Shown: positions 1 to 64,000 of the stretch, in pieces
How positions within the stretch are numbered: the first letter of the stretch is position 1
How the letters are laid out: each line of letters starts with the position of its first letter
IMG/VR virus record: IMGVR_UViG_3300018080_007253
Location: 1-64,000 of that record
Strand: one strand, 5' to 3'
Length of the DNA stretch: 64,000 nt
Source: a virus
Position numbers and translations under genes: made by a program
Notes under the pieces: model-generated
The model's database searches: none
Told to the model about the DNA's origin: nothing
Seen by the model: only the letters and a program-made list of their open reading frames with translations

Positions 1-164
1 AAGAAGTGTGTCCAGACATATAGATGCTGAAATTACAGTAGACAATCCATTTATAGAGTCTGTACTTAGAAGAAGTGTGTCCAGACATATAGATGCTGAA
101 ATTACAGTAGACAATCCATTTATAGAGTCTGTACTTAGAAGAAGTGTGTCCAGACACATAGATG
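1..164 (+). repeat. 69-bp in-frame tandem repeat
   Basis: Two perfect 69-bp units (1-69 and 70-138) are followed by a third copy that stays nearly identical to about 164 and then diverges. Each unit encodes 23 residues, so the reading frame is kept. The array reaches the window edge, so more units may lie upstream. Perfect identity at DNA level points to recent duplication rather than selection on protein sequence alone. An assembly artefact at a contig end is also possible. Confidence 0.9.
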
Positions 165-307
165 TGGGGATTATAGCAAATAGCCCAGAAATTTGTTCGA
201 CAATATCTCGCTATCCTGTAGTATATAGAATTTTAAAATTAAATAGTGATTTTAATACAATATTAATAAATGTGTCTAGTATTAAGACAGCATTCATTGG
301 AGAATAG
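2..307 (+). CDS. C-terminal part of a repeat-containing structural protein (partial)
   Basis: The reading frame is open from the first bases of the window, so the start lies upstream. The GTG at 8 lies inside a repeat unit and is probably not the true start. The visible part holds two identical 23-residue repeats and a diverged third, then a unique C-terminus of about 50 residues. I do not recognise the family. It sits directly before neck genes, with 2 bases to the next ATG, so a head or neck structural role is likely. The repeated segment looks like a short strand-turn-helix module, which would suit a fibre or a decoration-type surface, but that is inference. Confidence 0.6.
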   Translation, partial: RSVSRHIDAEITVDNPFIESVLRRSVSRHIDAEITVDNPFIESVLRRSVSRHIDVGIIANSPEICSTISRYPVVYRILKLNSDFNTILINVSSIKTAFIGE

Positions 308-309
308 TC

Positions 310-597
310 ATGAGTAATAAACATTATATTAATGAAATAGGAACAAGAATAGCTGTAAAAACGACTGGTCTTGCAATTAGAGATTATGATCCTGTCTCTT
401 TGAGAGTTAAAAAGCCAGATGGCACAATGTGTGAATGGAGTGCAACGCTTGTTAGTGGAGTGTATATCCAACATACAGTGATAGATGGTGATTTTGATCA
501 ACCTGGAAAATATTCTGTGCAACCATATGTTGCGACGAGTGGATGGTCTGGAGTTGGAGAAACATCAACTTTTGACATATATAGATATTATTGTTAG
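310..597 (+). CDS. small Ig-like phage structural protein (BppU-N-like fold candidate)
   Basis: A 95-residue protein. The pattern GTxIxV, then a KPDGT turn, an aromatic W near residue 44, a GDxDxPGKYSVQPYV stretch and a short C-terminal strand is typical of small all-beta phage proteins found near neck or baseplate genes, often labelled baseplate upper protein N-terminal-like. It lies 2 bases after the repeat protein and 9 bases before the adaptor gene, so it belongs to the late structural operon. Its exact place in the virion (head decoration, neck or tail) cannot be told from sequence. The fold guess is moderate and the name is tentative. Confidence 0.6.
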   Translation: MSNKHYINEIGTRIAVKTTGLAIRDYDPVSLRVKKPDGTMCEWSATLVSGVYIQHTVIDGDFDQPGKYSVQPYVATSGWSGVGETSTFDIYRYYC

Positions 598-606
598 GAG
601 CTTATA

Positions 607-1149
607 ATGACCGTTATACAAATAAATACAATTGTTGATGATGTTGCTTTAGATATGGGGACAACAGATGAAATTGATAATGATTCTATAAGAAAATTTG
701 TTAGTAAAGCGATAAAAAGATTAAATAGAATTTTTAAAATTAATGGAATAACTGATACAATATCTCAGTGCGATGAATATTGTGATATAGAGGTTGCTGA
801 TGATAAGTCGGAGATTTATCCAGATTTAATAACACTGCAAACTGAATGTTTGATATCAAAAAGAAGATACTATGAGGCTGTCTCTAAAGGAATAAAGATA
901 AAGAGTGGTTCTGATAGTGTTGATACAACTAGTTCATTTGGTGGCTATAGTCAGTTGACTAGTGAATTTTGTGATGAATTAAATAGGTCACTTAATAGTT
1001 TTCTTGATGATAACAAATCAGATGATGTTGTTGATGGCGGAACTTTGATATGGTACGGTGAACAGCGCGAATATTGGGAGAACGAAGATTACGACAATAG
1101 TAGAAAGAATTTTAGAAGCCCATTTGATAATGGGACAGAAATGGATTAA
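607..1149 (+). CDS. putative head-tail connector/adaptor protein
   Basis: A 180-residue acidic protein with an AGGAG ribosome site 8 bases before the ATG. The N-terminal half is helical, with a basic segment (SKAIKRLNRIF), then a DLITLQTECL helix and a disordered, Asp- and Asn-rich C-terminus. This is the usual layout of head-tail adaptor proteins of the gp6/gp15 kind: helices, then a conserved helix starting with a Leu/Thr-Gln-Thr/Glu pattern. Position supports it: it precedes the closure and tail-completion candidates and the tube gene. Without a profile search the family assignment is tentative. Confidence 0.5.
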   Translation: MTVIQINTIVDDVALDMGTTDEIDNDSIRKFVSKAIKRLNRIFKINGITDTISQCDEYCDIEVADDKSEIYPDLITLQTECLISKRRYYEAVSKGIKIKSGSDSVDTTSSFGGYSQLTSEFCDELNRSLNSFLDDNKSDDVVDGGTLIWYGEQREYWENEDYDNSRKNFRSPFDNGTEMD

Positions 1150-1151
1150 TT

Positions 1152-1697
1152 ATGGCTAAAGATGATTCAATATTGCCAATTGCTGGGCGATATCTTACAG
1201 ATAATTTAAAAAATTTATACTCTACATCTATTCAACAACTTATTGCTGATCTTGGAAGAGAGGTTGTTTTAACATTACCACCATCGACTAGCGGATGTCC
1301 TAATTGTACTTATTCTGCACTTGATGAAAGGTCGGCAGGTAGATATAATACGTCAAATCCATTCAGTGGCAAGCCATATAATATTCCATTTGCAGAAAAT
1401 CAACGATGTCCAGTCTGTTTAGGAACGCACACCATTAAAGAAAAAAAGACTGCGACTTGGCGTGCGACAATTGTTAAAAGTCCAAAAGAAGTCAATTATG
1501 AAAAATACGGAGTTTCTCCAGAAAACACTGTTTTAACAAAGACAGTAATTAATTCATTCAGAGATATTTCTAACTGTGTGCGTGCAACAATAGATGGGTT
1601 GGAGTACACAAGATTGTCTGATCCTGTAAAGATAGGACTTGGTAATAATAACGAAGATTTAAAATTTGTTAATACTATTTGGAAGAGGGCATCATAA
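1152..1697 (+). CDS. putative head-closure protein with zinc-binding cysteine pairs
   Basis: A 181-residue protein. Two CxxC pairs, CPNC near residues 49-52 and CPVC near residues 86-89, are spaced like a zinc ribbon. They are inserted between an N-terminal helix and a beta-rich C-terminal half that contains the RATIDG turn. The order in the neck cluster (adaptor, this protein, completion protein, terminator) matches head-closure or stopper proteins in siphoviruses and myoviruses. The stop codon overlaps the next start by one base (TAATG). The role as stopper is inferred from position; the zinc site is seen directly. Confidence 0.5.
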   Translation: MAKDDSILPIAGRYLTDNLKNLYSTSIQQLIADLGREVVLTLPPSTSGCPNCTYSALDERSAGRYNTSNPFSGKPYNIPFAENQRCPVCLGTHTIKEKKTATWRATIVKSPKEVNYEKYGVSPENTVLTKTVINSFRDISNCVRATIDGLEYTRLSDPVKIGLGNNNEDLKFVNTIWKRAS

Positions 1698-2374
1698 TGC
1701 CAGTTGCAGTATACCCTTCTGATTTTAAGATTATTCTTACTAAAAGTGTTTTGAAACACTTAAATCTTAGACTTAAAAAACTCAAGCTTAGGTTGATAGC
1801 AGACAGGGCGTCTATTTTGCTTGCTGCTGACCAATTCCTCCGTATTTTTAGGAACGAACTATTCAACAGTCAGGTAATACAAAATGTCTCTAAAAAAGGC
1901 TCTACTGGCCCTTTAACTGGCATTAAATCTTTGGCAGATGCTGAAACACATCCTTTGTTTGGAATGTTGGGGTTTTCTAGTGCGCCGTCTGTTAATGCTA
2001 TTATAAACAATATCAGAATTGGTTCACAAAGTGTGGTTTTTAAAACGAGAAAAACGCCGAAAGGCTTTATTGGTGATCTTATTTTTGATTTTAATGCATT
2101 TAATGGCGATACTGCTGCAAAAATATCTTGGAACAAAGGATCTGTGTCATGGCCAAGAATATTGGAATATGGAATTTCTATAGGCAATAGGCTCTTTGGT
2201 TGGTGGATAGACAGCAATGCCTCTAGGTCGCAAGATGGTATTATGATAAGAAATAAGAATCATTCAGGGTTTGCTATAGTTCCATTATATATATTTAGAA
2301 CTGCATTTGAACGAGCAATGGTAATAACACCGATAGACATTATGAAAAAACTCTCTGTGAGATTTGTGGGGTAA
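1697..2374 (+). CDS. putative tail-completion/neck protein
   Basis: A 225-residue basic protein. I chose the ATG at 1697 over an upstream in-frame ATG at 1679. It overlaps the previous stop as TAATG and has a GAAGAGGG ribosome site at the right distance, while 1679 lies inside the preceding gene with no site. The N-terminus is a strongly basic amphipathic helix (LNLRLKKLKLRLI), followed by a beta-rich body with a W-rich GWWIDS segment and a final FERAM helix. This resembles HK97 gp10-like tail-completion proteins in layout only. Function is inferred from gene order. Confidence 0.45.
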   Translation: MPVAVYPSDFKIILTKSVLKHLNLRLKKLKLRLIADRASILLAADQFLRIFRNELFNSQVIQNVSKKGSTGPLTGIKSLADAETHPLFGMLGFSSAPSVNAIINNIRIGSQSVVFKTRKTPKGFIGDLIFDFNAFNGDTAAKISWNKGSVSWPRILEYGISIGNRLFGWWIDSNASRSQDGIMIRNKNHSGFAIVPLYIFRTAFERAMVITPIDIMKKLSVRFVG

Positions 2375-2376
2375 CA

Positions 2377-3240
2377 ATGATATCAATATCTTTTACATCT
2401 AATCTTAAGTATAATTTAAAACAATATTATATGAAGAGATTTTTAAACAATGGGTTTTATACTAATATACACAAAAATGATTTATTTTATAATGATAATA
2501 ATCCATCTGTTTTACGCAAAAATGGCAACCTTTTTGAGTCTATAGCAAATGAGTGGGTATATGAGCTGGATATAACTCAGCCATCTGGATTTGAGGCACC
2601 TATCGACGTAAGCGGTGTATATGTAAATAATACATTTTATGCAAATGGAGCCGCGCCATATTATCCACAGCCAGATTATTTATATGGGGCTATTAAATTT
2701 GTATCTCCGCCATCTTCTACAGACGTTGTTCAGGCTGAGTTTAGCTATAAAGACTGTGTAATAGATTATGAAGATTCTAAAATAAATAACATTATACAAA
2801 CACAATATATACAAAATCCTGATTATGACACAACAGAAATATACCCATCTGGAATAGATAGGATATTGCCAGCAATGATAATAGAACCAACAGTTAGAGG
2901 CAGGAAGGGCTTGCAGCTGGGCGGTGGAGACATAATAAGCGAAAATGTTACATTATTTATATATGCTGCGAAACCATACGAAAAAGATGCAATAATGGAT
3001 ACAGTATATGACACAGTAAGAGAGGTAATAATTGGTGTAGATTATAAAGATGCGCCTGAAATATTAAATTATCAAGGTGGAAGGTCGGCTGGTTATAAAA
3101 CATATGCTCAAATGCAAAATGATTATTTTTGGACAAAAATTTATATAGATGATGCAAGGATTGTGGAAAGAGCCCAAATAACGCCATATATGTATATGGC
3201 AAGAATTGATTTGTTGTTAAAAATTTATTTAAGTGCTTAA
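2377..3240 (+). CDS. putative tail terminator or neck-tail joining protein
   Basis: A 287-residue protein starting 2 bases after the previous stop. It lies immediately before the tail tube gene, where tail terminators usually sit. An N-terminal beta part (residues 1-130) holds several PSG and VSG turns. The second half has a LPAMIIEP strand, a long helix around EKDAIMDTVYDTVREVII and a final ARIDLLLKIYL strand, a pattern that fits tail terminators (alpha/beta, strands flanking two helices). No catalytic motif is seen. Family unknown; call based on position and secondary-structure impression. Confidence 0.4.
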   Translation: MISISFTSNLKYNLKQYYMKRFLNNGFYTNIHKNDLFYNDNNPSVLRKNGNLFESIANEWVYELDITQPSGFEAPIDVSGVYVNNTFYANGAAPYYPQPDYLYGAIKFVSPPSSTDVVQAEFSYKDCVIDYEDSKINNIIQTQYIQNPDYDTTEIYPSGIDRILPAMIIEPTVRGRKGLQLGGGDIISENVTLFIYAAKPYEKDAIMDTVYDTVREVIIGVDYKDAPEILNYQGGRSAGYKTYAQMQNDYFWTKIYIDDARIVERAQITPYMYMARIDLLLKIYLSA

Positions 3241-3258
3241 AATAAAAACCGTATAATA
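3229..3258 (+). promoter_or_regulatory. candidate late promoter upstream of the tail tube gene
   Basis: The 10-mer CCGTATAATA at 3249-3258 contains a perfect -10 hexamer TATAAT (3252-3257). The same 10-mer is found only upstream of the tRNA (31252-31261) among the sites I noticed. A weak -35 (TTAAGT, 3229-3234) lies 17 bases upstream. Transcription from here would give a leader of about 45 bases ending in GGAGGT (3301-3306), the strongest ribosome site in the late region. The tube protein is needed in high copy, so a private promoter makes sense. It is a prediction only. Confidence 0.45.
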
Positions 3259-3310
3259 ATATAGAAGATTTCCCCTATAATCGTGTGCTTGTGTTTAAAA
3301 GGAGGTTTCA

Positions 3311-4525
3311 ATGGCAAATAACAGAATTACGTATGCAACGGCTCAAGTGTCAATTAAAGACAATAGGGCTGCGGCTACAAATATCATAGCGAACGATTAT
3401 GATGCTGCTATTCTTGCTTCAGGAATTTCCGCTGCTGACACAATAATAGGTTTTAATACAGCTTTAAGTGGTACGTGGCCTGACTCTCATGACATCATGA
3501 TAGAGAATGAAATTATCAATTTTACCGAGTGGGTTACAACCGACTCTATTGGTGGTTTGACTCGTGGTGCTCGTGGAACAACTGCTGCGTCGCACGCTTC
3601 TGGTACAGAGGCAAAACTTCTTGCATGGGAGGTACCTTACGGTATGCAAACGACATCTATCAGTACAGCATTTAATACTGAAGATGTATTTCAGATTGGA
3701 CAGCTCGACGCATATGAAAACGTTGAGACTATTCCTGAAATTGAAGTCACGATGGAAAGAGTGCTTGATGGTACTGTACCTTTGTGGCTTATGTGTACCG
3801 ATAGTCAGTATACCTCTTTGAAGGGAAGGACCGCTGATTTTAAGGTTGATCTTGCCGTTAATGTTTATCCTGATACACAGGATTCTGCGGCTGGAACTGA
3901 CGAAGATGCGGTTGTCACTTGTTCTGGAATGTACGTAAGCTCTGTAAGCTATAGTCTTACTACCGATGGGAATTTTACAGAAAGTTTAACTCTCGTTGGA
4001 AACGATAAGACTTGGACAGATGCTGAAGGTATTCCAGATGGACATTTTCCAACAAGCGATGCCTTTTATGCAGATAAGGTTGCTAAACCTGCTAACGGTG
4101 TTGGTTCGGGCGTTCAGCGTTCAGAAGACTTTGATGCTGCTGGCTCTACGCTTCCTACCGATATTAGCGCAGATGATCATATCCAGTCTTTGGATGTATC
4201 TGCCGACATTGGTCGTGAAGACATTTATGAGCTTGGAAGTAAGGCTCCATATTACAGGGCTGTTACTTTTCCAATCGAAGTCACTTGTTCGTTTGAAGTT
4301 ATTACATCTGAAGGTGACAAGGTAGAAGCATTATCAGATCGTGACAATCTTTCCGCACAATCAATTATTATTAAGACAGATGGTGGACTTACGATTGATC
4401 TTGGTAGCAATAACAAACTTACAAACGTTTCATTTGGAGATTTTACGACAGGCGGCGATTCCGTAACATGCACCTTTGAATACGCAAACTCCAATTCATT
4501 AACCATTTCTCACGCCGCTGAGTAG
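3311..4525 (+). CDS. major tail tube protein
   Basis: A 404-residue, Ser/Thr/Asp/Gly-rich, nearly Lys- and Cys-poor beta protein. It has an excellent ribosome site (GGAGGT, 4 bases before the ATG), a promoter-like motif upstream and an intrinsic terminator directly after, and it uses more C-ended codons than its neighbours. These are all signs of very high expression. Its place between the neck genes and the chaperone/tape-measure genes is where tail tube genes sit. Residues about 40-100 hold a tube-like turn (IIGFNTALSG, TRGARGTTAASHASGTEA), and the C-terminal third looks like a second beta domain. Which part is tube and which is decoration cannot be settled by eye. Confidence 0.75.
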   Translation: MANNRITYATAQVSIKDNRAAATNIIANDYDAAILASGISAADTIIGFNTALSGTWPDSHDIMIENEIINFTEWVTTDSIGGLTRGARGTTAASHASGTEAKLLAWEVPYGMQTTSISTAFNTEDVFQIGQLDAYENVETIPEIEVTMERVLDGTVPLWLMCTDSQYTSLKGRTADFKVDLAVNVYPDTQDSAAGTDEDAVVTCSGMYVSSVSYSLTTDGNFTESLTLVGNDKTWTDAEGIPDGHFPTSDAFYADKVAKPANGVGSGVQRSEDFDAAGSTLPTDISADDHIQSLDVSADIGREDIYELGSKAPYYRAVTFPIEVTCSFEVITSEGDKVEALSDRDNLSAQSIIIKTDGGLTIDLGSNNKLTNVSFGDFTTGGDSVTCTFEYANSNSLTISHAAE

Positions 4526-4548
4526 ATAGGCTTCTCGCAATGAGGCAC

Positions 4549-4578
4549 GCCCCCTCTGCAATGGAGGGGGCATTTTTT
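4549..4578 (+). terminator. intrinsic terminator after the tail tube gene
   Basis: A perfect 8-bp stem (GCCCCCTC at 4549-4556 with GAGGGGGC at 4564-4571) closes a 7-base loop and is followed by A and then six T (4573-4578). It lies 24 bases after the tube stop codon. It would end or attenuate transcription before the chaperone genes, making the tube message abundant relative to them. Confidence 0.9.
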
Positions 4579-4608
4579 ATACTAAGGAAATAAGGCAAGG
4601 CAATAGGT

Positions 4609-5652
4609 ATGGAAGCTGGAGAAATAGAGAGAAAAATACAATCTATTTTGTGGGGAAAAGCGATAGTTGACATCGAGGATGGTAGTGGCATTGAGCACAA
4701 TGTTATTATTAGAGCGCTGTCATCAAAAGAAAATAATATTGTTAATTACTTGTACAATAAAGAAATAGAGAATGGCAAAGCAGATGGGCTTTGTACAAAC
4801 GATGAGCTTGCAAAAATATATAATGAGAATGGTGCTTGGACATATGTAGATGAAGAAGAAATAATAAAGCTTCAAAATGGCATCAAAAGATTATATAAAA
4901 TCCTTCCAGATTATCAATATTTAAGATCAAAGTATTTAAGTATTAAAAAGCGCATTAAAAAAGCCGAAGTAGATCTTGCAGAATTGCATCAGACTAAAGT
5001 TGGGCTGTTTTACAATAGTCTTGAAAATAGAGCGAGCGAAGTGCGCATGCGAAAAGTCGCGCAATTTTGTGTTGAAACACTCGATGAGAAGATGTACTGG
5101 TCAGAAGACGATTTTTTAAATACTACTGATCTTGATTTTGTTCATAATATTATGATAGCATATTCAGATGTTTTTATTATGCCAACAGAGCAAGTTAGAG
5201 AAATTGCTAGATCATCTGAATGGCGTTATAGATGGAAAGCATCTAAAAATGGTGCTAATTTATTTGATAAGTCAGTTGCAGAATGGTCTGAAGCGCAAAA
5301 TTCACTAGTTTTTTGGTCACAATATTATGATTGGATATTTGAACATCCAGAATGTCCAATGGGACTCATAAATAACGACAAGGCGTTAGACAAATGGGTA
5401 GAAGATCAAAATAAAAAAGATAAACAAAAAAACGTATCATCTAATAAGGGATCTGTTTCTTCTAATCCAAACGCTATAAATGAACAATTTATAATGGTAG
5501 AAAAAGGAGATAAAGATTCTATAAAAGAAATACAAGGGCAGAACGATGCATCTACAAGGAGACGATTATCTGCCGAAAGGAAAAAACTTAAGGAAAAAGG
5601 GAGGTTAAAGGAATGGGAATTGAGGAAAAACCTTTACGCAAAAAAACATTGA
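4609..5652 (+). CDS. tail assembly chaperone-like protein (G-like)
   Basis: A 347-residue charged, helical protein between tube and tape measure, the position of tail assembly chaperones. It has an N-terminal beta part, then a pattern shared with the 5940 gene (NGKADGLCT, ENGAWTYVDEEE, a long basic helix, then TLDEKMYW). A C-terminal part has many Trp residues (SSEWRYRWKASKNG, SEAQNSLVFWSQYYDW) and a DKALDKWVEDQNKK segment typical of chaperones in several phages, followed by a disordered basic tail. The last codons include the run A AAA AAA at 5640-5646, a candidate -1 slip site into the next ORF. The stop is TGA at 5650-5652. Confidence 0.6.
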   Translation: MEAGEIERKIQSILWGKAIVDIEDGSGIEHNVIIRALSSKENNIVNYLYNKEIENGKADGLCTNDELAKIYNENGAWTYVDEEEIIKLQNGIKRLYKILPDYQYLRSKYLSIKKRIKKAEVDLAELHQTKVGLFYNSLENRASEVRMRKVAQFCVETLDEKMYWSEDDFLNTTDLDFVHNIMIAYSDVFIMPTEQVREIARSSEWRYRWKASKNGANLFDKSVAEWSEAQNSLVFWSQYYDWIFEHPECPMGLINNDKALDKWVEDQNKKDKQKNVSSNKGSVSSNPNAINEQFIMVEKGDKDSIKEIQGQNDASTRRRLSAERKKLKEKGRLKEWELRKNLYAKKH

Positions 5653-5927
5653 AAGAAAGAAAACTTATAGAAAATGATCCATATTTTTTAAAATCAAAAG
5701 AATATATGCGACATTTTCTCTATAATCAAATAAAAGATGTTTTTGTCGGCTCTTTAAATGCTATTGAGAATAAGCTTGGAAAAACATTTCCTTCTTATCC
5801 GCAATTACGTGCTGAGATATTGAGAGTGGGTAATGATAAAATTAGGGAGATGCATGATCTTCTTGATAGTTTTAATATTGAAATGGTTGCTGATGTAGAA
5901 GAATTTGGAAACAAGGACAAAAGGTAA
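5613..5927 (+). CDS. tail assembly chaperone extension (T-like) or separate small protein
   Basis: A 104-residue helical ORF in the -1 frame relative to the preceding gene, overlapping it by 40 bases. It can be reached in two ways. It has its own ATG at 5613 with GGGAGG upstream (5599-5604), and it can be fused to the upstream protein by a -1 slip at 5640-5646. The fusion would resemble the G/GT arrangement of lambda-like tails. The protein is basic at its start and has a conserved-looking FPSYPQLRAEILRVGNDK core. No known domain is recognised. The good ribosome site argues that at least some independent product is made. Confidence 0.55.
   Translation: MGIEEKPLRKKTLKERKLIENDPYFLKSKEYMRHFLYNQIKDVFVGSLNAIENKLGKTFPSYPQLRAEILRVGNDKIREMHDLLDSFNIEMVADVEEFGNKDKR
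5640..5646 (+). other. candidate -1 programmed frameshift site
   Basis: The heptamer A AAA AAA is in phase with the zero frame (codons GCA AAA AAA CAT TGA), 4 bases before the stop codon. A -1 slip enters the overlapping ORF cleanly. A GAGG at 5622-5625 lies 14 bases upstream, similar to the stimulatory Shine-Dalgarno element of dnaX-type sites. I see no strong downstream hairpin. Homopolymer A runs are common in this AT-rich genome, so the site is suggestive rather than proven. Confidence 0.4.
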
Positions 5928-5939
5928 GGAGACAAAAAA

Positions 5940-6665
5940 ATGGAAAAACTTATTAATTTTGATTACAATGGCAAAAAATTTTCGATTGTTAGGCCGACAC
6001 AGGAAGATTTGATGAAAATTGACATGGAACATCGTAAGGCGTTTGCGGAAGGAGTGAGGAATGGGCTTATGACTCAATTTGAAGCACAAAAACGCTTTGA
6101 AAAAGATGGCGTATGGGGCAGCGAAGATGAAGAAAAGATGCAAATGTTGCAGACAGAAATTGTAACAATAGAGAGCGAGCTACAAAAAGCAAAAGGGGCG
6201 GATGGTAGAAAGATGGCGTTTCAATTGGCAGAAAAACGTAATGCACTTATGGAGCTTATTAATCATAAGACACAATTGTTTTCTGGACAAACTGCTGAAG
6301 GCTATGCAATTGAGAATAAAACCGTTATGTTTGCCGCGCTCTGCACTGTTGATAAAGGCGGGCGTCGCGTTTTTGGCGATAAAAAAACTTTTCTTGATCA
6401 TGAAGACCATTCTTTTACGGCAACATGTTATGGTAAGGCATCTCTTGCTGACTATGGGATGAGCGAAGAAGACTTGAATCCTGAATATTTAGAGCGCAAA
6501 TGGCTTGTCGATAATGGTTATGTAGAAAAAGATGGCAGTTTTACAAAACAATATTACGATGAGATACTTGAAGAGGGTGGGATTAAAAAGAAGAAGACTA
6601 CTAAGAAAAAGTCAGCAAAGAAAAAAAAGACTGCTAAGAAAAAAAATATATCTAAGACAAAATAG
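5940..6665 (+). CDS. second tail assembly chaperone-like protein with Lys-rich tail
   Basis: A 241-residue protein with AAGGAG upstream of the ATG. Residues 30-150 follow the same pattern as the 4609 protein: a short FAEGVRNGLMT helix, a GVWGSEDEEK motif, a long helix of Gln/Glu/Lys, a conserved Arg-Asn core (AEKRNALMELIN) and an AENKT/AALCT stretch. I therefore read the two as paralogs. The last 30 residues are almost only Lys, Thr, Ser and Ala and are encoded by an A-rich run, a disordered basic tail. It ends 13 bases before the tape measure gene, so a role in loading or coating the tape measure is the best guess. Confidence 0.5.
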   Translation: MEKLINFDYNGKKFSIVRPTQEDLMKIDMEHRKAFAEGVRNGLMTQFEAQKRFEKDGVWGSEDEEKMQMLQTEIVTIESELQKAKGADGRKMAFQLAEKRNALMELINHKTQLFSGQTAEGYAIENKTVMFAALCTVDKGGRRVFGDKKTFLDHEDHSFTATCYGKASLADYGMSEEDLNPEYLERKWLVDNGYVEKDGSFTKQYYDEILEEGGIKKKKTTKKKSAKKKKTAKKKNISKTK

Positions 6666-6678
6666 ATAGGAGAGAAAG

Positions 6679-9600
6679 ATGGCGGGCGAACAGCTACCTT
6701 TAGGCATTAGATTTACAGCTAGAGATGTTGAAACTGCTAATATTACATCAGAAGTGCAAAAAGCTATTAATACAGCCATTGCTAATACTGACACTAAGCA
6801 GCTTAGCAAAAAGTTTGAGAATGCGCCTATCACTATTACAACCAAGCTTAGCAAACAGGCTAAAGGAGTAATAGCAAAAGATGTTCAGTCCGCACTCAAT
6901 AAAGTTGGCATTGTTTTTACAGATAGAAATGTTAAAACTAAAACATTAATAGAGAAAGTGCGACGTGGCGTAAGTAATGCTATTTCTACAGTTGGGACTA
7001 AAACATTTGGTAGCCGCCTTTATGATGCCGCAGTTAAGGTTAGAAATGGTATTAATGTAGCATTAAATTCTGCCAAATTTTCTGATTTATCAAAAAGATT
7101 ACAGCAACAATTGAGTAAGCCTGTTACTGTTAGAGTTGGAAAAGTTGAGTCAACAAAAGATGCTGTTATTAAATTAAAAGGAAAGATAGATGGTAAAACA
7201 CTTGGAGAATCTGTCAGGGCGCTTGATGGAAAATATTCTGTATTAATTAGAGCAAAAGTGCAAGGATTGAGAGAAGCCGTAGCGCAGATACAAAGGCAAG
7301 TTGGAACTACACCAACAGCAACTGGTAGTGCGAAGCAAGCCCAATCTGCAGCAAAAGCAAATCAAGAATTGGCGCAAAGTAGGAGGCAAGCTACTAATGC
7401 TGCAATTAGTCATACACAAGCAACAAGTAAAGAGGCTAATGCTCAGTCTATTAATACAAAATCTGCAAGAAGTCAGGCAGATGCATTAAAACAATTGCGA
7501 AACGACATATTGCCAGCAGAGAAGGGAACAAAAAAATTATCTAGTGCAACAGTACAGCTTAGTAACACACAAAATAAAAGTGCTGCTGCTGCAAAATTAA
7601 TGTTTCAGCCATTTAATAAAACAAGAGCAATGACAGATAGCTTGGCTAAATCTTTTCAAGAAGCTGGAATAAATGCAGAGATACTTGGCACAAGAATCGC
7701 CCAGATTGCGAAAAGATTTTCTGGATTTTTCATTTATACTGCTGCACTTTTTAAATTTCTTGAGGCCATACGAGAAACAACTCAGGCAATTAAGGATTTA
7801 GATAGAACTGCCGCTAGTCTTGGAAAAGTGTTGAAGGAGCTTTCGGAAGATGATATAGATGCAGTAAATCAGCAGCTAATAGAAATGGCAATTAATACCA
7901 AGAGGGCATATAGTGAAGCCGCAACCGCGATGGAAAATTTTGCCCGTCAGGGGTTGTCTACCAAAGATGCTATGCAAGCGACAAAGGGCGTATTAGATTT
8001 GCTTAATATTTCTACCGTCGATGCCGCTACTGCGTCAAAGTTGATTATTACTACGTTTAATGCGTTCGGCGGCGAAATGGAGGAAATGACAAAGACGCTT
8101 GCCACCTTCTCTGATCTTGCAGATGCGAGCGCCATTGATGTTGTTGATTTAGCGCAGGGTTTTATTAGATCTGCTGCGGCTGCAGATGCATTTGGTGTTT
8201 CTCAAGAGCAGTTGGCATCCGCTATCGCAACCGTTGGTGGCGTAACTCAGATGCAAGCAACTCGTATTGGTACTGCATTTAAAACAATCTTTAGTTACTT
8301 GGGACAGAACAGAAAGGCTGTACTTGAGCTTGCGGCGTCTTATCGTGGAATTAATAGAACAATAGGTGATTTGGACAATGAGTTTTCAACAATGCATGAC
8401 ACCCTTCGTTTCGTGGCAGAAGGATGGGCGTCTTTTAGTAAAGAACAAAGAAGTGCTATTGGGCAACTCGTAGGCGGGAAAAGAAGATTTAATGAATTGT
8501 CTGCATTGATGCAGAATTTTTCTAAATACCAAGAACTTTATGGTCAGTCACTTGAGGAAAGCAATGCTATACAGCGCAAAAGCGAAGTTGAATCAAAAAC
8601 ACTTGCTGCTGCACACAGAGAACTTTCTTCTTCTATTGTGCAACTTTCTAAAAGTTTTACTGATTTTGGTGCTACAGACTTTTATAAGAATATTATTTCT
8701 GGACTTTCTTCTATCATACAGTTGTCTTCTACTGCTCTTAGAAGTTTAGATACAATTAGTAATTTTATAGCAGAGGCAAGCGATGAGACTATAGCTGTAG
8801 GAATAGACGGTAAGGAAATTAAGATAGAAATTAATAATGCGCAAAAGGCTTTTCTTGGGTTTGTGGAAAGTGCAACAAGTGGTAGTAATTTATTGACAAA
8901 TTCATTCATCTATCTTTTTGCAAGAGTTGTTTTGCCATTTATAGGGAAAGCCACAAAGTCATTTAAGGCATTTTTAACTGGCAATGAAAAGGGATTAAAT
9001 AAAATTTTAGCACAACAGGCTGGCTACACACAAGAGGTTGCGAATTCCATAAGTGCGCTTAGTAACGAGCAGCAAAGGCTTACTGGTATATTACAAACAG
9101 AAAAACAAATACTTCAAACTAGACAACAATCTTCACAAGTACAAGCTGGCGGGACTACAGCGAAGAGTGTCGCAACACAAAGGGGTTCTGAAGGTGCAGC
9201 GAATTTTGCGGCAGCTTCTAAATTTGTTGATTCTATAAAGAATACTCAAGGTGTAGTTGTTGGTATGTCTGCTGCGATTAAAAATGCAGAAGCTGTATCT
9301 AGAGGGTATGGCAAGGCATTAACAAATAATACAAAGGTTGTTAGTTCTAATATTAATAGTATGAAACTCCTTGAATATAGAAGGAAGGCGCTCCTTTCTG
9401 AAGTTGATAGAACTAGCAATATATTTCAAAAGCTTTATGTTGCAGTAAAAAATGGATTACAAATACAGAAGGTTGAAAACAGGGCTGGTATAGCTGCGCC
9501 AAAACAGGGGTTGGCATACACTCTTCCAATATTTGGAAAAGGACTTGGCGATAGTTTCAAGAAAAGTCTTGGAGGATTTAAGACTAGTATTGGCAATATA

Positions 9601-12600
9601 AGAAAACAAATGTCTGGCTTCGGTGGGCAGATGATAAAAATGGTAGCGATTATGCAAGGAATCCAGGCGATAGGTGGTGGATTTGAAAGCCTTGCGGAAG
9701 GATTCAGAGAAGATGGCGATGCGCTTAAGGCTAATGCCGCAGAGCTTGGGGCTTCTGTCGCACAATCTGCTGCGCCGCTCGCTGCGTTTGGTCCTGCCGC
9801 TGCGCTGGCTGGTGTAGCTATGGGCGCGTTTAAACACACAGTGTCTGAAGTTAGCAAGGCGCTGAAAGCTAATGCTGCACTTGTCAATGCAGAAGCAAAG
9901 GTTAGATTAGAAAATCTTAATGCATCAGAACTGCTTGCTGCCGCCCAGGACAACTACTTATTGCAAACATCTCTTGTAGAAAGAGGGTTGGGTGAATTTG
10001 TTAAAAATGCAAGAACTGGTGCTAAAGAATTCAATATAATAAGTGAAGAATTTGGAAAGCTTGATGGTGCGAATATTAGAGTTGAAGAAACAAGGGGTGT
10101 TGCTACCATAAAAGAAGATCTAAATGAAGTTATAAGACAAGCTACAATCCTTTCTACAAAATGGAATGATAATTTAGAAACAATTGAAAAAATGTCAGAT
10201 GTTATAGATATATTTAAAAGTAGCGCTGAAGATATAACTAATGCTAAAATAGATCTAAATATTGAAAACACAAGAGAGCTTTTAGGGTATGCTTCTTCTG
10301 ATATGGGAGACCTTTTAAAACAGATAAATAAGGTGAATTCTACAGATGTTAAGTTTCTTGCAGTCGGCGGTGAGCTGGGTAAATTTATAGATATTAACAG
10401 AGAAGCTGGAGATGTTATAGATAAGCTTAATAGTCAATTTAAAAAGCTACAAATAGGTGAAATAACTAGAAGTGAGTTTAGTGACTTCTATGAGATGCTG
10501 AATATAACGACTCCTGAAATAGAAAAATACAATAAAGAAATAGAAGCGATGGAAAAGAGACAGGTAGAGTTGCAGAAGTCCATTAAGAAAATTCCAGATG
10601 CGCTTGGTGGTGCTGACTTTTCGCTTACAGAGGAAGTTTCGTCGTATAAAGATATTAGCAATGCACAGAAGGATCTTACGGACGAACATAAGGCTAGAGT
10701 TAAAGAAATACAAAAGCTTGTTGATGTCACTAAAGAGTCTACTAATTTAAGTGAAGAAATAAACAAATATGAAGAAAAAAGAAAAGATTTAATAGAAAAA
10801 ACTAAAAAAGAACAGCTTGAAAATCTTCTTGCCTTGAAGAACATAATAGCAGAAACAGAAAAAAGGGTACAGCTTGCCAATCACAATTTAAAAATACAGC
10901 TTGCTGAGAACGCTCTTCTTGGCAGAAACGATAATCTTATTAGACAAATTAATGGTGGTCTTGCAGAAAACGGAACAGAGATATCTGAGGGGCTATCAGC
11001 TACAATAGCAACACGGAAAGAATTAGAGAAAAGTGCAATTTCGATTGCAAAACTTACGGCAGCCAGAGAGCGTCAAGTTAAACTGCTTCAAGAGAATGCT
11101 GGTGAAATTGCTGTTGATTTTGGAGCAGTGGACGCCATAACTCAACAGATAGATGTTGAGATAAAGGGAAGGTTAAGGGATCAAATAGCTAATATGATAG
11201 GCACTCTTGGAGACAAGGCAGCCCAAGAGACTGAAAGAATTAGTAAGCTTGAAAAAGAAAGATTCAATATAGCAAAAGAACAACTGGAAAAACTTGCTGA
11301 AATGGAAAGATATCGTATAGAAATCGCGGGAGAAATGACAAGCTCATTGATTGATTCAGCAAAAGAAATGGGAGCTTCTGATATAGACATTAGTTCATTA
11401 ATTGATTCTTCTGCTATCACTGAACAATTTGCTGGCATTAATGAGAACATTAAAGATAAATTAAATAATCAAGCAAAAGTACAGTTAGCGCATTCATTAG
11501 AGCAAATTAATATAGAAGAACAAAAACAAAAAGCAATTTTAGATGCACAAATGGCAAGAGCGAACGATGAGCAAAGGGTAGCTCTTGAAACAAAAAGGGC
11601 GATAATTGAGAAAAATTTTGCTGAAGAAAGATCAGTAGAAATTATGGACGCGCTTAAGAAAAGCTCTATAGATGCTTTGCAAACAATCAAGGGTGCCGCA
11701 GAGGAAATGCGAAGTAGCCTTGATAAAATGAAAAATATTAGGGCTGATATTTTAAAACAAGATAAAGAAATAGCTACGTTGCAAGCTAAAATAAAATACG
11801 ATGAGCAAATAAAAGGACTGCAAAATTATAAATCTTCCCTTGAGGATAGCTTGAGCACTCTTAGTTCTTTTAGCAACCGGGTCCAAGCGGTTGAAAGAAA
11901 AAACAATGCTCTTGTAGATTCTCTCATTTCTTCTGAAAAATATCTTGAAGATGTTGCAGATGAAGTTGGAGGATTAAAAGATCTTAGTTCTACACTTGGC
12001 ATAACTGGAGCAAGGGCAGATGTTGCAAAAAGATCTATAGGTGGTATTGCGTCAACGTTTGCAAATATGCCAAGAAAACTTGGACTTTTTGAAGATAAGA
12101 TTCAGGAATTGCGTATAAATTCCGCCAAAGAGACAGTGAACACACTAAAAGAAGAATATAACAAGCTAAAAACATATGGGGAACAATTGTATGCTGCTGA
12201 CTATAGTAAATTATATGAAATGGCTGCGGCTCAATCTGCCATTGAAAATGCTACTGGCGATTTAAATGAAAAATTGCAAAAAGTACCTTTATTTTTGAGG
12301 GGGGCTGCAGCAGAATATGTAAAAAGGCAATATGGAGAAGAGGGCGGTCAAGCAGTAGCTAAGGCTGGACTAGAAAGAGTTGGACTCGACTCCACTAAGA
12401 TGGAGTCGCTAGAGAAACAGACTGTAGATGCAGCGAAAGAGGCTGTAAAAGCACAGTTTAGAATGGTCGAGTTGCAGCAGAATAGTATTAATGCCGCTAG
12501 TGTTCATGCTGAAAAAATTCAATCAAAAATTAGTTCTGTTGATGAAAAAATTACTGCCGTTGAAGAAACAAAAAATAGTGTTGGCAATGCTAATCAAACA

Positions 12601-13980
12601 CTTAAAGAGCAGCTAAATGATGCAAAAGAAAGAAAAAAGCTCTTACAAAAACAAATTGAACAAGAGATTAAATTATATAGTCAAAACGCACAAAGAATAG
12701 ATAAGCTATTGCCAGGGGTCGATTCTATGACCCAGGGGATATCTCAACAAACTGACACAATGGAAAGAATTCATAATGTTTTAATGGGGCAAAATACTGC
12801 CGTTGAACTTCAAAAGGCAATGCAGCCATTTCAACAATTGATAGCCGAAATTGCAACGCAGACGACAGGCGGTGAAACTGTTTCTGATCCTAACGCCTTA
12901 GCTAATCAGTTGAATGCATTAACAGTTGCTCCACTTAATGATGCCATAGGTCAGCACAAAAAAAGTGTTGTAGAAGCGACTGGATATATAAATCAATTGC
13001 GTGAAATTTATAATAATGAAAATCTTAATGCACAACAAATGATAGAAAAGACAAATGCAGTTATTGCTAAAGCAGATGCTATTCTTACGCAAGAAATAGC
13101 AGCAGCAACCGATGAACAAGTTGTAACACTTAAAGATGAAGAAATATTTAAGAATTTTTCAAATGCGCTTGTTGATGGAATAGCTCTTTCGCAAGACACT
13201 AAAGAGGGACAAAAGAAAAATATGACAGAGGCCGTTAAGACAGGAAATGAAGAAATTAAGAAAAATACAGAAAATAATATAAAACAACTTGAAAGTTTAA
13301 ATATTACCAATAAGGATATTGTAGCTAAAACAATAGCTGTTGCAAAAACAGTTGTAGATGGTTTTAATACAAATGTAAAGACGTTAAGTAATGGCTTTAA
13401 TCATGTTGCAAATGCCTTTGCAGATATTGTTGTAAAGGTACAGAGGGTTGTAACTGGGAATAAGGCACATGGTTTAACTGGATCAGAAGAAAGGGGGCTT
13501 TTGGCTGCAGCAAGAAGAGAAAAGCGCAAAATGCCACAGGGGGCGGGACTGACGGTTGCAAACACCTCTGAACTTGTAATGACACCTAAGCAAGCGAACA
13601 AAGTGTTTGGACAAGTGCAGATGCCAGAAGGCGTTAGAGATGTACAGAAACAGATGTATACGACAAAAAGAAAAGAAATCATTAGAGAAAAAACAGATGG
13701 CACATCTAAAGATATTACAAAATTGACAAATAAAATTAATGATTTACTTGATCGTGCAGAAAAGAAGGAATTATTTAAAAATCAACAAGAGATTTCAATA
13801 AATGTTGATGGAAAGCGTGAAATAAGTCTCAAGGGCGTTAAGTCTTTCAAGAAAGAGCTTAAAGATACGTTTAAACAACAAATGTCAGGATTATCATCTA
13901 AGGCAGAACTCAATGCTGTACGTGGTACACTTGAGAAACTAATAAGAAGACTGAGGGAAACAGGTGTTGATGGAGTATAA
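6679..13980 (+). CDS. tail tape measure protein
   Basis: A 2433-residue protein, the longest late gene, with AGGAGAG upstream of the ATG. Residues about 360-570 match the phage minor tail/tape-measure core: a hydrophobic FIYTAALFKFLEAI helix, then AYSEAATAMENFARQGLS, ISTVDAATASKLI, FSDLADASAIDVVDLAQGF and GVTQMQATRIGTAFKTI segments. A hydrophobic segment (about 735-765) and an Ala/Gly-rich region (about 960-1050) are candidate membrane-active parts. The rest is long coiled coil. No lysozyme or peptidase motif is seen. At about 0.15 nm per residue the length predicts a tail near 365 nm. Genes on both sides are tail genes. Confidence 0.95.
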   Translation: MAGEQLPLGIRFTARDVETANITSEVQKAINTAIANTDTKQLSKKFENAPITITTKLSKQAKGVIAKDVQSALNKVGIVFTDRNVKTKTLIEKVRRGVSNAISTVGTKTFGSRLYDAAVKVRNGINVALNSAKFSDLSKRLQQQLSKPVTVRVGKVESTKDAVIKLKGKIDGKTLGESVRALDGKYSVLIRAKVQGLREAVAQIQRQVGTTPTATGSAKQAQSAAKANQELAQSRRQATNAAISHTQATSKEANAQSINTKSARSQADALKQLRNDILPAEKGTKKLSSATVQLSNTQNKSAAAAKLMFQPFNKTRAMTDSLAKSFQEAGINAEILGTRIAQIAKRFSGFFIYTAALFKFLEAIRETTQAIKDLDRTAASLGKVLKELSEDDIDAVNQQLIEMAINTKRAYSEAATAMENFARQGLSTKDAMQATKGVLDLLNISTVDAATASKLIITTFNAFGGEMEEMTKTLATFSDLADASAIDVVDLAQGFIRSAAAADAFGVSQEQLASAIATVGGVTQMQATRIGTAFKTIFSYLGQNRKAVLELAASYRGINRTIGDLDNEFSTMHDTLRFVAEGWASFSKEQRSAIGQLVGGKRRFNELSALMQNFSKYQELYGQSLEESNAIQRKSEVESKTLAAAHRELSSSIVQLSKSFTDFGATDFYKNIISGLSSIIQLSSTALRSLDTISNFIAEASDETIAVGIDGKEIKIEINNAQKAFLGFVESATSGSNLLTNSFIYLFARVVLPFIGKATKSFKAFLTGNEKGLNKILAQQAGYTQEVANSISALSNEQQRLTGILQTEKQILQTRQQSSQVQAGGTTAKSVATQRGSEGAANFAAASKFVDSIKNTQGVVVGMSAAIKNAEAVSRGYGKALTNNTKVVSSNINSMKLLEYRRKALLSEVDRTSNIFQKLYVAVKNGLQIQKVENRAGIAAPKQGLAYTLPIFGKGLGDSFKKSLGGFKTSIGNIRKQMSGFGGQMIKMVAIMQGIQAIGGGFESLAEGFREDGDALKANAAELGASVAQSAAPLAAFGPAAALAGVAMGAFKHTVSEVSKALKANAALVNAEAKVRLENLNASELLAAAQDNYLLQTSLVERGLGEFVKNARTGAKEFNIISEEFGKLDGANIRVEETRGVATIKEDLNEVIRQATILSTKWNDNLETIEKMSDVIDIFKSSAEDITNAKIDLNIENTRELLGYASSDMGDLLKQINKVNSTDVKFLAVGGELGKFIDINREAGDVIDKLNSQFKKLQIGEITRSEFSDFYEMLNITTPEIEKYNKEIEAMEKRQVELQKSIKKIPDALGGADFSLTEEVSSYKDISNAQKDLTDEHKARVKEIQKLVDVTKESTNLSEEINKYEEKRKDLIEKTKKEQLENLLALKNIIAETEKRVQLANHNLKIQLAENALLGRNDNLIRQINGGLAENGTEISEGLSATIATRKELEKSAISIAKLTAARERQVKLLQENAGEIAVDFGAVDAITQQIDVEIKGRLRDQIANMIGTLGDKAAQETERISKLEKERFNIAKEQLEKLAEMERYRIEIAGEMTSSLIDSAKEMGASDIDISSLIDSSAITEQFAGINENIKDKLNNQAKVQLAHSLEQINIEEQKQKAILDAQMARANDEQRVALETKRAIIEKNFAEERSVEIMDALKKSSIDALQTIKGAAEEMRSSLDKMKNIRADILKQDKEIATLQAKIKYDEQIKGLQNYKSSLEDSLSTLSSFSNRVQAVERKNNALVDSLISSEKYLEDVADEVGGLKDLSSTLGITGARADVAKRSIGGIASTFANMPRKLGLFEDKIQELRINSAKETVNTLKEEYNKLKTYGEQLYAADYSKLYEMAAAQSAIENATGDLNEKLQKVPLFLRGAAAEYVKRQYGEEGGQAVAKAGLERVGLDSTKMESLEKQTVDAAKEAVKAQFRMVELQQNSINAASVHAEKIQSKISSVDEKITAVEETKNSVGNANQTLKEQLNDAKERKKLLQKQIEQEIKLYSQNAQRIDKLLPGVDSMTQGISQQTDTMERIHNVLMGQNTAVELQKAMQPFQQLIAEIATQTTGGETVSDPNALANQLNALTVAPLNDAIGQHKKSVVEATGYINQLREIYNNENLNAQQMIEKTNAVIAKADAILTQEIAAATDEQVVTLKDEEIFKNFSNALVDGIALSQDTKEGQKKNMTEAVKTGNEEIKKNTENNIKQLESLNITNKDIVAKTIAVAKTVVDGFNTNVKTLSNGFNHVANAFADIVVKVQRVVTGNKAHGLTGSEERGLLAAARREKRKMPQGAGLTVANTSELVMTPKQANKVFGQVQMPEGVRDVQKQMYTTKRKEIIREKTDGTSKDITKLTNKINDLLDRAEKKELFKNQQEISINVDGKREISLKGVKSFKKELKDTFKQQMSGLSSKAELNAVRGTLEKLIRRLRETGVDGV

Positions 13981-13982
13981 TT

Positions 13983-15290
13983 ATGGCTAAGATGTATTAT
14001 GGAAACTATCGTTTTTTGCCAGCACCACTGATGAATTATTCTGTGGAGCATCAATACGATGACAATAACGATCTTCTATACAAAATTACTACATATGATT
14101 TGATTGGAACGCTTTTATTCCCAAGTGGTGACTTTACTACCATGATGGAAAAAAAACAAGAGCTTGAAAGCGCTCTTGGTAGCGGCAATCAATTATTTTT
14201 AATAGAAAATGAAAACGGTGCCCCATTAGCATCTGGATATCCAACAGTAGATTCATTTTCGATAGATGAAGGTGTTTGGGTAGATAGGATGAACTATAAT
14301 GCAACTTTATCTATTGAAGAGTCGCTTTCTGCTAGTGGTGCAGTTGAGTCATTCTCTGAGTCGTGGAGTTTTGAGGAAAATGAAGATAGGGAAACAATAT
14401 CTGTTACTCACAATGTTTCTGCTGTAGGAATTAATACAGAAGGACTGAATAATGCCACTGAAAATGCCAAAAATTATGCTTTAAGCAGGGTGGGCTATAC
14501 ACAAGTACCATCGTTTCTTCCGGCATTTACTGAGGGTTCTGGTACTTTATCGGCATATTCTAGCTTTCGGTCGGAGAGCGTTAATACAGTTGATCACGAA
14601 TATGAAATTCAAGAAACCTTTGTTTTGTCAGAACAAACATATACGCATGATAGCAGTGCGACATTTGCAAGCGATGAAAACGGTGTTATATCTGTTGAAA
14701 TAGAGGGCACGATACAGGGGCTTGGGCGCGGCGTTTTGGCGATTAATCGTGCAAGGTATGGTTGGACACAAGTAGAGCCAAGCGTTATAGCAACAGCGTC
14801 TGGAGTCTATTTACGGTATGGTGGCACTGACGAATTGCCTGTATCGCCCGGATCACAGAGCATAGCTGAAGATGTAGAGGCTGGCACAATAAACTATTCT
14901 TTTTCATATGAAGAAGTAGATCAGGTTTTACCGTCTGGAATAACCGATTTTACAATGACAAAAGATATTTCCGAGCCGACTACACTTTATGCATCGCACA
15001 CTATTGTAAATAAAGCAGATGGACCTGTTGTGCAGGATTTGGGCACCACATCTGAGGGAACTGTAACAATAAATGGGACAGCGACAAGGAAGAGCGACTA
15101 TCCTTTGTCTGATCTTAAAACATATATAAGCAATAGAATATCTGCTGCTGCACCATCAAGCTATTCTACAACATATCGTATTACTGAAGAAACGTATAAT
15201 ATAGATGAGACGAGCAAAACGATAGAGTTTTCCGTCACATGGACATTTACCGCACCACTTGCCGGTGGGTTTTTGTCGTATTTAAGTTAG
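13983..15290 (+). CDS. putative distal tail/tail-tip protein
   Basis: A 435-residue beta-rich protein starting 2 bases after the tape measure, where distal tail proteins sit. The first about 110 residues form a compact unit (a YGNYRFLPAPLMNYSVE start, FPSGDFTTMMEKKQELE helix, LIENENGAPLASGYP). The rest has long alternating Ser/Thr strands, two segments starting with the same kind of pattern (SWSFEENEDRETISVTH; ITEETYNIDETSKTIEFSVTWTF) and several ASG/PSG turns. I read it as the ring or hub-proximal tail tip protein. The specific family is not certain. Confidence 0.5.
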   Translation: MAKMYYGNYRFLPAPLMNYSVEHQYDDNNDLLYKITTYDLIGTLLFPSGDFTTMMEKKQELESALGSGNQLFLIENENGAPLASGYPTVDSFSIDEGVWVDRMNYNATLSIEESLSASGAVESFSESWSFEENEDRETISVTHNVSAVGINTEGLNNATENAKNYALSRVGYTQVPSFLPAFTEGSGTLSAYSSFRSESVNTVDHEYEIQETFVLSEQTYTHDSSATFASDENGVISVEIEGTIQGLGRGVLAINRARYGWTQVEPSVIATASGVYLRYGGTDELPVSPGSQSIAEDVEAGTINYSFSYEEVDQVLPSGITDFTMTKDISEPTTLYASHTIVNKADGPVVQDLGTTSEGTVTINGTATRKSDYPLSDLKTYISNRISAAAPSSYSTTYRITEETYNIDETSKTIEFSVTWTFTAPLAGGFLSYLS

Positions 15291-15299
15291 GAGTTTCGT

Positions 15300-15863
15300 A
15301 TGGACCCCGTTACACATTTTTCTGAGTTTAGCATAAATGCACCATCTCCAAGTGGAAATAGGCATAATAGTAGTGGTATAGCTTATGTTAAAGAAATTTC
15401 TATAAACCCTAATGAAAGTTTAGATTTTGGTACATTAAACAATAGCGATGGACAAGTGGTGGATTCAGAAACAAAGTGTGTTGTTTGGTGTGTTGATGAT
15501 TTTAAAGATGCAACACAAAAAATATATGATATGAAATTTTGGTTGTCATCTATAGCTGGTTTTGTTGGTGAAGGAAGTGGTAATTATAATGTTTATTTTA
15601 ATTGGCACACTAGTAACGAATGGATGGGAAGCGGAAATCCGACTTTAGTACACACTAGTGGCAATTATGTCCCACGTTCATTGCCATCAGAACAAAACTT
15701 ATATAAATACGACGGAAGTAGCAGCATAACAACTTCTGGTTCAGATGAGTCTGTTTCACAATATATATATTTGAGCACTAGTGTTGATCCAAATACTCCA
15801 AATGGGCAATATGGCGGGATGGATGGTGGCTTCAGATATCGTATAACATATAAATATTTGTAA
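15300..15863 (+). CDS. tail appendage protein, paralog family member 1
   Basis: A 187-residue beta protein. It shares with the proteins at 20166, 20868 and 30582 a central MKFWLS-type strand (here KIYDMKFWLSS), a Gly/Asn-rich middle, and a C-terminal half ending with a QYIYLS strand, a GQYGG turn and a short RITYKY strand. Seven Ser-Gly dipeptides occur in 187 residues. It lies between the distal tail candidate and the two large appendage genes. It is probably a small tail-tip subunit; no enzyme motif is seen. Confidence 0.5.
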   Translation: MDPVTHFSEFSINAPSPSGNRHNSSGIAYVKEISINPNESLDFGTLNNSDGQVVDSETKCVVWCVDDFKDATQKIYDMKFWLSSIAGFVGEGSGNYNVYFNWHTSNEWMGSGNPTLVHTSGNYVPRSLPSEQNLYKYDGSSSITTSGSDESVSQYIYLSTSVDPNTPNGQYGGMDGGFRYRITYKYL

Positions 15864-15874
15864 GGGACACTTTA

Positions 15875-18217
15875 ATGAGTAAGGACATAGGTAAGGTAGC
15901 AGCTTTTTTTACAGGATATAGATCTTATAATAATGCTAGGCTCTTTTTGGTTGGTCCAAGTGGTAACATTTGTAGATTGCCAGAGCCTTCTGGATTGGGA
16001 TTTAAATATAATGACCAATATTTTGTTTCTAATTCATATTCTTTTCCTGAAAATACGAACCTTGCTAGTGGTGAAATAGATAGTGTTTTTACATATTATA
16101 AATCTGATTATGCAGTTGGACATAAGGTTTTGTGTTGGCTTGGCAATGAATTAATGATAACAATGGGAAATAGCGATGCTACTTATTTGTATAGTACATA
16201 TAGAGGAAAAAGCTCTAGAGATATAAACTTTGTCTTTTGTCCATATGGCACCCCTGAAATAAAAGAAAATCCAAGTGGATTGATATATCCAGGAAATTAT
16301 AAACATGGGGGGTACAATGGAAATCTGGCTTCTTATATTTTTCAAGATGGAACATATTATAGATTTCTTGGACATGCTAAATATCCTGCAATTGAGGGAT
16401 GGGAAGATTATTATACAGGAACTCAGTTTAAAATTTATTCTGATAATATAGAGAGAATTGGAGAAAATTCTTTAATATTTTTAAATGAGTCTTGTCATAT
16501 AATCACTCGTGAAGGATATGGAGTAGGGCATAGGCATAAAATATGTTATGATGCACAAAAATTTAAACATTTTCCTACAGTTGGGGGGGTTCATACTGTT
16601 GATAGTGGATATGAGTCATACGCAGCCTCTGGGTTCGCTCCAATTTTATCGAAAATAGATGGTAATAATGTTATTTCTTTTATAGATGACAGATATAGTA
16701 CAGAGCCATATAATCCATTATTTACAGTAGTAAACAAGTGTAATTTATATGGAGAACATAATCTTCATAACATAGACAATGTTGAATGTCAGCCATCTAT
16801 TGCAGAATTTGCTTATTACAGATATAAAGGATTATATCATGATATTGATGTAAAATATTTTAATGGATTGATATATGTTGCTAAACCTGGGGGGATAAGT
16901 ATTTTTAGTCCGAATGCAGAAAGTGCAGCACACAATTATGTAGAGAGGAATTATTTAAATGATGATGATTACAGGTTAAATTATAGAAAATTAATTCCAT
17001 TTAAAAATAGAATGCTGTCACTTGAAACAAATGGAAAGCTATATGAAATACATAATAGTGGCATTAGTGAGTTATATGATTTTTCAAATTTGCTGAATGA
17101 AAACGAGACATTTATTGATGGATATGGAGTTAATCAGTATGACGACAGTGTATCTATTAATGGATACCTTAGGGCAGGGATGTGTTATGGGGCTGAACTT
17201 GGAGATAAATTAGAGGTATTTTTAAATTATGAAGATGGAAATAAATGTGGTGTTTTTTGGGGTGAATCTACAGATATAGATTCTGACTCAACATATTCTA
17301 ATTTAACATCTTTATTGCCACAAAGTGGAATAATACCACCATCTGGAATGTCAGAGTCTGGATATTTAGCTATAATAAGTCCATATAAATATTCTGGATA
17401 TAATGGTATTCCATTGGCATCTGGAAAAACGGCGCTAACTGAATGTAGGCCTTCTGGATGGACACAGATTGGGAGTGGTGATATAGTGTTGTGGGGTGGG
17501 TCTGGAACTTTTTATAATAATGACTATGGAATAGATCCTTCTGGATGGGATGTTCCAATGTATTATAATAATCGTAATTATTTTTTAAGTCCAACTGAAG
17601 TCATAATTCCTGTTTCTGGAATGAGTAGACATTCGCCATCTGGTGGGATCGCAGAAAGCGGGTTGCGCTGGACTGGTGTAAAAAGATATAATATTATGGG
17701 ATATAAAGATGAGGACAATGAAGAATTGCATTTGTTTTTTGGTGGCGCAAATAGTGGAGTGTCGCAAGAGCCATTGTTATATTATACATTAAATTCAAGT
17801 GGTAATTGGACATTTAAAAATGAAACAAAGACTGGAAAATTATTTGATGTAGAACTAACAGATATGTTTGAACCATCTATTCTCATTCCTTCTGGATCAA
17901 TACAAAAAAGATATCCATATTATGATTACGAAGATGATGTTGTATATCAACCCATTAAAATATTCAATTGGCCAACTTTTGAGAATGTGGATATTGAAGC
18001 AGAATATACAATCGACAAAAGTTCAACATGGAATGTAGCAACTGTTAATGCTACATACTCTGATTCAATGACAAATATTGATACTGGGGATTTATCTACT
18101 GATCCGTCTGGAGTCAACGGAGTTTCAGTTATGTTTGCTTGGGACTATATCTCTGATATTGGAACATCTTTTATCCCATGGGCACAATTAAGGTTTAGGG
18201 CGGTTACACATGAATAA
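15875..18217 (+). CDS. large tail appendage protein (beta-repeat), twin of the next gene
   Basis: A 780-residue protein made of repeated short beta strands with aromatic and Gly-rich turns, in the style of a propeller or long beta fibre, with about two dozen Ser-Gly dipeptides. The last about 90 residues (IDKSSTWN to RFRAVTHE) form a fibronectin-like end domain whose WDYISDIG signature recurs at the end of the next protein. The ATG has AAGGGA upstream. It overlaps the next gene by 8 bases, so the two are translationally coupled. A receptor-binding or carbohydrate-contact role in the tail tip is inferred from position and composition; no catalytic motif is seen. Confidence 0.5.
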   Translation: MSKDIGKVAAFFTGYRSYNNARLFLVGPSGNICRLPEPSGLGFKYNDQYFVSNSYSFPENTNLASGEIDSVFTYYKSDYAVGHKVLCWLGNELMITMGNSDATYLYSTYRGKSSRDINFVFCPYGTPEIKENPSGLIYPGNYKHGGYNGNLASYIFQDGTYYRFLGHAKYPAIEGWEDYYTGTQFKIYSDNIERIGENSLIFLNESCHIITREGYGVGHRHKICYDAQKFKHFPTVGGVHTVDSGYESYAASGFAPILSKIDGNNVISFIDDRYSTEPYNPLFTVVNKCNLYGEHNLHNIDNVECQPSIAEFAYYRYKGLYHDIDVKYFNGLIYVAKPGGISIFSPNAESAAHNYVERNYLNDDDYRLNYRKLIPFKNRMLSLETNGKLYEIHNSGISELYDFSNLLNENETFIDGYGVNQYDDSVSINGYLRAGMCYGAELGDKLEVFLNYEDGNKCGVFWGESTDIDSDSTYSNLTSLLPQSGIIPPSGMSESGYLAIISPYKYSGYNGIPLASGKTALTECRPSGWTQIGSGDIVLWGGSGTFYNNDYGIDPSGWDVPMYYNNRNYFLSPTEVIIPVSGMSRHSPSGGIAESGLRWTGVKRYNIMGYKDEDNEELHLFFGGANSGVSQEPLLYYTLNSSGNWTFKNETKTGKLFDVELTDMFEPSILIPSGSIQKRYPYYDYEDDVVYQPIKIFNWPTFENVDIEAEYTIDKSSTWNVATVNATYSDSMTNIDTGDLSTDPSGVNGVSVMFAWDYISDIGTSFIPWAQLRFRAVTHE

Positions 18218-20156
18218 GTGGATAACACAAATTGCATCTAAATATGCGTATCTTGGTGACAAATATATATACAGTTCTCCATCCATTAGATCTGATCATC
18301 ATCAATTTTACAATATAGACAATAATAAAATAGGCAATTGGAGAATTGGTTCTGGGGATGGTTGTTTGGAAAACGGAAGGGGTGTTGTTCGTCCAGAAAG
18401 TTATTTAAATGACAAGAGTTTTACTGCATTTGGTTACAACTTATATTCTGTTTGGTGTACTACTATTGATAATAATGAAGCAGAGCTACAATTTATGGAA
18501 ACAGATTTTCGTTTAGATAATATTAATAAAAACTATAAAAAAATTCCGTCTAAGGAAATATATAGTCTGATATTTGAAAGTGGGGTAGAAAGTATACACT
18601 CAAGCGGAGAATATGCATCTTCACCTAATTTTTTAAGATGGATTGGGTATTCTCCAATTGTAATGAATTATAAAGGAGGAGTGCTAGTTCTTGGCTGTTT
18701 TAATAGTGCACCTAGTTTTACAGAGGGAGAATTTACACAAAGTAGTGGAATGATACCAATGGATATTAAAAGTGTCCAATTTAGTGATACTAGATTTATT
18801 GATTTAGGCTCTGGGTTTTATGGGCACAACTATAAAAATTATGATAATTTGGTTGATCCAGATACATTTCAAGACCATTTTTTTTATCAAAGCTATTGGT
18901 ATAGTCCGCCCATTGGCGAGCAAAGTGGTGTTTTCATTATTAATAATAGTGGACTGCCGATAGAAGTTAGAGGTGCTGGATATAGTGGAACAAGTTTTTG
19001 GGAAAATACACGAAGAGATTTATATGCGGATGCAATACAGCCAACTGGTGGTGGATTAAATTGGCATACTGATTTTTATGATGCATTTGAAAATGTTTTA
19101 GGAATGACAGATGCAATTGAGTATAAAGATAGTATTATCTGTGCAAATTCAATTGATGTGGTGTCATTAAATGGAGACGATTTGAACAGATGGGAAAGGA
19201 TACACACTTCTACCACTAACAATTATTATGCAACCTCTCCAAAATGGTTTGCAGTATATGACAGTAATTTATATATGTATGAGGGAGATGGATGGCTATC
19301 ACAAATTAATTATTCAAATGGTAATTTTGATAGATCAACAGTATATGACCTTAGTTATATCCCAGAAGTTAATGGAGATAATTGTGCATATGGAAATATG
19401 CGCTCTAGGGAAGATGGGCGAGAAAGGGCAGTCAAATCTGCTATTATTGCATTTAATGACTATTTGCATATTTTTATTGGTGGAGAAAACAGAATTTATC
19501 ATGTGAAGACAGACAATCCATCTTCTGCAACTTATCACACAAACTTATCTGATGATTTGCCAGATATAATGAAGAATCATACTGGCAATATAACAGTAAG
19601 AAAAGATCCAGATAGTGGAAATCTTATATTGCTATTTACAATAATGGGGAAAGATCAAACCTTGGGGCTTTTAGGCTGGATAACACACGGAAATTCAGTT
19701 GGAGGAACAAGATATTTATTTGAATATGATGGAAGCACATGGACCGAAATTGGATGGTATCCATTTGGAACAGTAGCGGGCGGTGGATTAATGGCATATA
19801 ACATTGATGGCGCTAATGCGGCTTGTAGCGGAGCATATGACAATGGATTTAGTGTAACGCCAGATTGTTATATATGCAACGATTATGTATTGTTAGATTA
19901 TACTATTATTGATCGTTATAGTAGAAATTGGGATGCATATATAAAGTATTCTTTAGATTACGGTGAGACATGGAGCACATGTAGACGACAAAAAGACCGT
20001 ATATATAGAAATTATTTGGGAGATCCGACTATTGATATTAGTGGCTCTCCTTCAGGAGAAAAATATACTTTTTATTGGGACTATGTTACAGACGTTGGAT
20101 ATACAACTTCTGATAGAGACATAAAGTTGAAAGTTACGCTGACACCACACGAATAA
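18210..20156 (+). CDS. large tail appendage protein, twin of the preceding gene
   Basis: A 648-residue beta-rich protein that starts inside the last 8 bases of the preceding gene. It ends with a domain like that of its neighbour: a SLDYGETWS segment, then PSGEKYTFYWDYVTDVG and a final LKVTLTPHE strand. The middle again has Trp, Tyr and Gly rich strands such as LFTIMGKDQ and WYPFGTVAGGG. The pair probably arose by duplication and diverged greatly in the N-terminal parts. Likely an adhesin or fibre component of the tail tip. Function beyond that is not visible. Confidence 0.5.
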   Translation: MNKWITQIASKYAYLGDKYIYSSPSIRSDHHQFYNIDNNKIGNWRIGSGDGCLENGRGVVRPESYLNDKSFTAFGYNLYSVWCTTIDNNEAELQFMETDFRLDNINKNYKKIPSKEIYSLIFESGVESIHSSGEYASSPNFLRWIGYSPIVMNYKGGVLVLGCFNSAPSFTEGEFTQSSGMIPMDIKSVQFSDTRFIDLGSGFYGHNYKNYDNLVDPDTFQDHFFYQSYWYSPPIGEQSGVFIINNSGLPIEVRGAGYSGTSFWENTRRDLYADAIQPTGGGLNWHTDFYDAFENVLGMTDAIEYKDSIICANSIDVVSLNGDDLNRWERIHTSTTNNYYATSPKWFAVYDSNLYMYEGDGWLSQINYSNGNFDRSTVYDLSYIPEVNGDNCAYGNMRSREDGRERAVKSAIIAFNDYLHIFIGGENRIYHVKTDNPSSATYHTNLSDDLPDIMKNHTGNITVRKDPDSGNLILLFTIMGKDQTLGLLGWITHGNSVGGTRYLFEYDGSTWTEIGWYPFGTVAGGGLMAYNIDGANAACSGAYDNGFSVTPDCYICNDYVLLDYTIIDRYSRNWDAYIKYSLDYGETWSTCRRQKDRIYRNYLGDPTIDISGSPSGEKYTFYWDYVTDVGYTTSDRDIKLKVTLTPHE

Positions 20157-20165
20157 GGATGTATA

Positions 20166-20855
20166 ATGAGTAGAAAAGGAATATATAGATACGCTGCACC
20201 GATTACTCTTAACAGTAGTGGTTTTTATGAGGCTGAAACTGATTATTTTAATATTCCTGAATTTAATATTGTACCAGAAATTGTTTGGTGGGATTTAAAT
20301 AGTTCTGATCCTATAGGGCATAGGCACGAAAATACACATGAGGCATTTGTAGCAATTGTTGGAAGTGGAAGAGAAACGATAGATGAATATTTAACAAGAT
20401 TCAATTTTAATGATGTTGATATAGGTTCTGGAGTTGGAATAAGTGAACCACGCTGTATGAATATGAGGATTGCTTCTAAAGAATGTGAAACTGCTAGATT
20501 AACACAGATGAGATTATGGGTGCAAGATGATTCTGATTTTTTGGGTAAAAATTATAGGATTGTATGGGATAAAGATACAGAGTGGTTGCCAAATAAAAGA
20601 TTCCATATAAAAGATGCGTTCCCAGTTTCTTCTGAAAAAAATTATTTGCCAACATCAGATCCAGGTACTCAGAAAATTTTTGCGCAAGATGGAGGTGTTT
20701 CAATTCACGGAAGCGGGGACACTGCTTGTAGTGAATATATTTATTTAGCTTTGGCTGTTTCTGGAAATGTTATTCCAGGGGAGTATGGCGCTATTCCATC
20801 TTCTGGATTTAAATTAAGGATGTCATATTCGTTTGATAATTTTTATCGTGAATAA
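20166..20855 (+). CDS. tail appendage protein, paralog family member 2
   Basis: A 229-residue beta protein with AAGGA before the ATG. Shared family marks are the TQMRLWVQDDSDF strand in the middle, and at the C-terminus EYIYLALAVSG, GEYGAIPSSGF and KLRMSYSFD. The N-terminal NSSGFYEAETDYFNI part is also Ser-Gly rich. It is followed 12 bases later by another member of the same family. Probably a small adhesin or tip subunit. Confidence 0.5.
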   Translation: MSRKGIYRYAAPITLNSSGFYEAETDYFNIPEFNIVPEIVWWDLNSSDPIGHRHENTHEAFVAIVGSGRETIDEYLTRFNFNDVDIGSGVGISEPRCMNMRIASKECETARLTQMRLWVQDDSDFLGKNYRIVWDKDTEWLPNKRFHIKDAFPVSSEKNYLPTSDPGTQKIFAQDGGVSIHGSGDTACSEYIYLALAVSGNVIPGEYGAIPSSGFKLRMSYSFDNFYRE

Positions 20856-20867
20856 AAAGAGGAAATA

Positions 20868-21509
20868 ATGGTAGAAAGTGGTTTTTATACATTTGGTGTA
20901 GTTGGAGATTTGCGTCCTAAAATAACTTGTATTCAATATCCAACCTTTCTTCAAGAAAATCCAAAAGAATGGGACTTAGTTTTTTCTTCTGGTAATTCAT
21001 TGGGGGAAAAGGGGGGGTGTCTTGGATTAAGTGGTTATAATAGTGGAGTATTGGACTATGGTGAAATTGTTTGTGAAAACTCAGAAACTGTTTCTTCTGA
21101 TACAATTGTTTTTGTATTCAGACCAAAGTATAGTGCGACATCCGGTGTATGGAATGAAGCACAAATTTTTAATATGAAATTATGGGTTGATGACTATGGC
21201 GATATGAGTGGCATCAATCCATATATTCAAATGTTAGCCACAAGCGGATGGTATCAAAATGTTGACATAGGAAGTGGGGAAATGGGAGCTATAGAAATTC
21301 CTTATGTTTTACCATCTGGACAGAATATATATAGAAAAGATGGACACTATGCGCTTGTCGGTACATCTAATTCACAAATTACACAGAACATATATTCTAA
21401 TATTATTTTATCATCTGGCTTATATGACATTGGTATTAAAAATTTTAGATTAAGATTTACTTATGATTGGACAGCAAGTAGTGCAAATGTGGCAAGTGGA
21501 GACTTTTAA
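20868..21509 (+). CDS. tail appendage protein, paralog family member 3
   Basis: A 213-residue beta protein with GAGGAAATA before the ATG. It carries the family strand (IFNMKLWVDDYGDMSG) and the C-terminal pattern (QNIYSNIILSSGLYDIG, then FRLRFTYDW). It has the densest Ser-Gly content in the window, about eleven dipeptides in 213 residues. The gene ends one base before the next ATG. Role inferred as a small tail-tip or fibre subunit. Confidence 0.5.
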   Translation: MVESGFYTFGVVGDLRPKITCIQYPTFLQENPKEWDLVFSSGNSLGEKGGCLGLSGYNSGVLDYGEIVCENSETVSSDTIVFVFRPKYSATSGVWNEAQIFNMKLWVDDYGDMSGINPYIQMLATSGWYQNVDIGSGEMGAIEIPYVLPSGQNIYRKDGHYALVGTSNSQITQNIYSNIILSSGLYDIGIKNFRLRFTYDWTASSANVASGDF

Positions 21510-21510
21510 T

Positions 21511-21957
21511 ATGAACGATAAAAATTTTTGGGTAAAAAGAATTGATAATAATATTGATCTTTTGCATGTAAATATTTTTTGTTCAATTGATAATATATAT
21601 AAAGTATATAAAATTGAAATTCCAAGTGGAAAACGCCCATTTATTTCACATACTGCAACAATGGGAATGGTAGAGGCGATTGGTAACATAAAAAATAGTA
21701 ATATAGCTACAGCATATTATTTAGGAAATCCAAAATATGAATTTAAAGTAAATAATATTTATGGATACAAAAAAGGAGAAAGAGTTATTGTTAGTGAGCA
21801 TATTAGATTAGATGGTAAAATTGAATATTTAGTATCTAAAAATAGACTATTGCAAGGTAATTTGAATTTTGTTAATATTGGGCATTACAATGAAAAGAAT
21901 GATGGAATTATTAAAATGATTGTTGATGTGATTACTGGTGAACATAAGGTCTTATAA
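21511..21957 (+). CDS. small unknown tail-region protein
   Basis: A 149-residue protein. I chose the ATG at 21511, with GTGGAG 9 bases upstream and one base after the previous stop. An upstream in-frame ATG at 21463 would overlap the previous gene by 47 bases. The sequence is basic and beta-rich (VYKIEIPSGKRPFISH, YKKGERVIVSEHIRLDGK) and has only one Ser-Gly, unlike its neighbours. The family is not recognised. Its place among appendage genes suggests a structural or assembly role. Confidence 0.4.
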   Translation: MNDKNFWVKRIDNNIDLLHVNIFCSIDNIYKVYKIEIPSGKRPFISHTATMGMVEAIGNIKNSNIATAYYLGNPKYEFKVNNIYGYKKGERVIVSEHIRLDGKIEYLVSKNRLLQGNLNFVNIGHYNEKNDGIIKMIVDVITGEHKVL

Positions 21958-21972
21958 AATAAGAGATAAACA

Positions 21973-22794
21973 ATGGTAGCTTCTGGTGTAAAAAAAATTG
22001 GTGGTTTTTTATTTTCTGTAAATCCGATTGAAACATATGTTGACTCTTTGAATAGAGCTCTTGTAAAGGTTGGAACAGAGATAATTAATGATCAAGAATA
22101 CAAAATAGACGGAGCAGTTTATTTATTGAGGCAAACAAATAGCGACTTCTATTCTGAAGTAACAGTCATAAAAGATAGCAGTGATTCTTTTAACAGTGTT
22201 ATTAAGATAGAAAAAGGGCCTCGTAAAAATCCTTATGTTGAAATTATCTCTCAGAGTGCACAAAGTGGAGCGGTTAATCAGAACTTTAGCATTACTGCAT
22301 CTGGATATGCTTTTAATGAAAATGGAAACAGAGTCAACGATGGTATTTCAAGCGTTATTTTTAACTGGACAGATGGCGACTATGATGTTATAGAGTCGAG
22401 CGGAGACTCATGGACACTTTCTCATAGCTATAGTCATAGTGGGCTGTATAAACCGTATGTGGCTGTAAAAGATCATTATGGACGAGTAGGTGGTGACATT
22501 ACATCATTTAGTACGGCATCTGGAATTTCAAATATGCCAATAATATCTCTATCTGGTATACCAAGGAGCGTGATTGCAAACACCTTAAGTGTAGATTTTT
22601 ATGCTGATCTTGCTGATGTTTTAGGAGATTATACATTATATTGGGATTATGGGAATGGGTTTAGTTATTATAATAATACTGTTGATACAACTACCCAATA
22701 TAATTTCCCTGGTGATTATATTCCATACATTAGAGTTATAGACGGCAGGGGAGTTTATGTTTGTGATTCTTTAAAGATAGGATACAATAGATAA
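21973..22794 (+). CDS. PKD-domain tail protein
   Basis: A 273-residue protein with two Ig/PKD-like domains in its C-terminal two thirds. The first has FNWTDGDYDVIE and SGLYKPYVAVKD, the second LYWDYGNG and PGDYIPYIRVIDGRG; these are the strand pairs that mark PKD folds. The whole protein is closely similar in order to the C-terminal 250 residues of the next gene, including the ending with GYNR. The last base of the stop overlaps the next ATG. PKD domains in tail proteins act as spacers or bind polysaccharides or proteins. Here the role is inferred. Confidence 0.65.
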   Translation: MVASGVKKIGGFLFSVNPIETYVDSLNRALVKVGTEIINDQEYKIDGAVYLLRQTNSDFYSEVTVIKDSSDSFNSVIKIEKGPRKNPYVEIISQSAQSGAVNQNFSITASGYAFNENGNRVNDGISSVIFNWTDGDYDVIESSGDSWTLSHSYSHSGLYKPYVAVKDHYGRVGGDITSFSTASGISNMPIISLSGIPRSVIANTLSVDFYADLADVLGDYTLYWDYGNGFSYYNNTVDTTTQYNFPGDYIPYIRVIDGRGVYVCDSLKIGYNR

Positions 22795-25466
22795 TGGCTT
22801 CAGACAATTTTCCTTACGATTATTTTAAAGGAATACATCCTACTCCAGAGTTTGAAAATCCACATGGCGATTTTCCATGGTGGAACATATCTTGGAAATA
22901 TAGGCGATTTATATTAGAACCACACAATGATGCTGGTGGCTATTATGATTATGGTAATAATTTAGTTCGTGCGTCTGGACGAACTCCAGTAATGCTATGG
23001 GTTTATCTTGATAAATATGTTGCAGAAGGAAAAGTAAACGATGACTATAGTGATGTAAGAATTATTTTTCAGTCTGGTGTATCAAATCCTAAATATTTTA
23101 ATGTTCCATATTATATTGCGTCTGGATTATCACCACAAAAAATATATTTTTTTATGCAAAACGATGTTTATGATGCCAATCCTGTTCTTCAGTTGCACGA
23201 TGGCGGGGATGGATGGGCATATTATTTATATTACGGAAATGATTCGACTCCAGACACAGAAAAACCAGAAAAATATATAAATTTTAATAATCCACTTGCT
23301 CCATTTCATGTTCAAAAAGAATGGACATCAATTCCTGGACATCCAGAAAGCGGACATCGTGACTTAATGTTTTATAGACTTAATGACGATCCATCTACAA
23401 TGGGAAATGGTCCAAAAGATGAAACTGGGAACACCTATGCAATAAGTGGATGCAATGGAGATGCTTGTACATTGGCTTTTGGTGTAAGTGGATATTTGGA
23501 CTCGGCAGTTTTTTTCGATGGAACAGTTAATAATTTTATAGATATATTTGGTAATAATTCAAATGTGGCACATTATCCTAGCTCAATGTTTGTTTTGGAT
23601 TTTTGGTATGCTGATCCTGATCCATATAGAAAAATGGGAACATCTATGACAGTTACAGATGGAATGGGATATCAAGGGTATCATCCGCAATCTGGAATGG
23701 GGTCTGACATTATTATTGATAGAAGCGGATTTTTGACAGTTACATCTATTGAAGATGCGTCAAATTTTCTTGATGATGTTGACCCGATACGCTGCGCGGT
23801 AAGTGGACAGCTTCAAGTTGGGACTGGCGTGGGGGATTTTTTAGAAGCTTATGATCCATTAACCGATCATGTTCCAACAAACGGTGATACTCAAATATTT
23901 GCAGATGTTGCAAGCGATTGGTATACTTATGAACAAGCCAATATGTTTTGGATGCCAGACATATCAGAATTGTTGTGGCGCTTTGTGCGATTTTGTTATC
24001 GTGGAGATTCTACAGCGGCATCATCTGTTTTTTCTTTATATGACAATTATGATAGAACTTTGATAAATGATAATGGTAATTTTGATGATTCTATAAATGA
24101 TATATATAAAAATGGAAAGTTTACAATTGGACAAAATGCTTCTCATAATAATAATGTTCCATTTAAGGGAATAATAGAACAGGTGCGACTTTCGACATTT
24201 CCATTAGATCAAATAGATGATCCGAATAGTTCGATATGGTTACCAACAAAAGAAATAGCAACAAAAGATAAAAGGTTGTATTGCTTTCCAAGTGGTGGAG
24301 AAGAATCAATATCTATTAGTGAAGCATCGGGAGAAATTGGAGGTTGTGTTAGTACAGAAGAAGGTATTGTTACTGCTGACGCCCGCGAATTTGGTGGCTA
24401 TATATATACAAATATTTTTTCTTCTGGCTTTATGTTGGGTGGATATTTTTATAGTCTTCCTGGAGAAATACAGGATGCCTTGGGTGGTGGGATTTATGGT
24501 GAGTCTCCTATGGTATATCAATCTGGACATTTTGGCGGCGCGGTAAATGTATTTAAGGTTGATACAATAGCAACAATTGGTGGATTTTTTAATCCAAGCC
24601 CTGAATTTATATGGAAAAAAGAAAAATTTGGTGGCTATATGTTTACAAATGAAACAATAGCTCCAAACAAAATAGGTGGTCATTCACTAGGTACATGGGA
24701 AGGTAGAAATGATATTTATGTAGACTCACTTTGCAGAACTCTTGTTGAGATGAATAGTGACTCTACACACAAACAAGGATATAACATTGATAGTAAATTA
24801 AAAATATATAAAATTTGCAACAATGATTTTAATTCAAAGATAAATGTATCTAGAAAAGATTACAGCGTTTTTAATGCAGAAGCAACTGTTATAAATTTAA
24901 GAAAAAATCCATATGTAAAGATTATTTCCTCTGGTATTGATGGATTGTCGTTAGAGCTAACGGCTTCTGGCTATATGTTCAACAAAAACGATGAAATGGT
25001 TGACAATGGTATAAATAGAGCATATTGTAGATGGAGCGATGGTAATATTTCAATTCTTGAGAATGCGCAAGAAAGCGGCTCTATTTTTAAATTTTCTCAT
25101 GACTATAGTTTTAGTGGAATATATTCACCAATAGTTACTTTGGTTGATATAAATGGAAGAGTTGGTTCAGATTATATAAGAGTTGATATGACAAGCAGTG
25201 GAACAGATGTGCCAAGGATATCTCTTAGTGGAGAGCCAAGGAGTGGATATGACCAATTAGATGTTGATTTTTCTGTAGATATAAATAATACTATTGGTGC
25301 ATATAATTTATATTGGGATTTTGCAAATGGTTTGACGTATTATAATAATAGTGAGGATATGGTTACATCTTATAATATGCCAGGGAATTATATTCCATAT
25401 GTTATGTTAAAAGATGAAAGGGGTATTGTTGTTACAGACACACTTTTGTTAGGGTATAATAGATAA
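22794..25466 (+). CDS. tail fibre/adhesin: DUF2341-like, LamG-like and PKD domains
   Basis: An 890-residue multidomain protein. Residues about 20-165 have the DUF2341 pattern (WWNISWKYRRFIL, PVMLWVYLDK, DVRIIFQSG, YYLYYGND). Residues about 210-500 look like a concanavalin/LamG-type jelly roll (AVFFDGTVNNFIDIFG, GIIEQVRLSTFPLD). Residues about 510-630 carry eight spaced GG-aromatic motifs (FGGY, LGGY, IGGF and similar). Residues about 640-890 repeat the PKD pair of the preceding gene. DUF2341 next to LamG is typical of surface or extracellular carbohydrate-contacting proteins. I read it as the main host-recognition fibre candidate. Confidence 0.6.
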   Translation: MASDNFPYDYFKGIHPTPEFENPHGDFPWWNISWKYRRFILEPHNDAGGYYDYGNNLVRASGRTPVMLWVYLDKYVAEGKVNDDYSDVRIIFQSGVSNPKYFNVPYYIASGLSPQKIYFFMQNDVYDANPVLQLHDGGDGWAYYLYYGNDSTPDTEKPEKYINFNNPLAPFHVQKEWTSIPGHPESGHRDLMFYRLNDDPSTMGNGPKDETGNTYAISGCNGDACTLAFGVSGYLDSAVFFDGTVNNFIDIFGNNSNVAHYPSSMFVLDFWYADPDPYRKMGTSMTVTDGMGYQGYHPQSGMGSDIIIDRSGFLTVTSIEDASNFLDDVDPIRCAVSGQLQVGTGVGDFLEAYDPLTDHVPTNGDTQIFADVASDWYTYEQANMFWMPDISELLWRFVRFCYRGDSTAASSVFSLYDNYDRTLINDNGNFDDSINDIYKNGKFTIGQNASHNNNVPFKGIIEQVRLSTFPLDQIDDPNSSIWLPTKEIATKDKRLYCFPSGGEESISISEASGEIGGCVSTEEGIVTADAREFGGYIYTNIFSSGFMLGGYFYSLPGEIQDALGGGIYGESPMVYQSGHFGGAVNVFKVDTIATIGGFFNPSPEFIWKKEKFGGYMFTNETIAPNKIGGHSLGTWEGRNDIYVDSLCRTLVEMNSDSTHKQGYNIDSKLKIYKICNNDFNSKINVSRKDYSVFNAEATVINLRKNPYVKIISSGIDGLSLELTASGYMFNKNDEMVDNGINRAYCRWSDGNISILENAQESGSIFKFSHDYSFSGIYSPIVTLVDINGRVGSDYIRVDMTSSGTDVPRISLSGEPRSGYDQLDVDFSVDINNTIGAYNLYWDFANGLTYYNNSEDMVTSYNMPGNYIPYVMLKDERGIVVTDTLLLGYNR

Positions 25467-25492
25467 ATAAGGAATAAGGAAAGGAATAAAAA

Positions 25493-28400
25493 ATGGGTTC
25501 TCCATATATTTATGTTTCTGGCGTAATGGACGACAGTCTTTATTTTAATGACAATAGTCATATTGATATTGATCTTGGTATTCCAGATAATTTTGGACAG
25601 ATTTGGTTGTCTTCAATTGAAACTTCTTTTGGATTTAACGATAGTCCACACACGCTTAATCTAGAAATTGTTGCTAAAAATCAATTACCAAATAGAGATA
25701 TTGTTGGCAATAATTGTGTTTTTCAAATAGGTGAACTTTTGTTTAATGGCCATATCGTTCATGTTGACAATAGTGTCGGTTCTAATGGATTTATAACAAG
25801 AATACAGTGTGAAGATGGCAGAAAAATAGAATTAAATAAATATTTGATACACACAGAATCTCTTTTGCAAAATAATTTAAATAATGTAATAATTGTTCCA
25901 AAGGTTTTAAACACCAGGGGCAATCTTCATAAAAAATATTCTCCACTATGGTTAATGAACAGATATGGTGCTACTTATTCAGAAATATATAATGCTGCCA
26001 CATCTGAAGGTGTTGTTGGGCTGCCATCTCCATCAATAATTAATAACAAACTGGGAGATTATGAAGGATATAGATGGCAATTTAGTATGACGCCGCTTTT
26101 TAGCGCCTTATTACAAATATTTGATGATTGCGGTTATGATCTTTATTATTATGGGAATGAAATTAGAATAATAGATAGAAGCAAAACAATTCGTGTTGAC
26201 ACCTCTTTTTTAGATGATTACTATAAAACAGAGGTTAGGGAAGGTTATGATTTAACAAGTAGCCCCACACGTCATTCTGTATTGGGAGCAAAAAAACAAG
26301 GTAGTGTTGGAACTATAGATTTTTGTGAATATCATAATGAAATTTCATTAGGGAAAAATTCTTTCACTCCTGCGTGGAATGATATACAAATTCAATATCA
26401 TAATCAAGATGGTATATTAAATTCATATTATCCTACAGATGACGAATTAAGAATGGCATTAAAAGGAATAGAATTTTGGATATATTATAAGCTTGAAGAG
26501 GGCATACATGTTGAAGAGGGATGGATGGAGTCACGTTTAAATCCTGCAGTATATGGAATAAATGATAATTTAGCAATGCTTTCTGCTGGAGGCGGACGTT
26601 CAGATGTTATTAAGGCTATACAAAATAGAAGATCAGAAGCTGCTAATTGGTTGGTTACATGGTATGATGCAGTGTCAAATCATGCACGAAGATATTATGG
26701 TAAATTATATTCATGTATTCCTGGAGAAAGCTTTTTGCGTAATTGTAACATAGTAGACTCAGCGTGGATAGCGGACAATGTTGATAATATGACAATCCCC
26801 TTAGAATATTCTCCATTTTATGACGATGGTAAAATCAGAGCCTTTATGCAAATTTCAACAGACGATGTTATTGGATATGGACTTAAGGGAACGGATGTTC
26901 CAGCAAGCTTTGTAGAATGGAACGAAATGGATGGTAATGCCTATATTCCAATACAGGCATCTATTTATAGTCCGAGCGATGATAGTCAGCGCATTCCAGG
27001 AATGACAGAGCAGCGAGTTTTGTTAAGGCTGCCGAATATAATTGTTACTGATATATATGTACATGAATTGTTAGAAAATTTGTCTACACTAGATTATTTT
27101 GATGGTGGCACATTAAACGCCAGTGGTATTTCTGATCAATTCCAACTATATGTAACAGCTAAAGATAAGGAAAATCCAAGATTGACGATTCAGCCGTTAC
27201 AATCTATAGACAATTTTTTAATTCCTGTTGAATATAATATTAGATATGGGGATAGTGGCGATACAACCTACGGGACAACAAATGGCGAGTATGCTGTAGA
27301 AATAAATGATAAATATGCACCATGGACAAAAGAAAATCCGAGCGATCCTACAAGTCAAATGTTGCATAGAGCACAAGAAATGATATCTAGTAGTGGATCA
27401 GTAGATTTTTATGAAGCAACTGTTGTCGGTTTGCCGTCTGTAAATTATTTTAGCGATTTTGCTGATAGAAACGGCGAAGCAGTCTATCCATTTACATCTA
27501 TGAATGTTAGAATCGGTGGAGATGGTTTAACCACACAATATGCCGTTAAAACACAACTGAAAGAATTAATACGTGATAACAAAATAGATTATTCTAGATG
27601 GAAATCTAGATTAAATCATATTCAACACTATAGTAATTTAGATAAATTAATGACAAATTTGAATCTTATAATGCCGGGCTTATCGCAAGGAATTATAGAT
27701 GATTTGACAAAAGACAATTGGAATATGTTTCAAACAGCAACAAATAATAAAGAAGAAGAAGAAAATGTTCCAGAAGACAAAAGCTATACGAAAATGGTTA
27801 AAATTGTGGATGTTGCATCAGCCAATATTACTGATCCAAATGGTGCAGAAACGCAAGTTGTTGTGGAATTTTATACCGGACAGGATGATAACGGAAATGT
27901 TTACCCCTTTTCTTGGAAAAATTTTTATAGAACTATAGGAGAAGATGTTTTTACAGAAAATAAAGAAGTGGATATAGTTAATTTTGGTGAAACCACCACT
28001 AGAAGAAGAATGATGTCTGAAGGATATTGTATGTGTACCGATGGGTATTTGCGCCCTGGAATGTCTGCGATGTTTCATCACGAGGAAATAGAAGGAACAG
28101 TTTTTGAGTATTTTACTGGAGGAGTTCAGTTAGAGTCTGCCCGTGTGGTTGAAATAGCAAACGATGTAGAGCAGATCGGTGATTATTATTGTGCAGATGT
28201 CAAGACTGTCTCTCATATAGCTGATACAGCATCTTTCAATTTTTATAAAGTTCCATTTTTAAATAACACACAAGCTGGGATGCAATCTTATAAGGTAGGA
28301 GACAAAGTACAGATAGTTCATAATAGGGCAACAAAAGGTGGCTCATCTACCTCTTCTGACAGTGATTTTGATGTTTTTGATGAAGGAACGCTACGTCCAG

Positions 28401-28717
28401 AAAGCACGCATATTAAAGACGATGAGCCGGTAAATGACTTATATATAGAAAATCCAAAAACTATAAATCCTATGTTTGTTACTGTTGTTACGCCGCCACT
28501 TGCGGATGGCACAGGTGGAAAAGTTGCAAAAGCAGATGATCCAACACAAACATATGAAGAATTTCCATCTGAAAATGGTGAAATGCAAGATTTATTATGG
28601 ATTGGATGCCCCTATGATGCAATATATGAGGGTGATTATGGAATTTTAACACAGGGAAAAGAAGGATGGTATGTTTTGATCCAGAAACCACTGTTTACTG
28701 CATATAGTCAGGAGTAA
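25493..28717 (+). CDS. putative baseplate hub / tail-associated protein
   Basis: A 1074-residue protein with a strong AAGGAAAGGAA ribosome region. Residues 1-120 look like a hub first domain with an OB-like FQIGELLFNGHIVHVD segment. Residues about 190-260 contain FSALLQIFDDCGYDLYYYGNEIRIIDRS, the pattern of hub domains of the gp27/gpD type. Residues about 640-700 contain VRIGGDGLTTQYAVKTQLKEL, seen in tail hubs, and the C-terminal third has small beta domains (LRPGMSAMFHHE; a VGDKVQIVHN strand). No peptidase or lysozyme active site is evident. Hub function is inferred; it is the only late gene with this layout. Confidence 0.5.
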   Translation: MGSPYIYVSGVMDDSLYFNDNSHIDIDLGIPDNFGQIWLSSIETSFGFNDSPHTLNLEIVAKNQLPNRDIVGNNCVFQIGELLFNGHIVHVDNSVGSNGFITRIQCEDGRKIELNKYLIHTESLLQNNLNNVIIVPKVLNTRGNLHKKYSPLWLMNRYGATYSEIYNAATSEGVVGLPSPSIINNKLGDYEGYRWQFSMTPLFSALLQIFDDCGYDLYYYGNEIRIIDRSKTIRVDTSFLDDYYKTEVREGYDLTSSPTRHSVLGAKKQGSVGTIDFCEYHNEISLGKNSFTPAWNDIQIQYHNQDGILNSYYPTDDELRMALKGIEFWIYYKLEEGIHVEEGWMESRLNPAVYGINDNLAMLSAGGGRSDVIKAIQNRRSEAANWLVTWYDAVSNHARRYYGKLYSCIPGESFLRNCNIVDSAWIADNVDNMTIPLEYSPFYDDGKIRAFMQISTDDVIGYGLKGTDVPASFVEWNEMDGNAYIPIQASIYSPSDDSQRIPGMTEQRVLLRLPNIIVTDIYVHELLENLSTLDYFDGGTLNASGISDQFQLYVTAKDKENPRLTIQPLQSIDNFLIPVEYNIRYGDSGDTTYGTTNGEYAVEINDKYAPWTKENPSDPTSQMLHRAQEMISSSGSVDFYEATVVGLPSVNYFSDFADRNGEAVYPFTSMNVRIGGDGLTTQYAVKTQLKELIRDNKIDYSRWKSRLNHIQHYSNLDKLMTNLNLIMPGLSQGIIDDLTKDNWNMFQTATNNKEEEENVPEDKSYTKMVKIVDVASANITDPNGAETQVVVEFYTGQDDNGNVYPFSWKNFYRTIGEDVFTENKEVDIVNFGETTTRRRMMSEGYCMCTDGYLRPGMSAMFHHEEIEGTVFEYFTGGVQLESARVVEIANDVEQIGDYYCADVKTVSHIADTASFNFYKVPFLNNTQAGMQSYKVGDKVQIVHNRATKGGSSTSSDSDFDVFDEGTLRPESTHIKDDEPVNDLYIENPKTINPMFVTVVTPPLADGTGGKVAKADDPTQTYEEFPSENGEMQDLLWIGCPYDAIYEGDYGILTQGKEGWYVLIQKPLFTAYSQE

Positions 28718-28724
28718 AATATTT

Positions 28725-30566
28725 ATGTCAGAAATTAAAAGTTTTGAATTTGAATGGATGCCGCCAGATCCTTTTGTTTTACCATCATATGAAGATGAAG
28801 TGTATAGTGTTCCATTTGATGGAAGATTTTTAGAAAATATTATGTATAATATTAATAAATATAGAGAAGAATATTTATATATTGCTCCTGTTGAATGGAA
28901 TCTCTATAGGGGGAACGGGAAGATAAAAGAAACTTTTGTGCCAACTGCCGCCATTCCTACTGAGGCTAATTCAAAGCTTAACAATTCTCCTGTATCACTA
29001 TTTTCAACTTATGTAGAAGATATAAAAAGAGAAATAGAAAAAATAATTGTTGCCCCAGATAATTTACAAGCACATTTTGCACGCTGTTTTGATCCATTAC
29101 GATGGGAAAATAAAAGAACATTTTCTACACCAAATTTTAATTGGTTTAAAATTAATGATGGAACTCAATTGGTTGAAGTATATAATTTTCCACAAGACAT
29201 TAATTCAAAAACTGTATTAGGAGCAACACAAGACTTTCATTATGGGGTAGAGGTAGGAGGAAAACAGGCGCTAGTAATAAATGCATTTGACACACTTAAG
29301 GCTCGCTTAAACAGCGAGGGTATTCCAGTTTTTACGAGAATGCAAAATGGAGAATGGCCGTTTACAAAAAGTGAGCTTGACAACATATTAGAAATGATGT
29401 TTTATGGCATACACTTAAATATTGCACCGTCTAAAACTGATAATGGCGACTATAATTTTTTTGATCCAAAAAGATTTCCCATTATGTTATGTTCGTGGTT
29501 AATTCAGTCATTACGATTTTCTCCTCCAATAATAGAAAGATTTTATTTAGAAAATAAAAAGTTGTATAATATTGAAAAATATGATTGGGGTGTAACTAAT
29601 GGCAGAAGTTGGGATGGTACAAGTTGGAATGGTGGTGCTCGTGTAGAAGACTCAACAAACGCATGGGGTATTAAATATGAAGGACTAATATCACTAGGTT
29701 TCAAGGAATCTACTGTTTGGGATTTTGGCACTGGAAAATGGCATATAGCAGGAAAATGTAGACACAAAAAAGATGGGATTAAATTATATCAAGGAACTCC
29801 ATATTATAATTATTTTGAGCCAGTTGATGTTTTTGGTGTAATTACATCTAGCAGAGACCATTTGGAATTTAGTGCATTAGAATGGTATAGTGAATATGAA
29901 GATTATACTGGTGTCCCTATAGGTTATCCATATGAATATAAAAAGAGCAATGGGAATGTCGAACTTTATTTTAATAAATTCAAACAGCCGATTTTATTTG
30001 CAAATTCTGATGTTGATGGAATAAATTATGGACGTGAGGCTAACGAAAAAACAATCTATTCTTATTATTCAGAATGGATTGGAGCTGGAACATATATGGA
30101 TATTTGCATTTATGAAGATGTTTTTTTGGGAAATGGTATAGAAATTGAGGCGAAAGATGATTCTTTACTAGAAAATTCTTCTTATTCTGAAGATCCAATA
30201 AATATAACACATTATATAAATGCGAATGAACCAATTTGTTTTTCTATGCCGAATGAATGGGATAGTGAAATTGAAAACAATAAAGCGATACAGGAAATTA
30301 AAAATATAAAGATTATTGCACATTTTAAACAAAGAGCACAGGGTGGATCATATCCGACCGATGTTATTCCAATTAAAACAAGGGGTTTCAGTTTAGATGT
30401 TAAGGCTTTTGCTATATTACATGACAAAATACATAAACCAGAAGAATATTTTTCATATGACGAGTCAACAGATACAGTTTCTTATAACACAGATTTTATA
30501 GGAATGGAAAACGTATTATCTTATAGAGAAAGTCATATAGATGATTTTTATAGCTTTTTATATTAA
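28725..30566 (+). CDS. unknown tail-tip protein
   Basis: A 613-residue acidic, aromatic-rich protein with AGGAG 11 bases before the ATG. I do not recognise a domain. The first 130 residues are helical (SLFSTYVEDIKREIEKII). The middle has GTSWNGGARVED-type Gly-rich turns and a Trp-rich segment. The last 150 residues contain a long beta strand pair (KNIKIIAHFKQRAQGG, RGFSLDVKAFAI). Ser-Gly dipeptides are almost absent, which separates it from the appendage proteins. Position between the hub candidate and the last late gene suggests a structural part of the tip. Confidence 0.4.
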   Translation: MSEIKSFEFEWMPPDPFVLPSYEDEVYSVPFDGRFLENIMYNINKYREEYLYIAPVEWNLYRGNGKIKETFVPTAAIPTEANSKLNNSPVSLFSTYVEDIKREIEKIIVAPDNLQAHFARCFDPLRWENKRTFSTPNFNWFKINDGTQLVEVYNFPQDINSKTVLGATQDFHYGVEVGGKQALVINAFDTLKARLNSEGIPVFTRMQNGEWPFTKSELDNILEMMFYGIHLNIAPSKTDNGDYNFFDPKRFPIMLCSWLIQSLRFSPPIIERFYLENKKLYNIEKYDWGVTNGRSWDGTSWNGGARVEDSTNAWGIKYEGLISLGFKESTVWDFGTGKWHIAGKCRHKKDGIKLYQGTPYYNYFEPVDVFGVITSSRDHLEFSALEWYSEYEDYTGVPIGYPYEYKKSNGNVELYFNKFKQPILFANSDVDGINYGREANEKTIYSYYSEWIGAGTYMDICIYEDVFLGNGIEIEAKDDSLLENSSYSEDPINITHYINANEPICFSMPNEWDSEIENNKAIQEIKNIKIIAHFKQRAQGGSYPTDVIPIKTRGFSLDVKAFAILHDKIHKPEEYFSYDESTDTVSYNTDFIGMENVLSYRESHIDDFYSFLY

Positions 30567-30581
30567 AAAAGGGGAGTTAAA

Positions 30582-31229
30582 ATGGCAGCGAGTGGAGTAA
30601 TAACTTTTACGGCTACACATAATGAATCATTAGAAATAGCAAATCTTGGATCTGGAACATATGATCATATTGGTTTCTTTGGTGCGAATGGAGTAGATGA
30701 TGCCATAATAGTTGGTAATTGGCAAGATTCTACATGGATTGTTGATGCGTCTGGGAATAGGGATTCATCCGTATGGGGAGAATTAATGAATTGTAAGTAT
30801 ATTGACTCTACCCACGTAGAAACTTCTGGTGGCATTACAAAAACTATTCAAGATATGCAAACCGAAGCTGCTACACAGTCTGGGACTCTAAGAATAGCAT
30901 TTTCTGGCTTAGATGGACTTACTGTACACACATATAATGCTAGACTTTATGTATACGACAATACACAGGGATCTTACTATACTGGACCAGATGATGTTAC
31001 TGTTAATGGCTTTGAAATTGATCCATCTGGGCAAAATTCGGCTACAGAATGGAGTTCTATGTCAAGCAAAACAAATGGAATAATCTTTGTTGACCATTCA
31101 GAAGCGCAGAGAGGTGCTGGGTTCCCAAAGGGGAATATACATGAATGGTGGTGTGGTATTAGTGCAAGTGCTGATGCTGTCGGTTTCTTAGACGACTTTG
31201 ACTTTGTTTTTGAATTTCAATTTGCTTAA
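30582..31229 (+). CDS. tail appendage protein, paralog family member 4 (last late gene)
   Basis: A 215-residue beta protein with GGGGAG before the ATG. It has the family middle strand (TYNARLYVYDNTQG) and a C-terminal half ending in DFDFVFEFQFA, plus seven Ser-Gly dipeptides. It is the most diverged of the four family members. It is the last plus-strand protein gene and is followed by the tRNA and a terminator. Probably a small fibre or decoration subunit. Confidence 0.45.
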   Translation: MAASGVITFTATHNESLEIANLGSGTYDHIGFFGANGVDDAIIVGNWQDSTWIVDASGNRDSSVWGELMNCKYIDSTHVETSGGITKTIQDMQTEAATQSGTLRIAFSGLDGLTVHTYNARLYVYDNTQGSYYTGPDDVTVNGFEIDPSGQNSATEWSSMSSKTNGIIFVDHSEAQRGAGFPKGNIHEWWCGISASADAVGFLDDFDFVFEFQFA

Positions 31230-31233
31230 TATA

Positions 31234-31261
31234 TTGTGTGAAAATTAATAGCCGTATAATA
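31234..31261 (+). promoter_or_regulatory. candidate promoter for the tRNA gene
   Basis: CCGTATAATA (31252-31261) repeats the 10-mer seen before the tail tube gene and contains TATAAT at 31255-31260. A weak -35 (TTGTGT, 31234-31239) lies 15 bases upstream. The predicted start of transcription is a few bases before the tRNA 5' end at 31271. Prediction only. Confidence 0.4.
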
Positions 31262-31270
31262 CAATATAAT

Positions 31271-31347
31271 AGTGGAGTAGTCTATTTTGGTAAGACGTGT
31301 GCCTTGGGAGCACAAGATCGCTGGTTCGAATCCAGTCTCCGCTACCA
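31271..31347 (+). tRNA. tRNA-Pro (anticodon TGG)
   Basis: A 77-nt cloverleaf can be drawn by hand. Acceptor AGTGGAG (31271-31277) pairs with CTCCGCT. The D stem is GTCT/AGAC. The anticodon stem TGTGC/GCACA (31298-31302, 31310-31314) holds the loop CTTGGGA with anticodon TGG at 31305-31307. The T arm is GCTGG-TTCGAAT-CCAGT, and a discriminator A is followed by encoded CCA ending at 31347. It reads CCA, a codon used heavily in the tail genes (as in CCA-TCT-GGA). It lies at the end of the late transcription unit. Confidence 0.95.
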
Positions 31348-31425
31348 TAAAAAAGAGGTAATGACTAGCCATCATTTTTGTCTATGTAGGCTTTGAAGAA
31401 TGGGACTCTTTTTATATATAATATA

Positions 31426-31468
31426 CCCGCTACGCCTCTCAGTGATGCGAACCATTAGCGGGTTTTTT
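31426..31468 (+). terminator. terminator of the late region
   Basis: The stem CCCGCTA (31426-31432) pairs with TAGCGGG (31456-31462), with a 23-base loop that may pair partly inside itself (CGC with GCG), followed by six T (31463-31468). It separates plus-strand late transcription from the convergent minus-strand genes, whose last stop is at 31477. There is no T-run on the other strand, so it acts on rightward transcripts. The bases between the tRNA and this hairpin (31348-31425) hold nothing else I can support. Confidence 0.8.
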
Positions 31469-31476
31469 AATGTTTA

Positions 31477-31812
31477 TTATTCCTCATCGTAGATGTCGAA
31501 ACCCCAAGACTTCAAGTCTCCACAACATGACAGCAATACTAGCCCATGTTTTTTGCTATACATTCCGTAATAATAATCCTCATCATCGTGGACAAGTCCA
31601 AAAAATTCATATTTTTTGCCATTATTTACATATATTTTACCATATAGTCCTTTGCATTCTTTTACAAATTTACGCCAATTCCCATAGCAAATACAACCTT
31701 CGCAGTTTTTTTGTTCAGGAAATATTTTTTGCATCATGGCAGTCCACGCTTGCTCTTTTCTTTCTTCAGGATATACTGGCTCATTTTTAGCAAGTTTCCG
31801 CTTATTCTCCAT
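31477..31812 (-). CDS. small protein of unknown function with Cys motif
   Basis: A 111-residue protein, the last gene of the minus-strand series. AAAGAGG precedes the ATG. Residues about 37-54 contain CEGCICYGNWRKFVKEC, three or four Cys in a cluster that could bind a metal. The rest is a small alpha/beta body rich in Tyr and Asp with a YYYGMYSKKHGLVLLSCC strand. Family not recognised. The 50 bases upstream hold an AT-rich stretch with TATAAT but no convincing -35. Confidence 0.45.
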   Translation of the reverse strand: MENKRKLAKNEPVYPEERKEQAWTAMMQKIFPEQKNCEGCICYGNWRKFVKECKGLYGKIYVNNGKKYEFFGLVHDDEDYYYGMYSKKHGLVLLSCCGDLKSWGFDIYDEE

Positions 31813-31864
31813 TGATTTTTTCCTCTTTAGTGTTGTAGTGCAATATTATATAAAATGTCTCAAA

Positions 31865-32815
31865 TCAGTCTATTTGCCGCCTTATATAAGTAATGGTCTT
31901 TTTAAGTCCGTCATATATCTGTGTTTTTTTAAAATTTGATATTTCTGCAAGATTAGCTCTTGATAAATCTGGCTTCCTTCTTGCAGGGTCGCCATCATAA
32001 AGTGGCATATGAACAATATTAGGATTTTTCCCTATAATATTCATTATCATATTGAGAATTTCTTTTACGCTATACTCTTTGTCGTTTCCAATGTTATACG
32101 GTCCGAACCCCCCGATGTCCATAGCATTAATAAGCATTTTTATCATATCATCTATATAGCATGGAGATCTTGTTTGGCTGCCACCATTATAAATTACGAC
32201 ATCCCTTTCTTCCAGCACCCTTTTTGTAAATTCTACAATGAATCTTCCATCGTTTAGTGCCATTCCAGGACCATATGTATTAAAAATTCGTACTATTGTG
32301 GCATTTAACCCATCTTTTGAGAATGTATTAACTACTGTTTCTGCCATTCTCTTGCTTTCGTCATATGGCGCTCGTTTAGAAAGAGTATCAACATTGCCGT
32401 TATATGTTTCAATTTGTGGATGATTTTTTGTGGGTGGTCGTCCATAGACCTCACTTGTTGATGACAACAATAATTTTGCCCCCCTGTTTTTTGCCAACTT
32501 ACACATATTTATTGTGCCATTTACGTTTGTCATTATTGTTTCAAATGGATATTGTTTATAAATTGGCGGTGAAGCAATTGATGCCAAATGATATATTTCA
32601 TCTATTTCATATGGAAGAAATTTCATATAGGTTTCTGGATAGCACACATCGCCAAGGATATATCTAAATGGTTTGCTAGTATAAAATTTGGTTGCAGATG
32701 GACATATTTGATTATCAATTCCTATAACGTTATGCCCATATTCTATTAACTTATTGCAGAGATGTGCGCCTATAAATCCTCTTACTCCAGTTATAACAAT
32801 GTTCTTTTTAGCCAT
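31865..32815 (-). CDS. UDP-glucuronate decarboxylase-like SDR (UDP-xylose synthase)
   Basis: A 316-residue short-chain dehydrogenase. The start at 32815 is chosen because MAKKNIVITG begins the Rossmann fold and has AAGGA upstream; a longer frame adds 24 residues unlike the family. GxxGxxG is at residues 10-16. The signature SSTSEVYG (118-125), HPQIETYNGNV (132-142), YDESKR (Y151, K155) and RIFNTYGPGM with DGRF are those of UXS proteins. UXS turns UDP-glucuronate into UDP-xylose by NAD-dependent decarboxylation. It shares an operon with glycosyltransferases and overlaps the DUF2203 gene by 8 bases. A related nucleotide-sugar epimerase or dehydratase remains possible; UDP-glucuronate would have to come from the host. 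Confidence 0.75.
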   Translation of the reverse strand: MAKKNIVITGVRGFIGAHLCNKLIEYGHNVIGIDNQICPSATKFYTSKPFRYILGDVCYPETYMKFLPYEIDEIYHLASIASPPIYKQYPFETIMTNVNGTINMCKLAKNRGAKLLLSSTSEVYGRPPTKNHPQIETYNGNVDTLSKRAPYDESKRMAETVVNTFSKDGLNATIVRIFNTYGPGMALNDGRFIVEFTKRVLEERDVVIYNGGSQTRSPCYIDDMIKMLINAMDIGGFGPYNIGNDKEYSVKEILNMIMNIIGKNPNIVHMPLYDGDPARRKPDLSRANLAEISNFKKTQIYDGLKKTITYIRRQID

Positions 32816-33221
32816 TATTTTTTTCCTTTTTTGTAACAGTTTTAAGTACATGCTTATCAATAAGTACCCTGTCTGTAAAAACCTCATCTAATTCGTGCCA
32901 ATATTGTACTTCGTTTTCTACAAGTGGCAACACACAAAGGAAAATTTTTCTTCCATGATATAAAGATGTGAAGTGTATCTCGCCTTTCTTAAAAGCAGCA
33001 ACAAGTCCATCGAGACTTTCTATTTCTTTTATATATTCGTTAATTTTGTCAATATTTTTACTAAGCTCTTTCTTTATTGTTTCTTTTTCGTCGCATTCTG
33101 ACATTTGTTCGATAGATATTTTTTGCTCTATAATAATATCCCATATTTGCTGAATATCCAACGTAATCGGTTTAATAAGGGGAAGCATTTTGTTTACATC
33201 ATCAATACCTAAAATTTTCAT
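32808..33221 (-). CDS. DUF2203-like protein
   Basis: A 137-residue protein. Residues 1-70 form a helical pair, with the family opening of a short strand and NKMLPLIKPI. The second half has the DUF2203 signature in order: LDGLVAAFKKGEIHFTSLY, then GRKIFLCVLP, then YWHELDEVFTDRVLI. The function of the family is not known to me; members are mainly bacterial chromosomal proteins. It overlaps the glycosyltransferase gene upstream by 4 bases (ATGA) and the UXS gene downstream by 8, so it belongs to the sugar locus. Confidence 0.65.
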   Translation of the reverse strand: MKILGIDDVNKMLPLIKPITLDIQQIWDIIIEQKISIEQMSECDEKETIKKELSKNIDKINEYIKEIESLDGLVAAFKKGEIHFTSLYHGRKIFLCVLPLVENEVQYWHELDEVFTDRVLIDKHVLKTVTKKEKNNG

Positions 33222-34732
33222 CTAATCTCCTCTACTGTTGTAAGCAACTCTATCATTCTTTGTTCGTATGTGTGTTTCTTTGTGTCTATATTGTTTCGCA
33301 TTTGCAAAAGCACATTTTTATTTTGATAAAGATATTTTAATATTGCCTCAAGGTTGTCGTTATCATAATAAATTATATCTTTCATATTTGTGAACATATC
33401 TTTATATTTTGCGCCCTTTGTGATTGGATCAGGATAATTTGTAAGACACGGGACGCCCGCGCAATGCGCTTCGAAAACGCGCTGTTGAAAGCCGAATGAC
33501 ATCATTTTTGTAGGCGGACCCAGCTCGCTATGATAAAGCCCAACATTTAAAACAAGATGGTGCGCGTTATAAATTTCGTTTACTTTTGTTGCGTCAAAGT
33601 TTGTTGTGATCGTTAAATCCTCTTTTGGAATTACGCTTTTCACTCTGTCGAGAAAATGGACGCGATTTTTCCACTTGCCACCAACGCTGCCTATGAAGCA
33701 CGCAAATTTTTTCGGTTTCACCTCCAATGGTTTATACCATAAAGGGTGTCCAGCTTGTGGGAGAAACATTATATTGCAGCCCATGTTTTCGTATATATCC
33801 ATTTCTGTATCATCAAAAGTGGCGTGTAGATTAAAAAGTTCTTTTTGTTTTTTTACTCTATTATAATAATTTGGCAGTCTTATTGGTTCAGAATTCCAAA
33901 GTATGCTAAAATTCCCTACTAATTTACGTACTATTGGATGCTGCTCTTCAATCATCTTGGGTGGAAGTCCAGCGCCCAGACAAAGGATAAAATCGTATTG
34001 TTTATCAAGTGACATCATTGGAGATTTTGTGCCAAGATCATATATTGATACGTCGTAACCCAATGTTTCGAGAGCATAAATTACCCCAACTTCTGCGCCA
34101 TGTTTTTTATTTGATATAGGCTTCCCAACTACTAATATTTGCATTGTTATTCCTTTTTTTTTGCTAAAAAATGGTTTAAGTGTAGAATATGCAATGCTAA
34201 TGTTTTTGTGTTGTCCACGAATTGCATTTTCTAATGGTAATTTTATAATATTTTTTTTATATTGATATCCTACAAGACAAATTTGTACACAACAATTTTC
34301 CTTATCCTCATTAAGTAGGTACGCACCAACAATTACATCAAATTTTATTGGAACCAGACATCCTTTTGATGTTTTCCTTCGTACCAATATTCTTCCATAG
34401 TTATGACTAGCTGTTTTTATCTCAATATTTTTATTTCCAACGATAAAGTCTGTGTCATCACCATTTTTTATATAATTAAAATTAACTGGCTTATTTATTA
34501 TTTTGGAAAGAGCCATTTCGCCCAATCGTCCAATTCTTTCTGTTTTAAATCTATCTTTTTTTGTATTTAATATTCCATCGTTATATGATTGCATTTCTTT
34601 TTTAGACTTTTTATTGTTTACCCACATTTTTTTAGAAAAATAATCACAAACCCTATATTCTTCCCCCTGTATGGTTATATTAATAAATTTAGATGGATTT
34701 TTTATTTTTATTTGTTTTGGCAAAAATTGCAT
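33218..34732 (-). CDS. PD-(D/E)XK nuclease-like domain fused to a GT-B glycosyltransferase
   Basis: A 504-residue two-domain protein. Residues 60-190 look like a restriction-type nuclease: E72 in GRLGEMA, D95 in DDTDF and E104-x-K106 in IEIKTA. From residue 197 (MQILVVG) to the end lies a GT-B glycosyltransferase of the CgeB/GT4-like kind, with GAEVGVIYALETLGYDV at the start and GFQQRVFEAHCAGVPCLTNY as the donor-site motif. The linker codons (SKKKGITM) also form a good ribosome site (AAAGGAA) before the internal ATG at 34144. The glycosyltransferase may therefore also be made alone, or the fusion may be recent. A nine-A run in the linker could hide an indel. Confidence 0.65.
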   Translation of the reverse strand: MQFLPKQIKIKNPSKFINITIQGEEYRVCDYFSKKMWVNNKKSKKEMQSYNDGILNTKKDRFKTERIGRLGEMALSKIINKPVNFNYIKNGDDTDFIVGNKNIEIKTASHNYGRILVRRKTSKGCLVPIKFDVIVGAYLLNEDKENCCVQICLVGYQYKKNIIKLPLENAIRGQHKNISIAYSTLKPFFSKKKGITMQILVVGKPISNKKHGAEVGVIYALETLGYDVSIYDLGTKSPMMSLDKQYDFILCLGAGLPPKMIEEQHPIVRKLVGNFSILWNSEPIRLPNYYNRVKKQKELFNLHATFDDTEMDIYENMGCNIMFLPQAGHPLWYKPLEVKPKKFACFIGSVGGKWKNRVHFLDRVKSVIPKEDLTITTNFDATKVNEIYNAHHLVLNVGLYHSELGPPTKMMSFGFQQRVFEAHCAGVPCLTNYPDPITKGAKYKDMFTNMKDIIYYDNDNLEAILKYLYQNKNVLLQMRNNIDTKKHTYEQRMIELLTTVEEIR

Positions 34733-35508
34733 ATTATCAGTTCACTTTTTTTTGTAGAACCATTTATGGAATACTTTGTGATAATTTTATTTATTGTTGA
34801 TTTTCTATACATTTTTTTAATATCTTCTGCATCATCATATGACACTATGCACATAGCATTTGATGTTTCAACAAGCCTAGCTAATTTATTATGTTGATTG
34901 AATTTTTCTAAATAAAGACTGCCTCCTTTGATGTAATATGGCGGATCAATATATATTATAGTTTGCTTACTGCTTTGATACATTTGAATAAGTTTTAATG
35001 CATCTGTGTTGTATATCGAAACATTATTTTTTGTAAATAACACATGATATTTGTCTATTTGTGACAATAGAGATTCAATATTCCAGCGACAGTTAATTTT
35101 ATATTTTGAATTTTGTTTTTTCCCACCAATTGGACCTCCAGCCATTTCTCCAAGTCCAGAATATGACCATTGATGAATAGCTATTTTGATTGCTGCTGTT
35201 TTTACTATATCGTGTTTTGTTTTTTCTATTAGAAGTTTTTTTATTTTATAAAAATTTTGTACAGTTGGCTTAAGTTTTGATAGATATTTTTTTAATTTTT
35301 TTGGATATTTTTCTATAGACTTCCAAATGCTATATATGGCGTAGTCTTTATCATTAAAAACATAGCGAGTTGCAAGTTTATTTTCTAGACATTTCAATCC
35401 TATAAATCCACCACCAAAAAACGGCTCAACATATGTATCTGATGGTGTTAAAAATTTAGATATGTGTTTATATAATTTTCTTTTGCCGCCAGGGTATCGT
35501 AACATCAT
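34708..35508 (-). CDS. D12-class DNA adenine methyltransferase (Dam-like)
   Basis: A 266-residue N6-adenine methyltransferase. The ATG at 35508 is chosen: it has GGGAG 6 bases upstream and makes an ATGA overlap with the preceding gene, and a longer in-frame start lacks both. Motif X is LRYPGGKRK (residues 3-11). Motif I is VEPFFGGGF (27-35). Motif IV is DPPYY near residue 190. It methylates adenine in a specific DNA sequence using S-adenosylmethionine; the site cannot be told by eye. In phages such enzymes protect against host restriction or regulate packaging. There are three other methylase genes in the window. Confidence 0.9.
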   Translation of the reverse strand: MMLRYPGGKRKLYKHISKFLTPSDTYVEPFFGGGFIGLKCLENKLATRYVFNDKDYAIYSIWKSIEKYPKKLKKYLSKLKPTVQNFYKIKKLLIEKTKHDIVKTAAIKIAIHQWSYSGLGEMAGGPIGGKKQNSKYKINCRWNIESLLSQIDKYHVLFTKNNVSIYNTDALKLIQMYQSSKQTIIYIDPPYYIKGGSLYLEKFNQHNKLARLVETSNAMCIVSYDDAEDIKKMYRKSTINKIITKYSINGSTKKSELIICNFCQNK

Positions 35509-36017
35509 TGATGAGACTCCCATGGGAGCACAATCCACTCATTTCTTTGCTCTACAAAATGTACACCATGTGTACTCATGCATGCAAATTTATTCCACGG
35601 CTTAATAAATAGAGTAAAAATATAATATTCTTTACCCATATTTTGCAACACTTTCTCAGCTCTTTCTATTTCTTTCCCTGTATCAATTACATCATCAATA
35701 AGTGCAATTGTTTTATATTCTTTTCTAATGTCGTTATCTACACTATCATCTATTCTATAATTATTGTTTGATGTAAAAATATAATTTATTTCATTCTTTT
35801 TATCAATAGAATAACATGGCTTATTGTACATATCTGCTATCATTCTAGCAGGAATGCTGCCACCATTCTCTATAGCACAAACTGCATCTATGTGTTGTAT
35901 CATCTCGCCAAAAAGATAGCAAAATCGTTGCATTATATCAAAATATTCTACTGGCGTACATCGATGTTCTAATATACTTTTGCTACGTTTTCTGCTATCG
36001 TCTAATAAGTTTTGCAT
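35505..36017 (-). CDS. type I phosphoribosyltransferase, purine type (xanthine/hypoxanthine-like)
   Basis: A 170-residue protein. The PRPP-binding motif IALIDDVIDTGKE spans residues about 104-116. The segment AIENGGSIPARMIA (49-61) is the usual PPi-loop helix. The ending RNEWIVLPWE is typical of xanthine-guanine and hypoxanthine phosphoribosyltransferases. Such enzymes make IMP, XMP or GMP from free bases and PRPP. It overlaps the IMPDH/GMPR-like gene by 23 bases upstream and the methylase by 4 downstream. Substrate is inferred from the C-terminal motif only. Confidence 0.7.
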   Translation of the reverse strand: MQNLLDDSRKRSKSILEHRCTPVEYFDIMQRFCYLFGEMIQHIDAVCAIENGGSIPARMIADMYNKPCYSIDKKNEINYIFTSNNNYRIDDSVDNDIRKEYKTIALIDDVIDTGKEIERAEKVLQNMGKEYYIFTLFIKPWNKFACMSTHGVHFVEQRNEWIVLPWESHQ

Positions 36018-37029
36018 TTTGTTTAAATTCCTTTATATTTTTTGAATTAGTCATACTAAATGCAGAGCGCAGCCCACCAGCTAATTCATTGATGATTGTA
36101 GCAGTTTTTCCCTTTGGAGATATTACTTTTTCCTTTCCTTCTGGTGCCGTCCCCTCTTTTAGTTTGCCAAATCTTAAAATCTGTGCTTCTCTGCTAGCCA
36201 TCCCATAATACTTTGCTTTAAACACTCCATTTTCTGTGAAAAACGCATTTTCTGGACAACATGAAGATCCGGCAAGCAGTCCGCCAATCATAACAGCATC
36301 TGCTCCGATAGCCAATGCTTTTGCCATATCTCCAGAGCTTTTAAGCCCTCCGTCTGCGATTAGCGTTTTTCTTTCGCCAGTTTCTTTCGACGCGCAATCG
36401 ACACCTTGTTTGCACCCCCACAAAGATGTTGCTGTAGGCACACCGACTCCAGTTGTATCTATTGTCGTACATGCAGACCCGCCGCCGTTTGTAGCCCTGA
36501 TGCAATCTGCACCAGCCATACATAGGTCGTACGCACCTAGATGGGTTGATACATTTCCAGCTATAATTTTTAGATCAGGATAGTTTTGTTTAACAAACTT
36601 TATCATTTCGATCGTTTTTTTATGGTGTCCTACATTAAGGTCGATACACACAGCGCCAATACTATCATTGCACGCTTTTAGTATGCGCCTATCTCTTTCA
36701 TTAACGCCAATCGCTATGGCTGTACGCCTTTTCGGAACGCTATATAACCCATGTGTGGTTTTACCCTGTGCTTTTTTGATTTCAAAACCGATATCTTCAA
36801 CGCTCATAAAACGATGCAAAATGCCCATGCCACCAAGAAAATCCATTTTTGACATCATTTTTGACTCGCAGATTGTTGACATAGGGGCAGCAATAATCGG
36901 GACATTTAGATTCACCCCAGGCAAAACTTCAGAAGATAGATCAACATCAAAGCGCGAATCTACTTCAGAATAAATAGGCTCTATCAAAAAATCATCGTAC
37001 CAAAAACCTTTTCCACAATTTAATATCAT
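35995..37029 (-). CDS. IMP dehydrogenase / GMP reductase family protein
   Basis: A 344-residue TIM-barrel enzyme without CBS domains. The catalytic loop is GGGSACTTIDTTGVG with Cys187. Other family marks are IIAAPMST (45-52), LNVGHH, IIAGNVST, ADGGLKSSGDMAKALAIGADAVMIGG and GGLRSAF near the end. The short flap (EGTAPEGKEKV) resembles GMP reductase as much as IMP dehydrogenase, so I leave the direction open: IMP to XMP or GMP to IMP. An AAGGAG ribosome site precedes the ATG, and the motif TTAGTAGATATTA lies 21 bases upstream. It pairs with the phosphoribosyltransferase that follows. Confidence 0.85.
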   Translation of the reverse strand: MILNCGKGFWYDDFLIEPIYSEVDSRFDVDLSSEVLPGVNLNVPIIAAPMSTICESKMMSKMDFLGGMGILHRFMSVEDIGFEIKKAQGKTTHGLYSVPKRRTAIAIGVNERDRRILKACNDSIGAVCIDLNVGHHKKTIEMIKFVKQNYPDLKIIAGNVSTHLGAYDLCMAGADCIRATNGGGSACTTIDTTGVGVPTATSLWGCKQGVDCASKETGERKTLIADGGLKSSGDMAKALAIGADAVMIGGLLAGSSCCPENAFFTENGVFKAKYYGMASREAQILRFGKLKEGTAPEGKEKVISPKGKTATIINELAGGLRSAFSMTNSKNIKEFKQNAKLIRR

Positions 37030-37044
37030 CTTTGTCTCCTTCTA

Positions 37045-38745
37045 TTATGTAATATCTACTAATCGAGATATTTTTTTCATACTTTCTTCAATGTGAAAAG
37101 ATTTTATTTTTCTGCAGTTTTTATGATGACACTTATTGTAGTTGCCATGTTGACATAGATTTCTTTTATCGCATGGTAGCATAATAATTTCAGCATTTGG
37201 ATTTAATGGTGCATTTTTTGTAAAATTTGTAAATGTCCACGCAATTACAGATGGTACATTGTAACATGCGGCGATATGCATTAGCCCACCATCTAGTCCT
37301 ATAAATAATTTTGCTCCTTTAATAATTGCTGCGGCATATTTAATACCTGTTGCACCGCAAAGGCTAATGGCATTATTAGATCCAAGCTTTGATATTATTT
37401 TTTGAGAAGTTATATGGTCATCTATTGTTCCAAGAAAAAGTAATTTGAAATTATTGTCTAGTAATTTTTTGAGTGGCTTTATCCATTCATCGTTGTTTTC
37501 TATTTGTTTCAGACGCCACTGTGCCCCATCTTTGAGGTATCCGACAGACACTACTGCATATTTCCCATCTGGAGACTTTTTAGATGTGTAGAACGTAGGG
37601 TTCGGAGGAGGTGCGTTATAACCAAGTTTGCGCACAAGGTCCATATTATATTCGCTTTCGTGCTTTTCCCATTCTTTGCCTTTCTTGATCTTTATAACAT
37701 TCTTTGAATTGTTAAATAGAGATGGTGGTGTAAGATGTGCAGTTGGGGAACACAGTAGATAGTCAAGCCCATCTATTGATGCTATAAAGCGATCATAGTG
37801 TTGTGGCATTATATTGTCGTCGATAAAATCAAGTCCGTTAAAAACCTCTCTTGTTCTTTTCCAATTGAATACGCTTATTCTCGCGTTAGGCTTTAGCAAT
37901 CTGATAGCCTTTAGTGCTGGAGTTGATAAAATGGCGTTTCCCATCCCAGAATTTATTAAAAACCCAATTTTTTCTGGTTCTTCATAAATAAACGCAGATT
38001 CAGGAGCTTCCTTTTGTAACATATGATGGTTTTCAACAATAGATGGTTTAAAATTTGTTTGTTTAAATGATACACCTTTTCGCTTTATCCATCCATCTTG
38101 TAGTGTCCACTTAAACTCACCATGTGTAGATATCCTGTCTGCAATCTTTTTTTTCATACGATCGGTTGTCATAATATAACTATAATGATAAAATGTTGCT
38201 ATAGGATCAGGACAATGTTTAAGTTCGGCATTATTTGGTTTTAATAGATGGTTTGGACTGCGAAATTTATAGCCAGCCCCATCAACTCTGAATAGGCGCG
38301 GCCAATTTATTTCAACGTAATGTTTGTAGTCATTGACAAATGTAAGCGACTTGGTGTCGAAATATTCAAAGTCATTTCTTTGTGTCGCATTTACAACCTT
38401 CTGAGCGTCTTCTGGCGTATAAATTTCATCTGAATCTACTATCCATAGCCAGTGTGCATTTGGGCAAATTTCGAAGTGTTTGCTGCGTTGTTGTAGCTGT
38501 GTTTTTTCGTTCAATTGATGTACTTCAATTTTGTCTGGATATTTTTCTTGTAGTTTTTTTAAAATCGGGATTGTTTCGTCGCGCGATCTTTCTATTCCAC
38601 CATTCGAATTTACTGCCGTTTGCCACGCACCCTCTATGACAATAATTTTATCGGCATAATGAATAACTGATTCTATCGTCTCTTTAAGAAAATAATCTTG
38701 TTCGAAAACACACATATGAACAACTATAGGTAACTTATGCGACAT
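37045..38745 (-). CDS. two-domain glycosyltransferase (GT-A then GT9-like)
   Basis: A 566-residue protein. I chose the ATG at 38745 (MSHKLP) because GGAAGG lies 6 bases upstream and it starts one base after the previous stop. Residues about 5-230 form a GT-A fold with the metal-binding WIVDSDEIY motif. Residues about 260-560 form a GT9-like heptosyltransferase fold starting at IGFLINSGMGNAILSTPALKAIR and ending with LFIGLDGGLMHIAACYNVPSVIAW. A C-terminal Cys/His cluster (CDKRNLCQHGNYNKCHHKNC) is typical of phage and bacterial GT9 proteins. It probably adds two sugars in turn. The acceptor is unknown. Confidence 0.85.
   Translation of the reverse strand: MSHKLPIVVHMCVFEQDYFLKETIESVIHYADKIIVIEGAWQTAVNSNGGIERSRDETIPILKKLQEKYPDKIEVHQLNEKTQLQQRSKHFEICPNAHWLWIVDSDEIYTPEDAQKVVNATQRNDFEYFDTKSLTFVNDYKHYVEINWPRLFRVDGAGYKFRSPNHLLKPNNAELKHCPDPIATFYHYSYIMTTDRMKKKIADRISTHGEFKWTLQDGWIKRKGVSFKQTNFKPSIVENHHMLQKEAPESAFIYEEPEKIGFLINSGMGNAILSTPALKAIRLLKPNARISVFNWKRTREVFNGLDFIDDNIMPQHYDRFIASIDGLDYLLCSPTAHLTPPSLFNNSKNVIKIKKGKEWEKHESEYNMDLVRKLGYNAPPPNPTFYTSKKSPDGKYAVVSVGYLKDGAQWRLKQIENNDEWIKPLKKLLDNNFKLLFLGTIDDHITSQKIISKLGSNNAISLCGATGIKYAAAIIKGAKLFIGLDGGLMHIAACYNVPSVIAWTFTNFTKNAPLNPNAEIIMLPCDKRNLCQHGNYNKCHHKNCRKIKSFHIEESMKKISRLVDIT
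37050..37062 (-). promoter_or_regulatory. recurrent motif TTAGTAGATATTA (copy 1)
   Basis: One of three identical 13-mers on the minus strand (see 49098 and 62987). Here it falls in the last codons of the glycosyltransferase gene, 21 bases before the IMPDH/GMPR-like start. It is followed by an AT-rich stretch and an AAGGAG ribosome site. It may be part of a promoter or an operator; this is inference from recurrence and position. Confidence 0.3.
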
Positions 38746-38746
38746 T

Positions 38747-39103
38747 TTAACCTTCCAAAAGTTTGAATTGTTTACCAAGAATCGAAATTGTTGTACGCTT
38801 ATTTCCCTTCTTGTCTTCCCAATCTGATTGCTGAAGCTCCCCAGTAAGCTTAATAAGCAGTCCACCCTCAATTCGTTCGCTGTCTTCTACTGTCGGCATA
38901 ACAGTTTCGATTTGTGTGTTAAGGTCTTCTGCTTGCTTATCCCAAAATGTAACCATTATTTTCGTATAATTTTTTCGACTGTTCCTTGTAGACACACGCA
39001 AATTCAACACATATTTGCCCTTAGCGGTTTTACGAAGTGTTTTAAATTGGATATCTCCGATAAGCGCAACCTTATTTTTGTAACGTTCAGTTTTGTCAGA
39101 CAT
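38747..39103 (-). CDS. SSB-like OB-fold protein without acidic tail
   Basis: A 118-residue protein. The order of strands KVALIGDIQF, GKYVLNLRVSTRN, YTKIMVTFWDKQAE, LIKLTGEL and TTISILGKQFKLL matches the single-stranded DNA-binding OB fold, with WDKQAE as the usual SSB landmark. It lacks the acidic DDLPF-type end present in the main SSB at 48611. It sits between a Dam-like methylase and a glycosyltransferase. A second SSB or a DNA-modification accessory protein are both possible. Confidence 0.65.
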   Translation of the reverse strand: MSDKTERYKNKVALIGDIQFKTLRKTAKGKYVLNLRVSTRNSRKNYTKIMVTFWDKQAEDLNTQIETVMPTVEDSERIEGGLLIKLTGELQQSDWEDKKGNKRTTISILGKQFKLLEG

Positions 39104-39902
39104 TGAAATCTCCTTTCAAAAAAATTAATTCTTTACAATCTTTCTTGATACTATTATTAACAGAATACTTAATTCCATATTCTATACAATGAAAATCTGG
39201 CATATATTTTCTTATAGATTCATTATATGAAACCATTACGTTTGCGCCATTTTCTGCCAGTCTTTTTGCGATTATAGCAACTTCCTTCATCTTCTTTTCT
39301 GTAAATACACCTTGATATGCGATATCTGTAGAAACTGTTCCTACATATGGTGGATCAAGATAAAATAGATGTCCATTCAAATCTTTCGCATTGTCTTTAA
39401 TATAAGCATAACAATAATTTGCTATGTCGTTATTACTAATTGCTGTTCTTTGCAACAACTTTGATACAGATAGGATATGCTCCTTTTTAAATATTTTTTT
39501 ATACGCCCTTCCATATGGAACATTAAAACGATTGTTTTTATTAAATCTCATCAATGCGCCAAATGATACCTTATTAAAATAGATATAAAATGCAGCAAAC
39601 GCTATATCTCCTAACCTGTCGTGAAATTTTTCTCTTATAGAATAATAAGATTCTTTATCCTGATGTTTTTGAAGTGTTGATAGCACAACACACACTTCTT
39701 TTGGATGGTTGCGTATAGTTTTATAAACCCTTATAAGCCTTTTGTCTGTATCATTAATAAAGCCACATTTTGGCTCAAGATCAAAGAAAAGTGAGCCGCC
39801 CCCAACAAACGGCTCGTGATAATACTCGAATGATGGCAATAGCGGGCGAATATGTTTAAGCATCCTGCGCTTGCTACCAACATACCTCAAAAATGGTTTC
39901 AT
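39096..39902 (-). CDS. D12-class DNA adenine methyltransferase (Dam-like), second copy
   Basis: A 268-residue Dam-type enzyme. Motif X is PFLRYVGSKRRML (residues 3-15). Motif I is HEPFVGGGSLFFDL. The adenine-enzyme landmark FNKVSFGALMRFNKNNRFNVPYGR is clear, and motif IV is DPPYVGT. It is closer to the classic Dam/DpnIIA pattern than the methylase at 34708. It is joined to the upstream methylase by an ATGA overlap and to the SSB-like gene by an 8-base overlap. The target site is probably a short palindrome, but that cannot be seen. Confidence 0.9.
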   Translation of the reverse strand: MKPFLRYVGSKRRMLKHIRPLLPSFEYYHEPFVGGGSLFFDLEPKCGFINDTDKRLIRVYKTIRNHPKEVCVVLSTLQKHQDKESYYSIREKFHDRLGDIAFAAFYIYFNKVSFGALMRFNKNNRFNVPYGRAYKKIFKKEHILSVSKLLQRTAISNNDIANYCYAYIKDNAKDLNGHLFYLDPPYVGTVSTDIAYQGVFTEKKMKEVAIIAKRLAENGANVMVSYNESIRKYMPDFHCIEYGIKYSVNNSIKKDCKELIFLKGDFNV

Positions 39903-40906
39903 ATTGAGCTCCTCTTAACAAAATGCAAATATTCTTTCATTTGGCTGTCCTTATATTTTCTTTTATCAGACCTGTCTGCTTTAAATCTTTTGTAATTTGT
40001 TTCAAATCTCTTATAGTTGCCAAACTTTTTCATTATTTTTTCTATGGTAGATGTTTGCATCAGTCCATCGCTACTGTAACTTACAAATATATATTTAAAT
40101 GCTGCATTTATTAATAGGTTTTCAAACACATCCTCTACAACACCCTTTTGACAAAACAAAGATCTTGTATATTCTCTCAGTCCAGTTTTACCATATGGAA
40201 CAAAGTCATCATAAAGCGCTATAGTGTTTAATAAATGATAATTTGAACTATATTGGCGAGAGGTATAAGGTGGATCAATATATAAGATATCCCCGCTAAT
40301 TTTTTTTATTAGTTCGTTACTATCCATATTATATACTATGTGATTTTTGTCAGTATCGTCGAAAATCGCTGGTTCCAATATCATTTTTTGTAATGCGCTT
40401 TTTTTGAATTTTTTTAAATAGGCACCATACACAGATGTTGTATTTGCGATTTTGTCTGCTGATTCTATTAGACTTGCTATCAGAAAATAATATATGTCAT
40501 CATCTATTATACATTTATTTTTGAGCCTATCTATTTGTTTTCTTATGGCGTCTATTATAGAGCCGTTTTGATCTGTAAAATATTTTCTACTCTCTTTTCC
40601 TGATGGACAATAATGTTCTGCAATAAATCCAGGAGCGGCGTCTATTCTGTTCAACATTTTTATATATGTTAAATATGCTTCTTTTAATTTTTTGTTCCCA
40701 ATGTAGTTTCTGTTTAAAACATAGCTATAATATTCTATGTCGTTCGCAATAATTTGTTTAGCTATATTTTTTATTTTCCTACCTATTATTCCTGTTCCTG
40801 CAAATAAGTCACAAAATATTTTATCAGATATCCCGTTTTTAACACTATTATTTATATTGTTTATAATAAAATTTTGTAGTTTATTTTTTGATCCGATGTA
40901 GTTCAT
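39899..40906 (-). CDS. DNA adenine methyltransferase of a probable restriction-modification pair
   Basis: A 335-residue D12-type methylase with motif X MNYIGSKNKL at the very start, motif I CDLFAGTGIIG (about residues 32-42) and motif IV LYIDPPYTSRQYS. The SRQY extension after DPPYT is usual in type II restriction-associated methylases rather than orphan Dam enzymes. Its ATG overlaps the stop of the upstream nuclease candidate (ATGA), which is the common layout of coupled restriction-modification genes. It would methylate the site that the nuclease cuts. Confidence 0.8.
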   Translation of the reverse strand: MNYIGSKNKLQNFIINNINNSVKNGISDKIFCDLFAGTGIIGRKIKNIAKQIIANDIEYYSYVLNRNYIGNKKLKEAYLTYIKMLNRIDAAPGFIAEHYCPSGKESRKYFTDQNGSIIDAIRKQIDRLKNKCIIDDDIYYFLIASLIESADKIANTTSVYGAYLKKFKKSALQKMILEPAIFDDTDKNHIVYNMDSNELIKKISGDILYIDPPYTSRQYSSNYHLLNTIALYDDFVPYGKTGLREYTRSLFCQKGVVEDVFENLLINAAFKYIFVSYSSDGLMQTSTIEKIMKKFGNYKRFETNYKRFKADRSDKRKYKDSQMKEYLHFVKRSSI

Positions 40907-41517
40907 GCCGTAATCCAGATTATGTCAGATTTAATTTTTTGGTTTTTAAAGTTTAATTCAACTAAGGTGTTGGTATTAAAACTGTTGAGGTATTTTCCAA
41001 TTAGATTTTTTATCAACGACAATTCTGCTTTTAATTTCCAATGGGTTCCATCTTGCGAACAAAAAACAATAAAAAGTTTATTTTTGAAATGTTGCCTTTG
41101 TTGAGTGCTTTGATTCCTATATAGCCAACTGATTAATGCCTTCTTGTGATTTTTTAAAATATCAAATTTATTTTCTAATACTTTTGGAATTACTGTCGAT
41201 TTGTGATCAAATGGTATATTATTTATGTAAAAGTCTATAGTCTTGTGGCTATTATTTTTTTCTTTTTTAACATTTTGATTATTCGAGAAAATTTGTTCTA
41301 CCGCAATGGCATGCCAAAAGTTATACCATCTATTGAGAGTATAATTTTTCAAATCAATATTAAAATGTTTTATTTTTTCCAACAATGTCTCAAAGGTAGA
41401 TGTGTCATATATAAAATTAGTCTTATTATCAGCCTTATTTGTTTGTATTTGTGTCCATCGATATTGATATTGCAGCCTTTTTTTTAATTCTTTTTCTATC
41501 GCCGCTATGTTATACAC
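40903..41517 (-). CDS. putative type II restriction endonuclease
   Basis: A 204-residue protein. The likely active site is D95 in KTIDFYINN and D104-x-K106 in PFDHKST, with E74 upstream: a PD-(D/E)XK arrangement in which the usual Glu is replaced by Asp. The later segment ALISWLYRNQSTQQRQHFKNKLFIVF is a pattern I associate with uncharacterised type II restriction-like proteins. It overlaps the methylase start by 4 bases. Whether it cuts DNA is not proven. The alternative is a methylase accessory protein. Confidence 0.55.
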   Translation of the reverse strand: MYNIAAIEKELKKRLQYQYRWTQIQTNKADNKTNFIYDTSTFETLLEKIKHFNIDLKNYTLNRWYNFWHAIAVEQIFSNNQNVKKEKNNSHKTIDFYINNIPFDHKSTVIPKVLENKFDILKNHKKALISWLYRNQSTQQRQHFKNKLFIVFCSQDGTHWKLKAELSLIKNLIGKYLNSFNTNTLVELNFKNQKIKSDIIWITA

Positions 41518-41740
41518 TTTTATTATTTTTCCTTTTCAGCAAATTTTTACTAAGTTCTAATATGCGCTCTATAATTATGTTATCAACAACAGTCTTAATA
41601 GTTTTGCTATCAACACCTTCTTTTTCTAAATCATCATAAATTGATATAATAATTTTCTTTTGTTCTGCATCTGTGTCGCCATAATTAATTTTTTCTAAAC
41701 GCTTTTTTGCAAATTCTTTAACGTTAGCTATAGACATCAT
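41510..41740 (-). CDS. small helical protein upstream of the restriction pair
   Basis: A 76-residue helical, charged protein, overlapping the previous stop (ATGA) and the nuclease start by 8 bases. It has no recognised motif. Its tight coupling to the restriction-modification pair would suit a control protein, but no helix-turn-helix is evident. Confidence 0.45.
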   Translation of the reverse strand: MMSIANVKEFAKKRLEKINYGDTDAEQKKIIISIYDDLEKEGVDSKTIKTVVDNIIIERILELSKNLLKRKNNKSV

Positions 41741-42069
41741 TTTATATCTTCTCCTACGTAATTGTCAATTGCCATAGTGATAGCCAAATCAATTCCAGCC
41801 ATTATAGCATTTTTTAATATTTGTTGTGCAATTTTTTCATTACGGATAGCCTTAATTGTTTCTAGTGATGCCAATTGTGCTTCTAAATGTTTCTTCCACT
41901 CTTGTTCTTTTACAAAATTTCCTGTTGCCTTGTATTTTCCATATACAGATGCCGTCTGAGCTATCTTCTCAGATATTTTTTCCATCTTTTCATCTGTGTG
42001 TAATAGACTCATAGAATTTTTAATAAAAGAAATCGTATGTTTCATTATTTGTGTTTCTAAATTATTCAT
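41737..42069 (-). CDS. small helical protein of unknown function
   Basis: A 110-residue helical protein. I chose the ATG at 42069 (MNNLETQ), which has GAGGTG upstream, over an in-frame ATG at 42081. The start lies inside the end of the orphan frame at 42062. The sequence is a long helix with an Ala/Ile-rich hydrophobic stretch near the C-terminus (AIMAGIDLAITMAID). Family not recognised. Confidence 0.45.
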   Translation of the reverse strand: MNNLETQIMKHTISFIKNSMSLLHTDEKMEKISEKIAQTASVYGKYKATGNFVKEQEWKKHLEAQLASLETIKAIRNEKIAQQILKNAIMAGIDLAITMAIDNYVGEDIK

Positions 42070-42235
42070 CAAACACCTCAATTTTTTCTTCTTTTTCTAT
42101 AATTCCTTTTTCTTTCAAAACATTAAATGGAATGTTGACAGTTAAAGAACACCATTTTTTCTTTCCACGCCTACTGCCATTGGTAGAAGTTTTATAATTA
42201 TGATCACTACTAATTATTTCTTCTAAAAGAAAGGA
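42062..42235 (-). pseudogene. orphan C-terminal reading frame without a start codon
   Basis: An open frame of 57 codons ends in TAA at 42062-42064. It begins directly after an in-frame TGA at 42236-42238 and has no ATG, GTG or TTG in its first 40 codons. The deduced peptide has a basic middle (NGSRRGKKKWCSLTVNIP) and an acidic end (KEEKIEVFDE), like the tail of a small DNA-binding or AbrB-type protein. Its stop overlaps the next gene's start, as real genes do here. I read it as the remnant of a gene whose 5' end was lost together with the 3' end of the methylase at 42223. Confidence 0.5.
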
Positions 42236-42903
42236 TCAAATACTATGTCGCCCCTCTTTGTCCATGTCTCTATATGGTCTATTGCCAGCTTTTCAGGAAA
42301 CATTGCTGGATGTTCAAATGCAAATTTATCTGATGTCGTGTAGCCTTTTCCTGTATTATATCGCCAAATATTTACTCTTGGACTAAATTCTGCAACAGAC
42401 TTTACATCTCGTGCCTTAAGTTTTCCATTTTTAAGTCGCATTGTTCCGCCACCCCACGGCTTCCACCCCTGCCATCTGTTCTTTTTATCACAAATTAAAT
42501 TAGCTGTTTTTGGCTTTCCTTTTGAAAATACAAACATATATTCGAAAATTTGTGAATACCTATTACTTTTGCGTCCTGCTGGAAACGGCGTGCTATTTTT
42601 TTCATATATCATTGTGTCGTGTAACCTAAATCCAGCAGCCATAAATGATAGTGCTTGCTTAAAAGAACTGCCTGTTTCTGAACCATTTACTACGCCATCG
42701 CCAACCACCCAAACTACAACGCCACCCTTTTTTGTTACCCTATATAGTTCTGCTATTAATTTTTGTATATCTAGTTTATATCCTTCATACGATCGAAGCT
42801 TATCATAAGGCGGAGACGTAATAGTTAGATCAATACAATTGTCTGGCAACCACTTCATTTTTTCGCAACAATTGCCATTCGCAACAAGGCTTCGTACAGC
42901 CAT
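42223..42903 (-). pseudogene. beta-class DNA methyltransferase truncated before the SAM-binding motif
   Basis: A 226-residue frame. Motif IV is TSPPYD (residues 29-34), followed by LYRVTKKGGVVVWVVGDG and NSTPFPAGRKSNRYSQIFEYMFVFSKG, all typical of N4-cytosine or N6-adenine methyltransferases of the beta order. In that order the SAM-binding motif I (DPFxGSGTT and a further 30 or so residues) comes last. Here the protein ends in TAG right after DIVFDPFF, so motif I and the final helix are missing. I expect loss of activity. The ATG follows the lipoprotein stop directly. Confidence 0.75.
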
Positions 42904-43119
42904 CTATTCTTTCGCCCTTTCTATCATTTCATCAAAAAGCTCAACAGTGAACAGTTTAATATCTTTTTCTGTAGCACTAAGTTCTTCATCTTCCTTAACA
43001 TACTGAACATATTCTGGACGTATCGCCCCCCAATTCTTTTCTACAGCCTTCAGAAATTTTTGATTGACGCCACAGCCGCAAAGAAATGTAATTGATATAC
43101 AAAGAATAAATTTTTTCAT
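42904..43119 (-). CDS. small lipoprotein
   Basis: A 71-residue protein with a lipoprotein signal: MKK, a hydrophobic stretch FILCISITFL and the lipobox-like LCGC. The mature part is a short acidic helix pair (KNWGAIRPEYVQYVKEDEELSATEKDIKL), a pattern seen in small phage lipoproteins. A spanin role or superinfection exclusion are both possible, but no holin or endolysin neighbour supports either one. Confidence 0.6.
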   Translation of the reverse strand: MKKFILCISITFLCGCGVNQKFLKAVEKNWGAIRPEYVQYVKEDEELSATEKDIKLFTVELFDEMIERAKE

Positions 43120-43508
43120 TAAATTTCCCCAATGTTAAAATAAATAATTTTTTTACCAAGTTTTTCTGCAACATCTATTTCTTTTTTCATCCCAGAAGTA
43201 ATCTTGTTATCAGGCACAAACACTAATACTTCGCTACAGCTTTTAAGCCACTCGATACCTTGCGATATCCCAAGATTTCTTTCTTCTTCCCTGTTATCAT
43301 CAAGAAAGCGGGTATAATAGACGTGTGGTGCGAACGGATTTTTCCCAAGAAGACAAACAAGTCTACACAAACACTCCGCGATACTTCGATTTTTTTCTAT
43401 ATCACCACTAAGTGGGCTGCAGATAAACACATTGTTATTGTTTTCGTCGGGCATTGGCTTTGATGCCTCCTTCTTTTCGTATAGATGATGCGAGTTTATA
43501 TTATACAT
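43119..43508 (-). CDS. nucleoside 2-deoxyribosyltransferase-like protein (DUF4406/DUF7768 type)
   Basis: A protein of about 129 residues; an alternative start at 43544 adds 12 residues without a clear ribosome site. The core is VFICSPLSGDIEKNRSIAE, GKNPFAPHVYYTRFLDD, REEERNLGISQGIEWLKSCSEVLVFVPD and SGMKKEIDVAEKLGKKI: the strand and helix pattern of the deoxyribosyltransferase superfamily, with the GMxxEI segment near the end. Members act on nucleotides or are of unknown use in phages. It overlaps its neighbours at both ends, in the glycosyltransferase operon. Confidence 0.65.
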   Translation of the reverse strand: MYNINSHHLYEKKEASKPMPDENNNNVFICSPLSGDIEKNRSIAECLCRLVCLLGKNPFAPHVYYTRFLDDNREEERNLGISQGIEWLKSCSEVLVFVPDNKITSGMKKEIDVAEKLGKKIIYFNIGEI

Positions 43509-43764
43509 TTTTTCTGATCTTTCGATACATATAATGTGCAGCATGTATAATTGGGACGATAAAAAAATAAATCAAGGAAAGTGTTGTGCCAAAAATTGCC
43601 CCTATAGCAGCAAAAAACATTGTGATTATTATTAGCGGCGACAGTGTTTCGGCCCATGTCATTTCGCAATTAATATCTAATATTTTTATTCCAATAAGAA
43701 ATAGTGTTGCACCAATCAATAGCCATCCAATAATAATTATAGACTCAAAACTTTCTTTACTCAT
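43501..43764 (-). CDS. small membrane protein with two hydrophobic segments
   Basis: An 87-residue protein. The ATG at 43764 has a GGAGG ribosome site and overlaps the end of the glycosyltransferase by 8 bases; an in-frame ATG at 43800 lacks one. Two membrane spans are evident: residues about 8-28 (IIIIGWLLIGATLFLIGI) and about 42-75 (LIIITMFFAAIGAIFG and SLIYFFIVPII). The C-terminus is basic. It could anchor or flip a glycan or simply be a phage membrane protein. No family recognised. Confidence 0.6.
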   Translation of the reverse strand: MSKESFESIIIIGWLLIGATLFLIGIKILDINCEMTWAETLSPLIIITMFFAAIGAIFGTTLSLIYFFIVPIIHAAHYMYRKIRKNV

Positions 43765-46700
43765 TTGCGCCTCCATCATCAAACATATCTTTTTCTTCAA
43801 GTTTGATCAACAAATCCTTTGAGTTTTCCACCCTTTCTTTAATATCTTTGCTTGAATTATGTGTCCACGAATTTTTGCCGTGCCAAGTATTATCCCAAAA
43901 TTCGCCTCTTTGTTGTTTAACATTGGTGTCGTTCCAAGAAAGATGTAATGTGTGTGGCATTTTTGTTAATACTTGTGTTACCATTGCCACATATTCATAC
44001 TTCAGTTTTTCAGGAATTTCTTTGCCTTGTTCGTGCATTTGTACCATTGCGGCGTGCAGTTGTAGTGCTTGCGGTGGCGTGATTGAAACATTCTGCATAA
44101 TCTTGAGCGTATTTTTATCTATGTACTCACAACTATCGCTCACCTTTTTATTATAAGTTAATTGCATTTTTTCTGCATCAAATTCACGAGCATCTCCGTG
44201 CACACCATGTTCAATATTTTCGTCATTTTTACTAATGCGCCATTTTTCAAACGGACGTTCAACCCTTATTGTTTTGTTGTCGCCGTAGAGATTAATACCT
44301 GGGATATTAAAAATTGGTACATTACGATTCATTTTAATAAGATTTCTAATTTGTCCCTCTTGCGGTTCTACCAAAATTTCGTCTGCATCAAGCTGAATAA
44401 GATAATCGCCATCACATTGTTTTCTTGCATACGTCTTCTCATTCCCCATTAGCATTGGATCATCCATGTCCCATTGGTGCTGCATAATCTTAAGCTTCTT
44501 ATTATTTTCTGCAAGCTTATTAAGATTTTCCCATGTGCCATCCGTACTTCCGCCGTCAACCATAATAAATTCATCTACAACGCCACATGCTGCAGAGATA
44601 CATCGCTCATAAGGAAAATTATATTTTTCACCATCTTTTATAATGCAATATGCTGACAACTTTAAAGGTTTCGGCGGGACTACATGTTCTTCTCCAAGTC
44701 TATCCGCAATGGTCTCTAAAATTGTTTCTGGAAGAATACTATTGATACATTTATCACCAATTTTCTTTTCTTTTAAAATACACTTTTCTAGATGGCAACT
44801 CGTTATACATTGTCCCCTATTTTCTGGCTCAAGAGCAACCCCATTTTCAATTCCAGCTTGTTTTGCATAAGTACCACCGTAAAGCACAACGCTTGGAGTT
44901 CCTACAGCTCGTGCTATATGTGACGGGAACGAATCAAGTCCAACATGGAGCGCGGCGTTTGCAATTACGTGTGCAAGTTGCTGCGGCGTAGTTTTTCCTC
45001 GTAAATCAACAACATCTTTATGATCAATAAGAGGTTCGTCTTTTCCTCCAACCTGCACAATTTTCATATTTTTAATATTTGGAATTACTTCGTCCCATCT
45101 TTCATAATCTTTTGGGTCCTGTGTAGTTTTGCAATGAAATGTAATGTACTCGCCGTCTGGAATTTCGATAGAGATATCTGTGTCAATGCACATCTCTTCT
45201 TCTATTTCTTCATTTGACATTGTAAGATTGCACATATGCGCATAACTTACCCCAAGAGACTTCCCATTTCCACTATGAATCCAGTGTGGGATTTTTTGTG
45301 TTATAATAAATGGACAAAAACACATATCAACAAAGCCAGGAGATGGTCCAAAATGTTCTGGTGTTCTATAATTCAACAATTCAGGATGATATTCGACTAC
45401 ACCATGAATATATGGATTATCTTTTATAATGTCAAAATATTGTGGTTTTGTTGCGAAATAAATAGAGGCATCTGGATATTCGTCCTGCAACTTTGTTATG
45501 ATTGCTGTTGAAATAAGCACATCTCCAGCAGTTTCTGGCATACAGTATAAAATTCTAAATGTGTCATCTTTATCCATCGACTTAGCAATTGCTTCTATAG
45601 GGTTTTGCGGCTTTGTATTGTCTAATAGGTCTGCTGCAACATTATTCTTTTTTGTAATGTTTCTAAAATATTCTTCAACTTTATTTCTTTGCACACCCTT
45701 TTTTAATTGTCCAAGCCAATTTCTTTTGCCGCTATTATCTGGTTCTCTATGTAAAATTTCTTTATAACATTTATTTACAAATTCTTCATCTGAAAGATTT
45801 TGTTGTTTATGCAAGTTTTCTTCTGGCATTTCAAGCTTATCTATCTTTTTGTCCCACGCATTTTTATCAACTTCTGTTTTGTCTAAAATATACTCCCATT
45901 TTTTAGAAGTTAAATCCCAATTGTAATAATCTACAGCACATCGTCTTGCCTCGTTAGAAAGCCTTTCAAGAATTTTTGGCTTTTTCATAATTTTTGTAAG
46001 CTTATTGACAAGATCTTGTCTGTCGAACCATGCTCGCCACTGCATAGTTTCTGCCTCTGTTTCTAGATCACACTTGATAAGTGCGCCACCGCCATTTTTG
46101 CCCTGTTCTGACATAGCTGCGTAGTTTGTTACAATTGTTGGTACACCAGCAGATTTAGCATTAACTATGGACATTTCCGCCGCACCTGCAATTGCGCCTT
46201 GTACATAAACATCCATCAAGTTAAAAAGTTTTGCAAATTGTTCGTCTGGATATCCAATTTGTGTATTTGGCGTTATCATGCTAACTTTCCCGCACTTTGG
46301 ACACTTTGTAGGATGCCCAGCGAATGGAGATACAGCACATACACCACATTCTGCGCAAATGTAAGAGAAAAGCACTTCCTTTTGTAGCCCCTCTCGCCTA
46401 ATAGCTTCTGGAATATCAAAACCAACGTCTTGAACACATGTGTGTAAAAGCAATTTGATATTGTCAATGTCTTTTATTTTTTTCTTTTTTGGGTCTGATT
46501 CGCCCCATCCATTTTGATCCTTGAACATTCTAAATGATTCGATAAGGCGTGGAAACAATTTTCTTTTTTGATTTCTTGACACCATTCCAATGAATCTTAT
46601 TTCAGGCGGAATTCCAAAATCTTGTTTAACTTTCGTTTTGTCTTGTGGTGCATAAATTTTAGTGTCTATCCCAGGTTGCATCACCATATCTACTTTTAGC

Positions 46701-48460
46701 GGCTTAATTCCGAGTCCTCTTGCAATATCTGTTTTTGACTGCTCTTCAAGTGCTCGTTTCCCAAAGTGTGCATATGCTAACAGTGTATCAACGCCACCGT
46801 ATGTATTTAGCCATTCCCATTTTTGAGGATAACTATCAACACATGCCATATATATCCAGTGGAATCTATCCCTAAATGCACTATCTGCCCAAAAGTAATC
46901 CATCCAACGATCCCGTAACACTGCAACAATATTTGGTTTAAAGTCAGCCAAAACGTTATCCATAATCAATTTGCCAAATTGCGCCTCACGGTAATGTTGC
47001 TTGTATTCCTGAATGCCGACAGAATCATTGTCTTCTGGAATAACTCCATAAAATTTCCAAGGTAAAGATTGAGCACGAGGGTCTGATGTTTTTGCATACG
47101 AATTATGTACTACAAAATTATTACAAATATATGAATTATCATCCTCCACTTCTAAATTATATACATAATCATTAAAATTTCTTTTATGTATTTGTGTAAT
47201 TTTTGTAAATATTAAATTGTCTTTAATAATATATTCGGTTGCTGATAAATTTTTTAATTTACCACTTTTTTCTACAAAGTTATCAATTAAAACATTGCCA
47301 TTCTCTCCACGACATCCAAGCAGATAATATCCTCCAGATGTGTTGGCATCACATTGACACCACTTTCTATTAATAAAAACACCATTTTTATGCCCAAGTT
47401 GCATTATGCGATTTGAAAGTAATTTAGAAACTGTTTTTGCCTCTAATACATTTCTATCAATATTAATACAGCCATCTTGTTCAAAATAACTAGCCAATAA
47501 TTTTATCATCCAGTCCTTATTAGCATTCCATAGTTTGTCACTAATAAATTTATCGTGACAACTTGTGCCAAATAGCGTATAAAAAAATCTTGCAATATTT
47601 CTATTGCACACCATAATTTCCCATACACCAATTTTTTCACGATAGAATATTTTTGGAGTTTTAACATTAAATAGATCAGAAATAGCGTTCGCTATCTGTG
47701 TTGCTATTGTTTTATAATTTTTATTACCACAAAATGAAATAGCATTTATGCCAAGTTTTTTATTTTTTATAGCACATCCATTTGATAAAAATGCACCAAA
47801 CAACAATGCCGATTGGTCATTTAGTGGAACTTTTATTCCTTCTGATTCTATTGTGTTTATATTTTTCGACTTAAAACTTTCTTTTCCATAGGCTACAAAA
47901 TCATCTTTTTTTAATTCTCCTGCAGGAATCCATTCGTATTTGATATCATCTACACCTTTAAAACATTTCGATGATAAATATTTATAAGCATTTTCTTTTT
48001 TTATTGCCAAAATTGGATGGTTATGTGTTACCTCTATTGTTTCTCCACCCAAATTTTTTCTTAAAATTTTTACTGCCTGAGTATTTTTAATAGTTTTAAA
48101 TGTATGTGTGACACTTTTAATTTGTCCGCTGTGCGTTAATACTTTGTCACCAACATTTACTAGCGAAATTGGTGTTAATTTACCATTTTTCATAGAAATA
48201 AGAGCACGAGGATCTAAGATACAACCAATTTCCGCAATTTCATATTTACCGGTATTTTCAAGTCGCCTGATAACATTATCCCAATATGTTGAAAATCCTG
48301 TCTTGAGAAAACTTGCCTCCCCCACGAAAAGCACTCTTTTCTTTTCATCTGTTTTTGGCAGCTCATCAATTTTTTCTTGCAGTTTTTCTATACTCCATGG
48401 CTCAGAAAATGTTCCACCCTTGATTCTACGCAATTTGTCCGGTTGATTCATATATTTCAC
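43757..48460 (-). CDS. three-module glycosyltransferase (GT4, DUF4214, GT9, GT2) interrupted by an intein
   Basis: A 1567-residue precursor; 1193 residues after removal of the intein at 80-453. It may start at GTG 48460 or ATG 48451 (GGGGTG upstream); I list the longer form. After splicing, a GT-B glycosyltransferase (VLFVGEASFLKTG to about 860) contains a zinc ribbon (CAEC, CPKC near 702-723). Then comes a DUF4214 segment (about 890-935), a GT9-like module (ILYCMPETAGDVLISTAI to VGLDSFPSHIARAVGTPSVVLYGG), and a GT2 module (GGSTDGTWENL, LIQLDADEIL). Three sugar transfers by one protein are implied. The acceptor is unknown. It follows the SSB gene and DUF5320-like peptide in one operon. Confidence 0.85.
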   Translation of the reverse strand: MKYMNQPDKLRRIKGGTFSEPWSIEKLQEKIDELPKTDEKKRVLFVGEASFLKTGFSTYWDNVIRRLENTGKYEIAEIGCILDPRALISMKNGKLTPISLVNVGDKVLTHSGQIKSVTHTFKTIKNTQAVKILRKNLGGETIEVTHNHPILAIKKENAYKYLSSKCFKGVDDIKYEWIPAGELKKDDFVAYGKESFKSKNINTIESEGIKVPLNDQSALLFGAFLSNGCAIKNKKLGINAISFCGNKNYKTIATQIANAISDLFNVKTPKIFYREKIGVWEIMVCNRNIARFFYTLFGTSCHDKFISDKLWNANKDWMIKLLASYFEQDGCINIDRNVLEAKTVSKLLSNRIMQLGHKNGVFINRKWCQCDANTSGGYYLLGCRGENGNVLIDNFVEKSGKLKNLSATEYIIKDNLIFTKITQIHKRNFNDYVYNLEVEDDNSYICNNFVVHNSYAKTSDPRAQSLPWKFYGVIPEDNDSVGIQEYKQHYREAQFGKLIMDNVLADFKPNIVAVLRDRWMDYFWADSAFRDRFHWIYMACVDSYPQKWEWLNTYGGVDTLLAYAHFGKRALEEQSKTDIARGLGIKPLKVDMVMQPGIDTKIYAPQDKTKVKQDFGIPPEIRFIGMVSRNQKRKLFPRLIESFRMFKDQNGWGESDPKKKKIKDIDNIKLLLHTCVQDVGFDIPEAIRREGLQKEVLFSYICAECGVCAVSPFAGHPTKCPKCGKVSMITPNTQIGYPDEQFAKLFNLMDVYVQGAIAGAAEMSIVNAKSAGVPTIVTNYAAMSEQGKNGGGALIKCDLETEAETMQWRAWFDRQDLVNKLTKIMKKPKILERLSNEARRCAVDYYNWDLTSKKWEYILDKTEVDKNAWDKKIDKLEMPEENLHKQQNLSDEEFVNKCYKEILHREPDNSGKRNWLGQLKKGVQRNKVEEYFRNITKKNNVAADLLDNTKPQNPIEAIAKSMDKDDTFRILYCMPETAGDVLISTAIITKLQDEYPDASIYFATKPQYFDIIKDNPYIHGVVEYHPELLNYRTPEHFGPSPGFVDMCFCPFIITQKIPHWIHSGNGKSLGVSYAHMCNLTMSNEEIEEEMCIDTDISIEIPDGEYITFHCKTTQDPKDYERWDEVIPNIKNMKIVQVGGKDEPLIDHKDVVDLRGKTTPQQLAHVIANAALHVGLDSFPSHIARAVGTPSVVLYGGTYAKQAGIENGVALEPENRGQCITSCHLEKCILKEKKIGDKCINSILPETILETIADRLGEEHVVPPKPLKLSAYCIIKDGEKYNFPYERCISAACGVVDEFIMVDGGSTDGTWENLNKLAENNKKLKIMQHQWDMDDPMLMGNEKTYARKQCDGDYLIQLDADEILVEPQEGQIRNLIKMNRNVPIFNIPGINLYGDNKTIRVERPFEKWRISKNDENIEHGVHGDAREFDAEKMQLTYNKKVSDSCEYIDKNTLKIMQNVSITPPQALQLHAAMVQMHEQGKEIPEKLKYEYVAMVTQVLTKMPHTLHLSWNDTNVKQQRGEFWDNTWHGKNSWTHNSSKDIKERVENSKDLLIKLEEKDMFDDGGANE
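47102..48223 (-). other. intein with LAGLIDADG-type endonuclease, inside the glycosyltransferase
   Basis: Residues 80-453 of the precursor (374 residues). It starts with Cys80 (CILDPRALISMKNGK), has a VGDKVLTHSG block, the block B TxxH (VTHNHPIL), two dodecapeptide endonuclease motifs (LLFGAFLSNGCA and LLASYFEQDGCI) and ends VEDDNSYICNNFVVHN followed by Ser454 (+1). The penultimate His and final Asn are both present, as is the nucleophile. The joined product reads EIAEIG-SYAKTSD. Splicing and homing should both be possible from the visible residues. Confidence 0.92.
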
Positions 48461-48480
48461 CCCGTGCTCAATAATTTTAA

Positions 48481-48597
48481 TTACTTGCTCTTCTTTGAAC
48501 GTCGATTTTTCCGTGTAGTTTCTTGCTTACATGGTCCTTTGCCGCGCCCTGTGCGTGGACCTTTCCCTTCGGGTCCTGTCCTATCTCTATTCGGCAT
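48481..48597 (-). CDS. DUF5320-like Gly/Arg-rich micropeptide
   Basis: A 38-residue protein with an excellent ribosome site (GGGAGGCGCT before the ATG at 48597), 13 bases after the SSB stop. The start MPNRDRTGPEGKGPRTGRGKGPC follows the DUF5320 pattern (DRTGP.G.GP.TGRG..C), normally found in chromosomal metal-cluster-linked proteins. It continues as a basic Lys/Arg tail. It is noticeably GC-richer than its surroundings. Function unknown. Confidence 0.65.
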   Translation of the reverse strand: MPNRDRTGPEGKGPRTGRGKGPCKQETTRKNRRSKKSK

Positions 48598-48610
48598 AGC
48601 GCCTCCCTTC

Positions 48611-49057
48611 TTAGAATGGTAAATCATCATTATCCAACAGTTCTTCTTCCTCTTCTTCTTGTTGCTTTGGCTTAGCCTTTTGTGTCTTTTTTGGTTTACT
48701 TTGTCTCTTTTGTCTATTGTTACTGTCGCTATCCCCAACTTGAAGAAATGTTTGCTCTGTATCAACAACTGTCATTTCTGTTGCATTAAGAACAACTTTT
48801 GATCGTTTCTCGCCCTTTTTCGATTCCCATTTTTCCTGCTTCAAATAGCCAGTAAGTGTAACCATTACATTCGCATCATCTCCATTTGTAAGTGCTGCTG
48901 CCCTTTCGGCGTTCTTTTCCCAAAGAGTTACATCAAGATAACTATAATCCTTTCCACTTTTAAAAGATACACTAGTTTGTGCAACAGCCTTACCATTAGA
49001 GGTATAGCGAAGGTTTACATTAAAAATACGTCCTGTAATTACTGTAAAATTTGCCAT
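48611..49057 (-). CDS. ssb: single-stranded DNA-binding protein
   Basis: A 148-residue protein with AAAGGAAATTTC before the ATG. The OB fold runs over residues 1-100 (TVITGRIFNVNLRY, AVAQTSVSFKSG, YLDVTLWEKNAERAA, NVMVTLTGYLKQEKWESKKGEK). A Lys/Gln/Glu-rich linker is followed by the acidic tip NDDLPF, the SSB C-terminal peptide that recruits partner proteins. It binds single-stranded DNA during phage replication. It lies directly after the polymerase gene. Note the second OB protein at 38747 without this tip. Confidence 0.9.
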   Translation of the reverse strand: MANFTVITGRIFNVNLRYTSNGKAVAQTSVSFKSGKDYSYLDVTLWEKNAERAAALTNGDDANVMVTLTGYLKQEKWESKKGEKRSKVVLNATEMTVVDTEQTFLQVGDSDSNNRQKRQSKPKKTQKAKPKQQEEEEEELLDNDDLPF

Positions 49058-49086
49058 AAGAAATTTCCTTTCTAAAATAATGGTGT

Positions 49087-52000
49087 TTACTCATATATAA
49101 TATCTACTAAAGTGCCCAATTTGTTTGATGAAATATTTTTAATTATACCGTCTCTGTCAAATACTGCCACATAACTTTTTTTCCCTGGCAAATATATTTT
49201 ATTAATACAAAACGATCCATATTCTGCAGACAATTTGCCCTCTATGCAACAGACATCACAATGTTCTAATGCTTTTTTTAATTTTTTATGTACTTCTTCA
49301 TTATTATGGAAATAGATTGCTCGCTGTCTATCTGTTGAATCATATATGTCAAACATTGATAATAAATTATCTTTTTTGCTTCTGATAGTTATAAAATCCT
49401 CTACACATACAAGTATTGGTCCATTTTCAAATTTAGCATACGACAAACCATCATCCACCTTTCTGTATACATCTGCAACAGAATATGTAATAGGAAACCC
49501 AATAATTTCTTTTTCTTTTTCTGCTATTATTTTTTTCTTTTCAATCTCGCTTAAATTGTTTTCTACTGCCTTTTTAAGTTTGTCGTTTTTTAATTTATCT
49601 CCCATTTCTATAGCCCATTCATTTACTGCGGCCATAAAAGATATCTTTTTATTACTCATTATTTCTTCTATTTTTTCTAACCTTTTGTCTGTAAGCATAT
49701 AAAATATTTTGAACTCTCTCCACATTTCATAGCGATTATCATAATGGTTTAAAAGAGTTTCATCAAATGCACCACTGAACACCAATGTTTTTATTGTACT
49801 TTGATTAATTTTATATTGTTTTATCAAGTGTCTCAAACTATGAATGCACTTTACTCCTTTTAATCTTTCTATTGCTTTTTTTACAGATTTTCCTATTCCT
49901 TTCAAATCTTTAAAACCAAAATATATAACACCATCCTCAATACAAAAATCAAATTGAGATTTATTAATGTCTGGTGGCTTTATTTTTATACCAAATTTCA
50001 TTGCATCATAATATAATTCTTTAATTTCCTGTTGCGGCTTTTGTTCTTGATGTGCCATTCTCAACATTGCCAAATAGAAATATAATGGATAATGTTTTTT
50101 GTACCACGCCATAGTGTATCCAAGCATAGCATAGGCCGTACTATGGCTTGCATTAAAGCTATAGCTTGCTGCAGCCTCTATGAGTTCCCACAATTCATCT
50201 GCTAATTCCTTATCGTATTTATTTTTAATACAACCATCAATAAATTTATTTTTGTATTGTGCCATTTTTTCTGGCAATTTTTTCCCGACGAATTTTCTTA
50301 ACTTGTCAGCTTCTATAAGTGAAAATCCTGCAATTTTTCTTGCAACCTTTAAAAGCTGTTCTTGAAAAAGCATAATACCATTGGTCTTACTAAATATTGG
50401 CTCAAGATCAGGATGCATATATTCTATTTTTTGTGCATTTTTGTTATCTACATATTGTTGCGCAAGCCCAGTATCGAGCGTTGCTGGACGTATAAGCGCT
50501 ATAACATCTGACCATTGTTCTATATTTGATGGCTTAACTTTTTTCATCCACGCAATGCCAAGGTGTGATTCAAGTTGAAAAATTCCTTTAGTTTTTCCTT
50601 GCGACGCCATATTAAAAACAGATTCATCATCATAAGATTCAGAATCTTTTTTGTTATGGACAATACCATTTTTTTTCATTTCTTTCCTAATAATATCAAT
50701 TACAGTCATCGATTTAATGCCAAGCACGTCAAGCTTCAAAAAACCCATACTTTCCAATATTCTCATGTCGTATGCGGTTACGTGCCGCTTATTTCTCGCG
50801 TCCCACGACAGAGGCACTTCCCCGCCTATATCTTTATCTGACACGACTATCGCGCATGCATGTCCTCCTGGCTGTCGCTTGCACCCTTCAAGTGTTTGCG
50901 CGTGTTTAAATAGCATTTTTAATTTTCTTGATCTTTCGTTTATTAGTTCTTTTAACTGTGTTTTTCTTAATTGGTTAGTTGAGTTTTTTAATTCTTTTTC
51001 CCATCTTTCTATGTCTTCATCTATCCCTTCTGAAAATCTTTTAATATCTGTTGATGTTTCAATGGCTTTTTCTATCGTGTCAACTTTGTGTGGAAACTTT
51101 TTTGTAATTTTATTAATGTAGTCAAACTGCAAATTTATTGCCCTGCCGACATCCTTAAGTGCCGCCTTGCCAGCCATTGTACCAACTGTCATCATTGGAT
51201 ATACTTTATTGTGTCCAAATTTTTGCCTTAGATAGTCTATAATTTCTCCTCGCCTTTCTACATCGAAATCCAGGTCGATATCAGGATATGAGCCTTTCCT
51301 ACCTTTATTGTAAAATCTTTCCCATATTAAACTATATTTTATTGGATCAACGCCAGTTATATTCAAAATGTATGCAATTAGACTTCCTGCCGCACTTCCT
51401 CTGCCTACGCCCCTCGCTATTCCTTTTCTATCAGCGAACTCACACACATCATTCACTATCAAAAAATAGTGTGCTAAATCAGCCTCTTTGATATCTGTCA
51501 ACTCTTTTTTGACTCTTTCTACATAATCTTTATCATCCTTTGTAAACAATTTTCTTTTAATAGTTTTTTCTCTTGCCTTTTTCAACAATAAATCATAAGC
51601 TTCCTCATCGCTGAAGTTATTATAATTTGGAATTTTAGATGCTGGCTTAAATTCTATTTCTACATTGCATCTATCGGCAATCCTTTGACTTTCTTCAACT
51701 TCTTCTTTTTTAAATCTTTCCAGCATCTCATCTTCTGATTGGATGTAATAATCATACCCATTAAATTTCATTCTTCCCCACGGCACGCTTTCTGTCTTTA
51801 TTGGATCATCAAGAGTTTTGCGAGAATATATTGCTTTTAAAATTTCGTGAGAAACATGGTCTTCTTTGTTTAGGTAGTGGCAATTATGTACAATATATGA
51901 ATTTGCAATATATGTATTATCATTTTCAACTTGTAAATTATAAACGTATCCATTATATTTTTTTTCGTATATTTTATATATTCCAGTGTAAAAAAAGTTA

Positions 52001-54843
52001 TTATCCGAACAAAATTTTGGTTTTGTGTTTTTTGTCGTTTGTATTTTTACATTTTTATCATATTCACAAGAATTAAATTCTTTTGAAAATCTCAACAATT
52101 GTTTACCACATATATTTAAAAAATATTGTGTTTTCCACGATGGGTGTTTTTTGTTTTTTATTTTAGTTGGAATAGAGAGATATCCTTTATAATTTAAATA
52201 TTGAGATATTTGGTATATTAATTTTTCGCTGCAACTACAAATTCCAAATGACTGTGCTCTAATATGCCCATCACAATAAAAATAATATTTTAATATAGTA
52301 TCTATCTCTGATTCTGTGAACCTATGTATATTTTTTATATATTTATTATGTCCTAAATGTCCAGTAAAATTTTTAAAAATATGACGAAAAACAAAAGATG
52401 AGTATGCTATTCTAATATATTCATTATGATATGTTTTATAGGCATTAAAACCAAACTGCATAAAATATTTTTCTACAATATTAACAAAATCATTATGTTT
52501 TTTATTGAATGTAAATGAAACTTTATAATTATTAATATTGCCTTCTGCCATATACATGCCTAAAATTTTACACAATGTTTTGTCAATTTTTAAATTTCGT
52601 GGAATTTTTATATGTTGTTGTGAATAAGATTTAACATATCCATTTTTTAATATTCTGCCACGTTTTTTCTCGATATTATCCCATATATCATACGAAGATG
52701 AAAAATCAGAACGCTTTGGAAAAATCATTTTATATTTTGGAATGCATAAAATATCATTTTCATTTATTTCCCCTGCCGTTTTCCATATCTTAATATTTTT
52801 ATTCTTAAAATTTATACCTTTATTTTTTCTTTCTTTAACTAAAATTGGGTGATTTTTTGTACATACAATATTTTCTGATCCTAGATATGGCTTAATTACT
52901 ACAAGGTTTTCGTCTATTTTTCTTTTGTTTATAAATTCTACATTATGTAATTCTCCATTGTGAGTGTATACCCTATCATGTATTTTTAAATTTTCTATAT
53001 TTCTACAGCCATCTATTGTCGATATTTTTGTTCCTGGAATAAAGCAATCGTTCGTTGCAATAACTGGAATATCATATTTTGCTGCAAATTTTCTCGACAC
53101 GTCTATTACCGTGTGTTGTTCTGGAATATAATCAATTCCATCTCTGTTTACTTGTTGAATTTCTAAATAAAAACGATCACCAAATTCTTTTTTAAAAAGT
53201 TTGGTAAGTCGCTCTGCCTTTTGCGCATCGTTTACCATGTGATAAGGTATAAGCCCTCCAACACAGGCAGTAAGAATAATAACCCCTTCTTTGTGCTTAA
53301 ATAGCGTTGGCAGATCTATTCTTGGCTTATAATAAAAGCCGCCACCCTTATTCAATGGAGTATTTGCATATGTTGTCAGCTTAACTATATTCTCCCAACC
53401 CTTGTTGTTCATCGCAAGTGCAATCAAATGATATGATTTGCGCTCTTTATCTTTGTTATCTTCCACGCAATAAAATTCACAATTATGGATTGCAAAACTG
53501 GACAAATATGAGTTGTCATGCTCTACCTCTATATTGTACACCGGACCATTGTACTGTTTTTTGTCGATATTTTTAATTGGGCATTTAATATAGTCATTTT
53601 CTACTATTGAATACTTTCCTTTTGTTTCCTTATTGGAAATATGTGCGTAGAATGCAACATGCTTTTGACAACTTTTCCCCTTTGGATGTGATTCTAAAAT
53701 ATTTATAGTCTGACCAAATTTTGCGAATAGATGTTTTAGCGTATACATCAATTTTTTATTAGATAATTTTAAAACATTAAATTGTTTTGTAGTTTTAGCA
53801 TCTCCTTGACATACTCCATCTAATATGCCTCGATGGAATTTATTGTTATCAATATATAATATTTTCGCATTTATATATTTACCATATGAATATTTTCCGA
53901 ATAACTTATAGAACAATTCAGCTATTATAGTAGATGAAATTGTAATGTCGTATGTGTTTTTGCCTTTTCTTTTCTTAGCGTTACCAGTAACTCCAAAGCA
54001 TTTATTGATCATTGACAATACAAAATTAACATATTCGTTTTCATCAATGTTAAATGTAAAACTAATGCCAGTAAGTTTATTATTTATAGAATAATATGAG
54101 CCTTCTGCCAAAAATAACCCACAAAGTCTTCCGAAATTGTAGTCTAATTTAAATTCTGTATTTATCCAATGCGATTGCGAATTTTTGCAATCAGATATAC
54201 CATTCTTTTTCCATGCTCTCATGGCAATTTTTGAGCTTTTGATGATATATTGTTTGTCTGTTATATTCAAAAATTCTGACATATGGAAACTATCTTTTTT
54301 TGCAAATTTATATTTTGTGGGGATATTAATATACGATTTCCATAATTTGTTATTTATTTTTTTAGGACTTCCATTCTTATATTTTTCCTGTCCAAAGCAT
54401 ATTTCATCCGCACGAATCCATTTTGTTTCGTTTGTATTATAAGTGATTAGAACAGGATGTTCGTTTGTTAACCACATTTTTTCATTAACCCATGGATCAA
54501 TTCCATATATTATACCATTGTAATCACGAGTCATAGTCCTTAATACTTTTTTAAACCTACCGTTATGTGTAATAACATAATCATCTGTTGTTACTTTCTC
54601 TATAGGTTTCGGGCCATCTTTTGTATATATAATTTGTCCAGGTAAACAACAGCCAATAACCGGCTTAATCCCCTGCTTTTTGCACTCCTTGTAAAATTCT
54701 AGAGCTCCGCTGATGTTTCCGTGATCTGTTATCGCACAAGCGTTTTGCCCTAATGCCTTGACTTTTTTAACATAGTCTTTGATCCTAAGACAAGAGTCCA
54801 AATACGAATAGCTTGTATGTGCATGTAGGCTTACATATGCCAT
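49087..54843 (-). CDS. dnaE: DNA polymerase III alpha subunit (DnaE-type) with two inteins
   Basis: A 1918-residue precursor; about 1140 residues after splicing, a normal DnaE length. The PHP domain begins at HAHTSYSYLDS, with ITDHG and CEFYC and ATNDCHYL joined across the inteins. The polymerase core has RGVGRGSAAGSLIAY and the catalytic PDIDLDFD, then HACAIVVSD, and a helix-hairpin-helix region with GFKDLKGIGK. The last 150 residues look like an OB/tail domain. It is the replicative polymerase of the phage. The stop of the lipoprotein upstream overlaps the start by one base. The C-terminal codons include the recurrent TTAGTAGATATTA motif. Confidence 0.95.
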   Translation of the reverse strand: MAYVSLHAHTSYSYLDSCLRIKDYVKKVKALGQNACAITDHGNISGALEFYKECKKQGIKPVIGCCLPGQIIYTKDGPKPIEKVTTDDYVITHNGRFKKVLRTMTRDYNGIIYGIDPWVNEKMWLTNEHPVLITYNTNETKWIRADEICFGQEKYKNGSPKKINNKLWKSYINIPTKYKFAKKDSFHMSEFLNITDKQYIIKSSKIAMRAWKKNGISDCKNSQSHWINTEFKLDYNFGRLCGLFLAEGSYYSINNKLTGISFTFNIDENEYVNFVLSMINKCFGVTGNAKKRKGKNTYDITISSTIIAELFYKLFGKYSYGKYINAKILYIDNNKFHRGILDGVCQGDAKTTKQFNVLKLSNKKLMYTLKHLFAKFGQTINILESHPKGKSCQKHVAFYAHISNKETKGKYSIVENDYIKCPIKNIDKKQYNGPVYNIEVEHDNSYLSSFAIHNCEFYCVEDNKDKERKSYHLIALAMNNKGWENIVKLTTYANTPLNKGGGFYYKPRIDLPTLFKHKEGVIILTACVGGLIPYHMVNDAQKAERLTKLFKKEFGDRFYLEIQQVNRDGIDYIPEQHTVIDVSRKFAAKYDIPVIATNDCFIPGTKISTIDGCRNIENLKIHDRVYTHNGELHNVEFINKRKIDENLVVIKPYLGSENIVCTKNHPILVKERKNKGINFKNKNIKIWKTAGEINENDILCIPKYKMIFPKRSDFSSSYDIWDNIEKKRGRILKNGYVKSYSQQHIKIPRNLKIDKTLCKILGMYMAEGNINNYKVSFTFNKKHNDFVNIVEKYFMQFGFNAYKTYHNEYIRIAYSSFVFRHIFKNFTGHLGHNKYIKNIHRFTESEIDTILKYYFYCDGHIRAQSFGICSCSEKLIYQISQYLNYKGYLSIPTKIKNKKHPSWKTQYFLNICGKQLLRFSKEFNSCEYDKNVKIQTTKNTKPKFCSDNNFFYTGIYKIYEKKYNGYVYNLQVENDNTYIANSYIVHNCHYLNKEDHVSHEILKAIYSRKTLDDPIKTESVPWGRMKFNGYDYYIQSEDEMLERFKKEEVEESQRIADRCNVEIEFKPASKIPNYNNFSDEEAYDLLLKKAREKTIKRKLFTKDDKDYVERVKKELTDIKEADLAHYFLIVNDVCEFADRKGIARGVGRGSAAGSLIAYILNITGVDPIKYSLIWERFYNKGRKGSYPDIDLDFDVERRGEIIDYLRQKFGHNKVYPMMTVGTMAGKAALKDVGRAINLQFDYINKITKKFPHKVDTIEKAIETSTDIKRFSEGIDEDIERWEKELKNSTNQLRKTQLKELINERSRKLKMLFKHAQTLEGCKRQPGGHACAIVVSDKDIGGEVPLSWDARNKRHVTAYDMRILESMGFLKLDVLGIKSMTVIDIIRKEMKKNGIVHNKKDSESYDDESVFNMASQGKTKGIFQLESHLGIAWMKKVKPSNIEQWSDVIALIRPATLDTGLAQQYVDNKNAQKIEYMHPDLEPIFSKTNGIMLFQEQLLKVARKIAGFSLIEADKLRKFVGKKLPEKMAQYKNKFIDGCIKNKYDKELADELWELIEAAASYSFNASHSTAYAMLGYTMAWYKKHYPLYFYLAMLRMAHQEQKPQQEIKELYYDAMKFGIKIKPPDINKSQFDFCIEDGVIYFGFKDLKGIGKSVKKAIERLKGVKCIHSLRHLIKQYKINQSTIKTLVFSGAFDETLLNHYDNRYEMWREFKIFYMLTDKRLEKIEEIMSNKKISFMAAVNEWAIEMGDKLKNDKLKKAVENNLSEIEKKKIIAEKEKEIIGFPITYSVADVYRKVDDGLSYAKFENGPILVCVEDFITIRSKKDNLLSMFDIYDSTDRQRAIYFHNNEEVHKKLKKALEHCDVCCIEGKLSAEYGSFCINKIYLPGKKSYVAVFDRDGIIKNISSNKLGTLVDIIYE
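49098..49110 (-). promoter_or_regulatory. recurrent motif TTAGTAGATATTA (copy 2)
   Basis: The same 13-mer as at 37050 and 62987. Here it lies in the last codons of dnaE, 41 bases before the ssb start, followed by TATATATGAG. An internal promoter for ssb would allow SSB to be made in excess over the polymerase. Inference from recurrence. Confidence 0.3.
51883..53046 (-). other. intein 2 in dnaE (PHP metal-site region)
   Basis: Residues 600-987 (388 residues) of the precursor. It starts with Cys600 (CFIPGTKISTIDGC), has VYTHNG, a block B CTKNHPILV and endonuclease motifs LCKILGMYMAEGNI and ILKYYFYCDGHI. It ends VENDNTYIANSYIVHN, followed by Cys988 (+1). The joined product ATND-CHYLNKED is the conserved PHP motif of DnaE, so the insertion point is exact. 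The residues needed for splicing are all present. Confidence 0.93.
53482..54651 (-). other. intein 1 in dnaE (early PHP domain)
   Basis: Residues 65-454 (about 390 residues). It has CLPGQIIYTKDG, VITHNG, the block B LTNEHPVLI, endonuclease motifs RLCGLFLAEGSY and RGILDGVCQGDA, and ends VEHDNSYLSSFAIHN before Cys455 (+1). The N-terminal junction is KPVIG-CC-LPG. To rebuild the usual KPVIGCEFY the intein must begin at the first Cys (54651); if it begins at the second (54648) the product has one extra Cys. I favour the first because of the extein. Confidence 0.9.
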
Positions 54844-55976
54844 TATTTTACCTCATTCGACAGCAATGTTGTCCATGTGCAGTCTACAATATTTGAAAAC
54901 GCTGAGAAATTTCCATTATCATCGTGCGATGTAAGAGCAATTTTTAAATCAACAGTTTCTTCGCCAGTTACAGGCATCGCTCCCATATTAAAAAGTTCTA
55001 ATAGTGTGATTGTATTCATAACCCCTATAGAACAAACTGCATTTTCTGGATCGTTAGTTGGCTGTTCATCATTGGCATTCCAAATATAAACATGATACCC
55101 TGTTACAACACCACTAATGTCTTCATCCCAAACTAGTCTGCCAACACTTTCTTCTATAATCTCTGATGTACACATTTGAAATCCGCTATAGCAAAATAGT
55201 TGAAAATCAAAAATTCCATATATTTCATTCACATATAAATATGATGTGTCGCTACCATCAATTGTGTCTATAATACTTTTGCCACATTTAATTTCTATTT
55301 TATCATATGCGCTGCCATTTTCCCAATTTAGTGTGATATCTCCTGTGTCATGGTCAACTTCAGTTACTAATAGCTCAACAGGATGTATTTGTGGAATATC
55401 AGTTTCACAAAATGTTGACATTGTTTCGTGGACGCCAAAAGTTGACTTTATTTCAAAGAGGAGTTTTCCACTTACATTATTTTCATATGTATACGATGTA
55501 GCGTTGCCATCTAAGGTTATTGTGTCACTTCCACAAATGATTATAATATTGTCGTATTCTTGACCGTTCGTCCATTCAAGCAGGATGTTGCCACTCGTAT
55601 TATCTACATTGCACGAAAAGTCACTAATCCTTTCTGGCTCCCATACAACAATCGCAATGCTCGGAGGCTGTAGCCAATCGCCTTTTGGATTTTCTGATAC
55701 ATTATAAAAATTTGTTCCATTGGGTGGATTAACATCAACAAATTGTTTTGCGTTTCCATCAACTGTAGCAATAATTTTATTATTTCTCAACACATCGATT
55801 GATTCACATTTATTTTCTTCAAAAAGCTTCCATTGTACTTTAACACTTTTCTCTTTTGCGATATATTTACCACTTACATTATAAACGTTTGGACTATTGC
55901 TTGGTGTGTCATGATTGTCGTTGTGGCATCCAAAAAATGTAAACAGTGTAACAATAATTGTAATAAAATACTTCAT
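54843..55976 (-). CDS. lipoprotein with repeated fibronectin-like modules
   Basis: A 377-residue protein. A lipoprotein signal (MKYFITIIVTLFTFFGC, Cys17) is followed by four beta modules. Modules 2 and 3 are repeats sharing the order I.L.W.NG..YD.I.I.CG, TIDG/TLDG, TSY-Y and NEIYG. The last is a fibronectin type III-like end (VTGYHVYIWNAND, SFSNIVDC-like). It is therefore likely to be displayed on the host surface or in the periplasm, not in the virion. It sits in the replication operon between a RecB-like nuclease and dnaE. Superinfection exclusion or receptor masking are guesses. Confidence 0.65.
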   Translation of the reverse strand: MKYFITIIVTLFTFFGCHNDNHDTPSNSPNVYNVSGKYIAKEKSVKVQWKLFEENKCESIDVLRNNKIIATVDGNAKQFVDVNPPNGTNFYNVSENPKGDWLQPPSIAIVVWEPERISDFSCNVDNTSGNILLEWTNGQEYDNIIIICGSDTITLDGNATSYTYENNVSGKLLFEIKSTFGVHETMSTFCETDIPQIHPVELLVTEVDHDTGDITLNWENGSAYDKIEIKCGKSIIDTIDGSDTSYLYVNEIYGIFDFQLFCYSGFQMCTSEIIEESVGRLVWDEDISGVVTGYHVYIWNANDEQPTNDPENAVCSIGVMNTITLLELFNMGAMPVTGEETVDLKIALTSHDDNGNFSAFSNIVDCTWTTLLSNEVK

Positions 55977-55995
55977 AGTTTTTTCCTTTCGATAA

Positions 55996-56775
55996 TTATG
56001 AATTGACTAATTCGTTCCACTTTGCATCGCATGTTTGTCTGTCGCATAAATATTTGCATCTAAAGTTGGGTTCCTCCCATTGGCGACGAGGCACCTCTGT
56101 CATTGCTGTTAATATGTTCCAGTATCTTTTTATGGCAATTTTTGCACCTTTCACCATTTTGTCGGTTGGTGCTACCCATACTGGGCGCTTCTGCAAATAG
56201 TCGAGACAAATATTATAATATTTGTAGCCAGGATATAGAATTTCTGCAGCTATTCTATACATTAATACCTGAGCATCACGGTGCGCTTCCTTTTGAGACA
56301 TTGTATGCTTTCCGGTTTTCCAGTCGAGAACCAAAAGAGTTTCTTTATCTTCTTCTATTACTAAATCCATAAAACCTTTTATAACTGCTCCAGAATCAAG
56401 TTTTTCATTAAACTGTTTTTCTGCTGCAATAGTATTCCATGTCAAAGGATTAAATTTATCTGGCCTATCAAAGACTTTATTTACCAGCCAAAAAATATCC
56501 GTCCATACATCTTTTGGGTCTTTGTTTTTGTCTTCTTTTGCTATTTTGTGCAATGTGTGTGCCTTTGGCTTAGCATAATCAATCCATGTGTTGGAATCTA
56601 TTTTGCCATTAGCAATCTGCTCAAATACATCATGTACAAACGAGCCCAAGTCTGCAGGGTAATTTGATGGCATCTTTATTTTCAGCACATATTGCAAAAA
56701 GAATTTGAACGGGCATTGTTTATATGACTTTATAGATGATGCAGACAGGTGTTTCACTTTATGAATTTTCATCAT
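55996..56775 (-). CDS. RecB/Cas4-like PD-(D/E)XK exonuclease
   Basis: A 259-residue protein. LSASSIKSYKQCPFKFFLQYV is the opening helix pair of the RecB-like family. The active site is GFMDLVIEED then LLVLDWKTGK (D...DWK) and the Q/Y helix AQVLMYRIAAE. Cys21 and the C-terminal CKYLCDRQTC group could hold an iron-sulfur cluster as in Cas4/AddB. Likely a 5' end-processing or recombination nuclease. The start could also be the second ATG at 56772. It overlaps the upstream gene by 17 bases. Confidence 0.85.
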   Translation of the reverse strand: MMKIHKVKHLSASSIKSYKQCPFKFFLQYVLKIKMPSNYPADLGSFVHDVFEQIANGKIDSNTWIDYAKPKAHTLHKIAKEDKNKDPKDVWTDIFWLVNKVFDRPDKFNPLTWNTIAAEKQFNEKLDSGAVIKGFMDLVIEEDKETLLVLDWKTGKHTMSQKEAHRDAQVLMYRIAAEILYPGYKYYNICLDYLQKRPVWVAPTDKMVKGAKIAIKRYWNILTAMTEVPRRQWEEPNFRCKYLCDRQTCDAKWNELVNS

Positions 56776-57025
56776 TATTCCCTTTTGTCTCTTGTAAATA
56801 AAGTTTACCTAATTCAGATTCTCTCTTAATGACTGTAACCTGTTTGCCCCTAGTGATACGACCAAAAGCTTGTTCAAAATTTAATTGTCTAAAATATAGC
56901 GGCTTTAATCCTGTTTGATCTCTAACAGTTAAATCACCAGCTTGCGTTTCCTCTTTAGAAATCTCCATAAATAACAATTCGTTTTTGTTTTCATCTAATG
57001 CTAATAGATTTTCTTTAATGCTCAT
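56759..57025 (-). CDS. small protein of unknown function in the replication operon
   Basis: An 88-residue acidic/basic mixed protein. ATG 57025 is chosen: it has AAGGGAGAG upstream and overlaps the upstream stop as TGATG, while a TTG one codon earlier is less likely. The middle contains FEQAFGRITRGKQVTVIKRES. No family recognised. It overlaps the nuclease start by 17 bases, so it may be a partner of that enzyme. Confidence 0.45.
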   Translation of the reverse strand: MSIKENLLALDENKNELLFMEISKEETQAGDLTVRDQTGLKPLYFRQLNFEQAFGRITRGKQVTVIKRESELGKLYLQETKGNNDENS

Positions 57026-57690
57026 CAATTACTCTCCCTTAAAATTTGTTTAATTATTCTTGCCCACTCAGTATCAAGTTGTTTGATTGTCCTTTCTTTA
57101 TTATAATCACGTATTGCAAAATCAAAATAATTGTCTGGCATTTCATCAAAAAGGCTTTCACTAGGATGCGTATCTACACCTAAATCAAAAATACTATATA
57201 GTTTAACAAGATATCCACCAGCATTCCTTATAGCTTCAAGTTCATTTTCAAATCTTACATCATCTACCACGCAGAGATTTGCTTGAGATTTTTCCATTGC
57301 TCTAATAGTGTTCTCTACCCACACATCTTTTTTGATAGCCCTGAAAAGATCTGTTCCAACAAGTTGCAATAATTGTCGATGTGTTATTTTGCCATGTTGA
57401 AATGCGTGGTTGGCCCCAAAAAACGAAAGTTTTATCATCAAATCTACATCGCTCCAATAGAGATGTGTAGGTGAGCTTTTATCTTCTTCTGTTCCAACCA
57501 GCTTATTATAATCAACATTAAAGATATCTGCAGTTAGTCGCTTTAGTTTTTCAGCAAATGAAAATTTTTGTACGACAAAATTAAGTGGAACATGTTTTTC
57601 AATAAATTTATACGATGTTGTTTTACCAGATTGTTTTTTCCCAAAAATTCCTATAATGTTTTTTTGGTTTTTTCCCATTTCGATAGCCAT
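57025..57690 (-). CDS. deoxynucleoside monophosphate kinase
   Basis: A 221-residue P-loop kinase. Walker A is GKKQSGKT (residues 17-24). KFSFAEKLKRLTADIF, RQLLQLVGTDLFR and VVDDVRFENELEAIRNAGG are the marks of T4 gp1-like dNMP kinases. It phosphorylates dNMPs to dNDPs to feed phage DNA synthesis. The ATG at 57690 has GGAGG 10 bases upstream. It overlaps the primase gene by 40 bases. Confidence 0.85.
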   Translation of the reverse strand: MAIEMGKNQKNIIGIFGKKQSGKTTSYKFIEKHVPLNFVVQKFSFAEKLKRLTADIFNVDYNKLVGTEEDKSSPTHLYWSDVDLMIKLSFFGANHAFQHGKITHRQLLQLVGTDLFRAIKKDVWVENTIRAMEKSQANLCVVDDVRFENELEAIRNAGGYLVKLYSIFDLGVDTHPSESLFDEMPDNYFDFAIRDYNKERTIKQLDTEWARIIKQILRESN

Positions 57691-58658
57691 TGTTGGAAGC
57701 CCTCCAAATTAAATTCTTTTCTTTTAAGTAAAAAAAGTGGAACTGATGCTGCATCATTATATTTTTTATCAAAAGTTAGCACAGACACTTCATATCCGTG
57801 ATTTTCTAACATTACACCTATTTTTTCAGTTCCCTTCCATCCTGCCTTGTCGTTATCAAGGCAAAGATAAATATTTTTTATGCCTATTTCATCTAGTGCA
57901 ATTCTCTGTTCATTACTCATATCGCTACCCAAGAGTGCCAAACTGTTGTGTATATTTGCAGATTCTAATTTTAAAACATCTGCTGGACCCTCTACAATAA
58001 TTGCTGTATTTTTATTTGGTTTAAACGCATGTATGTTGTAAAACAAACCGCTTTTTCTAAAATTATAATGCTTCCATTTAGGAAATCTTTTATTATTTTT
58101 GTCATAACGAATAGCTCTGCCTGTCGCTCCTACAATAGTGCCTTTGCTGTCAAAAATTGGAAACAAAACTCTATATTGAGTAATTGTTGGATAAATACCA
58201 ACAAGATATCTATCTATTGTGCCTTTACTAATGCCCCACCTCATTGCATGTAAACCGCATAATCTTTCTGATATATTTAAATCTTTAAATTCTTCAAATT
58301 CTATTTTTCTTGTATCTTGAACATTGTAGGAATAATCCATATCTGTATCTTCATATTCATTAAATATCAGATGCATTATTTCTTCTGTAGTAATTGGATC
58401 AGGACTTCCATCAAGCATTCCATCAATAAATGATTTGGCATCTATTCCATATCGTTCATGACATCCCTTTGTCCAACAGCGCCATCTTTGATATTTTTTG
58501 TCCCAACTAAACCCAGTTGGATTATCTCCACCATGAATCGGACACGGCATTCTTATTTCACGCCCATCTTCTATAACAATAAGTTTTGTCAAATCAAAAT
58601 AATCAAGGATGTGTTTAAAATAAAAATTAAGTTTGTGTGTTTGTTTTTCACTGATCAT
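57651..58658 (-). CDS. DNA primase (DnaG-like, zinc finger and TOPRIM)
   Basis: A 335-residue protein. ATG 58658 is preferred over the TTG at 58664. The zinc-binding domain has MPCPIHGG and WTKGCHE (residues about 37-70). The RNA polymerase/TOPRIM part has LFPIFDSKGTIVGATGRAI, VEGPADVLKLESA and LCLDNDKAGWKGTEK. The enzyme makes RNA primers on the lagging strand; the helicase gene lies directly upstream and overlaps by 11 bases. It is shorter than cellular DnaG and lacks a separate helicase-interaction domain. Confidence 0.9.
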   Translation of the reverse strand: MISEKQTHKLNFYFKHILDYFDLTKLIVIEDGREIRMPCPIHGGDNPTGFSWDKKYQRWRCWTKGCHERYGIDAKSFIDGMLDGSPDPITTEEIMHLIFNEYEDTDMDYSYNVQDTRKIEFEEFKDLNISERLCGLHAMRWGISKGTIDRYLVGIYPTITQYRVLFPIFDSKGTIVGATGRAIRYDKNNKRFPKWKHYNFRKSGLFYNIHAFKPNKNTAIIVEGPADVLKLESANIHNSLALLGSDMSNEQRIALDEIGIKNIYLCLDNDKAGWKGTEKIGVMLENHGYEVSVLTFDKKYNDAASVPLFLLKRKEFNLEGFQQWLSKWEKTKKTL

Positions 58659-60009
58659 CTTCAATGTCTTCCACTAACCTACCAATTCCTGTGTCCTTAA
58701 AAAATCCACAACTTTTGTCTGCCTTAAACCCTATATATTCGTTAAATTTAATTCCTTTTCCAGCCCTGACTTTATCTATTAAAAACTTATGTGTTCCTTC
58801 GTTATCATCCATCATTCTTTCTTGCCTACTTTTTTCTTGAAAATATATAACGGCATCGGCGTTATGTCTTATTCTGTCTGAGCCAGCAATGAACATTTCT
58901 TTATTTAACTGAGCTGTACACAGTACAGAAATACCATATTGCTGAGCGACATTTCTTAATTTGCTTACTTCTTTCCCAAGTCTTTCATATTCTTTTTCAT
59001 TACCATTTCCCCTATCAACATCAAGTCTGAAATAATCAAAAACAAGAAAAGATTTGTTATAATTCCCATTTTTATCGAATTTTACATGTCTATTTACAAA
59101 TCTTCTGATTGATGAAATAATGCTTTGCTCGCTTTTTCCTACAGCATCTTCATAGAAAAGCGGAAAATTTGGAAATAATCGCTTAATATTGTTATATCTT
59201 TCTACTTCATTTTCATTTTTCATCCATTGTGCAGTTTCTATCCTATTGAACCCAAGGTTAGCCCACGCTCCAGTTACTCTTGTTACTATCATTTCTTGTC
59301 CAAGTTCTGTATCAAGGTAAAGGGTCGGATACCCTCTTATTGCGTTCTGTAGCGCCGCATGTACAGACAATAAAGACTTGCCCTGTCCTGGACGCCCACA
59401 GATAAAAGTCATTGTTCCTGGGCGTATACCGCCGCCTATTGCGTCGTCTAATGTCTCAAAGCCAGTCGTAAGTCCAACAACAGGGTCGTCTGCAAATTTT
59501 TGCAATGTTTCTTCAATTACATCTGTAACCCTTACAATTGAATCTTTTTTAATATTTTCAAGAACAAATTCATGTATATTATTTTCTACAATTTCCAAAG
59601 ATTCTGTGGCCGTATCAGCATCCTTTAGTGCTATTTTTGACTGATCTAATATTTTTAACAATTGTCTTTTAAAGCTAAGGCTTTTTATTTTTCCAGCATA
59701 TATCTCTATATTTTTATAATCAACACTTGTATCAAACAACTTATGTATATTTTCTTTTACTTTAGCAACATTGGAGAAAGAAAATCCTAATTCTTGTCCT
59801 TTATTTATTAAAGATGCTTGTTCAACCGCTATGTTATTGCACGCCAAATCTTTAATGGTTTGGTATATTTCACTATAATATCTATTGCTAAAATCTCTAT
59901 ATGTTACACTTTCCTCATCTATTTCAATACATAACTTTGGATTTTGTGCTATAATTGCAAGCAAACTAAATTCAGTATGTCTACTTATTAGTTTTTCATC
60001 TTTACTCAT
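58648..60009 (-). CDS. replicative DNA helicase (DnaB-like)
   Basis: A 453-residue protein. ATG 60009 (MSKDEKL) is chosen because of AAGGGAAG upstream; the longer frame adds 16 residues overlapping the upstream gene. The N-terminal helical domain (about 10-150) is followed by the RecA-like motor: TTGFETLDDAIGGG, Walker A GRPGQGKS (205-212), LYLDTELGQEM, Walker B-like FLVFDYF and VLCTAQLNK. It unwinds the phage fork as a hexamer and works with the primase that follows. Confidence 0.92.
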   Translation of the reverse strand: MSKDEKLISRHTEFSLLAIIAQNPKLCIEIDEESVTYRDFSNRYYSEIYQTIKDLACNNIAVEQASLINKGQELGFSFSNVAKVKENIHKLFDTSVDYKNIEIYAGKIKSLSFKRQLLKILDQSKIALKDADTATESLEIVENNIHEFVLENIKKDSIVRVTDVIEETLQKFADDPVVGLTTGFETLDDAIGGGIRPGTMTFICGRPGQGKSLLSVHAALQNAIRGYPTLYLDTELGQEMIVTRVTGAWANLGFNRIETAQWMKNENEVERYNNIKRLFPNFPLFYEDAVGKSEQSIISSIRRFVNRHVKFDKNGNYNKSFLVFDYFRLDVDRGNGNEKEYERLGKEVSKLRNVAQQYGISVLCTAQLNKEMFIAGSDRIRHNADAVIYFQEKSRQERMMDDNEGTHKFLIDKVRAGKGIKFNEYIGFKADKSCGFFKDTGIGRLVEDIEDDQ

Positions 60010-60493
60010 ACCGATTGCTTCCCTTCTTTGCTTCACTTTGCTTGCGGAAATAAACATTTTTTATTGTGCTAAGATATGTGTTAAGTGCTATTGGCATTGC
60101 TTCAAGTCGCTCTTCCTTTTCCACTTGTTCTTCCATCAAATAAAATATATCAGAAAGCTGTTTGTCGCTTTTGCGTGCTTCAAGCATTCTTTCATCTTTG
60201 CTTTTGCCTTTCAGCGTTTGTGAGCTCATAATACGAGCAAGCCTATCATTAAATTTTGTTTGAAAATATTTCTTTAGGCTTTTCGCTTTTGATAACTCAT
60301 TTGATAAAAAAACAATATATTGTGATAGAAACATTAGTATAATTTCTAATTGCTTCAAGCTGAGGCTTTGAAAACTTTTTGGTTGTTCATTAAGGATAGA
60401 CTCAACCCTTTCATTTGCAGCCTTCACATCTACAACTGTTTCTTGTGACCACTTTTTTAGCTTTTGCCCTAATTTGCCCATTTCATCTTCCAT
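60002..60493 (-). CDS. helical protein, candidate helicase/recombination accessory
   Basis: A 163-residue, wholly helical, charged protein between a VSR-like nuclease and the helicase. It has a coiled-coil-like middle (KQLEIILMFLSQYIVFLSNELSKAKSLK) and a KGKSKDERMLEARKSDKQLSDI segment found in small phage replication-associated proteins. A helicase loader or UvsY-like mediator would fit the place but I cannot prove it. It overlaps the helicase start by 8 bases. Confidence 0.45.
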   Translation of the reverse strand: MEDEMGKLGQKLKKWSQETVVDVKAANERVESILNEQPKSFQSLSLKQLEIILMFLSQYIVFLSNELSKAKSLKKYFQTKFNDRLARIMSSQTLKGKSKDERMLEARKSDKQLSDIFYLMEEQVEKEERLEAMPIALNTYLSTIKNVYFRKQSEAKKGSNRYE

Positions 60494-60890
60494 TGATCTT
60501 CTCCAAAATTAATCGTTTTGTTTTGTCAATATTTTTTGCAATTGTATGACAAATTCTTATAAGTTTTATATTATTGAGATCACAAAGTTGTTCTTTTTTG
60601 TAATCATTTTGTTTTGCTGTTAAATAGCCGACATAATTATTGTGATAAAATTTAGTAAACTTTTTATGTTGACTGCCATCGACTTCTATTGCCGTTGATA
60701 ATTCATAAATATAAAAGTCAAGAAAAAGTCCATCTATAGGTAGCTCTTCTATAATACTTAGATGTGGGAAAAGACTCTTGAGCACACTTTTAACATTTCG
60801 ATGATTGATAGACACATTTTCTTTTTTTCTATTTTTTATTTTATTTATATTGATTATTTGTTCGTAGCCATTAAGTCTTTTTAATTTCAT
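60483..60890 (-). CDS. VSR/DUF559-like endonuclease
   Basis: A 135-residue protein. The core FLDFYIYELSTAIEVDGSQH (D, E and D-G-x-x-H), NDYKKEQLCDLNNIKLIRI is the pattern of VSR and DUF559 nucleases, with a PD-(D/E)XK-like fold. The first 45 residues are basic. It may cut mismatches or nick at recombination junctions; a homing role is also possible, but no target gene is interrupted here. ATGA-type overlap with recA (60887). Confidence 0.65.
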   Translation of the reverse strand: MKLKRLNGYEQIININKIKNRKKENVSINHRNVKSVLKSLFPHLSIIEELPIDGLFLDFYIYELSTAIEVDGSQHKKFTKFYHNNYVGYLTAKQNDYKKEQLCDLNNIKLIRICHTIAKNIDKTKRLILEKINGR

Positions 60891-61870
60891 TCAGAAAGGA
60901 GCTCCATTACTTCATTTTTCAAACTGTCAAATGCCTTTGTGTTTTCGGCAAGCCCTTCCGCTAATCCTATCTCTCCCTGCCATTTGTAATCATTATAGCT
61001 ATACCACGCACCGCTCTTTTTGACAATTCCACATTGTACACCAATAAGAGCAATATCAAGCTCTGCGCTAAATCCATTCCCATAAATTAATGGGACTTCA
61101 CACGCTTGATATGGTGCTGCAAATTTATTTTTTACACATTGTATTTTTACATAGTTTCCTATGGTTCTCTTAGATTTTTCTATTCTCTTAGATTTTTTCA
61201 ATTGTATGCGCCTGTCTGCATAAAATTTTATTGCTCTTCCTCCAGGGGTGCTGTCGTTGGCTCCATAAGGACTAAGATTGTCACGAAGCTGATTTAGCAG
61301 TATGAGACATGATTGTTGTTCAAAAAGGAGTGATTTTACCTTTGGCAAAAAAGTAGAAAAAATACGGGCTATTGGTGCCATAAAATCTTTGTTTGCACTT
61401 TCTTCAATTTGTGCCGCACTAATACACGCAGGAATTGAATCTAACACAATCAAAGATTTAGGAGACTGCTTTATAATCAATTCACACATATCGACTGCCT
61501 CGTTGCCACTCTTGGGTCTAAAAAAACATTCTCGCAATCTGTCTTTGTCTAATCCATCTACAGTGTCTACAAGAGAAGCTGTCAACCCACGCTCCATATC
61601 AATATAAAATGCTTCCATATCTTGCTTTTGTGCGTTACATACAAGCCTAAGCGCCAAGCTTGTTTTTCCAGCCGCCTCGTTTCCATATATTTCTGTAACT
61701 CCTGGATTGATACCGCCTCCAATAATTTTATCTATAGACATAACGTTTGTAGGAATTGTGTATGGTGGCTCAAGCCCTTCAAGTGTTGTTTGAACAGATT
61801 TTCCAAACCTCTTAGTGATCAATGCGGCAATTGAAATGTCATCATTTATTTTTTGTTTTTTCTTAGCCAT
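60887..61870 (-). CDS. recA: RecA-like recombinase
   Basis: A 327-residue protein. ATG 61870 is chosen (GGAGA 6 bases upstream; MAKKKQK); the longer frame adds 6 residues. Walker A is GNEAAGKT (63-70). SIDKIIGGGINPGVTEIYG, FYIDMERGL, LIVLDSIPA and LILLNQLRDNLSPYG followed by TPGGRAIKFYA are all RecA landmarks. It pairs homologous DNA during phage recombination and recombination-dependent replication. Its C-terminus continues as a helical and Glu-rich tail. Confidence 0.92.
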   Translation of the reverse strand: MAKKKQKINDDISIAALITKRFGKSVQTTLEGLEPPYTIPTNVMSIDKIIGGGINPGVTEIYGNEAAGKTSLALRLVCNAQKQDMEAFYIDMERGLTASLVDTVDGLDKDRLRECFFRPKSGNEAVDMCELIIKQSPKSLIVLDSIPACISAAQIEESANKDFMAPIARIFSTFLPKVKSLLFEQQSCLILLNQLRDNLSPYGANDSTPGGRAIKFYADRRIQLKKSKRIEKSKRTIGNYVKIQCVKNKFAAPYQACEVPLIYGNGFSAELDIALIGVQCGIVKKSGAWYSYNDYKWQGEIGLAEGLAENTKAFDSLKNEVMELLSE

Positions 61871-62300
61871 CGTATTCTCCGAAAACATTCTTCTTTTGTT
61901 TTACATTAAGTTCTATTAAGCGCTTATCGCCATCTTCTTTTCCTATAATATTATGCTCTATGTCTTTTTTATTTTTTGCATCAATTTCTTTTTTTTCTTT
62001 TAATGTTATTCTTTTCTTTTTTCTTTTCGTCTTTGCAATTTCTTTTTTTCCGAATCTATCTAATGCAATACCGAAAAAATCTACCGCTTTTATATTAGGC
62101 TCTCTATTTAATATTGCATATAGTTTATTTTTTGTTTGGAGAAATGTTTTTCTTGCATTAGGTTTTCCAGAACTTTTATACCAAAACTTTGGACATAAAT
62201 CTAAACCATATTTTTGTAGGCAAACAAATTCTGCTATAGCATCTATCATATAGAAGGTGTGTCCGGGTGTTGTAACTGACCTGAATGTTTTCTCTTTCAT
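61863..62300 (-). CDS. basic protein of unknown function upstream of recA
   Basis: A 145-residue protein. The first 85 residues hold an Asp/Cys-containing body (IDAIAEFVCLQKYGLDLCPKFWY) and the rest is a very Lys-rich helix (KTKRKKKRITLKEKKEID). The start overlaps the preceding stop (ATGA) and the stop overlaps recA by 8 bases. Basic tails of this kind often bind nucleic acid, but there is no recognised family. Confidence 0.45.
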   Translation of the reverse strand: MKEKTFRSVTTPGHTFYMIDAIAEFVCLQKYGLDLCPKFWYKSSGKPNARKTFLQTKNKLYAILNREPNIKAVDFFGIALDRFGKKEIAKTKRKKKRITLKEKKEIDAKNKKDIEHNIIGKEDGDKRLIELNVKQKKNVFGEYDG

Positions 62301-62674
62301 GTTGCAGGAATTCCTATGTCGTTATAAAATTTTGGAATATTCCCCAATACTTCTTTACATAAGTATTTGCCGTCTTCATTATACCAATAAATATAACATT
62401 TTTTTATATTATGAGGATGTTTGCACGCAACACCATATCCTTTTTTTATTTTTTGCCAATTGTTTTTTAATGATGCCTTAACATCGTGTACAAGAAAATA
62501 AAATTGTGAATGATTTCTTTTTATTTTTCTATAGTCTTTTCCCATAATTTCAAATTTTTTTATTTTCAATTTGTTTATTTTACAATATTTTTGTAATTTT
62601 CTCCAAGAGACTATATCTTTTTCTTCATAAAAAACTTTATTATTAGATAGGGTAATTTTAAAATATATAGACAT
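62297..62674 (-). CDS. small basic protein of unknown function
   Basis: A 125-residue, Lys/Tyr-rich protein, probably alpha/beta (a strand KVFYEEKDIVSWRKLQKY, then KYLCKEVLGNIPKFY). The ATG has AGAAAG upstream. No domain recognised. It is coupled to the next gene by ATGA. Confidence 0.4.
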   Translation of the reverse strand: MSIYFKITLSNNKVFYEEKDIVSWRKLQKYCKINKLKIKKFEIMGKDYRKIKRNHSQFYFLVHDVKASLKNNWQKIKKGYGVACKHPHNIKKCYIYWYNEDGKYLCKEVLGNIPKFYNDIGIPAT

Positions 62675-62683
62675 ATTGACTTT

Positions 62684-62938
62684 CTAATTATAATAATTAA
62701 CAATAATATTGTTGAACATTGTATTTTTAATAAAATCTTTCCGTATTTCTTTTGCCATTTTTTTATATATTTTTATTCTTTCTTCTGCAAACGGATATTG
62801 AATATCAACAATTTCTAAATGTATAGTTCTATTAGCCAAATTAATCTCATTTAATAATAAATGAAATTTATATCTATTTAAATATTTCTTCCATTTTTTA
62901 TACACCTTTTGAATATTCTTATAAAGATAAATCGACAT
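62684..62938 (-). CDS. small basic protein of unknown function
   Basis: An 84-residue helical, Lys-rich protein (KIYKKMAKEIRKDF). No domain recognised. It follows an intergenic region of 70 bases that carries the recurrent motif TTAGTAGATATTA, so it may be the first gene of a transcription unit running into recA. Confidence 0.4.
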   Translation of the reverse strand: MSIYLYKNIQKVYKKWKKYLNRYKFHLLLNEINLANRTIHLEIVDIQYPFAEERIKIYKKMAKEIRKDFIKNTMFNNIIVNYYN

Positions 62939-62986
62939 TGAAACCCCAAAATGATTTGTTGTGATGAATACGCTAAACTCTACTAA

Positions 62987-62999
62987 TAATATCTACTAA
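62987..62999 (-). promoter_or_regulatory. recurrent motif TTAGTAGATATTA (copy 3)
   Basis: This copy is intergenic, between the PhoH-like stop (63009) and the start at 62938. A second TTAGTAG follows directly, so the half-site is doubled here (TTAGTAGATATTATTAGTAG). It lies 49 bases before the next start codon. Together with the other two copies it suggests a promoter or binding site. No clear -35 is seen. Confidence 0.35.
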
Positions 63000-63008
63000 T
63001 TTGGCTTT

Positions 63009-63680
63009 TTATTCAATATTTTTTCTATATGCTCTAATAATTTTTTTGATAAGCTCTCCACGCACTATATCATTCTCAGTAAAATTAATAACTCCAACTT
63101 CCTTAATTCTCCCAAGTCTTTTTAGAGCATCTTCTAATCCATTATTTTTTTTGATATCAGTTTGTTCTAAGTCACCAGTTAATATAACTTTAGAATTATC
63201 ATCCATTCGTGTCAAAATACACTTTAATTGACTTGGAAGACAATTTTGTGCTTCATCTATAATTGTGAATGAACTTCTAAGAGTAATCCCACGAACATGT
63301 GCAATTGGAAATGCATGTATTTTATCATCTGCCACAAGCTGTTCAACTACACTTTTGTTGACAATATGTTGCAAATTATCAAGCAGCGGAAACATATATG
63401 GCGAAATTTTTTCATCGGCACTCCCTGGCAGTGCACCAAGCTTTTCTCCAACCATTTCTACCGCTGGGCGCATTAATACAATTCTATTCACTCCGCCATT
63501 ATGTACTTTTGTATACAATAGATCAAGAGCCTTACCCAATGCCAAAAAGCTCTTGCCTGACCCTGCAGGTCCTGTCACAATTACGACTCTTTTTTCATCA
63601 ATAAGATCAAGGTATTTTGACTGATTAGTCGTTTTGGCTTCATAATGATAGGTTGGTTTTTTAGGTGATTTTTTTGACAT
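63009..63680 (-). CDS. phoH: PhoH-like ATPase
   Basis: A 223-residue protein. Walker A is GPAGSGKS (37-44). Then come LMRPAVEMVGEKLGALPGSADEKISPYM, FTIIDEAQNCLPSQLK (Walker B) and VILTGDLEQTD, all PhoH marks. PhoH proteins are ATPases, linked to RNA metabolism, common in phages. It overlaps the next gene (upstream in transcription) by 20 bases. Confidence 0.92.
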   Translation of the reverse strand: MSKKSPKKPTYHYEAKTTNQSKYLDLIDEKRVVIVTGPAGSGKSFLALGKALDLLYTKVHNGGVNRIVLMRPAVEMVGEKLGALPGSADEKISPYMFPLLDNLQHIVNKSVVEQLVADDKIHAFPIAHVRGITLRSSFTIIDEAQNCLPSQLKCILTRMDDNSKVILTGDLEQTDIKKNNGLEDALKRLGRIKEVGVINFTENDIVRGELIKKIIRAYRKNIE

Positions 63681-64000
63681 TCTTTTCCTCGTTAAGTTGT
63701 TTTTTTATAAAGGCCAAACAAAATGCAGCAATTCTTTTTTCTATTTCTTCGATTTCGTTCGAAATATACCATGCAGCAGTTTGTATCCAAGGATGCAAAT
63801 CTTCTTCTTTTGTTGAATCTTCGAGATATATTACTACAGGGGTGTCGCTATATGCCGCAAATACCATTTCGCTTTTTGTCCCTATTGAGGCGTTACCATT
63901 AAATATTGTTAAAACAACATCGGAATTTTTTACACCGTTCAGGTCGCCCTTTATCATTTTGTTTACAATACTTTTCCAGGTTTTGGGGTTATTTTTCTTG
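63661..64000 (-). CDS. nucleoside 2-deoxyribosyltransferase-like protein (5' partial)
   Basis: The reading frame stays open from the ATG at 63957 to the window edge, so the protein is longer than the 98 residues that an internal ATG would give. The visible part has SDVVLTIFNGN, GTKSEMVFAAYSDTPVVIYLED (the GTxxE motif of the family, with the catalytic-type Glu) and a long basic C-terminal helix. It may act in nucleotide turnover. Its N-terminus is off the window. Confidence 0.6.
   Translation of the reverse strand, partial: KKNNPKTWKSIVNKMIKGDLNGVKNSDVVLTIFNGNASIGTKSEMVFAAYSDTPVVIYLEDSTKEEDLHPWIQTAAWYISNEIEEIEKRIAAFCLAFIKKQLNEEKNVKKIT

Follow-up and report, generated by a model that had tools for sequence, protein, structure and literature searches.

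The known hosts of phage inteins are, by published account, proteins acting on nucleic acids or nucleotides and no others, and an intein inside a sugar-transferring enzyme of a virus therefore raises the questions of whether the insert is a genuine intein, how it came to its site and whether the enzyme is controlled by it. The locus was analysed in a window of 64,000 nucleotides, positions 1 to 64,000 of the IMG/VR record IMGVR_UViG_3300018080_007253 (69,947 bases), which was assigned to a tailed phage because it carries a tape-measure gene together with DnaB, DnaG-like, RecA and PhoH genes. The glycosyltransferase (GT) ORF lies on the minus strand at 43757-48460 and encodes 1567 amino acids, with a GTG start at 48460 (translation might also begin at an in-frame ATG three codons further on) and the stop codon at 43757-43759. 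A selfish class 1 intein, predicted to be competent for splicing and with an endonuclease that looks damaged, in a viral GT family that has been invaded recurrently, is taken as the explanation of the whole locus with high confidence.

Residues, boundaries and fold of the intein

The initial annotation had placed an intein of 374 residues at residues 80-453 and a joined extein of 1193 residues, and these boundaries were recovered exactly. The N-extein (residues 1-79, 48224..48460, minus strand) ends with TGKYEIAEIG and was aligned to positions 3-43 of the GT profile, the intein (from Cys1 to the terminal His-Asn, 47102..48223, minus strand) contains the class 1 motifs and a LAGLIDADG endonuclease domain, and the C-extein (residues 454-1567, 43760..47101, minus strand) begins with SYAKTSD. 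Removal of the intein and joining of the exteins gave a protein of 1193 amino acids. Against the family profile, the spliced protein scored 555 bits as a single match that ran gapless through the junction, and the unspliced ORF was split into two matches there.

All of the splicing residues that had been annotated were present in the window intein. They were compared in an alignment that also included both DnaE inteins of this phage and eleven from related GTs. The N-terminal splice nucleophile Cys1 (codon at 48221..48223, minus strand) and both T66 and H69 of Block B (T-H-N-H, intein residues 66-69, 48017..48028, minus strand) were invariant across the 14 aligned inteins, and the terminal His373-Asn374 (47102..47107, minus strand) is followed directly by the +1 Ser codon at 47099-47101 (VVHN-S). 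Block F has Asn (DDNSY), not the usual His, a feature shared with both DnaE inteins of this phage and with the site-b inteins described below. The Pfam family Intein_splicing matched the GT ORF above the Pfam cut-off (E=5e-12), and an AlphaFold model of the intein (pLDDT 84.7) was matched over its full length to intein/homing-endonuclease structures, with the TliVMA intein as the best Foldseek match (E 7e-22, TM 0.69-0.70) and PI-PfuI and PI-SceI among the other top PDB matches. Thus Cys1, TxxH, His-Asn with +1 Ser, the Hint fold and exact removal, by which a class 1 intein is recognized, were all found. Precursor splicing would be expected to proceed by an acyl shift at Cys1, transesterification to Ser+1 and cyclisation of Asn374, and we infer that the intein excises itself by this route, which would make beta-strand 2 in the first Rossmann domain whole again (EIAEIG-SYAKTSD) and release an enzyme of 1190-1193 amino acids.

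The annotation of two LAGLIDADG motifs stood for the second one (LLASYFEQDG, 47471..47500, minus strand), in which Asp250 is kept, and had to be qualified for the first one (LLFGAFLSNG, 47777..47806, minus strand), in which the acidic residue is replaced by Asn148. At the latter position 12 of the 13 other aligned inteins have D/E, with the site-b intein of L136 as the exception; both DnaE inteins of the window keep D/E in the aligned motifs. In the LAGLIDADG class the loss of a motif's acidic residue makes an active endonuclease unlikely, and since the acid of motif 1 is lost by this one substitution, the endonuclease of the window intein is probably inactive and its homing probably dead.

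The GC content of the intein was 0.28 (GC3 0.16) versus 0.37 (GC3 0.28-0.32) for the exteins, and a similarly low GC relative to exteins was seen in the DnaE inteins of the same phage. An open frame by chance was rejected, as a mean of 32 in-frame stops was counted in Markov shuffles of the intein DNA and all 20,000 shuffles contained stops.

The TliVMA intein (7qsu/7qss), PI-PfuI (1dq3) and PI-SceI (1vde) are like the window intein in combining a Hint fold with a two-motif LAGLIDADG endonuclease. They differ from it by their low identity (12-17%) and by the missing acid in motif 1 of the window intein. Their hosts are a V-ATPase subunit or ribonucleotide reductase (the latter in the case of PI-PfuI), whereas the window intein resides in a GT. 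The intein of the cyanophage vB_AphaS-CL131 (aa 133-483 of its dCTP deaminase), which excises itself on expression in E. coli (PMC6293099), is a phage intein of similar size, with a nucleotide-metabolism enzyme as its host, unlike the GT.

Host glycosyltransferase and its relatives without the intein

The host was correctly annotated as a multidomain GT, with GT4-like, DUF4214, GT9 and GT2 domains. After the junction, the rest of the GT4-like domain comprises residues 454-962 (45575..47101, minus strand; profile positions 44-535; phrog_2170, 7.6e-18), within which PHROG 2170 (glycosyltransferase) spans residues 574-861 of the ORF. DUF4214 follows at residues 885-928 (45677..45808, minus strand, E=1.8e-11), GT9 of the heptosyltransferase type at residues 1104-1201 (44858..45151, minus strand, E=4e-12) and GT2 at residues 1286-1390 (44291..44605, minus strand, E=1.5e-8 and 1.8e-6). 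The calls of GT9 and GT2 were based on bit scores above the curated Pfam cut-offs (given in brackets), which were 46.4 (22) for PF01075, 35.4 (27.5) for PF13704 and 28.4 (23.3) for PF00535, respectively.

The fold of the family was tested on the relative L128, which shares 38% identity with the window protein after splicing and is also matched by phrog_2170. Its model (pLDDT 91.5) has a GT-B fold, as do the GT of Paramecium bursaria chlorella virus NY2A (3oy2) and MshA (3c48), and GT4 enzymes were its top structural matches. The window protein differs from GT4-type enzymes and PHROG 2170 in its fusion to DUF4214, GT9 and GT2, in its interruption by the intein and in the loss of the EX7E glutamates: both are replaced in the window (GAAEMSIVNA), and EGFGMPQVEA or a similar motif occurs in most of 214 family members. 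Because both glutamates are lost, activity of the first GT domain in the window phage is uncertain. The earlier proposal that the glycan step depends on splicing is thus unproven, the more so as GT9 and GT2 lie further downstream.

Relatives were searched for by a degenerate DNA pattern of the N-extein block GKYEIAE, which matched more than 120 viral contigs; all of the 120 contigs fetched encoded a relative of the GT. Since this pattern selects on the junction block itself, the distant block GTVMRNQ.RK was chosen for a second scan. More than 120 viral contigs were again matched, whereas the genomes of 84,980 prokaryote species yielded only 7 matches; the GT family is therefore essentially viral. 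Among the matches listed (at least 120 per scan, including some near-identical contigs and not independent events), continuity at the site of the window intein (site a) was seen in 119 relatives of the first scan and in 107 of the unbiased second one, their union being 211, and site a was occupied in 0 of the 211. The intein-less relatives that the initial annotation had asked for therefore exist; with the intein taken out, the window protein aligns with them straight through the junction, which coincides with theirs to the residue, and the check that could have refuted the annotation thus turned out in its favour.

Site a is well conserved: in the unbiased set, among the matches listed, A40 was found in 96%, E41 in 96% and Y45 in 91%, and the +1 residue was Ser or Cys in 68 of 85. 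On the L128 model it falls between residues 43 and 44 within beta-strand 2 (37-47), in agreement with the earlier placement in the N-terminal Rossmann half. A second site-a intein was sought with the pattern GKY[ED].AE.[GA]C[LIVFM], and the four loci obtained were rejected as all of them were intein-less (CFG or CFA). This search turned up no further virus in which site a is occupied, and homing at that site itself is therefore undocumented. Searches with exact 8-residue patterns of the C-extein and of the intein gave no related loci, because such patterns are too specific for so divergent a family, for which the degenerate DNA patterns succeeded. A tblastn search of INPHARED with the whole C-extein gave no match at 1e-5, and only relatives of 20-26% identity were obtained with a shorter domain.

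Inteins at other sites and the origin of the insertion

The initial annotation had treated the intein as singular; in other viruses, inteins were found in members of the same GT family at three sites different from site a. These sites were found by scans for C-terminal junctions and by profile search, and some relatives of the first set already carried inserts. Site b (PD[IV][VT]^C.IRD.WM) is occupied in L133, L134 (=L062), L135 (=L043), L136, L137, L138 and L143, site c (W^C[VI]MPTVD) in L064 and L139, and site d (QY..^CEG.G), just before the GT4 EX7E motif, in L052, L076, L137, L138, L140-L143, L175, L176 and L190. Full inteins are present, in 17 contigs besides the window, and L137, L138 and L143 have two inteins in one GT. 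Among the matches listed in two samples, 8 of 236 loci carried an intein, with per-site rates of 0/211 for site a, 2/212 for b, 1/210 for c and 5/198 for d. On the L128 model, site b is between residues 109 and 110 in strand 108-111, site c between 132 and 133 in strand 131-134, and site d at approximately 363 and 364 after strand 357-360, and the four sites are thus modelled in, or at the ends of, beta-strands.

Inteins at the same site were mostly alike (44% identity between the site-d inteins of L137 and L076, 33% between the site-b inteins of L137 and L143), as expected from site-specific homing. A recent local duplication as the donor of the window intein was rejected, since it is about 25% identical to either DnaE intein, no closer than to GT inteins elsewhere. 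The site-d inteins at L076:6188-7396 and L137:9618-10757 end in Gln (FQ/YQ), not in His-Asn, as does that of L138, and may be splicing variants or decayed.

These data would best be accommodated by a class 1 intein with a LAGLIDADG domain, in frame in a GT4-like/DUF4214/GT9/GT2 fusion gene of a tailed phage, which as a selfish element would at some time in the past have homed into a conserved codon block of the GT gene. Because its endonuclease looks damaged (Asp/Glu to Asn in motif 1), the intein is probably fixed and inherited vertically. The virus-specific family beside DnaE has been invaded by LAGLIDADG inteins at no fewer than four different conserved strand ends. The window intein itself is of an ordinary class 1 type; it is most likely a selfish element and has probably lost its mobility.

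The annotated role as a possible control point would instead make the intein a conditional switch, in which redox, temperature or the stage of infection would slow or trigger GT splicing and thereby time glycosylation. The modelled site inside a core beta-strand, by which the unspliced form should be misfolded or inactive, speaks for it, and the conditional splicing known for other inteins (PMC5790916, PMC6195587) provides a precedent. However, a useful switch should persist in its lineage and site a is empty in all of the 211 relatives among the matches listed, the supposedly controlled domain itself has a degenerate EX7E motif, and the patchy occurrence at several sites fits homing of a selfish element; nothing points to regulation, and such a switch is regarded as very improbable. 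Only slightly more credit is given to a decaying intein that splices inefficiently and leaves the protein unspliced or cleaved and the GT domain non-functional: the degradation of both endonuclease motif 1 and the GT EX7E motif would agree with it, but no splicing residue has been lost, the reading frame is uninterrupted and, apart from the EX7E motif, the extein shows good conservation in its match to the family profile, including the block just past the junction. That the window insert is known from a single contig might suggest an assembly chimera, or a Hint domain unrelated to inteins; with both ends in frame, all intein blocks present, a junction that is residue-exact against the 211 relatives among the matches listed and related inteins in the same GT family, this is hardly credible. 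The preferred reading thus remains that of a selfish intein, and the wider pattern, a viral GT family recurrently colonised at four sites, is more surprising than the window intein.

According to a survey of mycobacteriophages (PMC5050341), every phage intein host in it binds nucleic acid once spliced; those inteins likewise occupy conserved motifs of host proteins with a patchy distribution, and the GT host of the window lies outside that set. No GT intein was found by a full-text search of open-licence papers, and within that scope a viral GT family as a recurrent intein host outside DNA-handling proteins is apparently undescribed. With four sites, shared sites and double inteins, the family is a natural test of what decides intein hosts, by which gene conservation and phage co-infection could be separated from protein function, and it offers a well-sampled set of empty sites for homing studies.

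Linkage to DnaE and neighbouring genes

In the window the gene order is DnaE with two inteins, SSB and the GT with one intein. The adjacent phage DnaE (PolIII alpha, 49087..54843, minus strand) is interrupted at 53482-54648 (which could start at 54651) and 51883-53046 by LAGLIDADG inteins, at PVIG^CEFY in the PHP domain (the N boundary being either of two adjacent Cys) and at ATND^CHYL, respectively. Among the matches listed, 99 family loci have an upstream flank of 4 kb or more; in 98 of them a phage DnaE on the same strand lies no more than 6 kb upstream of the GT (median 1.7 kb). In L143, a stretch of 8 kb contains two inteins in the GT and one in DnaE. A gene next to the polymerase would share the polymerase's co-infection traffic, which may be why the GT is invaded. 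The locking of the family to the phage polymerase gene is also a functional lead. It is conceivable, though rather unlikely, that the family serves the replication program, with phage DNA or a replication protein as a possible target, rather than the decoration of virions; if so, both the DnaE synteny and the repeated invasion at four sites, unlike ordinary GTs, would be explained, and the inteins would mark a replication-linked glycosyltransferase.

Several further arrangements of DnaE were observed. At L018:2600-3200 it is split, the N-part ending with GPGRG^CFVPET and a stop and the C-part opening 54 nt on with the C-terminal half of an intein (GIGVHN^SAAGCLV), an arrangement resembling a split intein at GRG/SAAG. 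In about 80 loci (e.g. L137:2073-7172, L013, L009, L136) DnaE is broken at one place, which lies between the NTPase and finger domains (residue ~577-590 of the L016 DnaE), and its parts are 0.6-2 kb distant from each other; in the examples inspected, the parts were separate ORFs without intein halves, apparently a two-subunit polymerase III alpha. The DnaE intein at L014:8655-9457 (minus strand; SFNR^CVSG...VVSN^SHGVSYA) has a middle part that looks like an endonuclease of the HNH type, not of the LAGLIDADG type.

On the minus strand of the window, a second protein with GT2 and GT9 (GT2-GT9) is encoded at 37045-38871, a nucleotide-sugar epimerase (phrog_540) at 31865-32887 and an IMP dehydrogenase at 35995-37029. 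Together with the GT9 and GT2 domains of the host, the second GT2-GT9 protein and the epimerase attest to a sugar-handling (sugar/nucleotide) module in this phage. Beside the GT, four DNA methyltransferase genes (one of phrog_56, two of the D12 adenine class and one N6/N4) occupy an 8-kb stretch at 34708-35538, 39096-39902, 39899-40906 and 42223-42903 on the minus strand.
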